From: Tetradesmus obliquus
Lineage: Eukaryota > Chlorophyta > Chlorophyceae > Sphaeropleales > Scenedesmaceae
Assembly: GCA_030272155.1 (NCBI GenBank)
Contig: CP126193.1
Coordinates: forward strand, 7,192,001 to 7,256,000
DNA length: 64,000 nucleotides
Direction of reading: 5' to 3'
The position numbers and the translations under genes were made by a program. Every line of letters begins with the position of its first letter. Position 1 is the first letter of the stretch. Under the pieces are notes generated by a model. The model was not told the origin of the DNA. It searched no databases and was given only the letters and a program-made list of their open reading frames with translations. Of this stretch, positions 1 through 64,000 are shown piece after piece.

Positions 1-260
1 ACACACGCACACATCTTGCATTGAAGCGCTGCTGCTGTGGCGACTGCACGCGGCGCGCAGAACTTGAAGTGCTGCACACCTGGCAAGCAGCCAGTCAAGC
101 CCCAGAACAATCTCTGCCCCCTCATAGACTTGGTGATGTATCTGACCTTGTCTGCACTGAGCCTGATGTAGAAGCGTCCCATCGCATCCATCCACACCGC
201 TGCGTTGCGCTCCTGCGCTGCTAACAAGGCTGCGCGCTGCCAATCCGGCAATTCTTGCAC
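1..260 (-). CDS. Antisense nuclease-like exon, copy 1 (partial)
   Basis: Only the first part of the exon, next to the acceptor at 261-266, is in the window. The nuclease-like motifs lie before base 1 and cannot be seen for this copy. Confidence 0.45.
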   Translation of the reverse strand, partial: MQELPDWQRAALLAAQERNAAVWMDAMGRFYIRLSADKVRYITKSMRGQRLFWGLTGCLPGVQHFKFCAPRAVATAAALQCKMCAC

Positions 261-266
261 CTGCAG

Positions 267-785
267 TTGAAGGACAAACCAACCCAGCAGGCCAAGAGCA
301 TGACTCAGCTGGAGTTTGTTCACTGCATGATGGAGATCAAAGACATAGCCAACCAACAGCAGGCGCAGCGCGGCACTACGCCGCTGTACATCTTTGACAA
401 CCCAAGTGTTCACCTGGGGAAGGATGGCCTACAGATGTTGGTTGCAGGTGGCATCAATGAAGATCAACTGCTGCACATTGCACCCTACTCCCCAGATTTC
501 AACAAGCCCATTGAACATGCATTTGGCAGCCTCAAAGCAGCCTTCCGCAACTACTTGTATAACAGCTGCCAGCTGGGTGGTGCTGATGTGAAGCCGCGAG
601 ACCTGCAGCACGGCCTGTACAACACCTTCATGAAGATCACAGCTGCATCTGTCATGGCTGATGTATTGAAGCTGCCAGATTTATGGAACATGGTGCGCAG
701 CCGCAAGAGGAGTCTTTGTGTGTGCCGAGACGGGAAGCAGCGCCGCGGCACTGCTGGCGACTACCCCAGGAAAGACCAGCGCTGA
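267..785 (+). pseudogene. Transposase 3' exon, copy 1 (5' part lies before the window)
   Basis: This carries catalytic Asp 2 (396-398), the SPDFNKPIEH Glu (513-515) and the basic C-terminal tail. The exon starts after the CTGCAG acceptor at 261-266, or after a second possible acceptor at 287. The frameshift and stop seen in complete copies would lie upstream, outside the window. Confidence 0.75.
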
Positions 786-2057
786 GTCTGCTGTAGTGCT
801 GCTGCAGGGCATGTAGGGATTGTGGCTGTCAGCTGCATGCAAGATGGCTGGCCAGCAGTGCACAGGGTGTCACTCAGAGAGCCCTTGAGCTCACCTGTTT
901 GAGGGCACCTGCGCTTGTCGCCGTCCTGCATGTTCGCACCGCCCGGGGCTTGGGAGGTGCTGGCACCATGCTGCTGTAGGGTGGTTACTTCCTGGTGTTC
1001 ACCTGAGAGCGAGTGTGGGAACAAAATGGCATGTTCAGAGGCTTATTGTATGAGTAAACTACATGTGGATGTTGTGCTTTGGTGCTCAGACTTGTCAGGA
1101 GTGGTTCCTGCTTCAAACGACTGCTGCAAGGCAGCAAGGCACTTGGTGGCCATTTCACATACAGGCATTTGCAGTCATGCTGAATTGCCGAATGTAATGG
1201 TAAAATTCCTGGCATAATTCAACTACGCTCGTAGCTCTTGAACATGGCTCCTGCTGCTGTCACTCGCGTTAGTTGTGACGACTGTTGGCCTGCCAAGCGA
1301 TATGCACGGAGCCTGCAAGAAACCTCGCGGTAAATTAACTTTTATATTTGATGATTGATTTAAGCATGGCTTGAGCCGAAATAAACTGCGGTATGGTGAA
1401 GAACTTCAAGACGGAAAGGTGCCCTGAAACAAGCCTGCTCCGAGCCACACAGCTGCCACGCTCCCAACTTTTCATCGTCGACACATTATGCAACGTACCT
1501 TTGGTTGAAGCACAAAACCAATCCTGAAGGGCCCTCGCAAGCCCACGTTGCAGGTGAGCCTGACGGGTCAACACGGATGTCCAGAGCACTGCAGCTCGAT
1601 CGCGTTGCTGCAGCACCTGCAAACAATTTGTAATGAACATTAAACGGCGTTAAACACAGCGCTGTACTGAAAGCCTTCGCAAAAAAATTAGGTAGCAGCA
1701 GTGAGGCACCTGCTGGCACATGCTGCTGCTGTCACGCCCACCAACAACTGCTGTTGAAAAACACATGCCACCGTGATTCAAAGCACACATAGCTGTAACG
1801 TTTCCTGTTGTCTGCTGCTGCTGCTGCTCCTGCCCAGGCAGATATCATATATTGCAAACAGTGCTACTGCCGCAGTAAAATCAGCTGCATACCCAGCAGC
1901 AGCAGGAGCACATCAGCCATAGCATGAAAAGGTAGGTGTGCACTTCAGGCACCAAGTCCAGGAACAGCAACAGAAGGGATGCAGTGCAGGCTAAGAACTG
2001 CTGCAGCAAAGGCTGGCATGCAATTACAGTCTCAGCTGGGCATGGTACAAACGTAGC

Positions 2058-2730
2058 GAACAAGTGGCCTACATATAAATGTCAAGCTTTCAACGACGAA
2101 TCTAAATCAATTTGAGCTGTTAGCAGTGGCACAGTGTGCTGCAAGAAAAGTGCTAAAAACACGTTGCCCTGAAGTGCCCCGACTCGGCTGTTACATATGT
2201 TAACTTGCGCTGTAGAGTGTTGCTGTGGGTGCTGCTGCCTGCAACATGTTTTGATGTGTAGTGTAACACTTCTGGGCTTCCCTTGCTGGCTGATCAGGCA
2301 CTGCAGTTCTGGTGTGCCAAGTGCCCTGCCGCTGCTGTTGCGCTCTGCTGCTTGGCGCTGTGCGCTGCACATACAGTTTCAACTGTCATATCTGTTACAT
2401 AGTGCGCAACACCGCTTCAGGCCCACCGGCAGCTGCTGCGCGCGTGCAGCTAGTGTGGCTGCACAGACTTTGTTGAGGACTAGTATTCTACACAGTTTCC
2501 TGCAAACATCCTTCTTGTGTGATCAAGGCGAATTCTGGAGCTCAAAATTACTAGCAGTTTGAAGCTGCTGCTGCTGGCAGGTTGGGGCCCTGCTGTGCAG
2601 TTGGGATGCAAGCAAACCAAAGCAGCAGCACTGGCAGCTGTGCCTTACTGTGCCTGCCACATACAGCAGGTTGCTATGCCAGCATGGCTGTCTGCTTGCA
2701 AGCTGTGTTGATTTGTTGCAAAATGCAGAT
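2058..2730 (-). repeat. 673-bp inter-element spacer, inverted
   Basis: This sequence lies between the right TIR of copy 1 and the adjacent TIR of inverted copy 2. It reads in the opposite sense to the spacers after 10620, as expected for material inside the inversion. I see no convincing gene in it; the open frames are cysteine- and serine-rich and lack a recognisable domain. Confidence 0.85.
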
Positions 2731-4002
2731 GCTACGTTTGTACCATGCCCAGCTGAGACTGTAATTGCATGCCAGCCTTTGCTGCAGCAGTTCTTAGCCT
2801 GCACTGCATCCCTTCTGTTGCTGTTCCTGGACTTGGTGCCTGAAGTGCACACCTACCTTTTCATGCTATGGCTGATGTGCTCCTGCTGCTGCTGGGTATG
2901 CAGCTGATTTTACTGCGGCAGTAGCACTGTTTGCAATATATGATATCTGCCTGGGCAGGAGCAGCAGCAGCAGCAGACAACAGGAAACGTTACAGCTATG
3001 TGTGCTTTGAATCACGGTGGCATGTGTTTTTCAACAGCAGTTGTTGGTGGGCGTGACAGCAGCAGCATGTGCCAGCAGGTGCCTCACTGCTGCTACCTAA
3101 TTTTTTTGCGAAGGCTTTCAGTACAGCGCTGTGTTTAACGCCGTTTAATGTTCATTACAAATTGTTTGCAGGTGCTGCAGCAACGCGATCGAGCTGCAGT
3201 GCTCTGGACATCCGTGTTGACCCGTCAGGCTCACCTGCAACGTGGGCTTGCGAGGGCCCTTCAGGATTGGTTTTGTGCTTCAACCAAAGGTACGTTGCAT
3301 AATGTGTCGACGATGAAAAGTTGGGAGCGTGGCAGCTGTGTGGCTCGGAGCAGGCTTGTTTCAGGGCACCTTTCCGTCTTGAAGTTCTTCACCATACCGC
3401 AGTTTATTTCGGCTCAAGCCATGCTTAAATCAATCATCAAATATAAAAGTTAATTTACCGCGAGGTTTCTTGCAGGCTCCGTGCATATCGCTTGGCAGGC
3501 CAACAGTCGTCACAACTAACGCGAGTGACAGCAGCAGGAGCCATGTTCAAGAGCTACGAGCGTAGTTGAATTATGCCAGGAATTTTACCATTACATTCGG
3601 CAATTCAGCATGACTGCAAATGCCTGTATGTGAAATGGCCACCAAGTGCCTTGCTGCCTTGCAGCAGTCGTTTGAAGCAGGAACCACTCCTGACAAGTCT
3701 GAGCACCAAAGCACAACATCCACATGTAGTTTACTCATACAATAAGCCTCTGAACATGCCATTTTGTTCCCACACTCGCTCTCAGGTGAACACCAGGAAG
3801 TAACCACCCTACAGCAGCATGGTGCCAGCACCTCCCAAGCCCCGGGCGGTGCGAACATGCAGGACGGCGACAAGCGCAGGTGCCCTCAAACAGGTGAGCT
3901 CAAGGGCTCTCTGAGTGACACCCTGTGCACTGCTGGCCAGCCATCTTGCATGCAGCTGACAGCCACAATCCCTACATGCCCTGCAGCAGCACTACAGCAG
4001 AC

Positions 4003-6205
4003 TCAGCGCTGGTCTTTCCTGGGGTAGTCGCCAGCAGTGCCGCGGCGCTGCTTCCCGTCTCGGCACACACAAAGACTCCTCTTGCGGCTGCGCACCATGT
4101 TCCATAAATCTGGCAGCTTCAATACATCAGCCATGACAGATGCAGCTGTGATCTTCATGAAGGTGTTGTACAGGCCGTGCTGCAGGTCTCGCGGCTTCAC
4201 ATCAGCACCACCCAGCTGGCAGCTGTTATACAAGTAGTTGCGGAAGGCTGCTTTGAGGCTGCCAAATGCATGTTCAATGGGCTTGTTGAAATCTGGGGAG
4301 TAGGGTGCAATGTGCAGCAGTTGATCTTCATTGATGCCACCTGCAACCAACATCTGTAGGCCATCCTTCCCCAGGTGAACACTTGGGTTGTCAAAGATGT
4401 ACAGCGGCGTAGTGCCGCGCTGCGCCTGCTGTTGGTTGGCTATGTCTTTGATCTCCATCATGCAGTGAACAAACTCCAGCTGAGTCATGCTCTTGGCCTG
4501 CTGGGTTGGTTTGTCCTTCAACTGCAGGTGCAAGAATTGCCGGATTGGCAGCGCGCAGCCTTGTTAGCAGCGCAGGAGCGCAACGCAGCGGTGTGGATGG
4601 ATGCGATGGGACGCTTCTACATCAGGCTCAGTGCAGACAAGGTCAGATACATCACCAAGTCTATGAGGGGGCAGAGATTGTTCTGGGGCTTGACTGGCTG
4701 CTTGCCAGGTGTGCAGCACTTCAAGTTCTGCGCGCCGCGTGCAGTCGCCACAGCAGCAGCGCTTCAATGCAAGATGTGTGCGTGTGTGCTGGCTGATATG
4801 GTTGGCACATGCATGGGCTACATGCACACAAGCGAGGAGCAGCTGGTGTGCATGCTGTACTGGTTAGGCATCAGCAGCAGTATGTGTGCTCAGGTAGCAG
4901 TGGACTGGTGGGATGGGCGGATTGATTTCCTCCATGCACAGCACAACATGCTGATTCAAGCTGATGGCTCATGTCATGACAAGGGTTATTACAGCAGCAG
5001 CAGGCAGCAGGTGCTGGAGCGCGACTTTGAGTTCTGCGCTGCAGCATATGACAACTGGCTGCAGCCAGGGGGCACTGTGCTGCGCGTGAGCACGCGCGGA
5101 TTTGACATGCACCAATCCTTGCACATTGGTTTCCAGCTTGCTGCTGCAGGTAGTGTCATTGTACTGTCACCAAGTTACTCTGCTGTTATGTTCACAGCAG
5201 AGGACGGGCAGCGCTGCAGCTTCACTACAGCATTAAAAAAAGCACTGCGGGACTGTTACTACACAGTACAGCAGGGCTGGCATGTCTTTCGATGGCAGGC
5301 GCCTGCGCAGTAGCAGCGCACACTCACCATGTACGGTACATTGAGGTTGCCAGCATGGTCCTTGTTGTCTGTTGTGCCGGTGACAAACTTGCAGTAGACG
5401 GGCCCGTGCACAGCGTTGACGGCGCAGACAAAGTGCAACTTGACCGGCTCTGCGTCCTTGCCCTTGCGCATCCATTTGCATGGCAGCACAGCATGCACGT
5501 TTTCATCGTGTGCATCACAATAGACCTTGACGGAGCCGCCTGCCAGGTCTGACATCCAGAATTTGCACTCATCAATGAATTATATGCGCTGCAGCATGTC
5601 GGGGTCACTTTGGTACTTCTGCCACAGCGCCGCAGCTGCTGCTTTTCGCCTTTGTTTCTGTATCTTTGTCAAGTCCAGCTTCACATCTATTCTCCTGCGC
5701 ACCAGGTCGGGGTCAGCCCATTTCATGTACTTCAGCAGTCTCTTGGGTGTGATGTTGTAGTCAGTGCACAGCTGGCGCAGTGTGTCATTTTCCTGACATG
5801 CGACTTCGATTGAAGTCCACCACACGTGCACATCAACCTGTCTCTTTGAATCTGCAGATGGGTAGGCCTTTACCACCTTGCCAGCCTTGAATATTGTGCT
5901 GGCATGGAAGGCGACAGCATGTGGGACATTTGAGGGCCTGCCGCCATGCTTGGGTGTAGCCACTGTGCCGTTTGCTGTGAAGTTCTTGTGATGAGTTTGC
6001 AGAACCGGTTCAGGTCCCCGTGTACCTCCTTGGCGTAGTCAGGGTACTGCTCTCTGTAATAATATGCGGGCGTAAACTTTTCGTCAGCTGTGGTCAAAGC
6101 CATTATCACACACACCACCGCCGCCACCCTCATGGCCGTGGTGCTGCGGTTGCTCTTCCATCCTGAAGGGTGCTTGCGCACCATGGACAGCCCCCCTGCA
6201 GGCAT
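4003..6205 (-). pseudogene. Transposase, copy 2 (inverted), same frameshift and stop
   Basis: Reads right to left: N-terminal frame 6205-5870, shifted frame 5963-5580 ending in TAA, FIDECKFW segment 5579-5328, intron 5327-4522, last exon 4521-4003. It shares every defect with the direct copies, so the defects predate both the amplification and the inversion. Confidence 0.75.
4528..5313 (+). CDS. Antisense nuclease-like exon, copy 2 (on plus because the element is inverted)
   Basis: In this copy the exon reads left to right: acceptor ...CAACTGCAG ending at 4527, 261 codons, stop at 5311-5313. Upstream on the same strand are plausible further coding segments: about 3172-3291 (acceptor TTTGCAG, donor AAAG|GTACGT), about 3475-3560, about 3665-3785, and about 3787-3895 (donor CAAACAG|GTGAGC). 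Their phases did not all join consistently, so the full gene model is open. Confidence 0.5.
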   Translation: MQELPDWQRAALLAAQERNAAVWMDAMGRFYIRLSADKVRYITKSMRGQRLFWGLTGCLPGVQHFKFCAPRAVATAAALQCKMCACVLADMVGTCMGYMHTSEEQLVCMLYWLGISSSMCAQVAVDWWDGRIDFLHAQHNMLIQADGSCHDKGYYSSSRQQVLERDFEFCAAAYDNWLQPGGTVLRVSTRGFDMHQSLHIGFQLAAAGSVIVLSPSYSAVMFTAEDGQRCSFTTALKKALRDCYYTVQQGWHVFRWQAPAQ

Positions 6206-6338
6206 GAATCCAAAACATATGGATATGTTAGCTGTGCTTCTAGCAGCAGTGTGAACAGAAGTAACTGGTCAGGTCAAACAACAGCCTGCGGCATCGTGGA
6301 GTTTGACCGGTCTCAGCTGGGCATGGTACAAACGTAGC

Positions 6339-7011
6339 GAACAAGTGGCCTACATATAAATGTCAAGCTTTCAACGACGAATCTAAATCAATTTGAGCTG
6401 TTAGCAGTGGCACAGTGTGCTGCAAGAAAAGTGCTAAAAACACGTTGCCCTGAAGTGCCCCGACTCGGCTGTTACATATGTTAACTTGCGCTGTAGAGTG
6501 TTGCTGTGGGTGCTGCTGCCTGCAACATGTTTTGATGTGTAGTGTAACACTTCTGGGCTTCCCTTGCTGGCTGATCAGGCACTGCAGTTCTGGTGTGCCA
6601 AGTGCCCTGCCGCTGCTGTTGCGCTCTGCTGCTTGGCGCTGTGCGCTGCACATACAGTTTCAACTGTCATATCTGTTACATAGTGCGCAACACCGCTTCA
6701 GGCCCACCGGCAGCTGCTGCGCGCGTGCAGCTAGTGTGGCTGCACAGACTTTGTTGAGGACTAGTATTCTACACAGTTTCCTGCAAACATCCTTCTTGTG
6801 TGATCAAGGCGAATTCTGGAGCTCAAAATTACTAGCAGTTTGAAGCTGCTGCTGCTGGCAGGTTGGGGCCCTGCTGTGCAGTTGGGATGCAAGCAAACCA
6901 AAGCAGCAGCACTGGCAGCTGTGCCTTACTGTGCCTGCCACATACAGCAGGTTGCTATGCCAGCATGGCTGTCTGCTTGCAAGCTGTGTTGATTTGTTGC
7001 AAAATGCAGAT
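6339..7011 (-). repeat. 673-bp inter-element spacer, inverted
   Basis: Same orientation as the spacer at 2058-2730. It separates inverted copy 2 from copy 3 and lies just inside the right edge of the inversion. No gene is supported. Confidence 0.85.
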
Positions 7012-7144
7012 GCTACGTTTGTACCATGCCCAGCTGAGACCGGTCAAACTCCACGATGCCGCAGGCTGTTGTTTGACCTGACCAGTTACTTCTGTTCACA
7101 CTGCTGCTAGAAGCACAGCTAACATATCCATATGTTTTGGATTC

Positions 7145-9347
7145 ATGCCTGCAGGGGGGCTGTCCATGGTGCGCAAGCACCCTTCAGGATGGAAGAGCAA
7201 CCGCAGCACCACGGCCATGAGGGTGGCGGCGGTGGTGTGTGTGATAATGGCTTTGACCACAGCTGACGAAAAGTTTACGCCCGCATATTATTACAGAGAG
7301 CAGTACCCTGACTACGCCAAGGAGGTACACGGGGACCTGAACCGGTTCTGCAAACTCATCACAAGAACTTCACAGCAAACGGCACAGTGGCTACACCCAA
7401 GCATGGCGGCAGGCCCTCAAATGTCCCACATGCTGTCGCCTTCCATGCCAGCACAATATTCAAGGCTGGCAAGGTGGTAAAGGCCTACCCATCTGCAGAT
7501 TCAAAGAGACAGGTTGATGTGCACGTGTGGTGGACTTCAATCGAAGTCGCATGTCAGGAAAATGACACACTGCGCCAGCTGTGCACTGACTACAACATCA
7601 CACCCAAGAGACTGCTGAAGTACATGAAATGGGCTGACCCCGACCTGGTGCGCAGGAGAATAGATGTGAAGCTGGACTTGACAAAGATACAGAAACAAAG
7701 GCGAAAAGCAGCAGCTGCGGCGCTGTGGCAGAAGTACCAAAGTGACCCCGACATGCTGCAGCGCATATAATTCATTGATGAGTGCAAATTCTGGATGTCA
7801 GACCTGGCAGGCGGCTCCGTCAAGGTCTATTGTGATGCACACGATGAAAACGTGCATGCTGTGCTGCCATGCAAATGGATGCGCAAGGGCAAGGACGCAG
7901 AGCCGGTCAAGTTGCACTTTGTCTGCGCCGTCAACGCTGTGCACGGGCCCGTCTACTGCAAGTTTGTCACCGGCACAACAGACAACAAGGACCATGCTGG
8001 CAACCTCAATGTACCGTACATGGTGAGTGTGCGCTGCTACTGCGCAGGCGCCTGCCATCGAAAGACATGCCAGCCCTGCTGTACTGTGTAGTAACAGTCC
8101 CGCAGTGCTTTTTTTAATGCTGTAGTGAAGCTGCAGCGCTGCCCGTCCTCTGCTGTGAACATAACAGCAGAGTAACTTGGTGACAGTACAATGACACTAC
8201 CTGCAGCAGCAAGCTGGAAACCAATGTGCAAGGATTGGTGCATGTCAAATCCGCGCGTGCTCACGCGCAGCACAGTGCCCCCTGGCTGCAGCCAGTTGTC
8301 ATATGCTGCAGCGCAGAACTCAAAGTCGCGCTCCAGCACCTGCTGCCTGCTGCTGCTGTAATAACCCTTGTCATGACATGAGCCATCAGCTTGAATCAGC
8401 ATGTTGTGCTGTGCATGGAGGAAATCAATCCGCCCATCCCACCAGTCCACTGCTACCTGAGCACACATACTGCTGCTGATGCCTAACCAGTACAGCATGC
8501 ACACCAGCTGCTCCTCGCTTGTGTGCATGTAGCCCATGCATGTGCCAACCATATCAGCCAGCACACACGCACACATCTTGCATTGAAGCGCTGCTGCTGT
8601 GGCGACTGCACGCGGCGCGCAGAACTTGAAGTGCTGCACACCTGGCAAGCAGCCAGTCAAGCCCCAGAACAATCTCTGCCCCCTCATAGACTTGGTGATG
8701 TATCTGACCTTGTCTGCACTGAGCCTGATGTAGAAGCGTCCCATCGCATCCATCCACACCGCTGCGTTGCGCTCCTGCGCTGCTAACAAGGCTGCGCGCT
8801 GCCAATCCGGCAATTCTTGCACCTGCAGTTGAAGGACAAACCAACCCAGCAGGCCAAGAGCATGACTCAGCTGGAGTTTGTTCACTGCATGATGGAGATC
8901 AAAGACATAGCCAACCAACAGCAGGCGCAGCGCGGCACTACGCCGCTGTACATCTTTGACAACCCAAGTGTTCACCTGGGGAAGGATGGCCTACAGATGT
9001 TGGTTGCAGGTGGCATCAATGAAGATCAACTGCTGCACATTGCACCCTACTCCCCAGATTTCAACAAGCCCATTGAACATGCATTTGGCAGCCTCAAAGC
9101 AGCCTTCCGCAACTACTTGTATAACAGCTGCCAGCTGGGTGGTGCTGATGTGAAGCCGCGAGACCTGCAGCACGGCCTGTACAACACCTTCATGAAGATC
9201 ACAGCTGCATCTGTCATGGCTGATGTATTGAAGCTGCCAGATTTATGGAACATGGTGCGCAGCCGCAAGAGGAGTCTTTGTGTGTGCCGAGACGGGAAGC
9301 AGCGCCGCGGCACTGCTGGCGACTACCCCAGGAAAGACCAGCGCTGA
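7145..9347 (+). pseudogene. Tc1/mariner (IS630-type) DDE transposase, DD38E, interrupted; copy 3
   Basis: Three segments form one transposase. The N-terminal part reads in one frame from about 7145 (TADEKFTPAYYYREQYPDYA) and shifts frame near 7340-7380 into a segment with a GGRP motif and a basic stretch, ending at a TAA (7768-7770). The same frame resumes at once with FIDECKFW, holding catalytic Asp 1 (7777-7779). An exon boundary after 8022 (ATG|GTGAGT) and an acceptor at 8828 join phase 0 to the last exon. That exon holds Asp 2 in IFDNPSVH (8958-8960) and the catalytic Glu in SPDFNKPIEH (9075-9077), 38 residues apart. These are the hallmarks of DDE_3 superfamily transposases, which cut and paste DNA at TIRs. 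A 41-nt intron (7328-7368) could instead explain the frame change. The TAA has no such explanation, so the gene looks dead unless read through. Confidence 0.75.
8037..8822 (-). CDS. Antisense terminal exon inside the transposase intron; possible Vsr/DUF559-like nuclease; copy 3
   Basis: This is a 261-codon open exon on the strand opposite the transposase, lying wholly within its intron (8023-8828). On the minus strand it follows a CTGCAG acceptor, and that palindrome (8823-8828) is also the plus-strand acceptor of the transposase last exon. The protein has WQRAALLAAQERNA, WDGRIDF, then LIQADGSCHDKG, QQVLERDFEFCAAAY and TVLRVS. The order R-x-D-F, hydrophobic-x-D-G-x-x-H, R-D, A, hydrophobic-L-R resembles PD-(D/E)XK nucleases of the Vsr/DUF559 type, with Gln where Glu is usual before x-D-G. 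That fold is inferred from the pattern only. The frame stays open past the acceptor to 8975, but that part is antisense to transposase coding sequence. Upstream exons probably lie at 9460-10200 (minus) and were not resolved. Confidence 0.5.
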   Translation of the reverse strand: MQELPDWQRAALLAAQERNAAVWMDAMGRFYIRLSADKVRYITKSMRGQRLFWGLTGCLPGVQHFKFCAPRAVATAAALQCKMCACVLADMVGTCMGYMHTSEEQLVCMLYWLGISSSMCAQVAVDWWDGRIDFLHAQHNMLIQADGSCHDKGYYSSSRQQVLERDFEFCAAAYDNWLQPGGTVLRVSTRGFDMHQSLHIGFQLAAAGSVIVLSPSYSAVMFTAEDGQRCSFTTALKKALRDCYYTVQQGWHVFRWQAPAQ

Positions 9348-10619
9348 GTCTGCTGTAGTGCTGCTGCAGGGCATGTAGGGATTGTGGCTGTCAGCTGCAT
9401 GCAAGATGGCTGGCCAGCAGTGCACAGGGTGTCACTCAGAGAGCCCTTGAGCTCACCTGTTTGAGGGCACCTGCGCTTGTCGCCGTCCTGCATGTTCGCA
9501 CCGCCCGGGGCTTGGGAGGTGCTGGCACCATGCTGCTGTAGGGTGGTTACTTCCTGGTGTTCACCTGAGAGCGAGTGTGGGAACAAAATGGCATGTTCAG
9601 AGGCTTATTGTATGAGTAAACTACATGTGGATGTTGTGCTTTGGTGCTCAGACTTGTCAGGAGTGGTTCCTGCTTCAAACGACTGCTGCAAGGCAGCAAG
9701 GCACTTGGTGGCCATTTCACATACAGGCATTTGCAGTCATGCTGAATTGCCGAATGTAATGGTAAAATTCCTGGCATAATTCAACTACGCTCGTAGCTCT
9801 TGAACATGGCTCCTGCTGCTGTCACTCGCGTTAGTTGTGACGACTGTTGGCCTGCCAAGCGATATGCACGGAGCCTGCAAGAAACCTCGCGGTAAATTAA
9901 CTTTTATATTTGATGATTGATTTAAGCATGGCTTGAGCCGAAATAAACTGCGGTATGGTGAAGAACTTCAAGACGGAAAGGTGCCCTGAAACAAGCCTGC
10001 TCCGAGCCACACAGCTGCCACGCTCCCAACTTTTCATCGTCGACACATTATGCAACGTACCTTTGGTTGAAGCACAAAACCAATCCTGAAGGGCCCTCGC
10101 AAGCCCACGTTGCAGGTGAGCCTGACGGGTCAACACGGATGTCCAGAGCACTGCAGCTCGATCGCGTTGCTGCAGCACCTGCAAACAATTTGTAATGAAC
10201 ATTAAACGGCGTTAAACACAGCGCTGTACTGAAAGCCTTCGCAAAAAAATTAGGTAGCAGCAGTGAGGCACCTGCTGGCACATGCTGCTGCTGTCACGCC
10301 CACCAACAACTGCTGTTGAAAAACACATGCCACCGTGATTCAAAGCACACATAGCTGTAACGTTTCCTGTTGTCTGCTGCTGCTGCTGCTCCTGCCCAGG
10401 CAGATATCATATATTGCAAACAGTGCTACTGCCGCAGTAAAATCAGCTGCATACCCAGCAGCAGCAGGAGCACATCAGCCATAGCATGAAAAGGTAGGTG
10501 TGCACTTCAGGCACCAAGTCCAGGAACAGCAACAGAAGGGATGCAGTGCAGGCTAAGAACTGCTGCAGCAAAGGCTGGCATGCAATTACAGTCTCAGCTG
10601 GGCATGGTACAAACGTAGC

Positions 10620-11292
10620 ATCTGCATTTTGCAACAAATCAACACAGCTTGCAAGCAGACAGCCATGCTGGCATAGCAACCTGCTGTATGTGGCAGGCAC
10701 AGTAAGGCACAGCTGCCAGTGCTGCTGCTTTGGTTTGCTTGCATCCCAACTGCACAGCAGGGCCCCAACCTGCCAGCAGCAGCAGCTTCAAACTGCTAGT
10801 AATTTTGAGCTCCAGAATTCGCCTTGATCACACAAGAAGGATGTTTGCAGGAAACTGTGTAGAATACTAGTCCTCAACAAAGTCTGTGCAGCCACACTAG
10901 CTGCACGCGCGCAGCAGCTGCCGGTGGGCCTGAAGCGGTGTTGCGCACTATGTAACAGATATGACAGTTGAAACTGTATGTGCAGCGCACAGCGCCAAGC
11001 AGCAGAGCGCAACAGCAGCGGCAGGGCACTTGGCACACCAGAACTGCAGTGCCTGATCAGCCAGCAAGGGAAGCCCAGAAGTGTTACACTACACATCAAA
11101 ACATGTTGCAGGCAGCAGCACCCACAGCAACACTCTACAGCGCAAGTTAACATATGTAACAGCCGAGTCGGGGCACTTCAGGGCAACGTGTTTTTAGCAC
11201 TTTTCTTGCAGCACACTGTGCCACTGCTAACAGCTCAAATTGATTTAGATTCGTCGTTGAAAGCTTGACATTTATATGTAGGCCACTTGTTC
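10620..11292 (+). repeat. 673-bp inter-element spacer
   Basis: Reference orientation, between copies 3 and 4. It is flanked by TIRs pointing inward, so the spacer with its flanks also looks like a 731-bp inverted-repeat element. No coding domain was recognised. Confidence 0.85.
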
Positions 11293-11425
11293 GCTACGTT
11301 TGTACCATGCCCAGCTGAGACCGGTCAAACTCCACGATGCCGCAGGCTGTTGTTTGACCTGACCAGTTACTTCTGTTCACACTGCTGCTAGAAGCACAGC
11401 TAACATATCCATATGTTTTGGATTC

Positions 11426-13628
11426 ATGCCTGCAGGGGGGCTGTCCATGGTGCGCAAGCACCCTTCAGGATGGAAGAGCAACCGCAGCACCACGGCCATG
11501 AGGGTGGCGGCGGTGGTGTGTGTGATAATGGCTTTGACCACAGCTGACGAAAAGTTTACGCCCGCATATTATTACAGAGAGCAGTACCCTGACTACGCCA
11601 AGGAGGTACACGGGGACCTGAACCGGTTCTGCAAACTCATCACAAGAACTTCACAGCAAACGGCACAGTGGCTACACCCAAGCATGGCGGCAGGCCCTCA
11701 AATGTCCCACATGCTGTCGCCTTCCATGCCAGCACAATATTCAAGGCTGGCAAGGTGGTAAAGGCCTACCCATCTGCAGATTCAAAGAGACAGGTTGATG
11801 TGCACGTGTGGTGGACTTCAATCGAAGTCGCATGTCAGGAAAATGACACACTGCGCCAGCTGTGCACTGACTACAACATCACACCCAAGAGACTGCTGAA
11901 GTACATGAAATGGGCTGACCCCGACCTGGTGCGCAGGAGAATAGATGTGAAGCTGGACTTGACAAAGATACAGAAACAAAGGCGAAAAGCAGCAGCTGCG
12001 GCGCTGTGGCAGAAGTACCAAAGTGACCCCGACATGCTGCAGCGCATATAATTCATTGATGAGTGCAAATTCTGGATGTCAGACCTGGCAGGCGGCTCCG
12101 TCAAGGTCTATTGTGATGCACACGATGAAAACGTGCATGCTGTGCTGCCATGCAAATGGATGCGCAAGGGCAAGGACGCAGAGCCGGTCAAGTTGCACTT
12201 TGTCTGCGCCGTCAACGCTGTGCACGGGCCCGTCTACTGCAAGTTTGTCACCGGCACAACAGACAACAAGGACCATGCTGGCAACCTCAATGTACCGTAC
12301 ATGGTGAGTGTGCGCTGCTACTGCGCAGGCGCCTGCCATCGAAAGACATGCCAGCCCTGCTGTACTGTGTAGTAACAGTCCCGCAGTGCTTTTTTTAATG
12401 CTGTAGTGAAGCTGCAGCGCTGCCCGTCCTCTGCTGTGAACATAACAGCAGAGTAACTTGGTGACAGTACAATGACACTACCTGCAGCAGCAAGCTGGAA
12501 ACCAATGTGCAAGGATTGGTGCATGTCAAATCCGCGCGTGCTCACGCGCAGCACAGTGCCCCCTGGCTGCAGCCAGTTGTCATATGCTGCAGCGCAGAAC
12601 TCAAAGTCGCGCTCCAGCACCTGCTGCCTGCTGCTGCTGTAATAACCCTTGTCATGACATGAGCCATCAGCTTGAATCAGCATGTTGTGCTGTGCATGGA
12701 GGAAATCAATCCGCCCATCCCACCAGTCCACTGCTACCTGAGCACACATACTGCTGCTGATGCCTAACCAGTACAGCATGCACACCAGCTGCTCCTCGCT
12801 TGTGTGCATGTAGCCCATGCATGTGCCAACCATATCAGCCAGCACACACGCACACATCTTGCATTGAAGCGCTGCTGCTGTGGCGACTGCACGCGGCGCG
12901 CAGAACTTGAAGTGCTGCACACCTGGCAAGCAGCCAGTCAAGCCCCAGAACAATCTCTGCCCCCTCATAGACTTGGTGATGTATCTGACCTTGTCTGCAC
13001 TGAGCCTGATGTAGAAGCGTCCCATCGCATCCATCCACACCGCTGCGTTGCGCTCCTGCGCTGCTAACAAGGCTGCGCGCTGCCAATCCGGCAATTCTTG
13101 CACCTGCAGTTGAAGGACAAACCAACCCAGCAGGCCAAGAGCATGACTCAGCTGGAGTTTGTTCACTGCATGATGGAGATCAAAGACATAGCCAACCAAC
13201 AGCAGGCGCAGCGCGGCACTACGCCGCTGTACATCTTTGACAACCCAAGTGTTCACCTGGGGAAGGATGGCCTACAGATGTTGGTTGCAGGTGGCATCAA
13301 TGAAGATCAACTGCTGCACATTGCACCCTACTCCCCAGATTTCAACAAGCCCATTGAACATGCATTTGGCAGCCTCAAAGCAGCCTTCCGCAACTACTTG
13401 TATAACAGCTGCCAGCTGGGTGGTGCTGATGTGAAGCCGCGAGACCTGCAGCACGGCCTGTACAACACCTTCATGAAGATCACAGCTGCATCTGTCATGG
13501 CTGATGTATTGAAGCTGCCAGATTTATGGAACATGGTGCGCAGCCGCAAGAGGAGTCTTTGTGTGTGCCGAGACGGGAAGCAGCGCCGCGGCACTGCTGG
13601 CGACTACCCCAGGAAAGACCAGCGCTGA
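11426..13628 (+). pseudogene. Transposase, copy 4, same frameshift and stop
   Basis: Segments are 11426-11761, 11668-12051 (TAA 12049-12051) and 12052-12303, then intron 12304-13109 and last exon 13110-13628. Sequence as in copy 3. Confidence 0.75.
12318..13103 (-). CDS. Antisense nuclease-like exon, copy 4
   Basis: Same 261-codon exon within the intron at 12304-13109. The shared acceptor palindrome is at 13104-13109. Confidence 0.5.
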   Translation of the reverse strand: MQELPDWQRAALLAAQERNAAVWMDAMGRFYIRLSADKVRYITKSMRGQRLFWGLTGCLPGVQHFKFCAPRAVATAAALQCKMCACVLADMVGTCMGYMHTSEEQLVCMLYWLGISSSMCAQVAVDWWDGRIDFLHAQHNMLIQADGSCHDKGYYSSSRQQVLERDFEFCAAAYDNWLQPGGTVLRVSTRGFDMHQSLHIGFQLAAAGSVIVLSPSYSAVMFTAEDGQRCSFTTALKKALRDCYYTVQQGWHVFRWQAPAQ

Positions 13629-14900
13629 GTCTGCTGTAGTGCTGCTGCAGGGCATGTAGGGATTGTGGCTGTCAGCTGCATGCAAGATGGCTGGCCAGCA
13701 GTGCACAGGGTGTCACTCAGAGAGCCCTTGAGCTCACCTGTTTGAGGGCACCTGCGCTTGTCGCCGTCCTGCATGTTCGCACCGCCCGGGGCTTGGGAGG
13801 TGCTGGCACCATGCTGCTGTAGGGTGGTTACTTCCTGGTGTTCACCTGAGAGCGAGTGTGGGAACAAAATGGCATGTTCAGAGGCTTATTGTATGAGTAA
13901 ACTACATGTGGATGTTGTGCTTTGGTGCTCAGACTTGTCAGGAGTGGTTCCTGCTTCAAACGACTGCTGCAAGGCAGCAAGGCACTTGGTGGCCATTTCA
14001 CATACAGGCATTTGCAGTCATGCTGAATTGCCGAATGTAATGGTAAAATTCCTGGCATAATTCAACTACGCTCGTAGCTCTTGAACATGGCTCCTGCTGC
14101 TGTCACTCGCGTTAGTTGTGACGACTGTTGGCCTGCCAAGCGATATGCACGGAGCCTGCAAGAAACCTCGCGGTAAATTAACTTTTATATTTGATGATTG
14201 ATTTAAGCATGGCTTGAGCCGAAATAAACTGCGGTATGGTGAAGAACTTCAAGACGGAAAGGTGCCCTGAAACAAGCCTGCTCCGAGCCACACAGCTGCC
14301 ACGCTCCCAACTTTTCATCGTCGACACATTATGCAACGTACCTTTGGTTGAAGCACAAAACCAATCCTGAAGGGCCCTCGCAAGCCCACGTTGCAGGTGA
14401 GCCTGACGGGTCAACACGGATGTCCAGAGCACTGCAGCTCGATCGCGTTGCTGCAGCACCTGCAAACAATTTGTAATGAACATTAAACGGCGTTAAACAC
14501 AGCGCTGTACTGAAAGCCTTCGCAAAAAAATTAGGTAGCAGCAGTGAGGCACCTGCTGGCACATGCTGCTGCTGTCACGCCCACCAACAACTGCTGTTGA
14601 AAAACACATGCCACCGTGATTCAAAGCACACATAGCTGTAACGTTTCCTGTTGTCTGCTGCTGCTGCTGCTCCTGCCCAGGCAGATATCATATATTGCAA
14701 ACAGTGCTACTGCCGCAGTAAAATCAGCTGCATACCCAGCAGCAGCAGGAGCACATCAGCCATAGCATGAAAAGGTAGGTGTGCACTTCAGGCACCAAGT
14801 CCAGGAACAGCAACAGAAGGGATGCAGTGCAGGCTAAGAACTGCTGCAGCAAAGGCTGGCATGCAATTACAGTCTCAGCTGGGCATGGTACAAACGTAGC

Positions 14901-15573
14901 ATCTGCATTTTGCAACAAATCAACACAGCTTGCAAGCAGACAGCCATGCTGGCATAGCAACCTGCTGTATGTGGCAGGCACAGTAAGGCACAGCTGCCAG
15001 TGCTGCTGCTTTGGTTTGCTTGCATCCCAACTGCACAGCAGGGCCCCAACCTGCCAGCAGCAGCAGCTTCAAACTGCTAGTAATTTTGAGCTCCAGAATT
15101 CGCCTTGATCACACAAGAAGGATGTTTGCAGGAAACTGTGTAGAATACTAGTCCTCAACAAAGTCTGTGCAGCCACACTAGCTGCACGCGCGCAGCAGCT
15201 GCCGGTGGGCCTGAAGCGGTGTTGCGCACTATGTAACAGATATGACAGTTGAAACTGTATGTGCAGCGCACAGCGCCAAGCAGCAGAGCGCAACAGCAGC
15301 GGCAGGGCACTTGGCACACCAGAACTGCAGTGCCTGATCAGCCAGCAAGGGAAGCCCAGAAGTGTTACACTACACATCAAAACATGTTGCAGGCAGCAGC
15401 ACCCACAGCAACACTCTACAGCGCAAGTTAACATATGTAACAGCCGAGTCGGGGCACTTCAGGGCAACGTGTTTTTAGCACTTTTCTTGCAGCACACTGT
15501 GCCACTGCTAACAGCTCAAATTGATTTAGATTCGTCGTTGAAAGCTTGACATTTATATGTAGGCCACTTGTTC
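14901..15573 (+). repeat. 673-bp inter-element spacer
   Basis: Between copies 4 and 5. Same sequence and orientation as 10620-11292. Confidence 0.85.
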
Positions 15574-15706
15574 GCTACGTTTGTACCATGCCCAGCTGAG
15601 ACCGGTCAAACTCCACGATGCCGCAGGCTGTTGTTTGACCTGACCAGTTACTTCTGTTCACACTGCTGCTAGAAGCACAGCTAACATATCCATATGTTTT
15701 GGATTC

Positions 15707-17909
15707 ATGCCTGCAGGGGGGCTGTCCATGGTGCGCAAGCACCCTTCAGGATGGAAGAGCAACCGCAGCACCACGGCCATGAGGGTGGCGGCGGTGGTGT
15801 GTGTGATAATGGCTTTGACCACAGCTGACGAAAAGTTTACGCCCGCATATTATTACAGAGAGCAGTACCCTGACTACGCCAAGGAGGTACACGGGGACCT
15901 GAACCGGTTCTGCAAACTCATCACAAGAACTTCACAGCAAACGGCACAGTGGCTACACCCAAGCATGGCGGCAGGCCCTCAAATGTCCCACATGCTGTCG
16001 CCTTCCATGCCAGCACAATATTCAAGGCTGGCAAGGTGGTAAAGGCCTACCCATCTGCAGATTCAAAGAGACAGGTTGATGTGCACGTGTGGTGGACTTC
16101 AATCGAAGTCGCATGTCAGGAAAATGACACACTGCGCCAGCTGTGCACTGACTACAACATCACACCCAAGAGACTGCTGAAGTACATGAAATGGGCTGAC
16201 CCCGACCTGGTGCGCAGGAGAATAGATGTGAAGCTGGACTTGACAAAGATACAGAAACAAAGGCGAAAAGCAGCAGCTGCGGCGCTGTGGCAGAAGTACC
16301 AAAGTGACCCCGACATGCTGCAGCGCATATAATTCATTGATGAGTGCAAATTCTGGATGTCAGACCTGGCAGGCGGCTCCGTCAAGGTCTATTGTGATGC
16401 ACACGATGAAAACGTGCATGCTGTGCTGCCATGCAAATGGATGCGCAAGGGCAAGGACGCAGAGCCGGTCAAGTTGCACTTTGTCTGCGCCGTCAACGCT
16501 GTGCACGGGCCCGTCTACTGCAAGTTTGTCACCGGCACAACAGACAACAAGGACCATGCTGGCAACCTCAATGTACCGTACATGGTGAGTGTGCGCTGCT
16601 ACTGCGCAGGCGCCTGCCATCGAAAGACATGCCAGCCCTGCTGTACTGTGTAGTAACAGTCCCGCAGTGCTTTTTTTAATGCTGTAGTGAAGCTGCAGCG
16701 CTGCCCGTCCTCTGCTGTGAACATAACAGCAGAGTAACTTGGTGACAGTACAATGACACTACCTGCAGCAGCAAGCTGGAAACCAATGTGCAAGGATTGG
16801 TGCATGTCAAATCCGCGCGTGCTCACGCGCAGCACAGTGCCCCCTGGCTGCAGCCAGTTGTCATATGCTGCAGCGCAGAACTCAAAGTCGCGCTCCAGCA
16901 CCTGCTGCCTGCTGCTGCTGTAATAACCCTTGTCATGACATGAGCCATCAGCTTGAATCAGCATGTTGTGCTGTGCATGGAGGAAATCAATCCGCCCATC
17001 CCACCAGTCCACTGCTACCTGAGCACACATACTGCTGCTGATGCCTAACCAGTACAGCATGCACACCAGCTGCTCCTCGCTTGTGTGCATGTAGCCCATG
17101 CATGTGCCAACCATATCAGCCAGCACACACGCACACATCTTGCATTGAAGCGCTGCTGCTGTGGCGACTGCACGCGGCGCGCAGAACTTGAAGTGCTGCA
17201 CACCTGGCAAGCAGCCAGTCAAGCCCCAGAACAATCTCTGCCCCCTCATAGACTTGGTGATGTATCTGACCTTGTCTGCACTGAGCCTGATGTAGAAGCG
17301 TCCCATCGCATCCATCCACACCGCTGCGTTGCGCTCCTGCGCTGCTAACAAGGCTGCGCGCTGCCAATCCGGCAATTCTTGCACCTGCAGTTGAAGGACA
17401 AACCAACCCAGCAGGCCAAGAGCATGACTCAGCTGGAGTTTGTTCACTGCATGATGGAGATCAAAGACATAGCCAACCAACAGCAGGCGCAGCGCGGCAC
17501 TACGCCGCTGTACATCTTTGACAACCCAAGTGTTCACCTGGGGAAGGATGGCCTACAGATGTTGGTTGCAGGTGGCATCAATGAAGATCAACTGCTGCAC
17601 ATTGCACCCTACTCCCCAGATTTCAACAAGCCCATTGAACATGCATTTGGCAGCCTCAAAGCAGCCTTCCGCAACTACTTGTATAACAGCTGCCAGCTGG
17701 GTGGTGCTGATGTGAAGCCGCGAGACCTGCAGCACGGCCTGTACAACACCTTCATGAAGATCACAGCTGCATCTGTCATGGCTGATGTATTGAAGCTGCC
17801 AGATTTATGGAACATGGTGCGCAGCCGCAAGAGGAGTCTTTGTGTGTGCCGAGACGGGAAGCAGCGCCGCGGCACTGCTGGCGACTACCCCAGGAAAGAC
17901 CAGCGCTGA
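15707..17909 (+). pseudogene. Transposase, copy 5, same frameshift and stop
   Basis: Segments are 15707-16042, 15949-16332 and 16333-16584, then intron 16585-17390 and last exon 17391-17909. Sequence as in copy 3. Confidence 0.75.
16599..17384 (-). CDS. Antisense nuclease-like exon, copy 5
   Basis: Same 261-codon exon within the intron at 16585-17390. The shared acceptor palindrome is at 17385-17390. Confidence 0.5.
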   Translation of the reverse strand: MQELPDWQRAALLAAQERNAAVWMDAMGRFYIRLSADKVRYITKSMRGQRLFWGLTGCLPGVQHFKFCAPRAVATAAALQCKMCACVLADMVGTCMGYMHTSEEQLVCMLYWLGISSSMCAQVAVDWWDGRIDFLHAQHNMLIQADGSCHDKGYYSSSRQQVLERDFEFCAAAYDNWLQPGGTVLRVSTRGFDMHQSLHIGFQLAAAGSVIVLSPSYSAVMFTAEDGQRCSFTTALKKALRDCYYTVQQGWHVFRWQAPAQ

Positions 17910-19181
17910 GTCTGCTGTAGTGCTGCTGCAGGGCATGTAGGGATTGTGGCTGTCAGCTGCATGCAAGATGGCTGGCCAGCAGTGCACAGGGTGTCACTCA
18001 GAGAGCCCTTGAGCTCACCTGTTTGAGGGCACCTGCGCTTGTCGCCGTCCTGCATGTTCGCACCGCCCGGGGCTTGGGAGGTGCTGGCACCATGCTGCTG
18101 TAGGGTGGTTACTTCCTGGTGTTCACCTGAGAGCGAGTGTGGGAACAAAATGGCATGTTCAGAGGCTTATTGTATGAGTAAACTACATGTGGATGTTGTG
18201 CTTTGGTGCTCAGACTTGTCAGGAGTGGTTCCTGCTTCAAACGACTGCTGCAAGGCAGCAAGGCACTTGGTGGCCATTTCACATACAGGCATTTGCAGTC
18301 ATGCTGAATTGCCGAATGTAATGGTAAAATTCCTGGCATAATTCAACTACGCTCGTAGCTCTTGAACATGGCTCCTGCTGCTGTCACTCGCGTTAGTTGT
18401 GACGACTGTTGGCCTGCCAAGCGATATGCACGGAGCCTGCAAGAAACCTCGCGGTAAATTAACTTTTATATTTGATGATTGATTTAAGCATGGCTTGAGC
18501 CGAAATAAACTGCGGTATGGTGAAGAACTTCAAGACGGAAAGGTGCCCTGAAACAAGCCTGCTCCGAGCCACACAGCTGCCACGCTCCCAACTTTTCATC
18601 GTCGACACATTATGCAACGTACCTTTGGTTGAAGCACAAAACCAATCCTGAAGGGCCCTCGCAAGCCCACGTTGCAGGTGAGCCTGACGGGTCAACACGG
18701 ATGTCCAGAGCACTGCAGCTCGATCGCGTTGCTGCAGCACCTGCAAACAATTTGTAATGAACATTAAACGGCGTTAAACACAGCGCTGTACTGAAAGCCT
18801 TCGCAAAAAAATTAGGTAGCAGCAGTGAGGCACCTGCTGGCACATGCTGCTGCTGTCACGCCCACCAACAACTGCTGTTGAAAAACACATGCCACCGTGA
18901 TTCAAAGCACACATAGCTGTAACGTTTCCTGTTGTCTGCTGCTGCTGCTGCTCCTGCCCAGGCAGATATCATATATTGCAAACAGTGCTACTGCCGCAGT
19001 AAAATCAGCTGCATACCCAGCAGCAGCAGGAGCACATCAGCCATAGCATGAAAAGGTAGGTGTGCACTTCAGGCACCAAGTCCAGGAACAGCAACAGAAG
19101 GGATGCAGTGCAGGCTAAGAACTGCTGCAGCAAAGGCTGGCATGCAATTACAGTCTCAGCTGGGCATGGTACAAACGTAGC

Positions 19182-19854
19182 ATCTGCATTTTGCAACAAA
19201 TCAACACAGCTTGCAAGCAGACAGCCATGCTGGCATAGCAACCTGCTGTATGTGGCAGGCACAGTAAGGCACAGCTGCCAGTGCTGCTGCTTTGGTTTGC
19301 TTGCATCCCAACTGCACAGCAGGGCCCCAACCTGCCAGCAGCAGCAGCTTCAAACTGCTAGTAATTTTGAGCTCCAGAATTCGCCTTGATCACACAAGAA
19401 GGATGTTTGCAGGAAACTGTGTAGAATACTAGTCCTCAACAAAGTCTGTGCAGCCACACTAGCTGCACGCGCGCAGCAGCTGCCGGTGGGCCTGAAGCGG
19501 TGTTGCGCACTATGTAACAGATATGACAGTTGAAACTGTATGTGCAGCGCACAGCGCCAAGCAGCAGAGCGCAACAGCAGCGGCAGGGCACTTGGCACAC
19601 CAGAACTGCAGTGCCTGATCAGCCAGCAAGGGAAGCCCAGAAGTGTTACACTACACATCAAAACATGTTGCAGGCAGCAGCACCCACAGCAACACTCTAC
19701 AGCGCAAGTTAACATATGTAACAGCCGAGTCGGGGCACTTCAGGGCAACGTGTTTTTAGCACTTTTCTTGCAGCACACTGTGCCACTGCTAACAGCTCAA
19801 ATTGATTTAGATTCGTCGTTGAAAGCTTGACATTTATATGTAGGCCACTTGTTC
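19182..19854 (+). repeat. 673-bp inter-element spacer
   Basis: Between copies 5 and 6. Same sequence and orientation as 10620-11292. Confidence 0.85.
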
Positions 19855-19987
19855 GCTACGTTTGTACCATGCCCAGCTGAGACCGGTCAAACTCCACGAT
19901 GCCGCAGGCTGTTGTTTGACCTGACCAGTTACTTCTGTTCACACTGCTGCTAGAAGCACAGCTAACATATCCATATGTTTTGGATTC

Positions 19988-22190
19988 ATGCCTGCAGGGG
20001 GGCTGTCCATGGTGCGCAAGCACCCTTCAGGATGGAAGAGCAACCGCAGCACCACGGCCATGAGGGTGGCGGCGGTGGTGTGTGTGATAATGGCTTTGAC
20101 CACAGCTGACGAAAAGTTTACGCCCGCATATTATTACAGAGAGCAGTACCCTGACTACGCCAAGGAGGTACACGGGGACCTGAACCGGTTCTGCAAACTC
20201 ATCACAAGAACTTCACAGCAAACGGCACAGTGGCTACACCCAAGCATGGCGGCAGGCCCTCAAATGTCCCACATGCTGTCGCCTTCCATGCCAGCACAAT
20301 ATTCAAGGCTGGCAAGGTGGTAAAGGCCTACCCATCTGCAGATTCAAAGAGACAGGTTGATGTGCACGTGTGGTGGACTTCAATCGAAGTCGCATGTCAG
20401 GAAAATGACACACTGCGCCAGCTGTGCACTGACTACAACATCACACCCAAGAGACTGCTGAAGTACATGAAATGGGCTGACCCCGACCTGGTGCGCAGGA
20501 GAATAGATGTGAAGCTGGACTTGACAAAGATACAGAAACAAAGGCGAAAAGCAGCAGCTGCGGCGCTGTGGCAGAAGTACCAAAGTGACCCCGACATGCT
20601 GCAGCGCATATAATTCATTGATGAGTGCAAATTCTGGATGTCAGACCTGGCAGGCGGCTCCGTCAAGGTCTATTGTGATGCACACGATGAAAACGTGCAT
20701 GCTGTGCTGCCATGCAAATGGATGCGCAAGGGCAAGGACGCAGAGCCGGTCAAGTTGCACTTTGTCTGCGCCGTCAACGCTGTGCACGGGCCCGTCTACT
20801 GCAAGTTTGTCACCGGCACAACAGACAACAAGGACCATGCTGGCAACCTCAATGTACCGTACATGGTGAGTGTGCGCTGCTACTGCGCAGGCGCCTGCCA
20901 TCGAAAGACATGCCAGCCCTGCTGTACTGTGTAGTAACAGTCCCGCAGTGCTTTTTTTAATGCTGTAGTGAAGCTGCAGCGCTGCCCGTCCTCTGCTGTG
21001 AACATAACAGCAGAGTAACTTGGTGACAGTACAATGACACTACCTGCAGCAGCAAGCTGGAAACCAATGTGCAAGGATTGGTGCATGTCAAATCCGCGCG
21101 TGCTCACGCGCAGCACAGTGCCCCCTGGCTGCAGCCAGTTGTCATATGCTGCAGCGCAGAACTCAAAGTCGCGCTCCAGCACCTGCTGCCTGCTGCTGCT
21201 GTAATAACCCTTGTCATGACATGAGCCATCAGCTTGAATCAGCATGTTGTGCTGTGCATGGAGGAAATCAATCCGCCCATCCCACCAGTCCACTGCTACC
21301 TGAGCACACATACTGCTGCTGATGCCTAACCAGTACAGCATGCACACCAGCTGCTCCTCGCTTGTGTGCATGTAGCCCATGCATGTGCCAACCATATCAG
21401 CCAGCACACACGCACACATCTTGCATTGAAGCGCTGCTGCTGTGGCGACTGCACGCGGCGCGCAGAACTTGAAGTGCTGCACACCTGGCAAGCAGCCAGT
21501 CAAGCCCCAGAACAATCTCTGCCCCCTCATAGACTTGGTGATGTATCTGACCTTGTCTGCACTGAGCCTGATGTAGAAGCGTCCCATCGCATCCATCCAC
21601 ACCGCTGCGTTGCGCTCCTGCGCTGCTAACAAGGCTGCGCGCTGCCAATCCGGCAATTCTTGCACCTGCAGTTGAAGGACAAACCAACCCAGCAGGCCAA
21701 GAGCATGACTCAGCTGGAGTTTGTTCACTGCATGATGGAGATCAAAGACATAGCCAACCAACAGCAGGCGCAGCGCGGCACTACGCCGCTGTACATCTTT
21801 GACAACCCAAGTGTTCACCTGGGGAAGGATGGCCTACAGATGTTGGTTGCAGGTGGCATCAATGAAGATCAACTGCTGCACATTGCACCCTACTCCCCAG
21901 ATTTCAACAAGCCCATTGAACATGCATTTGGCAGCCTCAAAGCAGCCTTCCGCAACTACTTGTATAACAGCTGCCAGCTGGGTGGTGCTGATGTGAAGCC
22001 GCGAGACCTGCAGCACGGCCTGTACAACACCTTCATGAAGATCACAGCTGCATCTGTCATGGCTGATGTATTGAAGCTGCCAGATTTATGGAACATGGTG
22101 CGCAGCCGCAAGAGGAGTCTTTGTGTGTGCCGAGACGGGAAGCAGCGCCGCGGCACTGCTGGCGACTACCCCAGGAAAGACCAGCGCTGA
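19988..22190 (+). pseudogene. Transposase, copy 6, same frameshift and stop
   Basis: Segments are 19988-20323, 20230-20613 and 20614-20865, then intron 20866-21671 and last exon 21672-22190. Sequence as in copy 3. Confidence 0.75.
20880..21665 (-). CDS. Antisense nuclease-like exon, copy 6
   Basis: Same 261-codon exon within the intron at 20866-21671. The shared acceptor palindrome is at 21666-21671. The open frame is intact here, as in all copies, in contrast to the broken transposase. Confidence 0.5.
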   Translation of the reverse strand: MQELPDWQRAALLAAQERNAAVWMDAMGRFYIRLSADKVRYITKSMRGQRLFWGLTGCLPGVQHFKFCAPRAVATAAALQCKMCACVLADMVGTCMGYMHTSEEQLVCMLYWLGISSSMCAQVAVDWWDGRIDFLHAQHNMLIQADGSCHDKGYYSSSRQQVLERDFEFCAAAYDNWLQPGGTVLRVSTRGFDMHQSLHIGFQLAAAGSVIVLSPSYSAVMFTAEDGQRCSFTTALKKALRDCYYTVQQGWHVFRWQAPAQ

Positions 22191-23462
22191 GTCTGCTGTA
22201 GTGCTGCTGCAGGGCATGTAGGGATTGTGGCTGTCAGCTGCATGCAAGATGGCTGGCCAGCAGTGCACAGGGTGTCACTCAGAGAGCCCTTGAGCTCACC
22301 TGTTTGAGGGCACCTGCGCTTGTCGCCGTCCTGCATGTTCGCACCGCCCGGGGCTTGGGAGGTGCTGGCACCATGCTGCTGTAGGGTGGTTACTTCCTGG
22401 TGTTCACCTGAGAGCGAGTGTGGGAACAAAATGGCATGTTCAGAGGCTTATTGTATGAGTAAACTACATGTGGATGTTGTGCTTTGGTGCTCAGACTTGT
22501 CAGGAGTGGTTCCTGCTTCAAACGACTGCTGCAAGGCAGCAAGGCACTTGGTGGCCATTTCACATACAGGCATTTGCAGTCATGCTGAATTGCCGAATGT
22601 AATGGTAAAATTCCTGGCATAATTCAACTACGCTCGTAGCTCTTGAACATGGCTCCTGCTGCTGTCACTCGCGTTAGTTGTGACGACTGTTGGCCTGCCA
22701 AGCGATATGCACGGAGCCTGCAAGAAACCTCGCGGTAAATTAACTTTTATATTTGATGATTGATTTAAGCATGGCTTGAGCCGAAATAAACTGCGGTATG
22801 GTGAAGAACTTCAAGACGGAAAGGTGCCCTGAAACAAGCCTGCTCCGAGCCACACAGCTGCCACGCTCCCAACTTTTCATCGTCGACACATTATGCAACG
22901 TACCTTTGGTTGAAGCACAAAACCAATCCTGAAGGGCCCTCGCAAGCCCACGTTGCAGGTGAGCCTGACGGGTCAACACGGATGTCCAGAGCACTGCAGC
23001 TCGATCGCGTTGCTGCAGCACCTGCAAACAATTTGTAATGAACATTAAACGGCGTTAAACACAGCGCTGTACTGAAAGCCTTCGCAAAAAAATTAGGTAG
23101 CAGCAGTGAGGCACCTGCTGGCACATGCTGCTGCTGTCACGCCCACCAACAACTGCTGTTGAAAAACACATGCCACCGTGATTCAAAGCACACATAGCTG
23201 TAACGTTTCCTGTTGTCTGCTGCTGCTGCTGCTCCTGCCCAGGCAGATATCATATATTGCAAACAGTGCTACTGCCGCAGTAAAATCAGCTGCATACCCA
23301 GCAGCAGCAGGAGCACATCAGCCATAGCATGAAAAGGTAGGTGTGCACTTCAGGCACCAAGTCCAGGAACAGCAACAGAAGGGATGCAGTGCAGGCTAAG
23401 AACTGCTGCAGCAAAGGCTGGCATGCAATTACAGTCTCAGCTGGGCATGGTACAAACGTAGC

Positions 23463-24135
23463 ATCTGCATTTTGCAACAAATCAACACAGCTTGCAAGCA
23501 GACAGCCATGCTGGCATAGCAACCTGCTGTATGTGGCAGGCACAGTAAGGCACAGCTGCCAGTGCTGCTGCTTTGGTTTGCTTGCATCCCAACTGCACAG
23601 CAGGGCCCCAACCTGCCAGCAGCAGCAGCTTCAAACTGCTAGTAATTTTGAGCTCCAGAATTCGCCTTGATCACACAAGAAGGATGTTTGCAGGAAACTG
23701 TGTAGAATACTAGTCCTCAACAAAGTCTGTGCAGCCACACTAGCTGCACGCGCGCAGCAGCTGCCGGTGGGCCTGAAGCGGTGTTGCGCACTATGTAACA
23801 GATATGACAGTTGAAACTGTATGTGCAGCGCACAGCGCCAAGCAGCAGAGCGCAACAGCAGCGGCAGGGCACTTGGCACACCAGAACTGCAGTGCCTGAT
23901 CAGCCAGCAAGGGAAGCCCAGAAGTGTTACACTACACATCAAAACATGTTGCAGGCAGCAGCACCCACAGCAACACTCTACAGCGCAAGTTAACATATGT
24001 AACAGCCGAGTCGGGGCACTTCAGGGCAACGTGTTTTTAGCACTTTTCTTGCAGCACACTGTGCCACTGCTAACAGCTCAAATTGATTTAGATTCGTCGT
24101 TGAAAGCTTGACATTTATATGTAGGCCACTTGTTC
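23463..24135 (+). repeat. 673-bp spacer, last of the array
   Basis: Follows copy 6 and is complete. It leads into the truncated TIR at the array edge. Confidence 0.85.
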
Positions 24136-24160
24136 GCTACGTTTGTACCATGCCCAGCTG
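24136..24160 (+). repeat. Truncated left TIR marking the array end
   Basis: Twenty-five of the 29 TIR bases are present, ending ...CCCAGCTG. Internal copies continue AGACCGG here, but this copy runs into ATTTCCGAAACG. The array therefore stops inside what would be the left TIR of a seventh element. The junction marks either the array's insertion edge or a deletion end point. Confidence 0.85.
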
Positions 24161-24161
24161 A

Positions 24162-24753
24162 TTTCCGAAACGCGCAGCACAAGTGAAAAGGCTGCAGAGT
24201 GTGCAATAAACTGGTACACGTGCCTTAATAGTTATTACGTATTGCTTGTTTCTTGCTTCCGGTTATTCAGGAAACAACGGTGAGCTAGCGTTTCGATAGA
24301 CATCTGCTTGCTTAGCCTGGCCTGGTTCACCGGAACGTCCCGCAGCTGCCTAGGCCTGATCAGCCATGGCTCAGCCAACAATTGGCAGCAGCATGTGGAT
24401 AACTACAGGGCCGGTCATCCACAGCAGCGCTGCTGCTCAGCAGTTCAAAAACTTTTGCCTGAGGCGTCGAATGTCTGCGCAGCACAGCCTGAGGGTGTGC
24501 TGCGTGCATGCAGAAACGTAACGTCTGCATGTGCAGATCACATGATTGTGATGAAGAGTCTGCTGTGCAACATCAAGTCAAGTCATAGCAGGCTTTACAG
24601 AGTGCTGGCACCACAGTGACACTAGGAGGGTTGCCAACCCACAGTGTGCAGCCACTTGCAGGATTGTGTGTGCCATGGTTGCAGCATGCCACACCATGGC
24701 ACATAACAGTGTCAGGCTGCAATACGAACAGCAGTGCACCCCCAGAGCACAAG
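24162..24753. other. Unique sequence right of the array; no supported gene
   Basis: Flanks the array on its right. Open frames here are short and show no domain. It probably holds the promoter, 5' UTR or an unrecognised first exon of the cysteine-rich gene that follows. Confidence 0.5.
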
Positions 24754-26410
24754 ATGAGACGGCACCTGACATCTGCTGCCCGCTATCTGCCCGTGCTTGC
24801 TATTGCCCCGCACGTTTCAACAGCGTGCCCAACGTACGCACCTACCACCTGCATTCAACTCGATGGAAAGCCCATCTGCACCAGCCTCGACAAGAGCTCC
24901 AGCCACTGCGGCTCGTAAGTGATCACTTCTGTATACCAAAGCTGGCGTCTTCACATTTGACTAGATTATGTGCAGCCTTGTGCGATGACGTGTTGGCAGC
25001 ACTGCACATATGCGCCGACATGTGCTGCATGCCATTGTATGCATATGCATGCATGTGCACGCTGTGTTGCCAACCTAGCAGCTACCGTAGGGTGAACCTA
25101 CAGGAGACAAGGTTGGGGGCGCCTGTAGGCGGCCTGCGCATGTGGCCGAGTTGCGCATGCCTGCTCTGTTTCTGACACATTGCACGCAAGCTGTATGCTT
25201 TGCAGTGCGACTGCAGTCGCCAGCTGGTGTGCTGCTGCTGCGACCTGCTGGGCCAGTCCAGCAGGGTTTTAGCAGACAATGTGTGCAGCTGCACCATGCA
25301 TGATTGGCTGCAAAGCTGCCTTGCCAGTGTCAACAATCTGAATCACTCCTCACCGATGTCTCAGGATTAGGTGTCCCGCAACCCTACTGCTTGTGCTGCT
25401 GCTGCTGCTGCTGGTGGCCTGGTTCCTTTCCACTGTGCAGGTGTAACAAGGATTGCGAAGGCTACACGCGGTGCAAAGATAGCCAGTGTGTCTGCATCAG
25501 CGCTGTCACCGGTGACAAGACCAACCTCTGCAAGTACACCAACTCAGCTGGCAGGAGCGTCAGCGTTTGCCGCAACATTCAGAATGATGCACTGGCCTGT
25601 CGGGGGTGTGACATCATGTGCCCCCCCTCCATGACTTGCTTTTTGGGCCGGTGCTCATGCCCAGCCCGCCAAACAGCCTGTGGCCTGGGAGCTGCATCAT
25701 TCTGCGTCAACCACGAAACTGATGCAGCAAACTGTGGCTGGTGCGGCCTCGCCTGCCCTGGCGACCATGTCTGCAGCAAAGGCAAGTGTGTCTGCGACAC
25801 CGGCAAAAGCGCGTGTCCTTATGGCCCTGTTGTGAATGGCGTGCAGCCCTTCACTTGCGTTGACAAGCAGTCAGACAGCACCCACTGCGGGGACTGCTGG
25901 CAGCGATGCCCGGCTGGTCAGAACTGCATTGGCGGCACATGCAGCACGTCCATGTCCTGCCCGCCTGATCTGCCCAAGCTGTGTAAGGTGACAGGCGCCC
26001 CTGCCATGTCTCAGTGCGTTGACACGTCCAACAACGACAACCACTGCGGAGATTGTTTTAAAATCTGCCCCGCGGATCGCCACTGCGACAAAGGCTCCTG
26101 TGTGTGCAAAACTGGCTACGTCGAATGCACTGCTTACTCCACCAGCGTCAGCCCTCATAAGATGTGTGTGGATCCCATGACATCCAACGTGGCATGCGGT
26201 GGCTGCCCAGAGAATGGCGGCACAGTCTGTCCTCCCACCAAGATCTGCAAGGACGGGAGCTGCCAGTGCCCATCCAACACTCCCACTGAGTGCATCACAG
26301 CAAGCGGCCAGACCTTCTGCTTCAACACGATGACGGCCAAGGAGGCGTGCGGTGGCTGCTTCAACCAGTGCAATTTCAAGCAGTCGTGCCGTAACGGTAT
26401 GTGCACGTAG
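24754..26410 (+). CDS. Secreted-type cysteine-rich protein with seven Stig1-like modules
   Basis: Two exons, 24754-24914 and 25441-26410, are joined by a GT-AG intron (CTC|GTAAGT ... GTGCAG|G). The join restores the module HCGSCNKDC. The 376-residue model has seven modules of the pattern C-(V/I)-x-n-CG-x-C-x3-C-P-x5-C-x2-G-x-C-x-C, for example NCGWCGLACPGDHVCSKGKC. This resembles the Stig1 family of extracellular plant proteins and related modules in algae. Conserved cysteines suggest disulfide-bonded folding outside the cell. The chosen ATG gives a moderately hydrophobic start (YLPVLAIAPHVSTA before the first Cys) that could be a signal peptide. An exon further upstream is possible. Function is unknown; a cell-wall or matrix role is only inference. 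It ends with a TAG right after the last module. Confidence 0.75.
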
Positions 26411-28277
26411 CAGGCACGTGCCTGCCGCCGTAGCACTGCCGCAGCCTGCAGCAGGTGCGGTGTGAGCTACTGCAGGCAAGTCACGGCTGTGCTGCTGTGA
26501 ACTGGCTGCTGCAACGTTGAGTTGAATAGGCTTGCTGTCAACGGTGCTGGCAGTAGTCATGCAATAGTGTTGACTGTTTGTGACGTACACATGCCTGGAG
26601 CAGATTTGGGTTTTGAACAGGTTTGGGCTGAGCAGACTTGAGCAACAGCCGGTTGGCAGTGTCCGTATGTTTGATGGGTGATGACATAACGCTTCTTGTG
26701 CATGCATGCGGTTTGTGTCTGTTTGCTGTGAGGTGAGATTTAAATTTTTGAGAAGGGGATGGCAGTTTTGGCAGAGGACTCCTTATGCATGTGCATGTGG
26801 TCTTATTGTGATCGCAAGGACTGGGGTTCAAAGTGGAGTGTGGGTTGATACTCATGATAGAGTGCCAACAATAGCTTTGCTGTGCGTGTTGTACAGGCTC
26901 GACAGTGCTCACTCTGCATGCTTGCTGACAACGGTGTCAGGTTGACCTGTGGCTACCTCTGCTGGTCTTGTGACCATTTGAGTTCCTCCAGCCTTCAGCC
27001 CTTTGAAATGCATGTGTTTTGTGTGTAGCCGCTCCTGGTGGTTGCTGAGCATGAGGGTCTCTGCACGTTTGAACGCATATGCAGTGTGTGTCGTGTTGTT
27101 GGCTGTGATTGTAGTCTTGTGTGCTTGCTCGCTACTGCTGCTGCTGCTGCTGCTGCTGCTGTTGTGCACTAGTGCACACGTATTGAAGCCTGAAGTTGCA
27201 GAAAAAGAGCAGCCTTGAATTGGGGGCAGCAGATGTTAGCAACAGCCAGTTGGTAGTGCTGTGGTGCTTGTTTGGCCACAATGGCAACGCTGTTCTTGTG
27301 AATCATGCGGTTTGTGTCTGCTTGCTGTGGAATGGGGTTCAAAGCTCTGAGAAGGGGATGCCAGTTTTGTCAGAGGACTCCTTATGCATGTGGCATGCGG
27401 TCTGCTTGCATTTTATGGGCAGGGATTCAAAGTTGAGTGTGAGTTGGAACTCATGATGGAGTGCAAACAACAGCTGTGCTGTGCATGTTTTCTTTGCATG
27501 ACAGTTTTCTTTTTGCATGATTGCAACAACTTGAGGCTACCTCTGGTGATCTGCAACCGATGGGAGGACCTTCAGCTTCCAGCTCTTTGAAGTGCACTGT
27601 TTACGTGCAGCACTGCTGAGCTTCTAGCAGCAGCACAGCGCTGGGTGGCATGACTGGGGTGCCTGCAGTGCGCTGTAGTCATGCCAGCAGAGCTGCGCTA
27701 GCGTGCTGTGGTGCAGTGTGGGTGAGTCCACTCTGCATGCCAGCGTTTTGGGGTTTTGGGGTCACTGCTGTCTTGCTGTCTTGCTGTCTTGCCTGTTTGC
27801 TTGCTAGTGCTGCTGTTGTGCACTCGCTCAGACTGCTTGCAGTGTCTCCTGCTATAGAGTACACACTTAGCATTGTCCTGGGCAACAAGGGGTGCCTGCT
27901 GTAGCTGCCTGCAGAGCAGGCACCTGCAGCTGGCGTTGCCCAGCATGTCGTGCCACACACTGCTGCTGCTGCTGCAGCTGCTGCTGCAGCGGCGGCGGCT
28001 GCTGCCCAGCAGCATTGATGATAGGCATGTTTGAATCCTGAAGCACTCTCTACATACAGCCAGAGTTTTCTTTTCGGAGTGGACAATGTGCCATGCTTTG
28101 AAAGGCAAAGATGATTGACAGAGGGTGCTGGGGAGTCTTGCTGAGTGACAGGCTAAGCAGCATTTGTCCGATGTTTTGGAAGTGTTGCTGGCCTATCTCG
28201 AGCATAGGTTGTACTGGCTGTACTGCTTTGACCCTGCAATGTTGTGGAGGCGTGTGTAGCAAACTGTGGGTCCACCA
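26411..28277. other. Gene-poor region with degenerate duplications
   Basis: No supported gene. It contains the diverged duplication described separately (26641-27597), CTG-rich patches near 27139-27165 and 27958-28005, and short open frames with no domain. Confidence 0.6.
26641..27597. repeat. Diverged tandem duplication, about 590-bp offset
   Basis: Two copies, about 26641-27013 and 27238-27597, share blocks in the same order: AGCAACAGCC, CATGCGGTTTGTGTCTG, GAGAAGGGGATG, AGAGGACTCCTTATGCATGT and GGCTACCTCTG. They differ by many substitutions and small indels, so this is an old duplication of non-coding sequence. Confidence 0.75.
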
Positions 28278-28357
28278 TTTGATGCGATGTGGCCCAACCG
28301 GCGTGAAGCGTGTTACATTTGATGCGGTGTGGCCCAACCGGCGTGAAGCGTTCTACA
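28278..28357. repeat. 40-bp direct repeat, two copies
   Basis: Copies at 28278-28317 and 28318-28357 share GTGGCCCAACCGGCGTGAAG and differ at a few bases. It is a local duplication within the larger satellite-like block. Confidence 0.85.
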
Positions 28358-28379
28358 GGTGGTCAGCACAGCATGCATG

Positions 28380-30320
28380 CATGCGCAAGGTGGGTTGACC
28401 ACCGTGGCAGCTGGACTTGGACATCGGCCAGTCACATGCCAATCAGCACCTGTCCAATGTTGCTGTCATTGAGGGTGCTGCCAGTCAGGGATGGTCGCAG
28501 CTGGTCACAGGCTGTGCAGGTCTCACCCCTGAAACCTGCAGACGCATGTACATAGCAGACTGTTGGTCTACCGTCTATTGAACTGCAGCATGCTCTGCAG
28601 GCGAGGGTTTTGCAGAGCTTGCATGCATGCTTGCGCCCGGTGGGTTGACCACCGTGGCAGCTGGACTCTTATACGTGTTACAGATTTGCAGCACGCTGCA
28701 TGCCCGTGAAACCTGCTGGCCTTGCACACCACAGCAGCACTTCTTAAGGTACAGTCGAGGTGTGCTGAGTGGTCTGCGCAGCACCAACGCATGAATGCGC
28801 AGGGTGGGTTAGCGGCCGCAGCAGCTGGATGTGAGCATCAAGAGGGCCATGCTGAGCAGCACTTCTCCAATGCTGCTTTCTACAAAAGTGCTGGCTTTGG
28901 CTGAGCACAGCGGGAAACGGCTGCGCTGGTCTCGGTGCAGAAATGAATGCTGTGGAGGCCTGCATGCAGCAAACTGTGGGATCACCACGTGACACAGTGT
29001 GGTTCACTCTACGGGCAAGTGTGTTGCCAGTGGTCAGCAGGTTGTAAATGCATGCATGCGCCTAGTGGGTTGACCACGTGGGCAGCTGAATCTGAGCGTC
29101 AGTGTGATACATGCCAAGCACTGCAGCACCTGTTTTTTGCACCTGCTTTTTGCCGTCAGAAGACATGCTGCTAGTCAAGGCTGATGACAACTGATCATAG
29201 GATGTGGTGGTGTCACCCTGGGTCTTGCGGAGGGCTAAATACAGCAACCTGTGGGCCCTCCGCATGAGACAGTGTGGCCCAACAACATCATTAGCTAATG
29301 AGAATAAAGTCTGCAGGCACGTGCATTGCAATCACACGCGGCCTGCACATAATGAATGCATGTATGTGCCGGATGGGGGTTGACGACTGTGGCCGCTGGA
29401 TTTGCATAGATGTTGTGGTTTTGACAAACGCGGCCAGTATAATGCAAGCTGGCCTGCACACAACAGCAGCAGTGCTGCAGGTACAGTCTGCTGCCTGCAT
29501 CCCTGAGAATGTTGACAGCCTGCCTTCAGCCGCCTCACACAATGCAGCTCAATCTGCGTTACTGCCTCAGGCGGTTTCACTAATACCGTGTAGCCCAGTC
29601 TGCAGGCATGCGCAGGTCTTACGCATGTGGTCAGCACAACAGCAATGCATGTGGGTGCCCGGTGGCCCGGCCACCGCAGCAGCTGAAGTTTAACTTCAGC
29701 CATCGTCATCACTTGTCCACCTTTTGATGTTTGCACGTTTTGAGTGCTGCTAGCCTGGGCTGAGAACTGTGGCAAAACTCAGCATTGGCGTTTGAGGTTT
29801 TTGTTACGTTACGTCCAATGTTTCACCGCTGGAGGAGGTGCTGATAGCCTGTGCTCACCAGAGCTCAACATTTGTGACGAGGCTGTGCTGGTATCACATG
29901 GCGTGTTGTAGAGCATGTACACAGCAAACACGTGGGCTAGCAGGTGATTTTGAGTGGCCCAAACTGCACGCGAGTGTGTTACAAGTGGTCTGCACATCAT
30001 GAATGCATGCGTGCGCCGGGTGGGACGCCCACCGTGGCAGCTGGAGATAAGCCTTTGCCAGTGACAGGCCATCAGCGCTTGTCCAGTGTTGCTGTCAGAC
30101 GGAGTGCTGCGGGCGTTCGCTCAGCACAACTGAGCGTAGGATGTGCTGGTCTCACCCTGAAATGTCGTGACCGCCATCAAGGCCTGCATACAGCAACTGT
30201 TGGGTCTGGGTCTGCTGCCTGGCGCAGTGCAGCGGGGTCTATAGGCGGGTGTGTTACAAACGGTCTGCACATCATGAATGCATGCATGCGCTCTGTGGGT
30301 TGACCACTAAGGCAGCTGGA
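28380..30320. repeat. Degenerate satellite-like repeat, about eight monomers
   Basis: A core of ATGAATGCATGCATGCGC followed by GGTGGGTTGACCACCGTGG and GCAGCTGGA recurs with anchors near 28391, 28641, 28804, 29065, 29374, 29661, 30020 and 30295 (spacings about 160-360 bp). Further shared blocks sit between anchors, such as TGTCCAATGTTGCTGTCA, CTCACCCTGAAA and GTTACAAGTGGTC. Monomers are diverged and unequal in length. No gene is seen inside. Confidence 0.75.
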
Positions 30321-30547
30321 GTTGCGTAGCATTCGTGGACTTGAAACGCGCAGCTAGCATTTGATACATGCTTGCTTTGCACACGACAGCAGCAGGCACA
30401 GTGAGTTGCCGCAGTGCCTGCATCCTTTGAGATGTCGAATGCCTGCCTTTTCGCTGCCAGCCAACAGAAGCAGCAGCATGCGCAGCAGGTGCCGCGCCCA
30501 CGTACAAGATCAATCCTTTGATAAGTGCAAGTATTTAACAGATTGAT

Positions 30548-30600
30548 GCCTCCTCTGGCAGAGGTTATATAGCCTCCTCTGGCAGAGGTTATATAGCCTC
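30548..30600. repeat. 24-bp tandem duplication containing an inverted repeat
   Basis: The unit GCCTCCTCTGGCAGAGGTTA plus TATA is present twice with a third start. CCTCTGGCAGAGG within it is a near-perfect palindrome that could form a small hairpin. Confidence 0.7.
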
Positions 30601-31406
30601 TGATACAGCTAGGGCTTAAGCACATGCAGAAATATGCTGCAGTCTTGAAGCAGGCAAGGATGAAGCTCCTTGACAGTTGGAGCTGTGGTGTAATATACAA
30701 CAGTGTCACTGCTCTGATCACAGCATGGCACAAAAACTGCCTTGGCAAGTACCCAAAGCCAGAGGCACGCCGCTGCTGGTATGGGTGTCCCAATAACAAC
30801 CGGTGGCTCAGCATCAGTGCAGCCACTGTACCGCCCGTTTCTGCAGCAAGCACTTCAGGAGCTAATCAGGTTTGTGAGCAACCCTGAAGAGCTGCTTGGC
30901 AGCTGCGCAGCCGGTGACACCAGTGGCGCTGCCAGCCAGCTGCTGCTGTTACTGTTGCTGCTAGCTGCCTTGCAGGTGGCTCTGCTGCTGCTGCTGCTGC
31001 TGCTGCCTAACACCGCTGCTGCAATTGCAGCTGCAACCGCTCCCGCTGCCACACACCAGCTGGCAGCCGGCCGGCTGGTGCGGCGCCACTGTCAGGAGCT
31101 GCGGTAACCCCAGCAGTCATCTTAGAAGGCTTCTTACAGCCACGTGCCTGTGCACAGCCCAGCCTGCTGCTACTGCTGCACCTGCAGCTGCAGCTGCAGC
31201 CGCTCCCGCTGCCAGAGCATTTACCAAACAGGCTGACATGGCATAACAGCACCAGCCTGCTGCTACTGGTGCAGCTGCTGCAGCTGCTGCAGCTGCAGTG
31301 GCCCCTGCAGCTTTAGGCGCTGCCGCTGCCACACGCCAGGCGGCAGCTGCCGCCAGCCGCTGCGGTAGCCCCAGCAGTCATCTTACAGGCACAGCCGAGC
31401 CTGCTG
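30601..31406. other. Region 3' of the PrimPol gene; decayed copies of its last exon
   Basis: No independent gene. Two imperfect copies of the tail of the PrimPol last exon lie here, at about 31013-31135 and 31255-31390. Each ends in a block like CTGCGGTAGCCCCAGCAGTC on plus, which corresponds to the Zn-finger-distal DCWGYRS region on minus. They look like tandem duplicates of the exon end. Confidence 0.6.
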
Positions 31407-33173
31407 CTATTGCTGCTGCTGCAGCTGTAGTGGCACCTGCAGCTGCAGCCGCTCCCGCTGCCACACACCAGGCGGCAGCTGCTGCCAGCTGCTGCGGTAG
31501 CCCCAGCAATCTGGATCATGGCACTTCTGGCAGAACAGCCCGTGAGCAAAGTCCAGCACGTAGAACACATGGTTGTGCCTGTGGCTGCGGCCGATGTGTC
31601 CGCACATGTGGCTGCCTGGGCCGATGAGGCTGAAGGCGAATGCGGCGTGGCGGCTGTCGGGGGTGCTGCGGCCGCAGTACATGATGGTGCGCACCTGCAG
31701 CAGCATGCAGCACGCGCAGGAGTGAGGTGTATTAGGAGAAAAAACGGGAAGTACTCACATGTCCCATGCTCACAGTACCTTGATGGCGCAACACTCAGTG
31801 CCAAGTACACGCCTTGTGACAGAGCAAAAGGCAACATAGCAAGCTTGGGTTTAATGCTTGGCTCTTTTGCCCTCACCTGTGCAGCTGCACCGCCCGCCCT
31901 GGCAGTGGCTTCTGCCTCCACAAAGCCCACTGCAGCCAGCACTACCTCCTGCAGGCCCACTGCATCAAGGCAGTCAGCACCAGGCTGCATGACACCACTG
32001 CCTGCTGCTGCTGCTGCTGCTGCTGTGGCTGCAACAGCGCTGCCACTGCCTGGCGCAACGCCAGTAGCTGCTGCTGCTGCACCAGGGCCAGCCAGCTGCT
32101 GCTGCTGCTGCTCGCGCTGCTGCCGCTGCAGCTGCGCCTGCAGTGCTATTGTCCCCCAGGTGGCCTTGATGGTGCGGTAGCTGCCCGCCATGCCCGCTGC
32201 ACGCACCAACACAACAAACCAAGAGTAAAGCAGTGTGCACCAACTGAAAGCGACGTGCAGAAGAACAAACGCGCTACAGGCCAGCAGGCATTGGCAGGGC
32301 GACTTGTACGACGCTGCTGAATCGCGCAGCGCACTGCAGGTCATGCTGCGGTTTGCAGTGCCTCCTAAGCACCTTGCAAGCACGTTGAACCTACCCATGA
32401 GCAATCTTAGATGCAAGTGTGACCCACAAAAAAGACCAGCTGCAGCTACCACCTTGCAGCATGAAATGCAGAGCCTTACAGCCTTGCACGGCTCACCTGG
32501 CGCTTCGCTGCCAGCTACAACCGGCCCCGCCCCCAGCCTGACAGGAACCTGGAGCAACTCCTCGTCCCCACCAGCAGCAGCAGCAGCAGCTGCTGCAGCA
32601 GCGTCACGCTGCAGCTGCTGCTGCTGGCCGGGTGCCAGCCCCACGCCCGGCTGCATCAGCTGCTGCTGCAGGGGCGCTGGCGGCAGCACATCCAGGAACT
32701 GGCTGCTGGGGTGCACGTTGCAGATGAGGGACATCAGGAACAGCTGCTGCGGGGCCAGCGGCTGCTCGCTGCTGCGAGGCACAAAACATGACGCACAGGA
32801 AAACACTTGATCAGCATACGTCCAGAGCATTAGCACGAGGATCGACAGGTATCTGCAGCTGGTGCTATGCACCAAAGCAAAGCTGGCACGTGAGGTATGC
32901 AGCAAGTCCAGCAGGCGACTGGTTGCTCCTATAACAACTCCAACCGCAACATCCACTGCTGCAGCACATCCATGCAACGCCAGGTCAGCACACAAACTCA
33001 CTGCGCAGCCGCGCTCATTGCGTAGCGCTGCGTGGGCTGCAGCAGCGCGCGCTTGCCGCCCTTGCAGCTGCCCAGCAGCCGGAAGTGGCGGTTCTTGCTG
33101 TACACCGCGCCGTCCACAAAGCACACGCGCGCGCCTGCTGCTCCACCGCTGCCACCTCCACCTGCACTCCCTG

Positions 33174-33217
<44 letters not shown>

Positions 33218-35210
33218 GCCTCATTCTGCTGCTGCTGCCGCTGCCTGGGAGGGTCCTTGGCGAGGTACAGCTGCTGCAGTTCCTCGCTGCGCGCAGTCAG
33301 CCGCCGCACCAGCGCCCCTACTTGGAGGTTGTCCCTGAAGGCCCAGCCTGGCACGCGCACCAGCAGGTGCCTGCTGAACTTCTCAGCAGTGCTGGAGTCC
33401 AGCTCAAGGATCCACTGCAGCAAAGACAGATGAAGGATGGCAGGAGCAGCAGCAGAGGCAGCAGCGGCACAGCAGCAGGTCAGGCATGCTGAACTTCGCG
33501 GGGGTGCTGGAGTCCAGCTCAAGGAACTGCAGGGCAGCTGCACAAGAGTGGAGGTTATAGGTTTCAACAGCAGCCCAGCAGGAGGTCGTCAACAACACCC
33601 CACCTGTTAGCGGGCGTTGAAGCCCCAGCTCCTACCACCCCTCAACCCCTCCTCCCTCCCCAATGCTGCAGCCTGCAACTGCCAGCAGCCCACCTGCTTG
33701 CGGATGTCGATGCCCCACAGCCGCGCATACTCCTCCCGCACCAACCCCACCAGCACATTCACCAGGCTGTCACCATTGACCCCAGGATTGGCAGCAGTGC
33801 TGTACTCAAGGTCGAAGTACAGGTGGCAGGGGCAGCCGGCCTGCACCACCTCGTACAGGTGGCGGCGGCTGCTGGGCGTGTTGGTGTGGCGGCGCCACAG
33901 CGCCTGCAGCAGCAGGAAGAGCAAAACAACACCAAGATAGGACGAGAAGGCAAGCAAAGCAGCGCATCATCGCTGCACATGCGCGCAGCTGCATATGTGG
34001 CAGGGGGCATCCGAAGGCCCATACATGCGATGTGCTGGCAAGATGTGCAGCTGCACCCTGAGAAACAGACCACGCACCCCCTGGAAAGATCCGGCACATA
34101 CACACGCCATAGCACACAATCACACCCACCGAGTATGTTGCAGCCAGGAAGCGGCGCGTGTAGCCGTGGCGGCCTTGGTACTCCTCGGTGAACACGCGCA
34201 CCCACGGCAGAGCCCAGCCAGCAGCAGCAGCAGCAGCACTGCCGCTGCCGCCTTCCCCTGCAGCAGCAGCCGTTACAGACCTAGCAGCAGATCCTGCAGC
34301 ATTAGCAGGCGCCTGGCGGGCAGGTGCTGCAGATACAGCAGCAGCTTCATCGTCAGAAGCTGCAGCGGCAAAGTCTCCTGCTCGGCTGAGCGCAGTGAGG
34401 CGGCTGCTGGACGCCACAGCAGCTGCTGTCGCTGCCAGCGCGGCAGCAGTGCTGCTGCTGATGCCTTGCAAGCTCCCAGCAGCAGCAGCTGCAGCAGACG
34501 ACCCAGCACCATCTGCATGCTGCTGCCCCTGCTGCTGCTGCTGCGCCTCATGTCGCTGCATGTACTGCTGCAGGAACTGCTGCCGCTCCTGAAAGCTACC
34601 AAAGTTGCGCGCCCTGCACTCGCGCTGCAGCGCTGCCACGGGGCCAGGCCCAGCCGCATTACACCACGCAGCAAACGCCAGCGCATCCCTCTGAAAAGGG
34701 AAGCTCTCACACACCAGTGGTGACGGCCCAGCCGCCGCAGCAGGGTTAGGGTTTTGCCCTGAGCTCGAGCTTGAACCCTGCGCTGAGCCCTGGACCCTGT
34801 CATGGAATGCCAGGTCAGCTACTTCAGGGCTGAGCTGAAGCGGGCTCTGCGTCTGTGACACATGCAGGCTGGCTTGAGGGGTCGGCTGCTGCTGCTGCTG
34901 CTGCCGCCGCTGCGTTGATGTGGCCACTGGTGTCGGCTGTGCACTGAGCAGCTGGCTGAGGTCTAGCAGGGCGAGGCAGTCCTCCCAGGTGTCACGCGCA
35001 GGCTGCTGCTGCTGCTGCTGCTGCAGATCTGGCAGCTGTTGCTGCTGCTGTTGCTGCAGTACTGCAGGCTGCTGTTGCTGCTGCAGCTGCACTGGTGGTT
35101 GTAACAGCACTTGTGCAGGTTGCTGCTGTGCGCAGTGGCGAGGCTGCTGCTGGTCGTTTGCTGGCTGATCTGCAAGCTGCTGCTGGCACACCGCTTGTGC
35201 CTGCTGCTGA

Positions 35211-35242
<32 letters not shown>

Positions 35243-35370
35243 TGCATCGTGTGCTGCTGGCTGCGCGTCCTGAGACCCCATGGCACCAACTGCAGGTTCC
35301 TCTGCTGCAGCAGCAACAGCATCAGCATCAGTTTCAGCAGCCGCTGGCACCTGCAGCGTGCTCTCACACC

Positions 35371-35402
<32 letters not shown>

Positions 35403-35544
35403 GCCAAGTCTCCTGCTTGTTGCTGCTGCTGTTGTCCCAAGGGCGCAACCTGAGGTATGAACTCCAACCCTACCACCTCGCCCAACACCAGCTCTTCCTG
35501 CCGCTGCTGTGGTTGCTGGTGAATAGCACCAGCACTGCTGCCGC

Positions 35545-35576
<32 letters not shown>

Positions 35577-36776
35577 CTTGCCCTGGACCTAGAGCCTCTC
35601 CTGTGACTGCAGGCCACCATGGGCCCCTGCAGCTGCTCAGCATACTGAATAGCAGCCTCTATGAAGTCAGGGTCCAGGGAGAGCTGAGTGTGCTGCTGCT
35701 GCTGCTGCTGCTGCGAGGATGGCACGCTCAAGCACCGGCGCATTGTAGCAGGGGTGGCAGTGCCCGCTGGTGGCCTCTGTTGCCGCCCGGTTGCTCCTAG
35801 CGGCTTCTCACTCGTTGGCTCACAAGCCGCAGCAGCTGCAGCTGCCTCCCCACTTGCTGTTGGCTTGGCACCTGCCTCTGGCTCAAGTGCTGCAGCTTGC
35901 TCTGCTGCTGCTGCAGGGGCTGCAACTCCTTCACCTTGCGCAGCTGCAGCTGCTGCCGTACCTGCTGCAGCTTCAGAGGCAGCAAGCTCTGCAGCGCTGA
36001 TGTCAGACGCAACGGCTGCTGTAGCAGCTGAGGCAGATGCAACCGCTGCTGCCAGCTGCTGCTGCTGCTCCAACTGCAGCCGCTCCTGCCTCAGCCTCTC
36101 CTTAGCAAGGGACTTGCTGGACAGCACAGCTGGAGCAGCAGCAGCAGCAGCAGCTGCTGCTGAGCAAGCAGAGCAATCCTCTCCCTGTGCATTCGGCCCT
36201 GCAGCTGGCGCATCAACTAGTGGGTCAGCAGGTGATGCTGCCGCAAGCTTGCTGCTGCCGGTTGGCCGTGATGGAGGAGGAGCACCCCACTGCTGCTGGC
36301 TGTCTTTGTCAACATCAGCCGCTGCAGCCGCCGCTGCAAAGGCTGCTGCTGCTGCACGCACAGCAGAGTCAAAGACACGGCTGTCAGAGGCAAGGCCGGG
36401 TGCTGGCAGTGCTGCTGACTCATTGCCTGCTGGCGCTGCTGCTGCTGCTGTTGCTGCAGGCGCTGCTGGGGCGTCTGTCAGTGGTGTGGCCTCTACCACA
36501 CTAGGTGCAGTACTGCCTGCGGATGCCTGGCCTCCCGCTGCTGCCGCTGCTGCTGCTGCCACTGCTACTGCTTCTGGGTTTTGTGCCGCAGTCCAGGGCG
36601 TCACTGCCGCTACCTGTCTCAGCAAGGTCCCTGAAGCACCAAGCTCCGTCAGCGGCGTAGCAGCTACGACACAAACCTCGGCACCCGCTACACCCGGCGC
36701 TCCTGCCGAAACTGCCGCTGGCGTCACACCTTCAGTTGTGGTGGGTCTGCTGCTGCAAGCTGCCCGTCCTGCTGCG

Positions 36777-36807
<31 letters not shown>

Positions 36808-36923
36808 CGTTGTCAGGCTCATCCTTGCCGCTGGAGGCTGCCGCATGTGCTACTGCTGCTGCTGCTGCAGACACAGGAGTGGCATCTGCCCAAGAGACGC
36901 GCTGTCCCGCCTGGCGTGGACCC

Positions 36924-36974
<51 letters not shown>

Positions 36975-37615
36975 GCATCCACTCTAGCTGGAGCTTCAAT
37001 CGTCTGCTGCTGCTGGTGTTGCTGCTGTGGGCGACTTGGCTGCAGCAGCAGCTGCTGCTGCGCCTCCTGATAGCTGCGTTTCTGTCCTCTTTGCTGCGGC
37101 GCTTCCTGCTGGTGTGCGGTGGGCATGCTCCCTGCAAGTGCCGGGTGCGGCCGGCAGCTGCTGCTGGCCTTGTTCATCATCTTGCGCATGAACAACGGCA
37201 GGCGAGCTCTTGCTGTAGCTGCAGCAGCAGCGCAGCTGCCAGCACTTGCAGGAGGCCCTTTTCCTGGTTCACTGCCCAAGGCAGCCAGCAGTGCTGCACG
37301 CTGCTCTGCTTGGTAGGCTGCGTCCTGCTGCAGCTGGGCCAGCACACTCAGCTGCTCCTGCAGTGGCTGCTGCGACAGGCGCCGCTGCTGTGGACACTGC
37401 TGCTGCTGCTGCTGCTGCTGCAATTGTGGCAGCGCTTCAAGCGCTGCGTCATGTTGGTGGTGACTTGCCACAGCATAATGTGCAGCCAGCCTATGTGCCT
37501 GTTGTGGGGCATCAGCTGCAGGACACCTGCGCAGCTTTTTCAGTGGCGGCAGCTGCTCTGGTGTTGGAGAGCCATCATAACCGCTGTTTCCTGGGCTGAC
37601 ACCGCTGGGCAGCAT
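31407..37615 (-). CDS. PRIMPOL: PrimPol, DNA-directed primase-polymerase, with giant poly-Gln/Ala N-terminus
   Basis: Six exons on minus: 37615-34130, 33903-33694, 33414-33002, 32771-32497, 32196-31877 and 31694-31407. All joins are phase-consistent and give 1,663 residues. The archaeo-eukaryotic primase motifs are intact: LYFDLEY (about 1190) with the DxE metal ligands, KFSRHL (about 1247) with SxH, and FVDGAVYSKNRHFR (about 1333) with the third Asp. The UL52-type zinc site has C1599, H1606, C1626 and C1631 with the same spacing as human PrimPol, including CQKCHDPDC. PrimPol reprimes stalled forks and can work in nucleus and organelles. Residues 1 to about 950 are poly-Gln, poly-Ala and Ser-rich; only from about 965 (SFPFQRDALAF) does family similarity begin. 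The start is the first ATG after an in-frame TGA. PPLKKLRR near the N-terminus could be a nuclear signal. A C-terminal RPA-binding tail was not found. Confidence 0.9.
33483..33532 (-). pseudogene. Decayed partial copy of PrimPol exon 3 within its upstream intron
   Basis: On minus, a CTGCAG acceptor is followed by codons for FLELDSSTPAKFS. This repeats the true exon start, which encodes WILELDSSTAEKFSRH at 33414-33365. The copy loses the match after AAGTTCAGCA and lacks the catalytic SRH motif. Its use would break the polymerase. Confidence 0.8.
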
Positions 37616-39875
37616 GGTGTTATCGCTGCTGCTGTTGTTGAGCACAAACCTTGTGGGTCAGGCTGTGCAGCAGGGGCCGCTGCTGGAGTGCCTGCTGCTT
37701 GCTGAAATACGCCCCGTGCTGGTTGGGCAGCTTCACTGTATGTTGCTGTGCTGCCGCACAGCTGTGGGTTCGTTCCACTCAAGCTGGGTTGGACGCCTGC
37801 ATGCTGCCAGCATGGGACAGCAGCAGCAGCAACAGCACCACCGGGTGGCTGTTTTCCTGCTGTCCCTGCTGTTTCTGGAGAGCGTTGTTGACTCCAAGCT
37901 TGCTGGTTTGTGCCCTGATTGCAGCAGACGTGGCAGGAGGATTGTTTCCTTTCAAAACAAGAGCAGGCTTGGGCATCTACCCCCTGCCTACCATGAAAAA
38001 TAGTTTAGTAGATGCTGCGACAAAATATTCACGTGCAACGTGCCAGGCATGTTGTTGTTGTGCGGGTATGTTCAGTTCTCTACATGTGGGTGCGATGTTG
38101 TTGCGAGCAAGGTCGGGAAGCGTGTTCTGCTCTCACATGTAGGCAAATTGTTGAAATGAAGAGCTTGATGCGTGATGTGAACGGCGTGATCGGTGATGCG
38201 AACATGTTACAGCGGCAGTTGCCAATTGACAGTCATTGACAGCTGGGGCTTTGAAAGCACACCGTGCATTGTTCAACACCTTGCTCTCACCTCTGCAGCC
38301 CATCAAGCTGTGATCTTGGCTGTCACCAAACGTTGTGCAACCTTCATCTGACAGTAAACCTGCGTGTCCGGGGCAAAAGCAGGGCACTATGCCAGCACTG
38401 CTGCCGCGATCACTGCCGCAGCAGCAGCCCTGGCAGGGCTGTCACATACACAGCAAGTTGTACCATGCTTGCTTTCTTTACTGCAGTCGTAAGACGTGAG
38501 TGGATGGGGTATTTGAGTTGCCTGTGTGGTTCAAGCGGCGCCACACGCATCAGGCAACACAGAGCAACAGCGGCAAGCCCGACTTTGATGTGGATGTCAA
38601 GGCCACTTATGGCGATGGCACAACCGACCAAGTCACAGTGGCTGCAAGAGCTGTCGAAATAAGGTATGTGGCGCGATTTATGCTGCCTGGGCTTTGAAGC
38701 AGCCAGCATCCCTGGCTGAAGTGCATTCCAGCCGCTTACGCACTTGGAGTGATGCCATGAATTGCGCACAGTTCTACACCATTGGCGGGGCACAGGACCT
38801 TGATACGACTCCGTGTGCTGTTCAGAGGTACGCCGGTTAGCTGCTGCTGCTCCTGCTGCTGCTGCTGCGTTCAGTTTGTGTTGCTGTCAAAGATTGCTGC
38901 AGACACAGCAGTGTGTTCGACAGTTGTTCCCTCATGCGGCTCTTGCTGTTGGTACCTCCCACTTCATTGGCAACTTGTGTGTGCTGGGTGTGCGGAAGAG
39001 GTTGGATGCATCTTCAATCCTGCAGGTTGAGCTGCTTCAAGACAGGCTGTTCTGAAGCTCCTGCAATGCCGTGTTGAGATAATCTCAACGCTGCAGCGCT
39101 ACACTTCAGCCATTGTCTGGATGTTGGTGGTTGTGCATGCGTTTACTGCTTGTACTGCTGCATGATTGAAGATCAGCTCTTACGGGAAATGTTCAACGTG
39201 CATACAAGGATGGCAGTGCCAATGGACATCTTGTCACCCGCATGGCTTAGCGGCAACTGCCTGCTCCTCCCACGTCCGGACGTAGGAGCCTACCTTTTGC
39301 ACCTGGGCTGCAATCAGCAAATCAGCAGGCGACACATGTAATACTACTATGAGTCACACTACGTCTGCTCAACGCACATGCAGGTGCGGGGAGCATTGCC
39401 TGAGGAGCGTGTCAAAGCTACAGCCATTTGCTTTGCAGGGGTTGGGTGCACTGCAGCACAACGTACGTGCGCAAGCCATAGGTATGCTGATAGAGTATGC
39501 TACTTGAAAAGCATGCGCGCTATGCAGGTGTTCATGTTTAGCTGGCTGGGCTTGTGTCTGGCCCACTGGGCCAGCTGCCTCAACCAAGAACCCTAACCGA
39601 TGCCCAACTCCCCACCAACAATGCCCAAAGGTACATAGGTTGCTATAGTTTATGAGGCGTTACGGTTCTATAGTTTTTAGCCTGGTCTGAAGCTCATAGT
39701 AGCATTGGGGTCGCACTCGTTTGACCATTGTATGTGACTGCGAAGGTCCCTGTGGCTGTTGGCTTTATTATCTTTGATAGCGTTTGCTAAAAAGATTGGC
39801 GCCAAGCTCGTGTCTCGTGCCCCTGTGGGCGGCAAGTAAAGCAGCAGCTAGGTGCCGAACAGCAGGCCAGGCACG
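37616..39875. other. Intergenic region between the divergent PrimPol and ABCC genes; possible unrecognised exons
   Basis: It should hold the promoters of both flanking genes. On plus, about 38500-38663 encodes VFELPVWFKRRHTHQ and DFDVDVKATYGDGTTDQV, ending at a good donor (ATAAG|GTATGTGG). Another open stretch (about 38871-39030) follows a CTG-rich acceptor-like tract. These could be exons of a small gene, but no family was recognised and no full model could be joined. Confidence 0.3.
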
Positions 39876-42800
39876 ATGCTGCATAGGCTGACAAAGGGCG
39901 AGGTGGCACGCCTGCCACAGGAAAACACACGCAATGACAATATTTGGCAGCGTTTGCTGCTGACATGGGTGTACAAGATAGTGCGTGATGGGCGGAAGGG
40001 GCAGCTGAAGCAGCAAGAGCTCTGCATGCCGGGCGACCAGGCAGCAGAAGTTGCAACTGAGCGCTTTCAAGAAGCATGGAGCAAGCAGACAACGCGGAAT
40101 GATGGCAAGCAGCCTTCCATGCTGGCTACACTGATGTCTACATTTGGGCTGCAGTTTGCGCTGGCTGGCGTGTTCAAGCTGATGTGGTCATCCTTTGTGC
40201 TGCTGGGGGCCAGCTACTTCGTGAACGCACTCATTGAGTTTGTGCAGAAGAAGGATGGCTGGGATGCGATTCCAAACAAGGGAGTGGGCTGGGTATTGGC
40301 CTGCAGCTTCTTCCTCGACTCCATCTTTGCAGGACTGGCATTGCAGCGCATGGGTGATGTCAGCATGCGTGTGGGCATCAAGGTGCGCGCCGCACTCATC
40401 ACAGCGGTCTATAGGAAGAGCTTCCGACTGCAGAGCGAGCACAACAATGGTGGGGGCAACGTGGTTAGCCTGGTCAGCACGGACTGCATCAAGATGTATG
40501 AAGGCGTGCAGCACTTCCACAATGTGAGTACAGGATCGATGTCGCGGCAGCAGCAGCAGCAGCAATCGCAGTACCGTCAAGCACTCCGTCAGCAGGCTGG
40601 TGATGAACTCTCCATCCTGCAGGGGTTGGTGTTGTTTTCATGCCAGCAGCAGGCAGCCGCCTTGCTACAGCAGCTCAGCAACAGCCCGCCTGTCGCAGGT
40701 GCAACTATTGCCCCAGCCCCTGCTAAAGCTGTTACTGCACACCAAGCTCAACTGCCTGTTATGTTCTTGCTGCAGGTGTGGACGGCGCCCCTTGAGGCTG
40801 CGACCATCATTGGGCTGCTGCTCTGGCGCACCGGTGGTGTCTATGGTCTGCCAGCACTGGGTGTGGTGCTGGTGGTTCTGCCACTGCAGTACTACTTTGG
40901 CTACAAGATTGCGCAGCACAAGACGGCCAATGTGGAGGTGTCTGATGCACGAGTGCTGCGAATGCACGAGGTACTGCTCGCCATCAAGCTAGTGAAGTTC
41001 TACGTGTGGGAGACAAGCTTTGCACGCCAGGTCAAGGAGGTGAGGTGGAATGAAGTAGTACAACTTCAAGTGCACAGCGGCAACCAGGACTGAACTCAGC
41101 TGCTTGCTGCCCTGTCATATGGCAACAACACAATGTATTGCATGAAACCATTTGCATGTGTCCTGCAAGCACACGTATGCAAGCACAATATTGCAAGCAC
41201 ATCCATGCAAGCAGAGTCCTGCAAGCGGACACCTGCAAGCGCGCAGAGTCTCATATTGCATATACATGTGTCCTGCAAGCTGCCAACATCTTCAGAGGGG
41301 TCCCACTCACTGTTTGCCTTGTTTCTCCGTGAGCATGCACTTGCTGGTGTTTGTTTACCTCTTCAGGCATCCACCAACTGTGCCAATGCTGTTTAATTCT
41401 GCACCCTGTCCCAGGTCCGTGAGCGGGAGCTAGAGCTGATCAGGGAGACAGCAGTCATCAAGACGCTCAACCTGTGCCTCGTCTTTGCAGTCCCACCAGC
41501 AATTGCGCTGGTCATCTTCGCCACCTACGCCTACAGTGTGGGCAAGCTTACCCCCGCTATGGCTTTTGTGGTGCTGTCGCTGTTCAACACACTGCGCTTC
41601 CCCCTGGTTGTGCTGCCCAAGGCGCTGCGTGGAGCATCAGGTGTGTATGTCAGGTGTGGTTGCTATTTGTGCTGGTTCTTGCGACTGCGGTGTTTGAACG
41701 CGATGAAACACATCTGCATCTCCTGTTTCAAGAACTCATGATGCACCAGGCGTGCTGCTCTGAGGTGAACTGCATCTGTTTCTTGTTGCAGAGGCCATTG
41801 CGGCCATGAAGCGCATCCAGGCGTTCCTGCTGCTTCCAGAAACTCAGGAGCAGCCCCAGGCATCTGAGCCACAAGCAGTCATTGTGAGTGGCAGCAGCAT
41901 TTTGTCTTTTGGAAAGCTGCTGCATGCAGAGCAGCAGAGCCAAATTATGTGCAAGCTGCAACCACTTCAAACCGCGCATGTACCTGGTGGACTTTAGTGA
42001 TTCTGGCTATGCTGGCGCTCCATATCTGTCCTGATTGTATGAGCCCACATTTGCTGTGTGCGCAGAAAGATGCGGAGCTGCACTACGGCAACCCAGCTGA
42101 GTTTACGCTGACAGTGCCAGAGTTTGAGGTGAAGCCAGGAGAGGTGGTGGCAGTTGTGGGGCGCGTCGGCTGTGGTAAGTACTGGCTGTTGGCCTTTTGA
42201 AATTTCATGGTTCGTAGCAGATATCACTGCGCAGATGCATGTGCTGCCCTGACATGCAGGATCTGTGCTGATCTTTCGCTGCACCTGCGCCTGTACTTGT
42301 GCCTGCAGGCAAGAGCAGCATCCTGCAAGCCATCCTCAACAAGATGATTGTGGCCAAAGGCAATGTCGCAGTTGGTGGCACCATTGCTTATGTGCCACAG
42401 AGCCCATGGGTGCAGAACCTGTCCCTGCGTGACAACATCCTGTTCGGCATGCCTTTTGATGAGGAGAAGTACAAGGCTGTCATCCATGCATGTGCACTTG
42501 AGCTGGACCTGAAGATTTTGCCAAACGGTGCGAATGTGCAGACTGCAGCTGTGAAACAACAATGGCGGCACAAATGCCATGACGCGGGCAGCAGCTGCAA
42601 TGTCGCCCATGCGCTGCTGGCAGCTTTGCATTGCCCACTGCTGCCAGCTATACTGCAGTAGCTAATGGCAAAAAAGCATCCGGCACTTTCAGTAACAGTG
42701 TGCCTTGTGCTGCACATGCAGGCGATGCGTCCATGGCTGGAGAGCGTGGCATCAACCTGTCAGGTGGCCAGCGCCAGCGCGTATGCCTTGCGCGCGCTGC

Positions 42801-44958
42801 TTACCACGATGCTGAGCTGGTGCTGCTGGACAATCCCCTGTCTGCTGTGGATCAGCACACATCCAAGCACATCTTTGACAAGTGCATCAAGGGCCTGCTC
42901 AAGGACAAGGCAGTGGTTCTGATTGCACACCAGCTGGAGCTGCTGCCACAGGTATGCATTACATTACATTACATTACATGCTCCACTCAACGAGGAGTGG
43001 GAACCCCAGTCAGGAGCCAACGAGAGGCTCATAGGGGGAGTCAGGAGCCAACGAGAGGCTCATAGGGGGAGTCAGGAGCCAACGAGAGGCTCATAGGGGG
43101 AGTCAGGAGCCAACGAGAGGCTCATAGGGGGAGTCAGGAGCCAACGAGAGGCTCATAGGGGGAGTCAGGAGCCAACGAGAGGCTCATAGGGGGAGTCAGG
43201 AGCCAACGAGAGGCTCATAGGGGGAGTCAGGAGCCAACGAGAGGCTCATAGGGGTATGTTGTCATGCTGCTCAAACATACAACATGTGCTCTGTGTCCCC
43301 AGCGTTTGCCATGCTTGCATTGTCAAAAAACGCATGTGCCCTCCTGCCGTCACCTGCTGACTTGAATGGTGTGCATGTGTCTTGTTCCTCCACACAGTGC
43401 AACAAGGTGGCAATTGTGAAGGACTCTGCTGTGGTCTACTTTGGTCACTACAACTCAGCTGCCATCAACACGCACATGCCTGTGGACCACATGATGGGAG
43501 CGACAGTAGAGGGCAAGGAGAGTGCAACTGCGCCAGCGGCAGCTGCAGACAAGGTATGTACACTTTCCTCCAGCACTGGCTGCCAGTCCTTTAAATATGT
43601 GCAATTGACAGTGCAGGTGCACGTTGCATACCATCAGATGCCAAGGAGGCGGGTAGCATGGCACACATGTAGCACAACAATCAAGCTGTGCGCCTGCTTT
43701 GCAGACCAAGGCTGATGGCCACAATGAAGACAGCCACGACTTGATCAAGGCACGCCACGGCCACACTGCCAGCCAGCTGCCGGATGACTGCATTGAGACC
43801 CCTGCAGAGATTGCTGCCAAGTTCAATGGCACGTGCAAACGCCTGAGCGCTGTGCAGGCTGGGATGGTGTACTTCCGCAGCGGCGGATTGCTGCTGGGCC
43901 TTTTCTCAATCTTCGTGTTTGCCTTCACACAGACAACGCGCATCATGGGCGACTGGTGGATCAGGTGCGTGCGAACTCTTTGAATGTGCAGTGGTCACTG
44001 CTGCGGGCAAGGGCAATGCAAGTACTGAGTAAGAACACCAGAAAAAGGCGGAAGTCACGAAGTTTTACCAACTGGTGCCCACCTTGGGCAGCATGTAGCT
44101 GCTCAGCTTGTAGGGCCCAGCAGTGACGAGCAGGATTTTGGAGGCCAGCAGTGATTGTGCCTGCTGCTGCCTCTGCTGCAGGTCCTGGGCGTCTGATGAT
44201 CCCGCACATTTCTACCTCAAGTACAGCATGATGCGCGCACAACAGCTGTACCTGCTGATCTACATGGCGCTTGTGGTTCTCTTCATTGGGCTGCTGCTGA
44301 CACGCGACACCCTCTTCGGCATTTGGTCAATCCGTGCCAGCACCAACCTGCATAACACACTGTTCAGCCGTGTGCTTTCTGCACCAGTCCTGTTCTTCCT
44401 GCGCACACCCGTTGGCGATGTGCTGAACGCTTTTGCAAGGGACCAGGTGCGCTGGCATGCAGTGTAAAATTGTTTTACCTTGTTCTGCACGTATGTGCTC
44501 TTGCAGCATCAAGTAGGTGCGCTAACAGGCAGACTTAGTCAGGGCCTTAGTTTTGCTGCTTCATGACTCCCTCAGCTTGAGATGATGATCTCCGCCTGAA
44601 ACCCGCAAATGGCCTTGCTTTGTGCAGGACACCCTGGATGAGACTCTGCCAGACACCCTGCACATGACAGGCATCTACCTCATGATCCTGCTGACCAGCC
44701 TGGCCATTGTGACCACCAGCATCTACTACTACGCCGCCATGACAGGCGCTTTGATAGCAGCGTTCTTCATGATGCAGGTGGGCAGCAAATCTGAAAGTAT
44801 CTGTGTCAGCTGTGTTTGCAACTGCCCAGCAGTACCTCTCTCAGTGGCTGTATCCTACTGTTGTACATGGTCAAACATAGCAAAGTGAAATAGCTGGCAT
44901 TTGCATGACAGTTGCACCCGATTTCACAATATCAGTAATTGCTGCTGAGTTCGCTGCG

Positions 44959-45000
<42 letters not shown>

Positions 45001-48000
45001 GCCTGTACAGTACCTCTACCTGCCAAGTGCCACAGTACTCAAGCGCTGGGCTGGCGACACTGCCAGCACCTTGTTTGTGCACGTTGACGAGACACTGCAG
45101 GGCATGGACGTCATCAGGGCTTTCAATGCTGTTCCCTACTTCATTCAGGTCGGTTGCTGGCGTGAGCACAAGTGGTGCTTGTCATACTTGCTTCGCGGTT
45201 CGGGCATGCACACCTGTTGACAACTGCTGCACAATCCAATTAGCTGCTTTGGCCTCACCCTCATGGCTGTTTATATGCCTGTTGCTGTCCTGCTGCTGTA
45301 GGAGAATGTGAATCTGGTGAACGTGCACCACCTAGCTCTGTTCAACACTGAGCAGACACACCTGTGGCTTGCATTCTGGTGTGACTTCTTTGGAGCCATT
45401 TTGGTGGTGGCGACTTGCCTGTTCAGCGTGGCCATGAGCGAGAAACTGGGTGCAGCCAATGTTGGCCTGGCCATCAGCAACTCCATCCAGGTGGGTGGCG
45501 GACTGCTTGCGGCGCAGTACAACAGCTGCTACAGACACTACTGCACAGCACCATTGCTAAGAATGAACGCCACTTGTTATGATTTTTCCATAAGGCGACT
45601 GTGCCTCTCAGTGAGCCTGTGGGGCTGTGCGGACATGCTTGCTGCTTGGTTACTGCCTTGCGCTGCAGGTCCTTGTGTTCTTCACATGGGTGGTGCGCGG
45701 TGTGGCTGACACTGTCTCGATGTGGGACGCTGTGGAGCGCGTGGCCTCATTTGCAACACAGGTAAAGCGACTGATCCATCAAATTTCATGGTAATGCTGA
45801 GGAGTTGCTGCACAGTAGAATGTGTACTGTATGCATGACCTGCGGATCTTTGGAGCATGCTTTTTGGTTGGCACTGCGCCCATGTTGCACGCCCACATTT
45901 GGTGGCATGTATCTGCAATGACAGGTGCCCACTGAAGTGAACGAGGACGAGACCATTGAGGATAACACCGATCACGTGGAGAAGCCTGTGGTGGCCCTGG
46001 GGCTGCACCGCACAGCGTCAAACCGCAAGCCATCCAGCTTTGTTGGCAGCTTCTCAGGGCCCCGCAGCGGCCAGCACCGCTCCATACGCACCCCAGCTGC
46101 TAGGCGCCAGGCTTCTCTGCGCATGGCAAGCTCCATCGTGACAGCAACTGCCAGCTCAGCTGACGGCGCAGACAGCTCGCACCAGAACCACCACCACGGC
46201 CACCACGGCCTGCACCTGCCGGGGCTGCACCACCATCACGGTGGCCAGCATGGTGCCACCAGTGACAGCGGTGTGACTGCAGTGATCAGCCCCAGGGCTG
46301 CAGCACCCAGCAATGCGCTGGCTGTGGTTGGCGCGCCATTCAACCACGCTGCTAGCGGTGGAGATGCTGGTGTGAAGCTGCAGGAGGTCAAGGTGATTGA
46401 AGGCACAACACCCCCAGACTGGCCAGCGACAGGTAAGCTGAGCTGCGATCAGGGAGTGAACAGTGTTTATCTGCTGCAACCATTGGACATCTGCTCTGTC
46501 TGCAGCCATGTAGAGTCATATTCGTGTAGGTTGAGTTTTGCTGCGGGTTGCATCGCGCACTGTCATCAAGGGTTGCACCACCCCTGTCGAAGCCTTGTAG
46601 TAGTGCCTTTCATGCCAAGACGTGTTACTGCTGCATTGGGCCGCACAATACCTCACACAGCTGTTGCTGCTGTAACCTTTGCTAGGCGACCTGTGCTTTG
46701 AGAACGTCAGCTTGCGCTACTTCCCTGGCGGGCCCCTGGCCCTGAGGCATGTCAACTTCCACGTGCAAGACTGCGAGAAGGTGCGGCAAGCACGACTGGT
46801 TGGAGTTCATGCACCGTATCAGCAGCTTTGAGCGTTTGATAGAAGTCAGCTTGGTGCAATCTGCTGAAGTATCCGACGAACAAGTGGCTAATGCACTAGG
46901 CGCTGACAAGCAACCTTATGCTGGTGATGCTGTCAACAGGTTGGCATCGTGGGCCGCACTGGATCTGGCAAGACGACGCTGCTGATGGCGCTGTTCCGCA
47001 TGATTGGCCTGGCTGGCGGCCGCATCCTGGTTGACAACGTGGACATTGCCAACATGCCGCTGCGCGAGGTGTGTTCACAAGGCGCAAGAGCAGCACAAAA
47101 TTCTGACTTGTGCTGCAGCCTGTCTTTCTGCACTGGTGCTTTCTGCTGTTGCGTTAGTGTCATGCTGGCACACTCCCTCTGTCTGCACTTGATATGGTGC
47201 ATCTTGCGATGACACGTCTTGAAGCGGCAATGGCATGTCTTTGCTGGCAGTCCAGTGCTTGTGTTCGCCGTAGAACCACTCACGGATAATGTCCCGCTGT
47301 GACGCGGCCTTGCCTTCACCCGCAGGTGCGCAAGCGCATCAGCATCATCCCCCAGGAGCCCGTCATGTTCAAGGGCACCGTGCGCAGCAACCTGGACCCC
47401 TTCGGCGAGGCCTCCGACAATGAGCTGTGGCACGCGCTGGCGCTGGTGCACCTGAAGCAGGCCGTGGCGGATCTGCCTGGCGGCCTGGATGGGCCTGTGG
47501 TGGAGGGCGGCTCCAACTTCAGCCTGGGCCAGAAGCAGCTCATCTGCATGGCGCGCTGCGTGCTGAAGCGCACACACATCCTGGTGCTGGACGAGGCCAC
47601 AGCAGCAATGGACCTGCAGGTCTGTTTGTGAAGTAGTTCAGCAGGGCACATGCGCTATGCTCAGGGTAGAGACACACCATGCTTGCAGCTGAGGGCGCTG
47701 CAAATGGAGCCGCGTATACCTGGCTTTACATGTGTGCGATGCATTGGCGTAGCTGCTGTCCTGCTCAGGCCTCAGCTGCTCTCCTACCGCATACGTGCTG
47801 CCTCTGCTGCAGACTGACCTGTTGATCCAGCGCACCATCAGGCGTGTGTTCCAAGGCCGCACCACGCTGACCATCGCTCACCGCCTGGACACCATCATCT
47901 TCAGCGACAAGATCCTGGCGATGGCACAGGGCCAGGTGCGCGCACCTGCAGCAATGGACACCACGCTTTTGTCTGCATATTGCACGCTGCTAATGCGCAG

Positions 48001-48324
48001 TACGTTTGTCGCAGCCCTCTGGCATACTTGCATGCAAAGCATAAGGTGGACACGCTTGTAAAAGACAAGCCATGCTAAAGCTTGTGCTGCTTCCACTGCT
48101 GCTGCTGCCAGGTCAAGGAGTTTGACAGGCCCTCCACGCTGCTGCAAAACCCCAACAGCATGTTCAACATGCTGGTGGAGGACACGGGGCCAGTTGCCAG
48201 CTCCATGCTGAAGCAGATGGCAGCAGCAGGGCCGCAGGATGAGCCAGCATCACAGCGGCCATCGCAAAGCGGCAGCTTGGGCCCTGCCAGCAGCAGGCCC
48301 GTGTCAATGGAGCTGCCACGCTGA
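39876..48324 (+). CDS. ABCC/MRP-type ABC transporter, full length, 20 exons
   Basis: Exons: 39876-40523, 40776-41039, 41415-41640, 41792-41883, 42066-42174, 42309-42527, 42722-42951, 43398-43553, 43705-43964, 44179-44446, 44628-44777, 45011-45148, 45302-45490, 45669-45761, 45925-46432, 46686-46780, 46940-47068, 47326-47619, 47813-47935, 48112-48324. All phases agree, giving 1,467 residues. The order is TMD1-NBD1-TMD2-NBD2 without the extra N-terminal TMD0. NBD1 has Walker A GRVGCGKSS (about 442), [10 protein letters not shown] and [15 protein letters not shown]2 has GRTGSGKTT (about 1220), FSLGQKQL and [14 protein letters not shown]1 thus has Asn where NBD2 keeps the catalytic Glu, the asymmetry usual in ABCC. 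Such proteins export glutathione conjugates, metal-thiol complexes or folates across vacuolar or plasma membranes; the substrate here is unknown. A His-rich linker (about 1102-1125) precedes NBD2. Confidence 0.92.
43008..43255. repeat. 31-bp minisatellite, eight copies, in ABCC intron 7
   Basis: The unit begins AGTCAGGAGCCAACGAGAGG and ends CTCATAGGGGG. Eight nearly perfect head-to-tail copies start at 43008, 43039, 43070, 43101, 43132, 43163, 43194 and 43225. There are no spacers between copies, so this is not a CRISPR array. A short ATTAC repeat lies just upstream (42957-42978). Confidence 0.95.
44961..45003. repeat. CTG microsatellite before an ABCC splice acceptor
   Basis: About 13 CTG units sit directly upstream of the exon 12 acceptor (GTACAG|TACCTC at 45010/45011), where a pyrimidine tract would normally be. 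Confidence 0.9.
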
Positions 48325-49661
48325 ACCCTGTGCGGCTAGCTGGCACGGGCCGTTCACGACTGTGTGAGTGAGAGACTGAGTGGGCATGGCTGGCAATGCG
48401 ACGATCCTGTGCAGTGTGATGCTGCAAGTACAACAATGGCTGCCAAGCGTGTGTTGGTGGTATCAGCACTACTGCTGCACGTACTGCGCAGGCTGCTGTC
48501 AAGCAGGGCAGCATAACTCGTGTGCCGCTGCCAAGCAATCAAGAACTTGAAACTTGAACTTGAATACTAGTGTGCACTATAGCAGCTGCAGGAGCTCTGC
48601 TGGCACTGTTAGTGACAGTTCATTTTACTGCTGGTACAGAGATATTGTGGAGGCTTGAGCTTATGTTACTGCATGTTACAAACCAGCAAACTCAACAAAC
48701 TTGGTAATGAACATGCCTGCCTGGCTGTCCAGGCTGCAACAGCAAGGTCGTAGGAAATTCCACAAATAAAGAGTTCAAGTTTCACATCCTTGTGATCAAT
48801 GGCGTCATGCAGCAGCCATCTACAAGAGGCTGTGCTGCCATATTGTCTTTTCATGCTGGAGTGTGGAAGCACTGTATTTTCTTGACCTCTCAGCCGGCCT
48901 TTCGTAACAAATCTTGCCTGAGCAAGGCAAGCTAGTGGCCAAGCTGAGTTTGCAGATTCCGCGCATGCATGCATGCAACGCCTACGCCTGTTGAACAACC
49001 AGTCGGCGCCCCATGATCTGAGGCTACCATGCATACATAGGTGACAATACGCAGCAGGCTGCATGCATGCAATTCAGTGCAAACAGCCTGCCTGCATCCT
49101 TATGGGCTGACTTCAAGGCTGTTGACGGAACAATGGGTGATTGTGGCTGGTTGTTGTACATGTACAGTATGCAGCAGCTGTAATCAATAAGAGCTCAACC
49201 GGCATTCCTAGCCATGCTCTTATGGAACAGCAGCATTTGACAGCAGCAATGCCTTGACTATACACAAGACAATTGCAAATGACTGCCATAGCAACTATGT
49301 CACAAACAGCAATTCAACATGCTGTACATCGATGTAAATGTATTTGATATCAAATAACCAACAGCTCATAGCATGTTGCTGCAAGATGCTTGCCTCTCAT
49401 CGGCAGCAGACCAGCAAATCAAAAGCCAAACCCCTTGCCAGTGACCCCGCAACTCCTGTCCACAGCCTTTGACTGACATGCTGGCATCAAACCACTGGAG
49501 CATCACTGCACAAAGCGGCTGCAGAGCGCAGCGCATGCATGCACACAGCGGCTGTGCTGCAAGTAACCGCCAGCAACCAGCGCTGGCTGCTGGCACTGGC
49601 TGCTCAGCCACTACTTCAGCTGCAACAAACTGGCACTGCAGCATTTTGTGACATCATTCAG
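48325..49661. other. 3' flank of ABCC; no supported gene
   Basis: It contains the ABCC 3' UTR. TGTAA at 49179-49183, the polyadenylation signal typical of chlorophytes, is a candidate end for a long 3' UTR but is far from the stop. Otherwise only GCATGC-rich short repeats were noted. Confidence 0.4.
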
Positions 49662-49880
49662 TTACACAACTGAGGCCACAATCACTGCTGCCACGCCCAG
49701 CAGGGCTGCACCTGCCATGTAGAAGGGTGTTGCTGACGCCTGGCGCTCACTGAGCACGCCACCCAGGCCCTTCCTGTACTCCTGCTGGTGCTGAGCTGCG
49801 CAGTCGCGTGAGGAGCATACCACCCCTGGCAAGTCAGTGATGGTGGGCTGCGTTGTTGTGGGCAGCAGGACGCAGGTGTA

Positions 49881-49913
<33 letters not shown>

Positions 49914-50554
49914 GTCAGCAGCAACATCGCGAGGGTTACACCAGATGCACGCATGTGGCTGTTGCTGGTACCGTATGCTTTGGTTTGTGATCCGTACTTC
50001 ATTGACGTGCTAAAAACAACAGTAGGCATGACGACAAGCAGACTCCATCTTACACGCATGCACATGCTGCAAATACCGAGTACAAGAGTATCCATGCAGC
50101 GCAGCACAGCTTGCAGGGCCATGTCATCAGCAGATGTTACTGGCCGCTGTCTCTGTTCTTATGATTCAGGGGTGCAAAGGGGTGCAGTTCCTACAAGCCA
50201 GCACTCTAAGTCACGTCCTGCGCATAGGACCCTCAGGGTCGTGTCGCGAGCTGTAGCACCTACCTGCAGGAGCTTCATGTAAGGCACTGGATGCTGCAGC
50301 AGCTGGAGTGCTTTCTCCTTGCGGCACACGCAGCACTTCCAAGGCCTGGCAGCCAGAAGCTCGTCCGCATGAGATGCCGCTAACTCCTCTGCCAGCTCTG
50401 CTGCTGCTTGAGCATGAGCCTGGGCCTTTTGCAGCACATCAGGCGCCACTTGATGCTCAAAGCTCCAGGTTTCCGTGACGCCCGATCCGTCGACTATCTT
50501 AGGTTGATAAAGCACTAGGCCAGCCTTTTCATAGGCATTCACGCGCCGAGACAT
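49662..50554 (-). CDS. Small cysteine-motif protein, probably tail-anchored in a membrane
   Basis: Two exons on minus, 50554-50264 and 49847-49662, joined in phase 0 (CTGCAG|GTAGGT ... ACGCAG|CCC). They encode 158 residues. An Ala-rich helical stretch (about residues 40-62) precedes WKCCVCRKEK. After the join, VVCSSRDC supplies a second cysteine pair, so a small zinc-binding fold across the intron is likely. The protein ends in a hydrophobic segment (FYMAGAALLGVAAVIVASVV) with no residues after it, as in tail-anchored proteins. No family was recognised. The start is the first ATG in the open frame. Confidence 0.6.
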
Positions 50555-53500
50555 GTGGCGTGATGACCTGGTGACTTTTCGAAAGCACACACGTTTCGAA
50601 AATTGAGTAAAATAAGAAAATACTGCAGAAGTTGAACAAAAAAGACAACTAGAATGTACAGTTCAGCGAGATTAGCGTGCTGAGTCACCCGTGACATGTC
50701 AGTGTGTTCAACTTGGAGTCCGGCTGTTTCACGACATCCTGAGCGCATCATTTGCTCCCGCGTGGTTGCAGTGCAGCTTTATAACGCCTTGCATATTAGC
50801 GATTATCTCATTTTGGCTTGGCAGCGCTGTTGCCAAGCCCTGCATGTCAGTTGGTGCCAAGGTTTCCTGCTGCACGCTGTGAAAATCACTGGCAAACCTT
50901 CTCCACGCGCTACAGCCAGTTACACTAGTTGATTGTGAAACATAAAGACACGCCACACTCAGCAACACTGCAGTGTTTACAGAACCAGAGTCAGCAGTGC
51001 ACCCAGCTTCCCAGCTAATCAGGTGACATCGAGGACAAGGTCGCTGGGCTGACAAAACATGAACAAAGTGTCAGTGATAAACGCGCAATAGTATAAAGAC
51101 TTCACAAACGCACGCCATAGCACGCAGGCAAAGTCCCTAACATGCTTCAACCACACCTCAGCCCAAGCTCCTCTGAGCTCCTCATCCTGTGGTCAAGACG
51201 CAGCAGCACACACCTCAGCAACATGCGAGGGACACACTCGCAGCAACACTGCAGGATTTGTATGTGCAAAACGCTGCACGTACAGCTGCACACCAGCCTC
51301 TGACAGTACATGACTTTGTGAGGTATCAATATCCAACTGCAGAATACACGCATGGCACATGTGGCGCCTGCATGCTCCATTGCTGCCTCATACCTTCCAA
51401 GATGGTGCCAGGACCCACATGTAACTAAAAAAATTGCTGCCAACACGGTGTCACACCGGCAGATGAGGCCAACTGCCGATTCCACCACAGATCAAGGCGT
51501 GTGTCAAATGGTCAACAGCTAGCAGCAATGACACGTCAAGTTTGTCAACGCATCCTGCAGGCAAAGTGTAAGGACAGCCTCTGCTAACATCCATTGAAGA
51601 CGTTGCCACCACCAGGCACCTATGCAAGGGCCTGTTGAGCACTGGCCAATGCATTGCTGGCTTAGCACAAGCAGCTGTGACCAGCGCCTGCTTGTGCACC
51701 GGACTGCTGCACACCCACGAGGAGTATGCTGCTGCTAGACCTGGTGCATTGGCAAGCAAAGCAGTTGCTAGATGAATTGCAGCATCATGCAAAGTTCACA
51801 ATGCAGCAGTGCTGGGGAGTGTGCAGAGCTCTGCCAGCACCGTCCTCCCCAGTAGCACACCGCTGAGTGCATCAACACGCAACAAGGGGCAGCAGCAGCA
51901 CACCATGCAACTGAACTGGCTGCCAGACATTGTTACTTTTACCACTCCAGCTCTCGGATTGCAGCCCGGCTCATCAGCACAGAAGCATGCAGGCTGTTGC
52001 AACACCTGCAACACTTGTGCTGGTGGTGCCCTGCAACTGTACAGTTCCAGTTCAAACTGCTCCTGCCAGGAAGGAAGGGGTTGTGCTGCCGCTGCTGCTG
52101 CTGCTGCTATCATACTCGGCTGATACTCGGCCTTCACAACAACACCCGGTGCTGCTAATACCCGCTAGTATCCTACACTCCGCGTGGGACTGTGGAGTGC
52201 ATGCAACCAGACGGAAGAATCGCACACACACATGCACGCACTCTCTGCAACACACGAATGCACACCAGCTGCTGCTCATGTAATTGCTGCAGAAGCACCA
52301 TCCACATGTGCAGCAACAACTAGCATGGAGGCTGACTATAACAAAACCGCACTCAAACAAAGATGGAAGACCCTGCGCCTTTGGGACGTGCACATGTATG
52401 ATGCGCAGGCACGGAGGCTGCTGCAGCAGGTGCAGCAGCCAGGGCACATATACCGCGGTGACCGACCACACAGGCAATGCTAGCAATCAAGGTGAAACTG
52501 AAAAGCAGCATATGAATACAAGTGTGCCACCTGCATACTGCAAATCCAGGTGTTATGCGCACATGTAATACAGCTGTCCCATGAGCACCGCTGAGTCGCA
52601 GTATGTCGAAAACCTGACAAACGTATGCACACACACGTGGGCTATTGTATGCAGTATTGCATGCATGCGTGATGCGCTGCGTTGCCGGTTTCAAACAGAG
52701 AAAAGGTTGCAGGCCAGGCTGTGTGGCAGCCTACCTTGCATATGCTGTGCGGGAAACCAATGCTGCTCAATCAGTCAGGTGCATGTGGGACACAACAATG
52801 CTGCAACAACGATGTGGAAGCCAAAGCAGCAAACAAAGGCAGATGCATTGACTACCAAGCGCTCAGTGTGTGTGCTGCAAGCGGCGCTCCTGAATGCTGC
52901 AGCTAGAGCATTGGAGTGGCTGCCATGCAACACACTTCCAGTGTCTGCTTTGGACCGTATGCTGCAGGGTAACATGCACTAGGCACATCATACAGTCCGT
53001 GGACGGATGCCTGTCATGCATCCTGTATGATGTACCAATGCAACAGCACAACTGACTGCTGGTCGTGCCGCATAATGCTCTGCAGCAAACTAAGCCGACT
53101 GAGGAATGCCTACAGCATCTATACAGCATCTATGTATGCATTGCATGTGCCGGAAAGGACAGGTGCATCGGGAGCAGAGACAGCAACAGTCGCACCATGC
53201 ACGGCCAAGTGCCTGAATGCATGCATGCATGCACACGAAATGTAAGTGCATGCAGTAACGTGCACGCCTGAGCACCTGAATGCGAACAAGATCTGAGTGC
53301 ATGCAGCAGCATGCACAAATGACACCTGAAAGACACCTGAATGCATGGATGCAAACAATGTCTAAATGCACACAGCAGCATGCACGCCTAAACACCTGGA
53401 TGCACAATTGCATACAATGGCTAAATGCACACAGTGCAAGCGTGCACACCAACGGCACTAAGTATATGTATGCAACGAAACCAAAATGATGAACCAGCGC

Positions 53501-54658
53501 CTGTGACGCCGTCTGCAGCCGCGTTGCGCTAATGCGTGCACAGCCGCAGCTGTTGCTCAGCCACGCACCAAGAATAGAACAGACACACCTGCAGCGCAAC
53601 AGAGCAGTGCTATGCAGAGCCACCAAAGCGAAGACAAATGCAGCTACCAGCATCACCAGATAGCGCCTGGATATGCACAGCCATACCCCACATACCTCGT
53701 TCAACTCACAGTGCAAGAGATACTCCATCCGGCATATCTAGGCGGCCTACACACCCCTTCAAACCAGCGCGTCCTGGCATACCCGCCACAGCATCGATGT
53801 AACTGCAAGCACGGGTGCCTACTGCTGCAATGCTTGAGCATGGCACTGGCTGGTGGATCCCCAGTGTGCACAGCAACAGCCTGTGTGTGGTGCCTCTGCT
53901 GTGCAGCACCAACACAGCATGCTATGCCGCAGGAGACGGCACCAAACACACCCACCTCACGCGTTTGTTTCCAACACCCGACCATGACTATCCCCCTTGA
54001 CTGCTGCTGACGCAGCAGCAGGAGCAGCAGCAGCAGCTTGTGCCTTGCTGAGCCACACGCAGCCGTCCATTGTGACGCACCTACCCACCCACATTGCAAA
54101 CACACCCACAACTGACAGCAGGCAGATATGCGCTGACACAATGCAAAACTCAACCTTCAAGCCAACAGAGAAACCCAAGGGCAGCTGTGCTAAACACAAC
54201 ATCACCCCTCAAATGCACCCCCCTAGCAGCAGCAAAATGACGCATAACCGCTGGCTTAACCAACTCAGCCATTGTAAGACAACCAGAAACAGGCAGCTTA
54301 GTCACCCTGCTGCTGCCTTCGCTGCTAACATTGCTGCTAACCACAAGACACCCATTGTCAACATACCAACAAAGGTTCAGCCGTCAGCCGCAGCAGCTGT
54401 GTGGGCGGCCGTTGGTACCCTGTACTTGTGCAGAGTCAGTGGAAGGCTCGTTGCAGCAGCCCCAGAGGCCTCACTGCAGCTGCTACTGCTCCTGCCCCTG
54501 CCTGCTGCTTTGCTGCAGCCGCTGCTACTGCCCCAGAGGCCTCAGCTGCTGCTGCTGCTACTGCCCCTGCCTGCTTTGCTGCAGCCGCTGCTGCTGCTAC
54601 TGACTCCTTCGCTGAAGCTGCTGCTACTGCCCCAGAGGCCTCAGCTCAGCTGCTGCTG
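50555..54658. other. Gene-poor region; no gene supported
   Basis: About 4.1 kb with many short open frames on both strands and several degenerate repeats. A plus-strand stretch near 52324-52480 reads KTLRLWDVHMYDAQARRLL, faintly WD-repeat-like. Minus frames near 51796-52137 and 51451-51792 are long for the region. None has flanking exons or domains that I could confirm. Confidence 0.4.
53195..53470. repeat. Degenerate repeat rich in GCATGC and CACCTGAATGC
   Basis: Blocks such as CACCTGAATGCATGGATGCA, AATGCACACAGCAGCATGCA and GCACGCCTAAACACCTGGAT recur about four times at roughly 60-70 bp spacing, diverged from one another. Confidence 0.6.
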
Positions 54659-54710
54659 CTACTGCCCCTGCGTGCTGCTTTGCTGCAGCCGCTGCTGCAT
54701 CGCCTCTGTG
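54440..54710. repeat. Tandem repeat of about 70 bp, four degenerate copies
   Basis: The unit includes GCCCCAGAGGCCTCAGCTGC, GCTACTGCCCCTGCCTGC and TTTGCTGCAGCCGCTGCT. It lies at or just beyond the 3' end of the RING ligase gene on minus. Translated on plus it would give Ala-rich repeats, but no gene is evident there. Confidence 0.7.
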
Positions 54711-55508
54711 TAGGCAGCATCCAGACGCCGCAGGCGCTCTGCAAAGTCCTCAGCAGGTTCAGGCACTGCTGCTGCTGCTGCTGCTGCTGCTGCAGGGGCT
54801 GGACCTGCCACTGCATTTGCAGGTGTCGGACCTCCTGCTGCTGCTACTGTTACTGGTGATGCCGGTGGCAAAAGTTGAACTGCCGCACCTGGCTTTGCAC
54901 CAGCGGCTGCTGCTGATGAAGCGCCTGCAACAGATGCTGCGCTGACTTGATGCTGCTGCAGCTGCTGCTGCCCACCCACACCCACGCCAGCCCCCATGCA
55001 AAGATAATAGCTGCTGTTTATGCCGCTTGCTCCTGTGCCAGGAGTGCTATCATGCAGCTGAATTGCGCTGCTCATGCCTCTGCTGGCCCCATCACCTGCT
55101 GATAGCCCTGCATGAATAGCGCTGCTGCTGCTTGCAGCACCCACGCCATCTGCAACAGCTCTGCTGCCGTCAACAGCAGCATGGCTGGTGCCAGCAGCAG
55201 CTGGCGCGTCAGAGACAGCAGCTGCCACCTGATCAGCCACTGCACAAGCAGCAGCCAGCCGCATTGACAGCTCAGCATCTACTGCTGCCAGCCGCCGCTG
55301 CAGCTGCAGATCTGAGTCATCCCACACCTCACTGCCTGGCAGAACTGCTGCTGCTGCTGCCTGCTGCACAGTCAGGTGATGACCTGGCAGATCTGTTAGT
55401 AACGAAAGTGAGCCATCTGGGTGCTGCACAACTGCCAGGCTGGCTGCTGCTGCTGCCAGAGCTTGCTGCTGCTGCTGCTCCGGCGTCAGGGAGCTCAGGT
55501 AGTAGCTG

Positions 55509-55539
<31 letters not shown>

Positions 55540-56535
55540 TGCCGCCACTGCTGCTGCTGCTGCCTGCAGCAGGATTCGTGCTGGTGCCTTGTGCCTGCAG
55601 CGCCTTCGTCATCATTGGCGCGTCCAACACAAAGCCCTGCACTACAACGTCCGCATGATGCGTTGCTGCTGCTGCTGCTGCTGGTGCTGCTGCTCCTGGT
55701 GCTGCTGCAATCTCCACAGTCACAGGCTCCACAGCACCTGCCTCTGCTGCATTTGCTGCTGGTGCTGCTGCTGATGGTGATGCCTCAGTCGTGCCGACCA
55801 TGTAAAGCTGCAGCATGCAGCCGCTTAAAACTGGACTGCCACGCACAACAGCAGCAGCAACCAGCTGACTCAGACGCACACGGCTGGGCAGGTGCTGCTG
55901 CCCTTTCATCTTCTGTGCCCAGTGCAACAGCCTGGCTACTGTTTGACAGGCAGCCTCGCCACCCTCCCGCGCATCTTGCTGCTGCTGCTGTGGGTTGACA
56001 GCTCTGCTGGTGTTACACCCAGCTGGAGCTGTGCTGGTGCCCTGCGGCTGCCGGCGTGCTGCCAGCCGTGATGTATCCTCTGAGTAAGCTGCTGAGCATT
56101 CAGCAGCGCTTGTTGCCCCATGTGCTGCCAGCCATGACGTGTCTTCTGAGTGTGCTGAGGGTTCAGCAGTGCTTGTTGCACAGCAGCAGGGTGGTGCAGC
56201 ATCTGGCAGGGCTGTAGCAGCCTGCATTGGTAGTCAACTTGCTGCTGCCCTGCTTTGCAGGAACAGGCCAGGTGGACAGGATTGGCAGCAGCAACGATTG
56301 CATAGGATCAGTTGCCGCACAAAGAACAGGCATGCAGTGAGAGGTTGTATATGACCCATACAGCAGAACACATCTGCCGTGGTGCCGCCATGGACTTGCC
56401 CGCACCGGTGTCATCCACCACCAATGCTGCTGCTGGTTTGTGGCTCAAAACCAGTGACTGCACATCCCACACCCTAATGAAGCCCAGCAATGGTAACCAG
56501 CGTCACCACTCACCGCGTGGCAGCAGCTCCACATC

Positions 56536-56569
<34 letters not shown>

Positions 56570-57967
56570 GGCGAAGGCACAATCAACGTGCGAACACAAG
56601 CATTGGAAAGGATTGCAACCGCTCACCGTGTGGCAGCAGTTCCAGCTCCAGCAGCAGCAGCAGCAGCAGCAGCACCGGGCGCCCATGCGGGCAGCTGGCG
56701 CGCCACCAGTGCAGCAGCCTCAGCAGCAGCAGCCTGCTGCAGCGAAGCCATCAGCGCCTGCTCCAGCTGCAGGTGAATGGCAGCAGAGAAGGCAGCGGGC
56801 GGAGATGCAGAAGCGGGCGCACAGGTGCAGAGGATGGTGTCGTCAGGAGGAGGTGACTGGAAGGATGCAGCTAGCAGGGAGCCCAGGAGCAGATGAGCTG
56901 CATGCATATGCGTGCATGCTGCGCAGGCGTTGGCGCAGGGAAAGATCTGCACAGCGAGAACGGGGTGCAGAGGATTGCAAAAAGCAGGCATCAGACATGT
57001 GCAAATGCATGCACGGAGTCACCCACCCCTGGCGTAGGGCATCTTGCCGCTGTGTACAGGGCAAGAAGCTCTACGCCAGAGGTTGGGGAGTCCACTTAAA
57101 CACAAGGAAAAAACCAGGAAAAGGATGATGGTGGGATTTAAGGACAGGACATGTATGCTGCATGCCTGCCTGCTGCGCGGCGCTTAGTCTAGAGTAAGCG
57201 CTGCACAGCAAGAGTGTTTGAATGTACAGGTGACAAGCAGTAGACGTCAAGGTAATGTGCACATGCAAGTGCGGAGTCACCTACCCCTGGCGTAGGACAA
57301 CTTGCCACATTGTTGGCGGCCGGCTGTCTCATGCCAGAGGTTCATGAGTCCACTGATAAACACAAAAACATTCAGCACACACATGCTTGCGCGGGCAGAT
57401 CCCCACTGACTCCAGCCCAGCCTAGGCCAAACCAGCAATAATTCTATCATCTGGAGGTTTGTCAGCCAACTTTATGACACACGCAACACCATTGCCACAC
57501 ATGCAGCAGCCTGTCCGACATACCCCAGCGCCTCATCATTGGTGCCAGCACCACAAGATAACACAATCATATGCGCTACACGCGAACAAACATATCAAAT
57601 ACCCCAGCCCCTCACCATGATCTCCTCCAGCTCCTCGGCAGTGAGCCCAGCCAGCTCTCCTTGTCATCAGTATGCAAAACACCCACATACAAACATATAA
57701 CAAACATCAAAACACAATATTCAGCCCTCACCATGATCTCCTCCAGCTCCTCAGCAGTCAGCCCAGCCAGCTCCCGCCGCACATACTGCGGCAGCATCTG
57801 GGACTCAAACAGCGCCTCTGGCAGCTCAGCAGCCTGCTGCTGCTGCTGCTGCTGGGGTTGCTGCTGGGGTTGCTGCTGCTCCAGCTGGTCAATCCACTGC
57901 TGCTGCTGCTCTGCAGGCTGCTGCTGCTGTGTCTGCTGCTGCTGGTCGAGCTGGTGGCCTGACGGCA

Positions 57968-57999
<32 letters not shown>

Positions 58000-59478
58000 G
58001 GGGTGCGATCTGCAGGCAGGTACCACCACTGTGCCGCCAGGCGCTGCTGCACCTGCTGCTGCATGCGCTGGTGCTGCCGCTCGCCTTGCTCCTGCTGCTG
58101 CTGCTGCCGCTGCTGGAGCTCCTGGAAGCTTGCTGCTGCTGCGTCTGCGTAGACGCTGACAGTGTGCTGCAGCCGGGACGGACCCAGCCGGCCAGCTGTA
58201 TGTGCAGCAGCAGCAGCAGCAGCAGCAGTAGACCTGCCGCCAGCATAAGCAGTGCTGCTGTCTCGTGGTCCCACTACATCATCTAGCCACCCTGGCTCGG
58301 AAGACATTAGGGACTGCAGTGATTGCAGGGAGTTCTGACGTGGCGGCAGCTCCCCAAGCGCTCCTGCAGTGCCCGACTGCTGCTGCTGCTGCTGCTGCTG
58401 CTGGCGCTGGGAGCCGGCAAGGGCATGCTCCTGCAAGATGCGGGTGGATGGGCAGGGGCAAGGAAACGGGGTGAGGTGCAGCATTCACGAGCAAGTTTAC
58501 TGCATGTGTGGCAGGGCTGGCACAAGCATTTGAAGCCTCTTAACTCAAATGGAAGCAAACCATGTCATTGCAGCTGTACTTTGCTGTCCAGGCTGCTGAT
58601 GATGCCCCAGACAGCACTGGTCCATGGTTGCAGCCTGGCAGGAGGTCCTTAACCACCCGAGGACAGCAACGCCAGCAGCACCATCGCAATTGAATAGAAC
58701 CTGATGCCGAAATACACAAACAAGGTTCGCAGGCCCAGTTGAGCCTACACGCACCTTCAAGTGGCGCAGCTTGGCCTCTGCCACGATCTGCCGCTCCATG
58801 CGCTCCCGCCGCATCTGCTCCTCGTTTTTGCATCCCAAATACTGCATTACCAGGAGCATGCGTGTTGTCAGCACGCCGGCGTCAACAGATACATTGGGCA
58901 GTTTGCCAAGGAAGCTGGAGTACGTACATGGGTAATCGCATAATGCTGCTGCATATCAGGAGCGAAGGTCAACTCACCCGCACAGAAAATGGAACCTTCT
59001 TGCAGTATGGGCAAGCTGCTTTGCCTGGAGGGTCGTGACTGCTCTGGCACATCACAAAGCACTCCGTGCAGAGGCGAGCACCACAGCAGGACGCCGTGTT
59101 GATCGCCGGATACCAATAGTTGCATATTGGGCACTCCTGCGCTCGCATTGAACACGCAACACGTCATCACGAGCAAACATTGACTAGTCGCAGTGCTGTT
59201 GCTCGAGCAGCATCAGTACCTCGCGGCCATCTTGATCCTGATCTTGCTGCTCCCAGAAAGGCGCTATCCGGCGAGCCTGCGAGCAAAGGAGCCAGCTTGA
59301 GCACGATCGCAGTGTTGCCATCCACGTACCACGGCAGAATACTCCCATCGGCAGCACACCTCACCTTGATTAGTTTCTTCAGCTTGCTTAAGTCGATATT
59401 TTCTAACTTATGCACTCCTTGTGGCTTGTAAAGGCTGCGATCGTGACTAGGGCAGCTCTTCGTGAGTTGCTGCCCCAT
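54659..59478 (-). CDS. RING E3 ubiquitin ligase of the DA2/GW2 (SIP5) family
   Basis: Exons on minus: 59478-59365, 59276-59220, 59136-58978, 58841-58755, 58430-57732 and 56766-56627, then probably a C-terminal exon between about 56220 and 54659. The first six agree in phase. The N-terminus MGQQLTK fits an N-myristoylation signal. It is followed by YKPQG and LSKLKKLI, as in plant DA2 and rice GW2. The RING (residues 58-110) reads ECPICNYWYP, CCGARLCTECF, CPYCKK. A basic helix EEQMRRERMERQ and a Gln-rich stretch follow, then EELEEIM joined to LEQALMASLQ, matching the conserved plant block after the Gln-rich part. DA2 ligases limit organ growth in plants; yeast SIP5 binds Snf1. The last exon's start and frame are uncertain. 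Its frame ends AEDFAERLRRLDAAYTEA.., stop at 54659. If the donor at 56626 is unused, the protein ends at the TGA there. Confidence 0.8.
57611..57665 (-). pseudogene. Partial duplicate of the RING ligase exon 5 end with its donor
   Basis: The end of exon 5 (GAGCTGGCTGGGCTCAC... encoding ELAGLTAEELEEIM, then GTGAGG) is repeated about 115 bp downstream on minus, including the donor. The copy lacks an acceptor that would keep phase, so it is probably a silent relic in the intron. Confidence 0.75.
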
Positions 59479-59891
59479 GGCTCACATAATATTTTGAATT
59501 CGGGTATAAACGTGGTCAACGACAACAGTGCAAGCCAGCCACCTCCTGTGCTTTCGTTTACTGCTGATGCTGCTGTCACAAATTGTCCTTGAAACCTCAG
59601 CAAGTGTGTTCTTGCTGAACAGCTGGGCGAGTCCGACGATCGTAATGCTTGTTTATCTGGACATTGCACAGCCTTAAAGTTTTGCTGGTGCGTAACCAGA
59701 CTGCTTTGCAAGCCTGGCCGAAAAGCCCCAGTCGATGCATGCCGCCCATTGACACAAAATATACATTTAAACTTGTTTCATAGTACTATAACACACTTCA
59801 TTGGATTCATTCAGCAACAGGCCGCCCACCACCACCCGTCCATCTGCAGCGTCTGCACTGGCTAGGCTTGACAGCAGTGTGAGGGGCACAT
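59479..59891. promoter_or_regulatory. Divergent promoter region between the RING ligase and ABCF genes
   Basis: The two genes start about 410 bp apart and point away from each other, so this short AT-richer interval must contain both promoters and 5' UTRs. No specific box could be assigned with confidence. Confidence 0.45.
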
Positions 59892-60913
59892 ATGCAGTGC
59901 TTACAGCGCCTCCAGGCGCCCGGAAGCTATAATGGTGATTTTAAGAGAAGTTAGTCATGGCTGTGCGTTATTTTGTGGTGTTTGTTTTGATTGGGCAAAC
60001 CTGAGCAGCAACGGCAGCCTGCAGCAGCACCGCCACCACTGGTGGTGACCACTTGCAGCAGCAGCTAGCATGCAGTTGCAACACAGGCTGCAACATGTTC
60101 CCACAGGCCTTGTTTCAATGTTACAGCGCCACACTTGCGCATAGCATGTTAATATGCCCACAGACACCTGTGTTAGTGCAGTTCTTGGCTGCCATCCGAC
60201 ACTGAACTGCCAGCTTGTTCTCTGCTTGCAGCACGGACGCCTGGCAGACAGCAGCAGCTGCTGCTATCGATACATCATCTGAGGCAGCAACACCAGCAGC
60301 AGCAGGAGCGCCTGGGTGTGCTGACGCATGCCAGGAAAGGCGATGTGCTGCTGGTTGCTGAGGGCATCAGCAAGACACATGATGGGGAGAAGATCCTGTT
60401 CAACAATCTAACAGTGTCAATCCTGTGAGTAACAATAAAACAACATGTTATGTAGCAGCCGACGGCTTGCCTGTGTCGCCTGTGTCGTGCAGCCGGGGGT
60501 GGAGCAGCATGCATAATGCTCAGCTGCAGTCGACGCAGCCTTCAGCAGCTGCATGTTGGCAGCTGCCGACTCTGTGTCAGTAACAGCAGTAGCGCCAACA
60601 GACAGGCAGGCAACCCTGCAGCTGAGCAAGCAGGCAGTGCGCTGTTTATGGGTGCAGCTGTTAAACAGTAGAGAACACTAATCGTCAGGGCAATTGCAGC
60701 TTGCGTTTTGGTGATGTTGAATCCAGGCCATTGCGGTAGCAGTGCCAGCAACTGAGCCAGGCGAGTTTTACTGACGGTTGGGTCGATGCAGCAGCAGTCA
60801 GTCAGCAATGGGAGCATCCGTGCAGCTGCAACCGCAGCTGTTCACATGTCTTGGTGTCATGCTTGCAAAGCACATGTTGATGCAGTCATCACAAACGGCA
60901 ACTCGCATCTGTG

Positions 60914-60960
<47 letters not shown>

Positions 60961-62387
60961 CTATCCTCCGTGACAACTTGACCTTGGTCAGTGCTGGTGA
61001 CAAGCTAGGCGTGGTGGGCCCAAATGGTGAGCCACATGTTTCTCAGCTAGCTTGCGCTGCAGCAGCCAGCTGGATCACACCAGAGCACCAATGAAAATAA
61101 CATAACATTAAATGGCAGGTGGATTTTGCTGCTGAGACTTCGACATGGTGGTGGTGGGCCGACCGCTGCGTGCTTAGTCTGTGCCTCAACTTGCTTCTGC
61201 CCCTTTCTGTTCAGGACCAAGGGCATGCACAAAAGTACTGGTTGGCTGGCTTATCCAACTGACTGGTGCCTCCTTGTTGTCAAGCAGCAAGGCTGACCAT
61301 ACTGACATCACACTGCTGCTGCTGCCGCCATCTCCAGGTGCGGGCAAGTCCACGCTGCTGCGCATCATGAGCGGCCAGGCTGACCACGACAGTGGCCAGA
61401 TCAGCAGGAACAGGGGAGCAAAGGTCGGCTACCTGCCTCAGGTGCGGGTTGGAGATGAACGCAGGTTGTGCGATGCGGATTGATGCAGATTGGGATACAA
61501 CGAGAACAGCAGGAACAGGGGCGCCAAGTCGGGTACCTGCCACAGGTGCGTAGGCAATTCGAAAGCGGAATGCTCGCCTGGCAAGACAACCAGGCACAGC
61601 AGCAGCAGCAGCAGCAGCGGCAGCAGCAGCTAAGCAGCAGCAGCAGCAGCAGCAGCAGCTGCTTGAGCGCAGTGTTGCCAGTGTCTGTGACAGATGTCGC
61701 ACCAGCACTGTGTGGCATGCTGCGCGCCATACTAGGCCTTCCTCAGGACACCTGAATGTGAAAAGTACAACTGTTGAACGATGATGCTGTGTCCTGCTGA
61801 CTGTCCGCCTATCCTATCGTCACATTGTTGCACTGTCGAATCCCTTGCTGCAGGGTGACCTGCAGCTGTACGAGTCGCAGGGTGACGCGGCGCTTAATGC
61901 GATGAGCGTGCTGCAGGCTGTGCTGGCCAGTGACAGCGAGCCCGCGCGCGCCGTGCAGGTGGGAGGGGAACCCGAGTCATGATGTCACAGCTGGAACCAT
62001 ATTCGGTATCAGGGGTGCAGTGCGCAAGCTGCATGGGTGTGTGCCGACATGACTCTGCTCAACATGCCGGTGAAGAGGTGCTGGCCAGTGGCAGTGAGCC
62101 TGCGCGGGCGGTGCAGGTGGGCGTGTCGTATAGCCATGCAGCAGCGTTGTGCAGCTAGCAGCCATATTTAACAGCATCAGGCAGGTCATGCACAGCATGT
62201 GCAGGTTCGCATGTCATGTGACTGTGCTCATCTGGCCTGTGGCAGGTGGCGCCACCAGTGCTGATTGAGCTTCACTGCAGGCCTGCTGTTGCACAGCTTG
62301 AGCAGACGCATCTCAGCCCCCTGCTGCCCGTGCTCCTGCCCCGGCTGCCACTGCTTCTGCCCCCACTGCTGCTGCTGCCGCTGATGC

Positions 62388-62429
<42 letters not shown>

Positions 62430-62783
62430 AGTCGTACCAGCGTGCGCTGTCTGAGGCGGGGGGCGCCATCACCCCTCAGCTGGAGGCAGCCATAGAGGCC
62501 ATGAACACACACAATGCATGGGAGGTGCGCGATCAGCCCAGATTGAAGCAACAACTACAGCAACAAGTCTGCAAATCAATCTGCAAATCAGAGTTGCGCA
62601 GTGCAGGGTTTGTGTCAGACAGATGTGTCGAGGAGGTGCAGTTGCGTTGTGTCTTATGTTGTCCTGTGACATTCTGATGGGTGCATCATGCGCAGCTGTC
62701 TGTAATTATAATCATGCGCTGCTGTTCTGGCTGGCAATGGCAGCAACACACGCTCAACAGTCTGTGCAAATCCATGCATTCAA

Positions 62784-62839
<56 letters not shown>

Positions 62840-63183
62840 AGGTTGACAGCGATGCTCGCCGCATTCTAGAAGCAGTTGGGCTCAAGGACCCCAATGCAAT
62901 AGTGAGTCCGGCCGTTCACCCTGTTCTATGTCGCCGCTGCTGCTGCTGCTACTGCTGCTGTTTAGCGTGATATCATTGATGAGTTGCTCTACCATTGCTG
63001 CCGATGCTGTTACATACAGCACCTTCTTTCTGACCGTGCTGTTGACAAGAATTGCCTTCAACAAATGCTTGTTGTGCTTCTCTCATAAACATGTGCTGCT
63101 GCTGCAAAGGTGGGCAAGCTGTCTGGCGGGCAGCGGCGCCAGTGGCCTGGCCTCAGCGCAGCTAGGCAGCCCTGACCTGCTGG

Positions 63184-63258
<75 letters not shown>

Positions 63259-63637
63259 TGCTGTGCGGGTGGGCAAGCTGTCAGGTGGGCAGCGGTGCCG
63301 CCTCGCACTTGCCCCAGCGCTGCTTGGCAGCCCTGACCTGCTGGTGCTGCTGCTGCTGCTGTTGCTGCTGTGCAGGTGGGCAAGCTGTCTGGTGGGCAGC
63401 GTCGCCGCCTGGCGCTTGCCTCAGTGCTGTTGGGCAGCCCTGACCTGCTGCTGCTCCTGCTACTTCTGTTGCTGCTGTGCAGGTGGGCAAGCTGTCTGGC
63501 GGGCAGCGGCGCCGCCTTGCACTTGCCTCTGCGCTGCTTGGCTCTCCTGACCTGCTAGTGTTGGATGAGCCCACCAACCACATGGACGTGGAGATGATAG
63601 GTGAGGTTATGATAGCAGCGGCAGCAGCAGTAATAGT

Positions 63638-63668
<31 letters not shown>

Positions 63669-64000
63669 CTGACCTACTGGTGCTGGATGAGCCCACCAAC
63701 CACATGGACGTGGAGATGATTGGTAAGTGGGACGATGGGCGCAGCGGCAGCGTTGGATGGAGCTTAGTCTTGCATATGTAGCCGATGTGCCTGTCTTCTT
63801 GTGGAGAGGTCTAACTTGCTGTGCTGCTGTGCTGCTGTGCTGCTGGCCAGCCAGCGTAGTGCCTCTGACTTTGGCACATCCCATCACCTGCATGTGCCTG
63901 TCTCGTGTTGCTGCTTGCAGACTGGATGGCATCTGAGCTGGCGCAGGCGCAAGACATGGCAGTGGTCATGGTCAGGTGCGGCAGCAGCAGCAGCAGCCAA
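59892..64000 (+). CDS. ABCF (Uup-like) ATPase, first NBD; continues beyond the window
   Basis: Exons: 59892-59934 (tentative first), 60232-60424, 60992-61026, 61338-61441, 61854-61958, 62432-62524, 62842-62901, 63483-63600, 63921-63975 and onward. Phases agree throughout. The spliced protein has [20 protein letters not shown], Walker A GPNGAGKST split by an intron, GYLPQ (Q-loop), [14 protein letters not shown], signature [13 protein letters not shown] and Walker [14 protein letters not shown], then [14 protein letters not shown] proteins have no membrane domain; family members act on ribosomes or as DNA-associated ATPases, and the LDEPTNH block is typical. The tentative start ATG follows an in-frame TGA, and its exon ends in the right phase. 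The N-terminus is basic and lacks acidic residues, so organelle targeting is possible (inference). The second NBD lies outside the window. Confidence 0.85.
60917..60959. repeat. CTG microsatellite in an ABCF intron
   Basis: Fourteen CTG units lie 32 bases before the acceptor of the exon at 60992. Confidence 0.9.
61503..61553 (+). pseudogene. Partial duplicate of the ABCF GYLPQ exon end
   Basis: AGCAGGAACAGGGGCGCCAA followed by GTCGGGTACCTGCCACAG|GTGCG repeats the end of the exon at 61338-61441 with its donor. The copy has no Walker A part and is likely an intronic relic. Confidence 0.8.
62078..62120 (+). pseudogene. Partial duplicate of the ABCF exon 61854-61958 end
   Basis: GTGCTGGCCAGTGGCAGTGA followed by GCCTGCGCGGGCGGTGCAG|GTGGG repeats the last 39 bases of the exon and its donor, with a few substitutions. 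Confidence 0.8.
62389..62431. repeat. CTG microsatellite abutting an ABCF splice acceptor
   Basis: About 13 CTG units end directly in CTGCAG|TCGTAC, so the last CTG plus CAG forms the acceptor of the exon at 62432. Confidence 0.9.
62785..62841. repeat. CTG microsatellite abutting an ABCF splice acceptor
   Basis: About 18 CTG units end in CTGCAG|GTTGAC, the acceptor of the exon at 62842. Confidence 0.9.
63110..63722 (+). repeat. Five tandem copies of the ABCF signature exon, one complete
   Basis: Copies begin at 63110, 63269, 63376, 63483 and 63667. Copies 1-3 carry the signature part (GTGGGCAAGCTGTC...) up to CCTGACCTGCTG and then dissolve into CTG repeats. Copy 4 (63483-63600) is complete through Walker B and ends at a donor. 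Copy 5 has only [17 protein letters not shown] with its own good donor (TTG|GTAAGT). Copy 1 also has a small insertion that breaks the RRRLALA frame. Only copy 4 keeps phase with both neighbours. Confidence 0.9.
63184..63263. repeat. Long CTG microsatellite between signature-exon copies 1 and 2
   Basis: About 26 units with a single TTG interruption. It begins exactly where copy 1 of the exon loses its match (after CTGGTG), so the expansion seems to have arisen from the CTGCTGGTG codons of the exon itself. Confidence 0.9.

Follow-up and report, generated by a model that had tools for sequence, protein, structure and literature searches.

The window, a 64,000-nucleotide stretch of contig CP126193.1 of the alga Tetradesmus obliquus, comes from a genome of 104.7 Mb in 17 contigs. 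At its left end lies part of a tandem array built from an internal region (INT) and a long terminal direct repeat (LTDR), the components of a composite-like element (Table 1). One strand of this element encodes a DDE transposase, and the other would encode a protein of about 286 residues, joined from a basic exon of 25 codons and a long exon of 261 codons. The initial annotation had described the transposase intron as nearly filled by the long antisense exon, and we found its coordinates to be exact: on the minus strand no stop interrupts the 261 codons between 8822 and the stop codon at 8037-8039, and the open run lengthens to 317 codons if counted from 8990.

Table 1. Features of the composite-like element and its array in the window.
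Feature	Position	Strand	Remarks
Part of a tandem array	1..24160		4281-bp units (INT + LTDR)
Other full copies of antisense exon 2 (n = 4)	4528-5313; 12318-13103, 16599-17384, 20880-21665	+ (first); - (last three)	
Second 723-bp repeat	6314..7036	-	Inverted relative to the right-hand copy
Internal region (INT)	7037..10594	+	
Transposase exon	7166..8022	+	IS630-Tc1-mariner-like DDE; private frameshift and private nonsense codon in the window array
Transposase intron	8023..8828	+	GTGAGTG...CTGCAG, 806 bp (sister subfamily 809 bp); predicted splicing
Antisense exon 2	8037..8822	-	261 codons and stop; DUF559-like motif block at residues ~99-187
CTGCAG	8823..8828		Putative acceptor from both sides; sister subfamily keeps CTGCAG with flanking TTCAACTGCAGGTGCA
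Antisense intron	8823..9456	-	GTGAGC...CTGCAG, 634 bp (sister subfamily 647 bp); predicted splicing
Transposase last exon	8829..9347	+	Includes DDE-triad residues D and E, spaced D-38-E (hand count)
Antisense exon 1	9457..9531	-	ATG, 25 codons, basic (more basic in the sister subfamily); joins exon 2 in phase 0
Long terminal direct repeat (LTDR)	10595..11317	+	723 bp; has terminal inverted repeats of its own (25 bp), CAGCTGGG...CCCAGCTG

To understand whether the long antisense frame encodes a protein, we compared it with a sister subfamily of the element, which was found by a transposase motif pattern with alternative codons (106 matches on C4, C6, C10 and C13, all one sequence among the 100 listed). 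The comparison used four sister copies from four contigs, which share 73.0-73.7% DNA identity with the window across the intron region. The initial annotation had made its case depend in part on relatives conserving the antisense frame, and the sister subfamily keeps it, at 56.4-57.6% amino acid identity over the four copies (E 2.4e-98 or better). Gap lengths in the four DNA alignments were all divisible by three, and every aligned column was in frame. Between the sister subfamily and the window, dS in the antisense exon was 0.603 and dN 0.301, a ratio of 0.50 (bootstrap pN/pS 0.47-0.76), and the remaining five frames over the same exon gave ratios of 0.63-1.24; the first transposase exon gave a ratio of 0.335 at a dS of 0.732, and the second 0.374 at 0.594. 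Fisher's test of synonymous against nonsynonymous changes in the antisense frame gave p 3.7e-5, and neutral simulations run to the sister divergence left this frame free of stops in 2 of 5000 cases. Together, the open frame, the phase of the indels and the dN/dS ratio show that the antisense exon codes for a conserved protein, and the pattern of substitution shows that purifying selection acted on it between the subfamilies. GC content by codon position is also coding-like (0.56/0.46/0.64), with a GC3-GC2 difference of 0.18 that was equalled in 4/3000 and 1/3000 simulations under two models. The antisense frame likewise had the top codon-usage score of the six frames (0.06 vs -0.002), to which we give no weight, the training having been done partly on wrong frames. 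By its length alone the frame exceeds chance only moderately: open runs of at least 261 codons occurred in 0-1.45% of simulated 806-bp strands, depending on the model, and the window holds other long frames without a Pfam match. It is still very improbable that the frame is a chance product of scarce stop codons in a genome rich in CAG/CTG, as the sister subfamily, which keeps the frame, the motif and the phase of the indels, speaks strongly against it.

For comparison among recent copies, 282 were given a first look, 146 were scored and 26 (20 loci and 6 partial loci) were aligned with the window; three of these 26 come from one array on C4, and past position ~9930 only the 21 full rows count. 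Upstream of the long antisense exon, and 3' of the transposase stop, the window and the sister subfamily have in common a stretch of exactly 75 bp that ends in GTGAGC, and whose ATG, donor and phase into the long exon are alike in both. An in-frame stop stands 18 bases upstream of it in each subfamily (read by eye). It was open, with an intact donor, in all 26 rows that cover it, the window among them. By eye count 13 of its 25 residues are identical in the sister subfamily, and the changes by codon position (6, 9, 8) have no bias. This stretch is the probable first exon of the antisense gene, and so provides a plausible candidate for the upstream exons that the initial annotation had supposed. 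Another candidate, at 10178-10061, has an open frame and good splice sites; it was rejected because nearly all of it falls in sequence with no alignable counterpart in the sister subfamily and its acceptor differs among copies. The sister subfamily does have an in-frame ATG ahead of the acceptor, in the stretch that faces the transposase exon, and this ATG could serve an unspliced start. We consider such a start less likely than a spliced one, since in the window the first in-frame ATG of the long exon comes only at residue 24 and the conserved stretch of protein starts at the acceptor.

Under this model the whole last exon of the transposase lies inside the antisense intron, and the whole last exon of the antisense gene lies inside the transposase intron, so that the two genes interlock. 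Both introns end in CTGCAG in the window subfamily and in the sister alike, which fits the earlier proposal that one palindrome is the acceptor for both genes and extends it to a second subfamily. With 152 occurrences in 39.8 kb against the 12 that base composition would predict, CTGCAG is roughly twelve times as frequent here as expected, and the shared palindrome is therefore weak evidence taken alone. In the sister subfamily, the pyrimidine tract ahead of the antisense acceptor is the complement of the lysine-rich start of the transposase exon. Both splicing schemes, on the minus and on the plus strand, are predictions from sequence features. If they are right, interlocked last exons and a single CTGCAG ending both introns would allow two long coding sequences in a compact element with no codon overlap.

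The transposase intron begins with its donor directly at 8023 and is in phase 0 on either side. Its splice-site contexts showed no variation in 27/27 aligned rows, and a search allowing up to 3 mismatches found no intron-less copy. DDE_3 (PF13358) was the sole Pfam match of the transposase, the last exon scoring 23.7 bits (E 4.8e-5), and a further comparison 23.6 bits (E 5e-5), against a cut-off of 28.6. The start codon is a prediction, and an additional exon may lie upstream of 7166. The frameshift and the nonsense codon are private to the C3 array, part of which lies in the window, and 25 of the 26 other sampled copies have no transposase stop in the exons covered, the exception being L055. 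Thus the contrast drawn in the initial annotation between an intact nuclease and a broken transposase describes the window array but not the element, of which some other copies have instead lost parts of the antisense protein. Other DDE_3 families of this genome (L045-L049) had no comparable antisense frame within their 3-kb loci.

We found four single copies of the element (on C1 and C7, and two on C8), which measure 4999-5005 bp and consist of the internal region flanked by two direct 723-bp repeats. In all four, the left and right LTDR are identical within the copy, and 3-bp target duplications (GGC, TCT, GCA and AAT) surround the whole element. Terminal repeats of 29 bp with TA duplications had been considered as the element ends and were set aside, as the single copies show CAGCTG ends together with their 3-bp duplications. 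Tc1/mariner elements duplicate TA at the target, and the 3-bp duplications therefore make plain Tc1/mariner a poor fit. The Zator superfamily makes 3-bp duplications, and we take it as the nearest guess for the group of this transposase. Zator is described as a sister superfamily to Tc1/mariner (PMC7386202). In the arrays, units follow one another either as (repeat-internal)n at ~4280-bp spacing or as internal-internal at ~3562-bp spacing. Exactly 3 bp of the repeat were left at each of the four INT-INT junctions that we read (CAG in one, CTG in three), which suggests that these remnants are the trace of cut-and-paste excision of the repeat. A candidate solo repeat lies near C12:4565207-4565847. 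Spacings of ~3590 and ~4310 bp in the sister subfamily differ by ~720 bp as well.

We next consider what the antisense protein may be. DUF559 (PF04480) was the only Pfam match in both subfamilies, with E 0.04 (residues 132-165) and E 0.23 (residues 99-165); the scores of 14.2 and 11.8 bits are below the gathering score of 20.6 bits. Against an alignment of ten DUF559 sequences, hhalign returned E 0.0033 at a probability of 9.7%, and 1 of 200 column shuffles scored as high. With a HMMER profile made from the same alignment, all five members (5/5) outscored every one of 1000 shuffles made from the window protein. The motifs S-E-E, R-x-D-F, D-G-x-x-H, R-D (in 4/5 rows) and V-L-R-V of DUF559 are present in order, with Q in place of E in the E-x-D-G strand. 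The prokaryotic DUF559 members compared are short, and the antisense protein differs from them in adding the basic exon and a Cys-rich region before the motif block. In a five-row alignment with ~42% amino acid difference across it, R131, D133, F134, D146, G147, H150, R165 and V184-L-R-V were invariant, and the cysteines C58, C68, C81, C84 and C86 were conserved; the D that follows R165 is N in L074, a sister copy. The initial annotation had likened the order of motifs to Vsr and DUF559 nucleases alike. The likeness to DUF559 stood, at scores short of the cut-off; for Vsr, five aligned sequences gave no match to the motif block. Similarly, of the proposed second, DNA-cutting gene, the conserved coding exon is borne out, while the nuclease assignment is sub-threshold, and AlphaFold run without an alignment produced no usable model (pLDDT 33.6 and 41.2).

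A DUF559 search of the alga's own genome returned six places, every one a copy of the antisense exon. Protein searches of viral and GTDB contigs, with the single sequence and with the alignment, found no relative; phages gave no match and plasmids one, at E 4. The best PHROGs match had E 0.26, NCBIfam gave none, and PADLOC gave none in 5 members. A sequence search of the PDB gave three weak matches to unrelated molecules (best E 0.059), and none when the alignment was the query. Host homologues were sought by motif pattern, with 15 matches vs 14 in the control, of which the three inspected were unrelated; a second pattern gave 1 match vs 1 in the control.

From the motif block and profile comparisons we consider it likely that the antisense protein has a nuclease fold, and it is probably DUF559-like, with a PD-(D/E)XK core. 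Alternatively, it could be a conserved protein other than a nuclease, such as a DNA- or zinc-binding accessory that aids or represses the transposase, the DUF559 likeness being a coincidence or the mark of a dead fold. Sub-threshold scores, the conserved Cys and His residues (the five cysteines above among them), the R-N of L074 and the replacement of D133, the putative catalytic Asp, by Asn in 5/27 rows (L051-L054 and L058) in which the transposase frames are all open are what one would expect of such a protein. It is nonetheless an unlikely reading, since DUF559 is the sole match in equal register for both subfamilies, the motif residues stay invariant despite the divergence across the five rows, and all five members exceed their shuffles.

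The ratio of changes was different among recent copies. Over the window and the 26 aligned copies, synonymous, nonsynonymous and stop changes numbered 10, 29 and 2 in the antisense exon (ratio 0.98), and 10, 10 and 2 and 11, 11 and 0 in the two transposase exons of the same 27 rows (ratio ~0.34). Among these rows, L039 has a stop early in the antisense frame and L056 and L057 have one close to its end; of the 146 scored copies, 14 have a stop in it. Differences among the four sister copies were similar in kind, at 5 synonymous, 14 nonsynonymous and 1 stop. Compared with the ratio between subfamilies, these counts suggest that the antisense protein was selected between the subfamilies, with no visible selection among recent copies. 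This raises the possibility that the antisense gene was once functional and is now decaying cargo, a captured nuclease that the element needs no longer. The near-neutral ratio beside a constrained transposase, the stops, the D133N rows and the parallel pattern in the sister copies all agree with such decay. However, copies in arrays need not be active, and they would be expected to change neutrally even where the gene is needed by master copies; the frame is also still open in 24/27 rows. We give decay some credence, short of an even chance.

Other transposons are known to join a transposase and a nuclease. ISL2EU/PHIS elements carry a PD-(D/E)XK-type nuclease (YqaJ) with a transposase of a group other than that of the window element. 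Kolobok elements have TTAA as their target duplication, in contrast to the 3 bp found here. The LTDR layout itself is one previously described for an unrelated animal transposon family, KolobokP, and occurs here with another transposase group and another nuclease type. KolobokP elements have LTDRs of ~450 or 660 bp with their own short inverted repeats around an internal region, encode a DDE transposase and a small His-Me finger nuclease, and were found in seven animal phyla (Kojima and Bao 2022, PMC9587614). They form multimers of the type (LTDR-INT)n-LTDR and INT-INT joins, excision of the repeats is strongly suggested, and 'induced unequal crossover' was proposed for them (PMC9587614). The element described here is alike in its LTDR-INT-LTDR layout, with 723-bp repeats that bear inverted repeats of their own (in 4/4 single copies), and in its multimers and INT-INT joins, where the 3-bp remnants suggest excision. 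It differs in its transposase, which is of DDE_3 type, and in its nuclease, which is DUF559-like by a sub-threshold sole Pfam match where KolobokP has a His-Me finger; the main text of the KolobokP paper does not use the words antisense or opposite (PMC9587614). Given the other transposase group, target duplication, nuclease fold and host range, we regard the element as an analogue of KolobokP and not as a member. In Mariner elements from algal viruses and in elements that bear Fanzor1, a transposase goes together with a GIY-YIG, EcoRII-C-like or REBASE hypothetical endonuclease, and in some also with Fanzor or a methyltransferase (Bao and Jurka 2013, PMC3627910). These share with the window element the joining of a mariner-type transposase with an endonuclease, and differ in their TA duplications and nuclease families; the main text of that report does not use the word intron (PMC3627910). 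A limited search of the open literature returned, among the matches listed, no report of a transposase intron that holds an interlocked or antisense gene, nor of DUF559 or Vsr in eukaryotic transposons.

Taken together, we favor, with somewhat more belief than doubt, an element of two interlocked genes and composite-like build whose antisense product is most likely a DUF559-like PD-(D/E)XK nuclease with a function like that proposed for KolobokP. In this scheme the transposase would mobilize single repeats as well as complete elements. The antisense nuclease would cut element DNA, perhaps at a repeat or where repeat ends abut, and repair templated by a misaligned sister copy would add units and so give rise to long tandem arrays. 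In all of this, transcription, splicing, the nuclease fold, repeat excision and function are inferred from sequence. The proposed part of the nuclease in array growth follows the 'induced unequal crossover' idea made for KolobokP, and we hold it as a tentative proposal, with somewhat greater odds against it than for it. Alternatively, the arrays could arise by unequal crossover alone, a passive process acting between the direct repeats of 723 bp, with the nuclease otherwise employed, for instance in helping excision or acting against rival elements. Direct repeats would suffice for this, with no need for an element-encoded nuclease, and the copies with D133N (clusters on C7 and C16) and a stop-bearing copy (an array on C17) do sit in arrays. 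Passive crossover is thus a serious contender, though one we would not bet on, and it leaves unexplained why two unrelated transposon groups combine a nuclease, such repeats and multimers.

We entertain the possibility, at less than even odds, that the design of transposase, nuclease, self-mobile LTDRs and multimers had a second, independent origin in the ITm group of this alga, where the nuclease would be of PD-(D/E)XK type and come from an antisense gene mutually interlocked with the transposase via one shared palindromic acceptor. If this is true, the recurrence of the design would imply that arrays grow because the nuclease cuts the repeats. Two unrelated transposon groups with a nuclease, self-mobile terminal repeats and tandem arrays suggest a common and testable mode of multiplication. 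Interlocked antisense genes would also let a small mobile element pack two long genes, each using the intron of the other. They raise a regulatory question, as opposite transcripts can pair, and splicing of either would remove the stretch that faces the coding exon of the other. Arrays of the element are present on at least 12 of the 17 contigs, which indicates that the array process shapes the genome.

Within each of the four single element copies (L051, L053, L055 and L059, together with L094–L097), the left and right copies of the 723-bp terminal direct repeat are identical to one another, and 3-bp target duplications are found at these same copies. Given these direct repeats, each with its own inverted ends, together with the 3-bp duplications, the element is, judged from its sequence, a composite-like DNA transposon. 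In the window, the repeat at 6314–7036 is in inverted orientation, so that the direct repeats of that unit become a long inverted repeat.

Where internal regions (INT) are joined directly to one another, in L058, L060, L063 and L064, exactly 3 bp of the missing repeat are left at the junction, CTG in three cases and CAG in one. These remnants resemble a cut-and-paste footprint, as far as the junction sequences indicate. We also noted a repeat copy at C12:4565207–4565847 as a candidate solo repeat, with no INT nearby among the matches listed.

Further DDE_3 transposase families are present in the same genome (loci L045–L049, on contigs C6, C15 and C17), and four of the five DDE_3 matches exceed the Pfam cut-off. 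The antisense nuclease frame was absent from these other families in the 3-kb loci examined.

Tandem arrays belonging to the two subfamilies, taken together, occur on C1, C3, C4, C5, C7, C8, C10, C12, C13, C14, C16 and C17. The 3′ part of INT (window 9348–10590) is present as different haplotypes, ~2–8% apart in most pairs compared, whereas the rest differs by <3% between copies. This disparity suggests that recombination has taken place between subfamilies.

Coordinates of terminal repeats and other features of the window, and of array examples
Feature	Location	Strand	Detail
723-bp terminal repeat	window 6314–7036 and 10595–11317		each with own inverted ends
STIG1-matching open frame	window 25304–26410	+	E 1.2e-9
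Open frame matching ABC transporter membrane region	window 39852–41093	+	E 5e-8
Perfect tandem repeat	window 43008–43254		8 copies of 31-bp unit
Tandem array example	C13:1054218–1266007		
Tandem array example	C4:127513–272618
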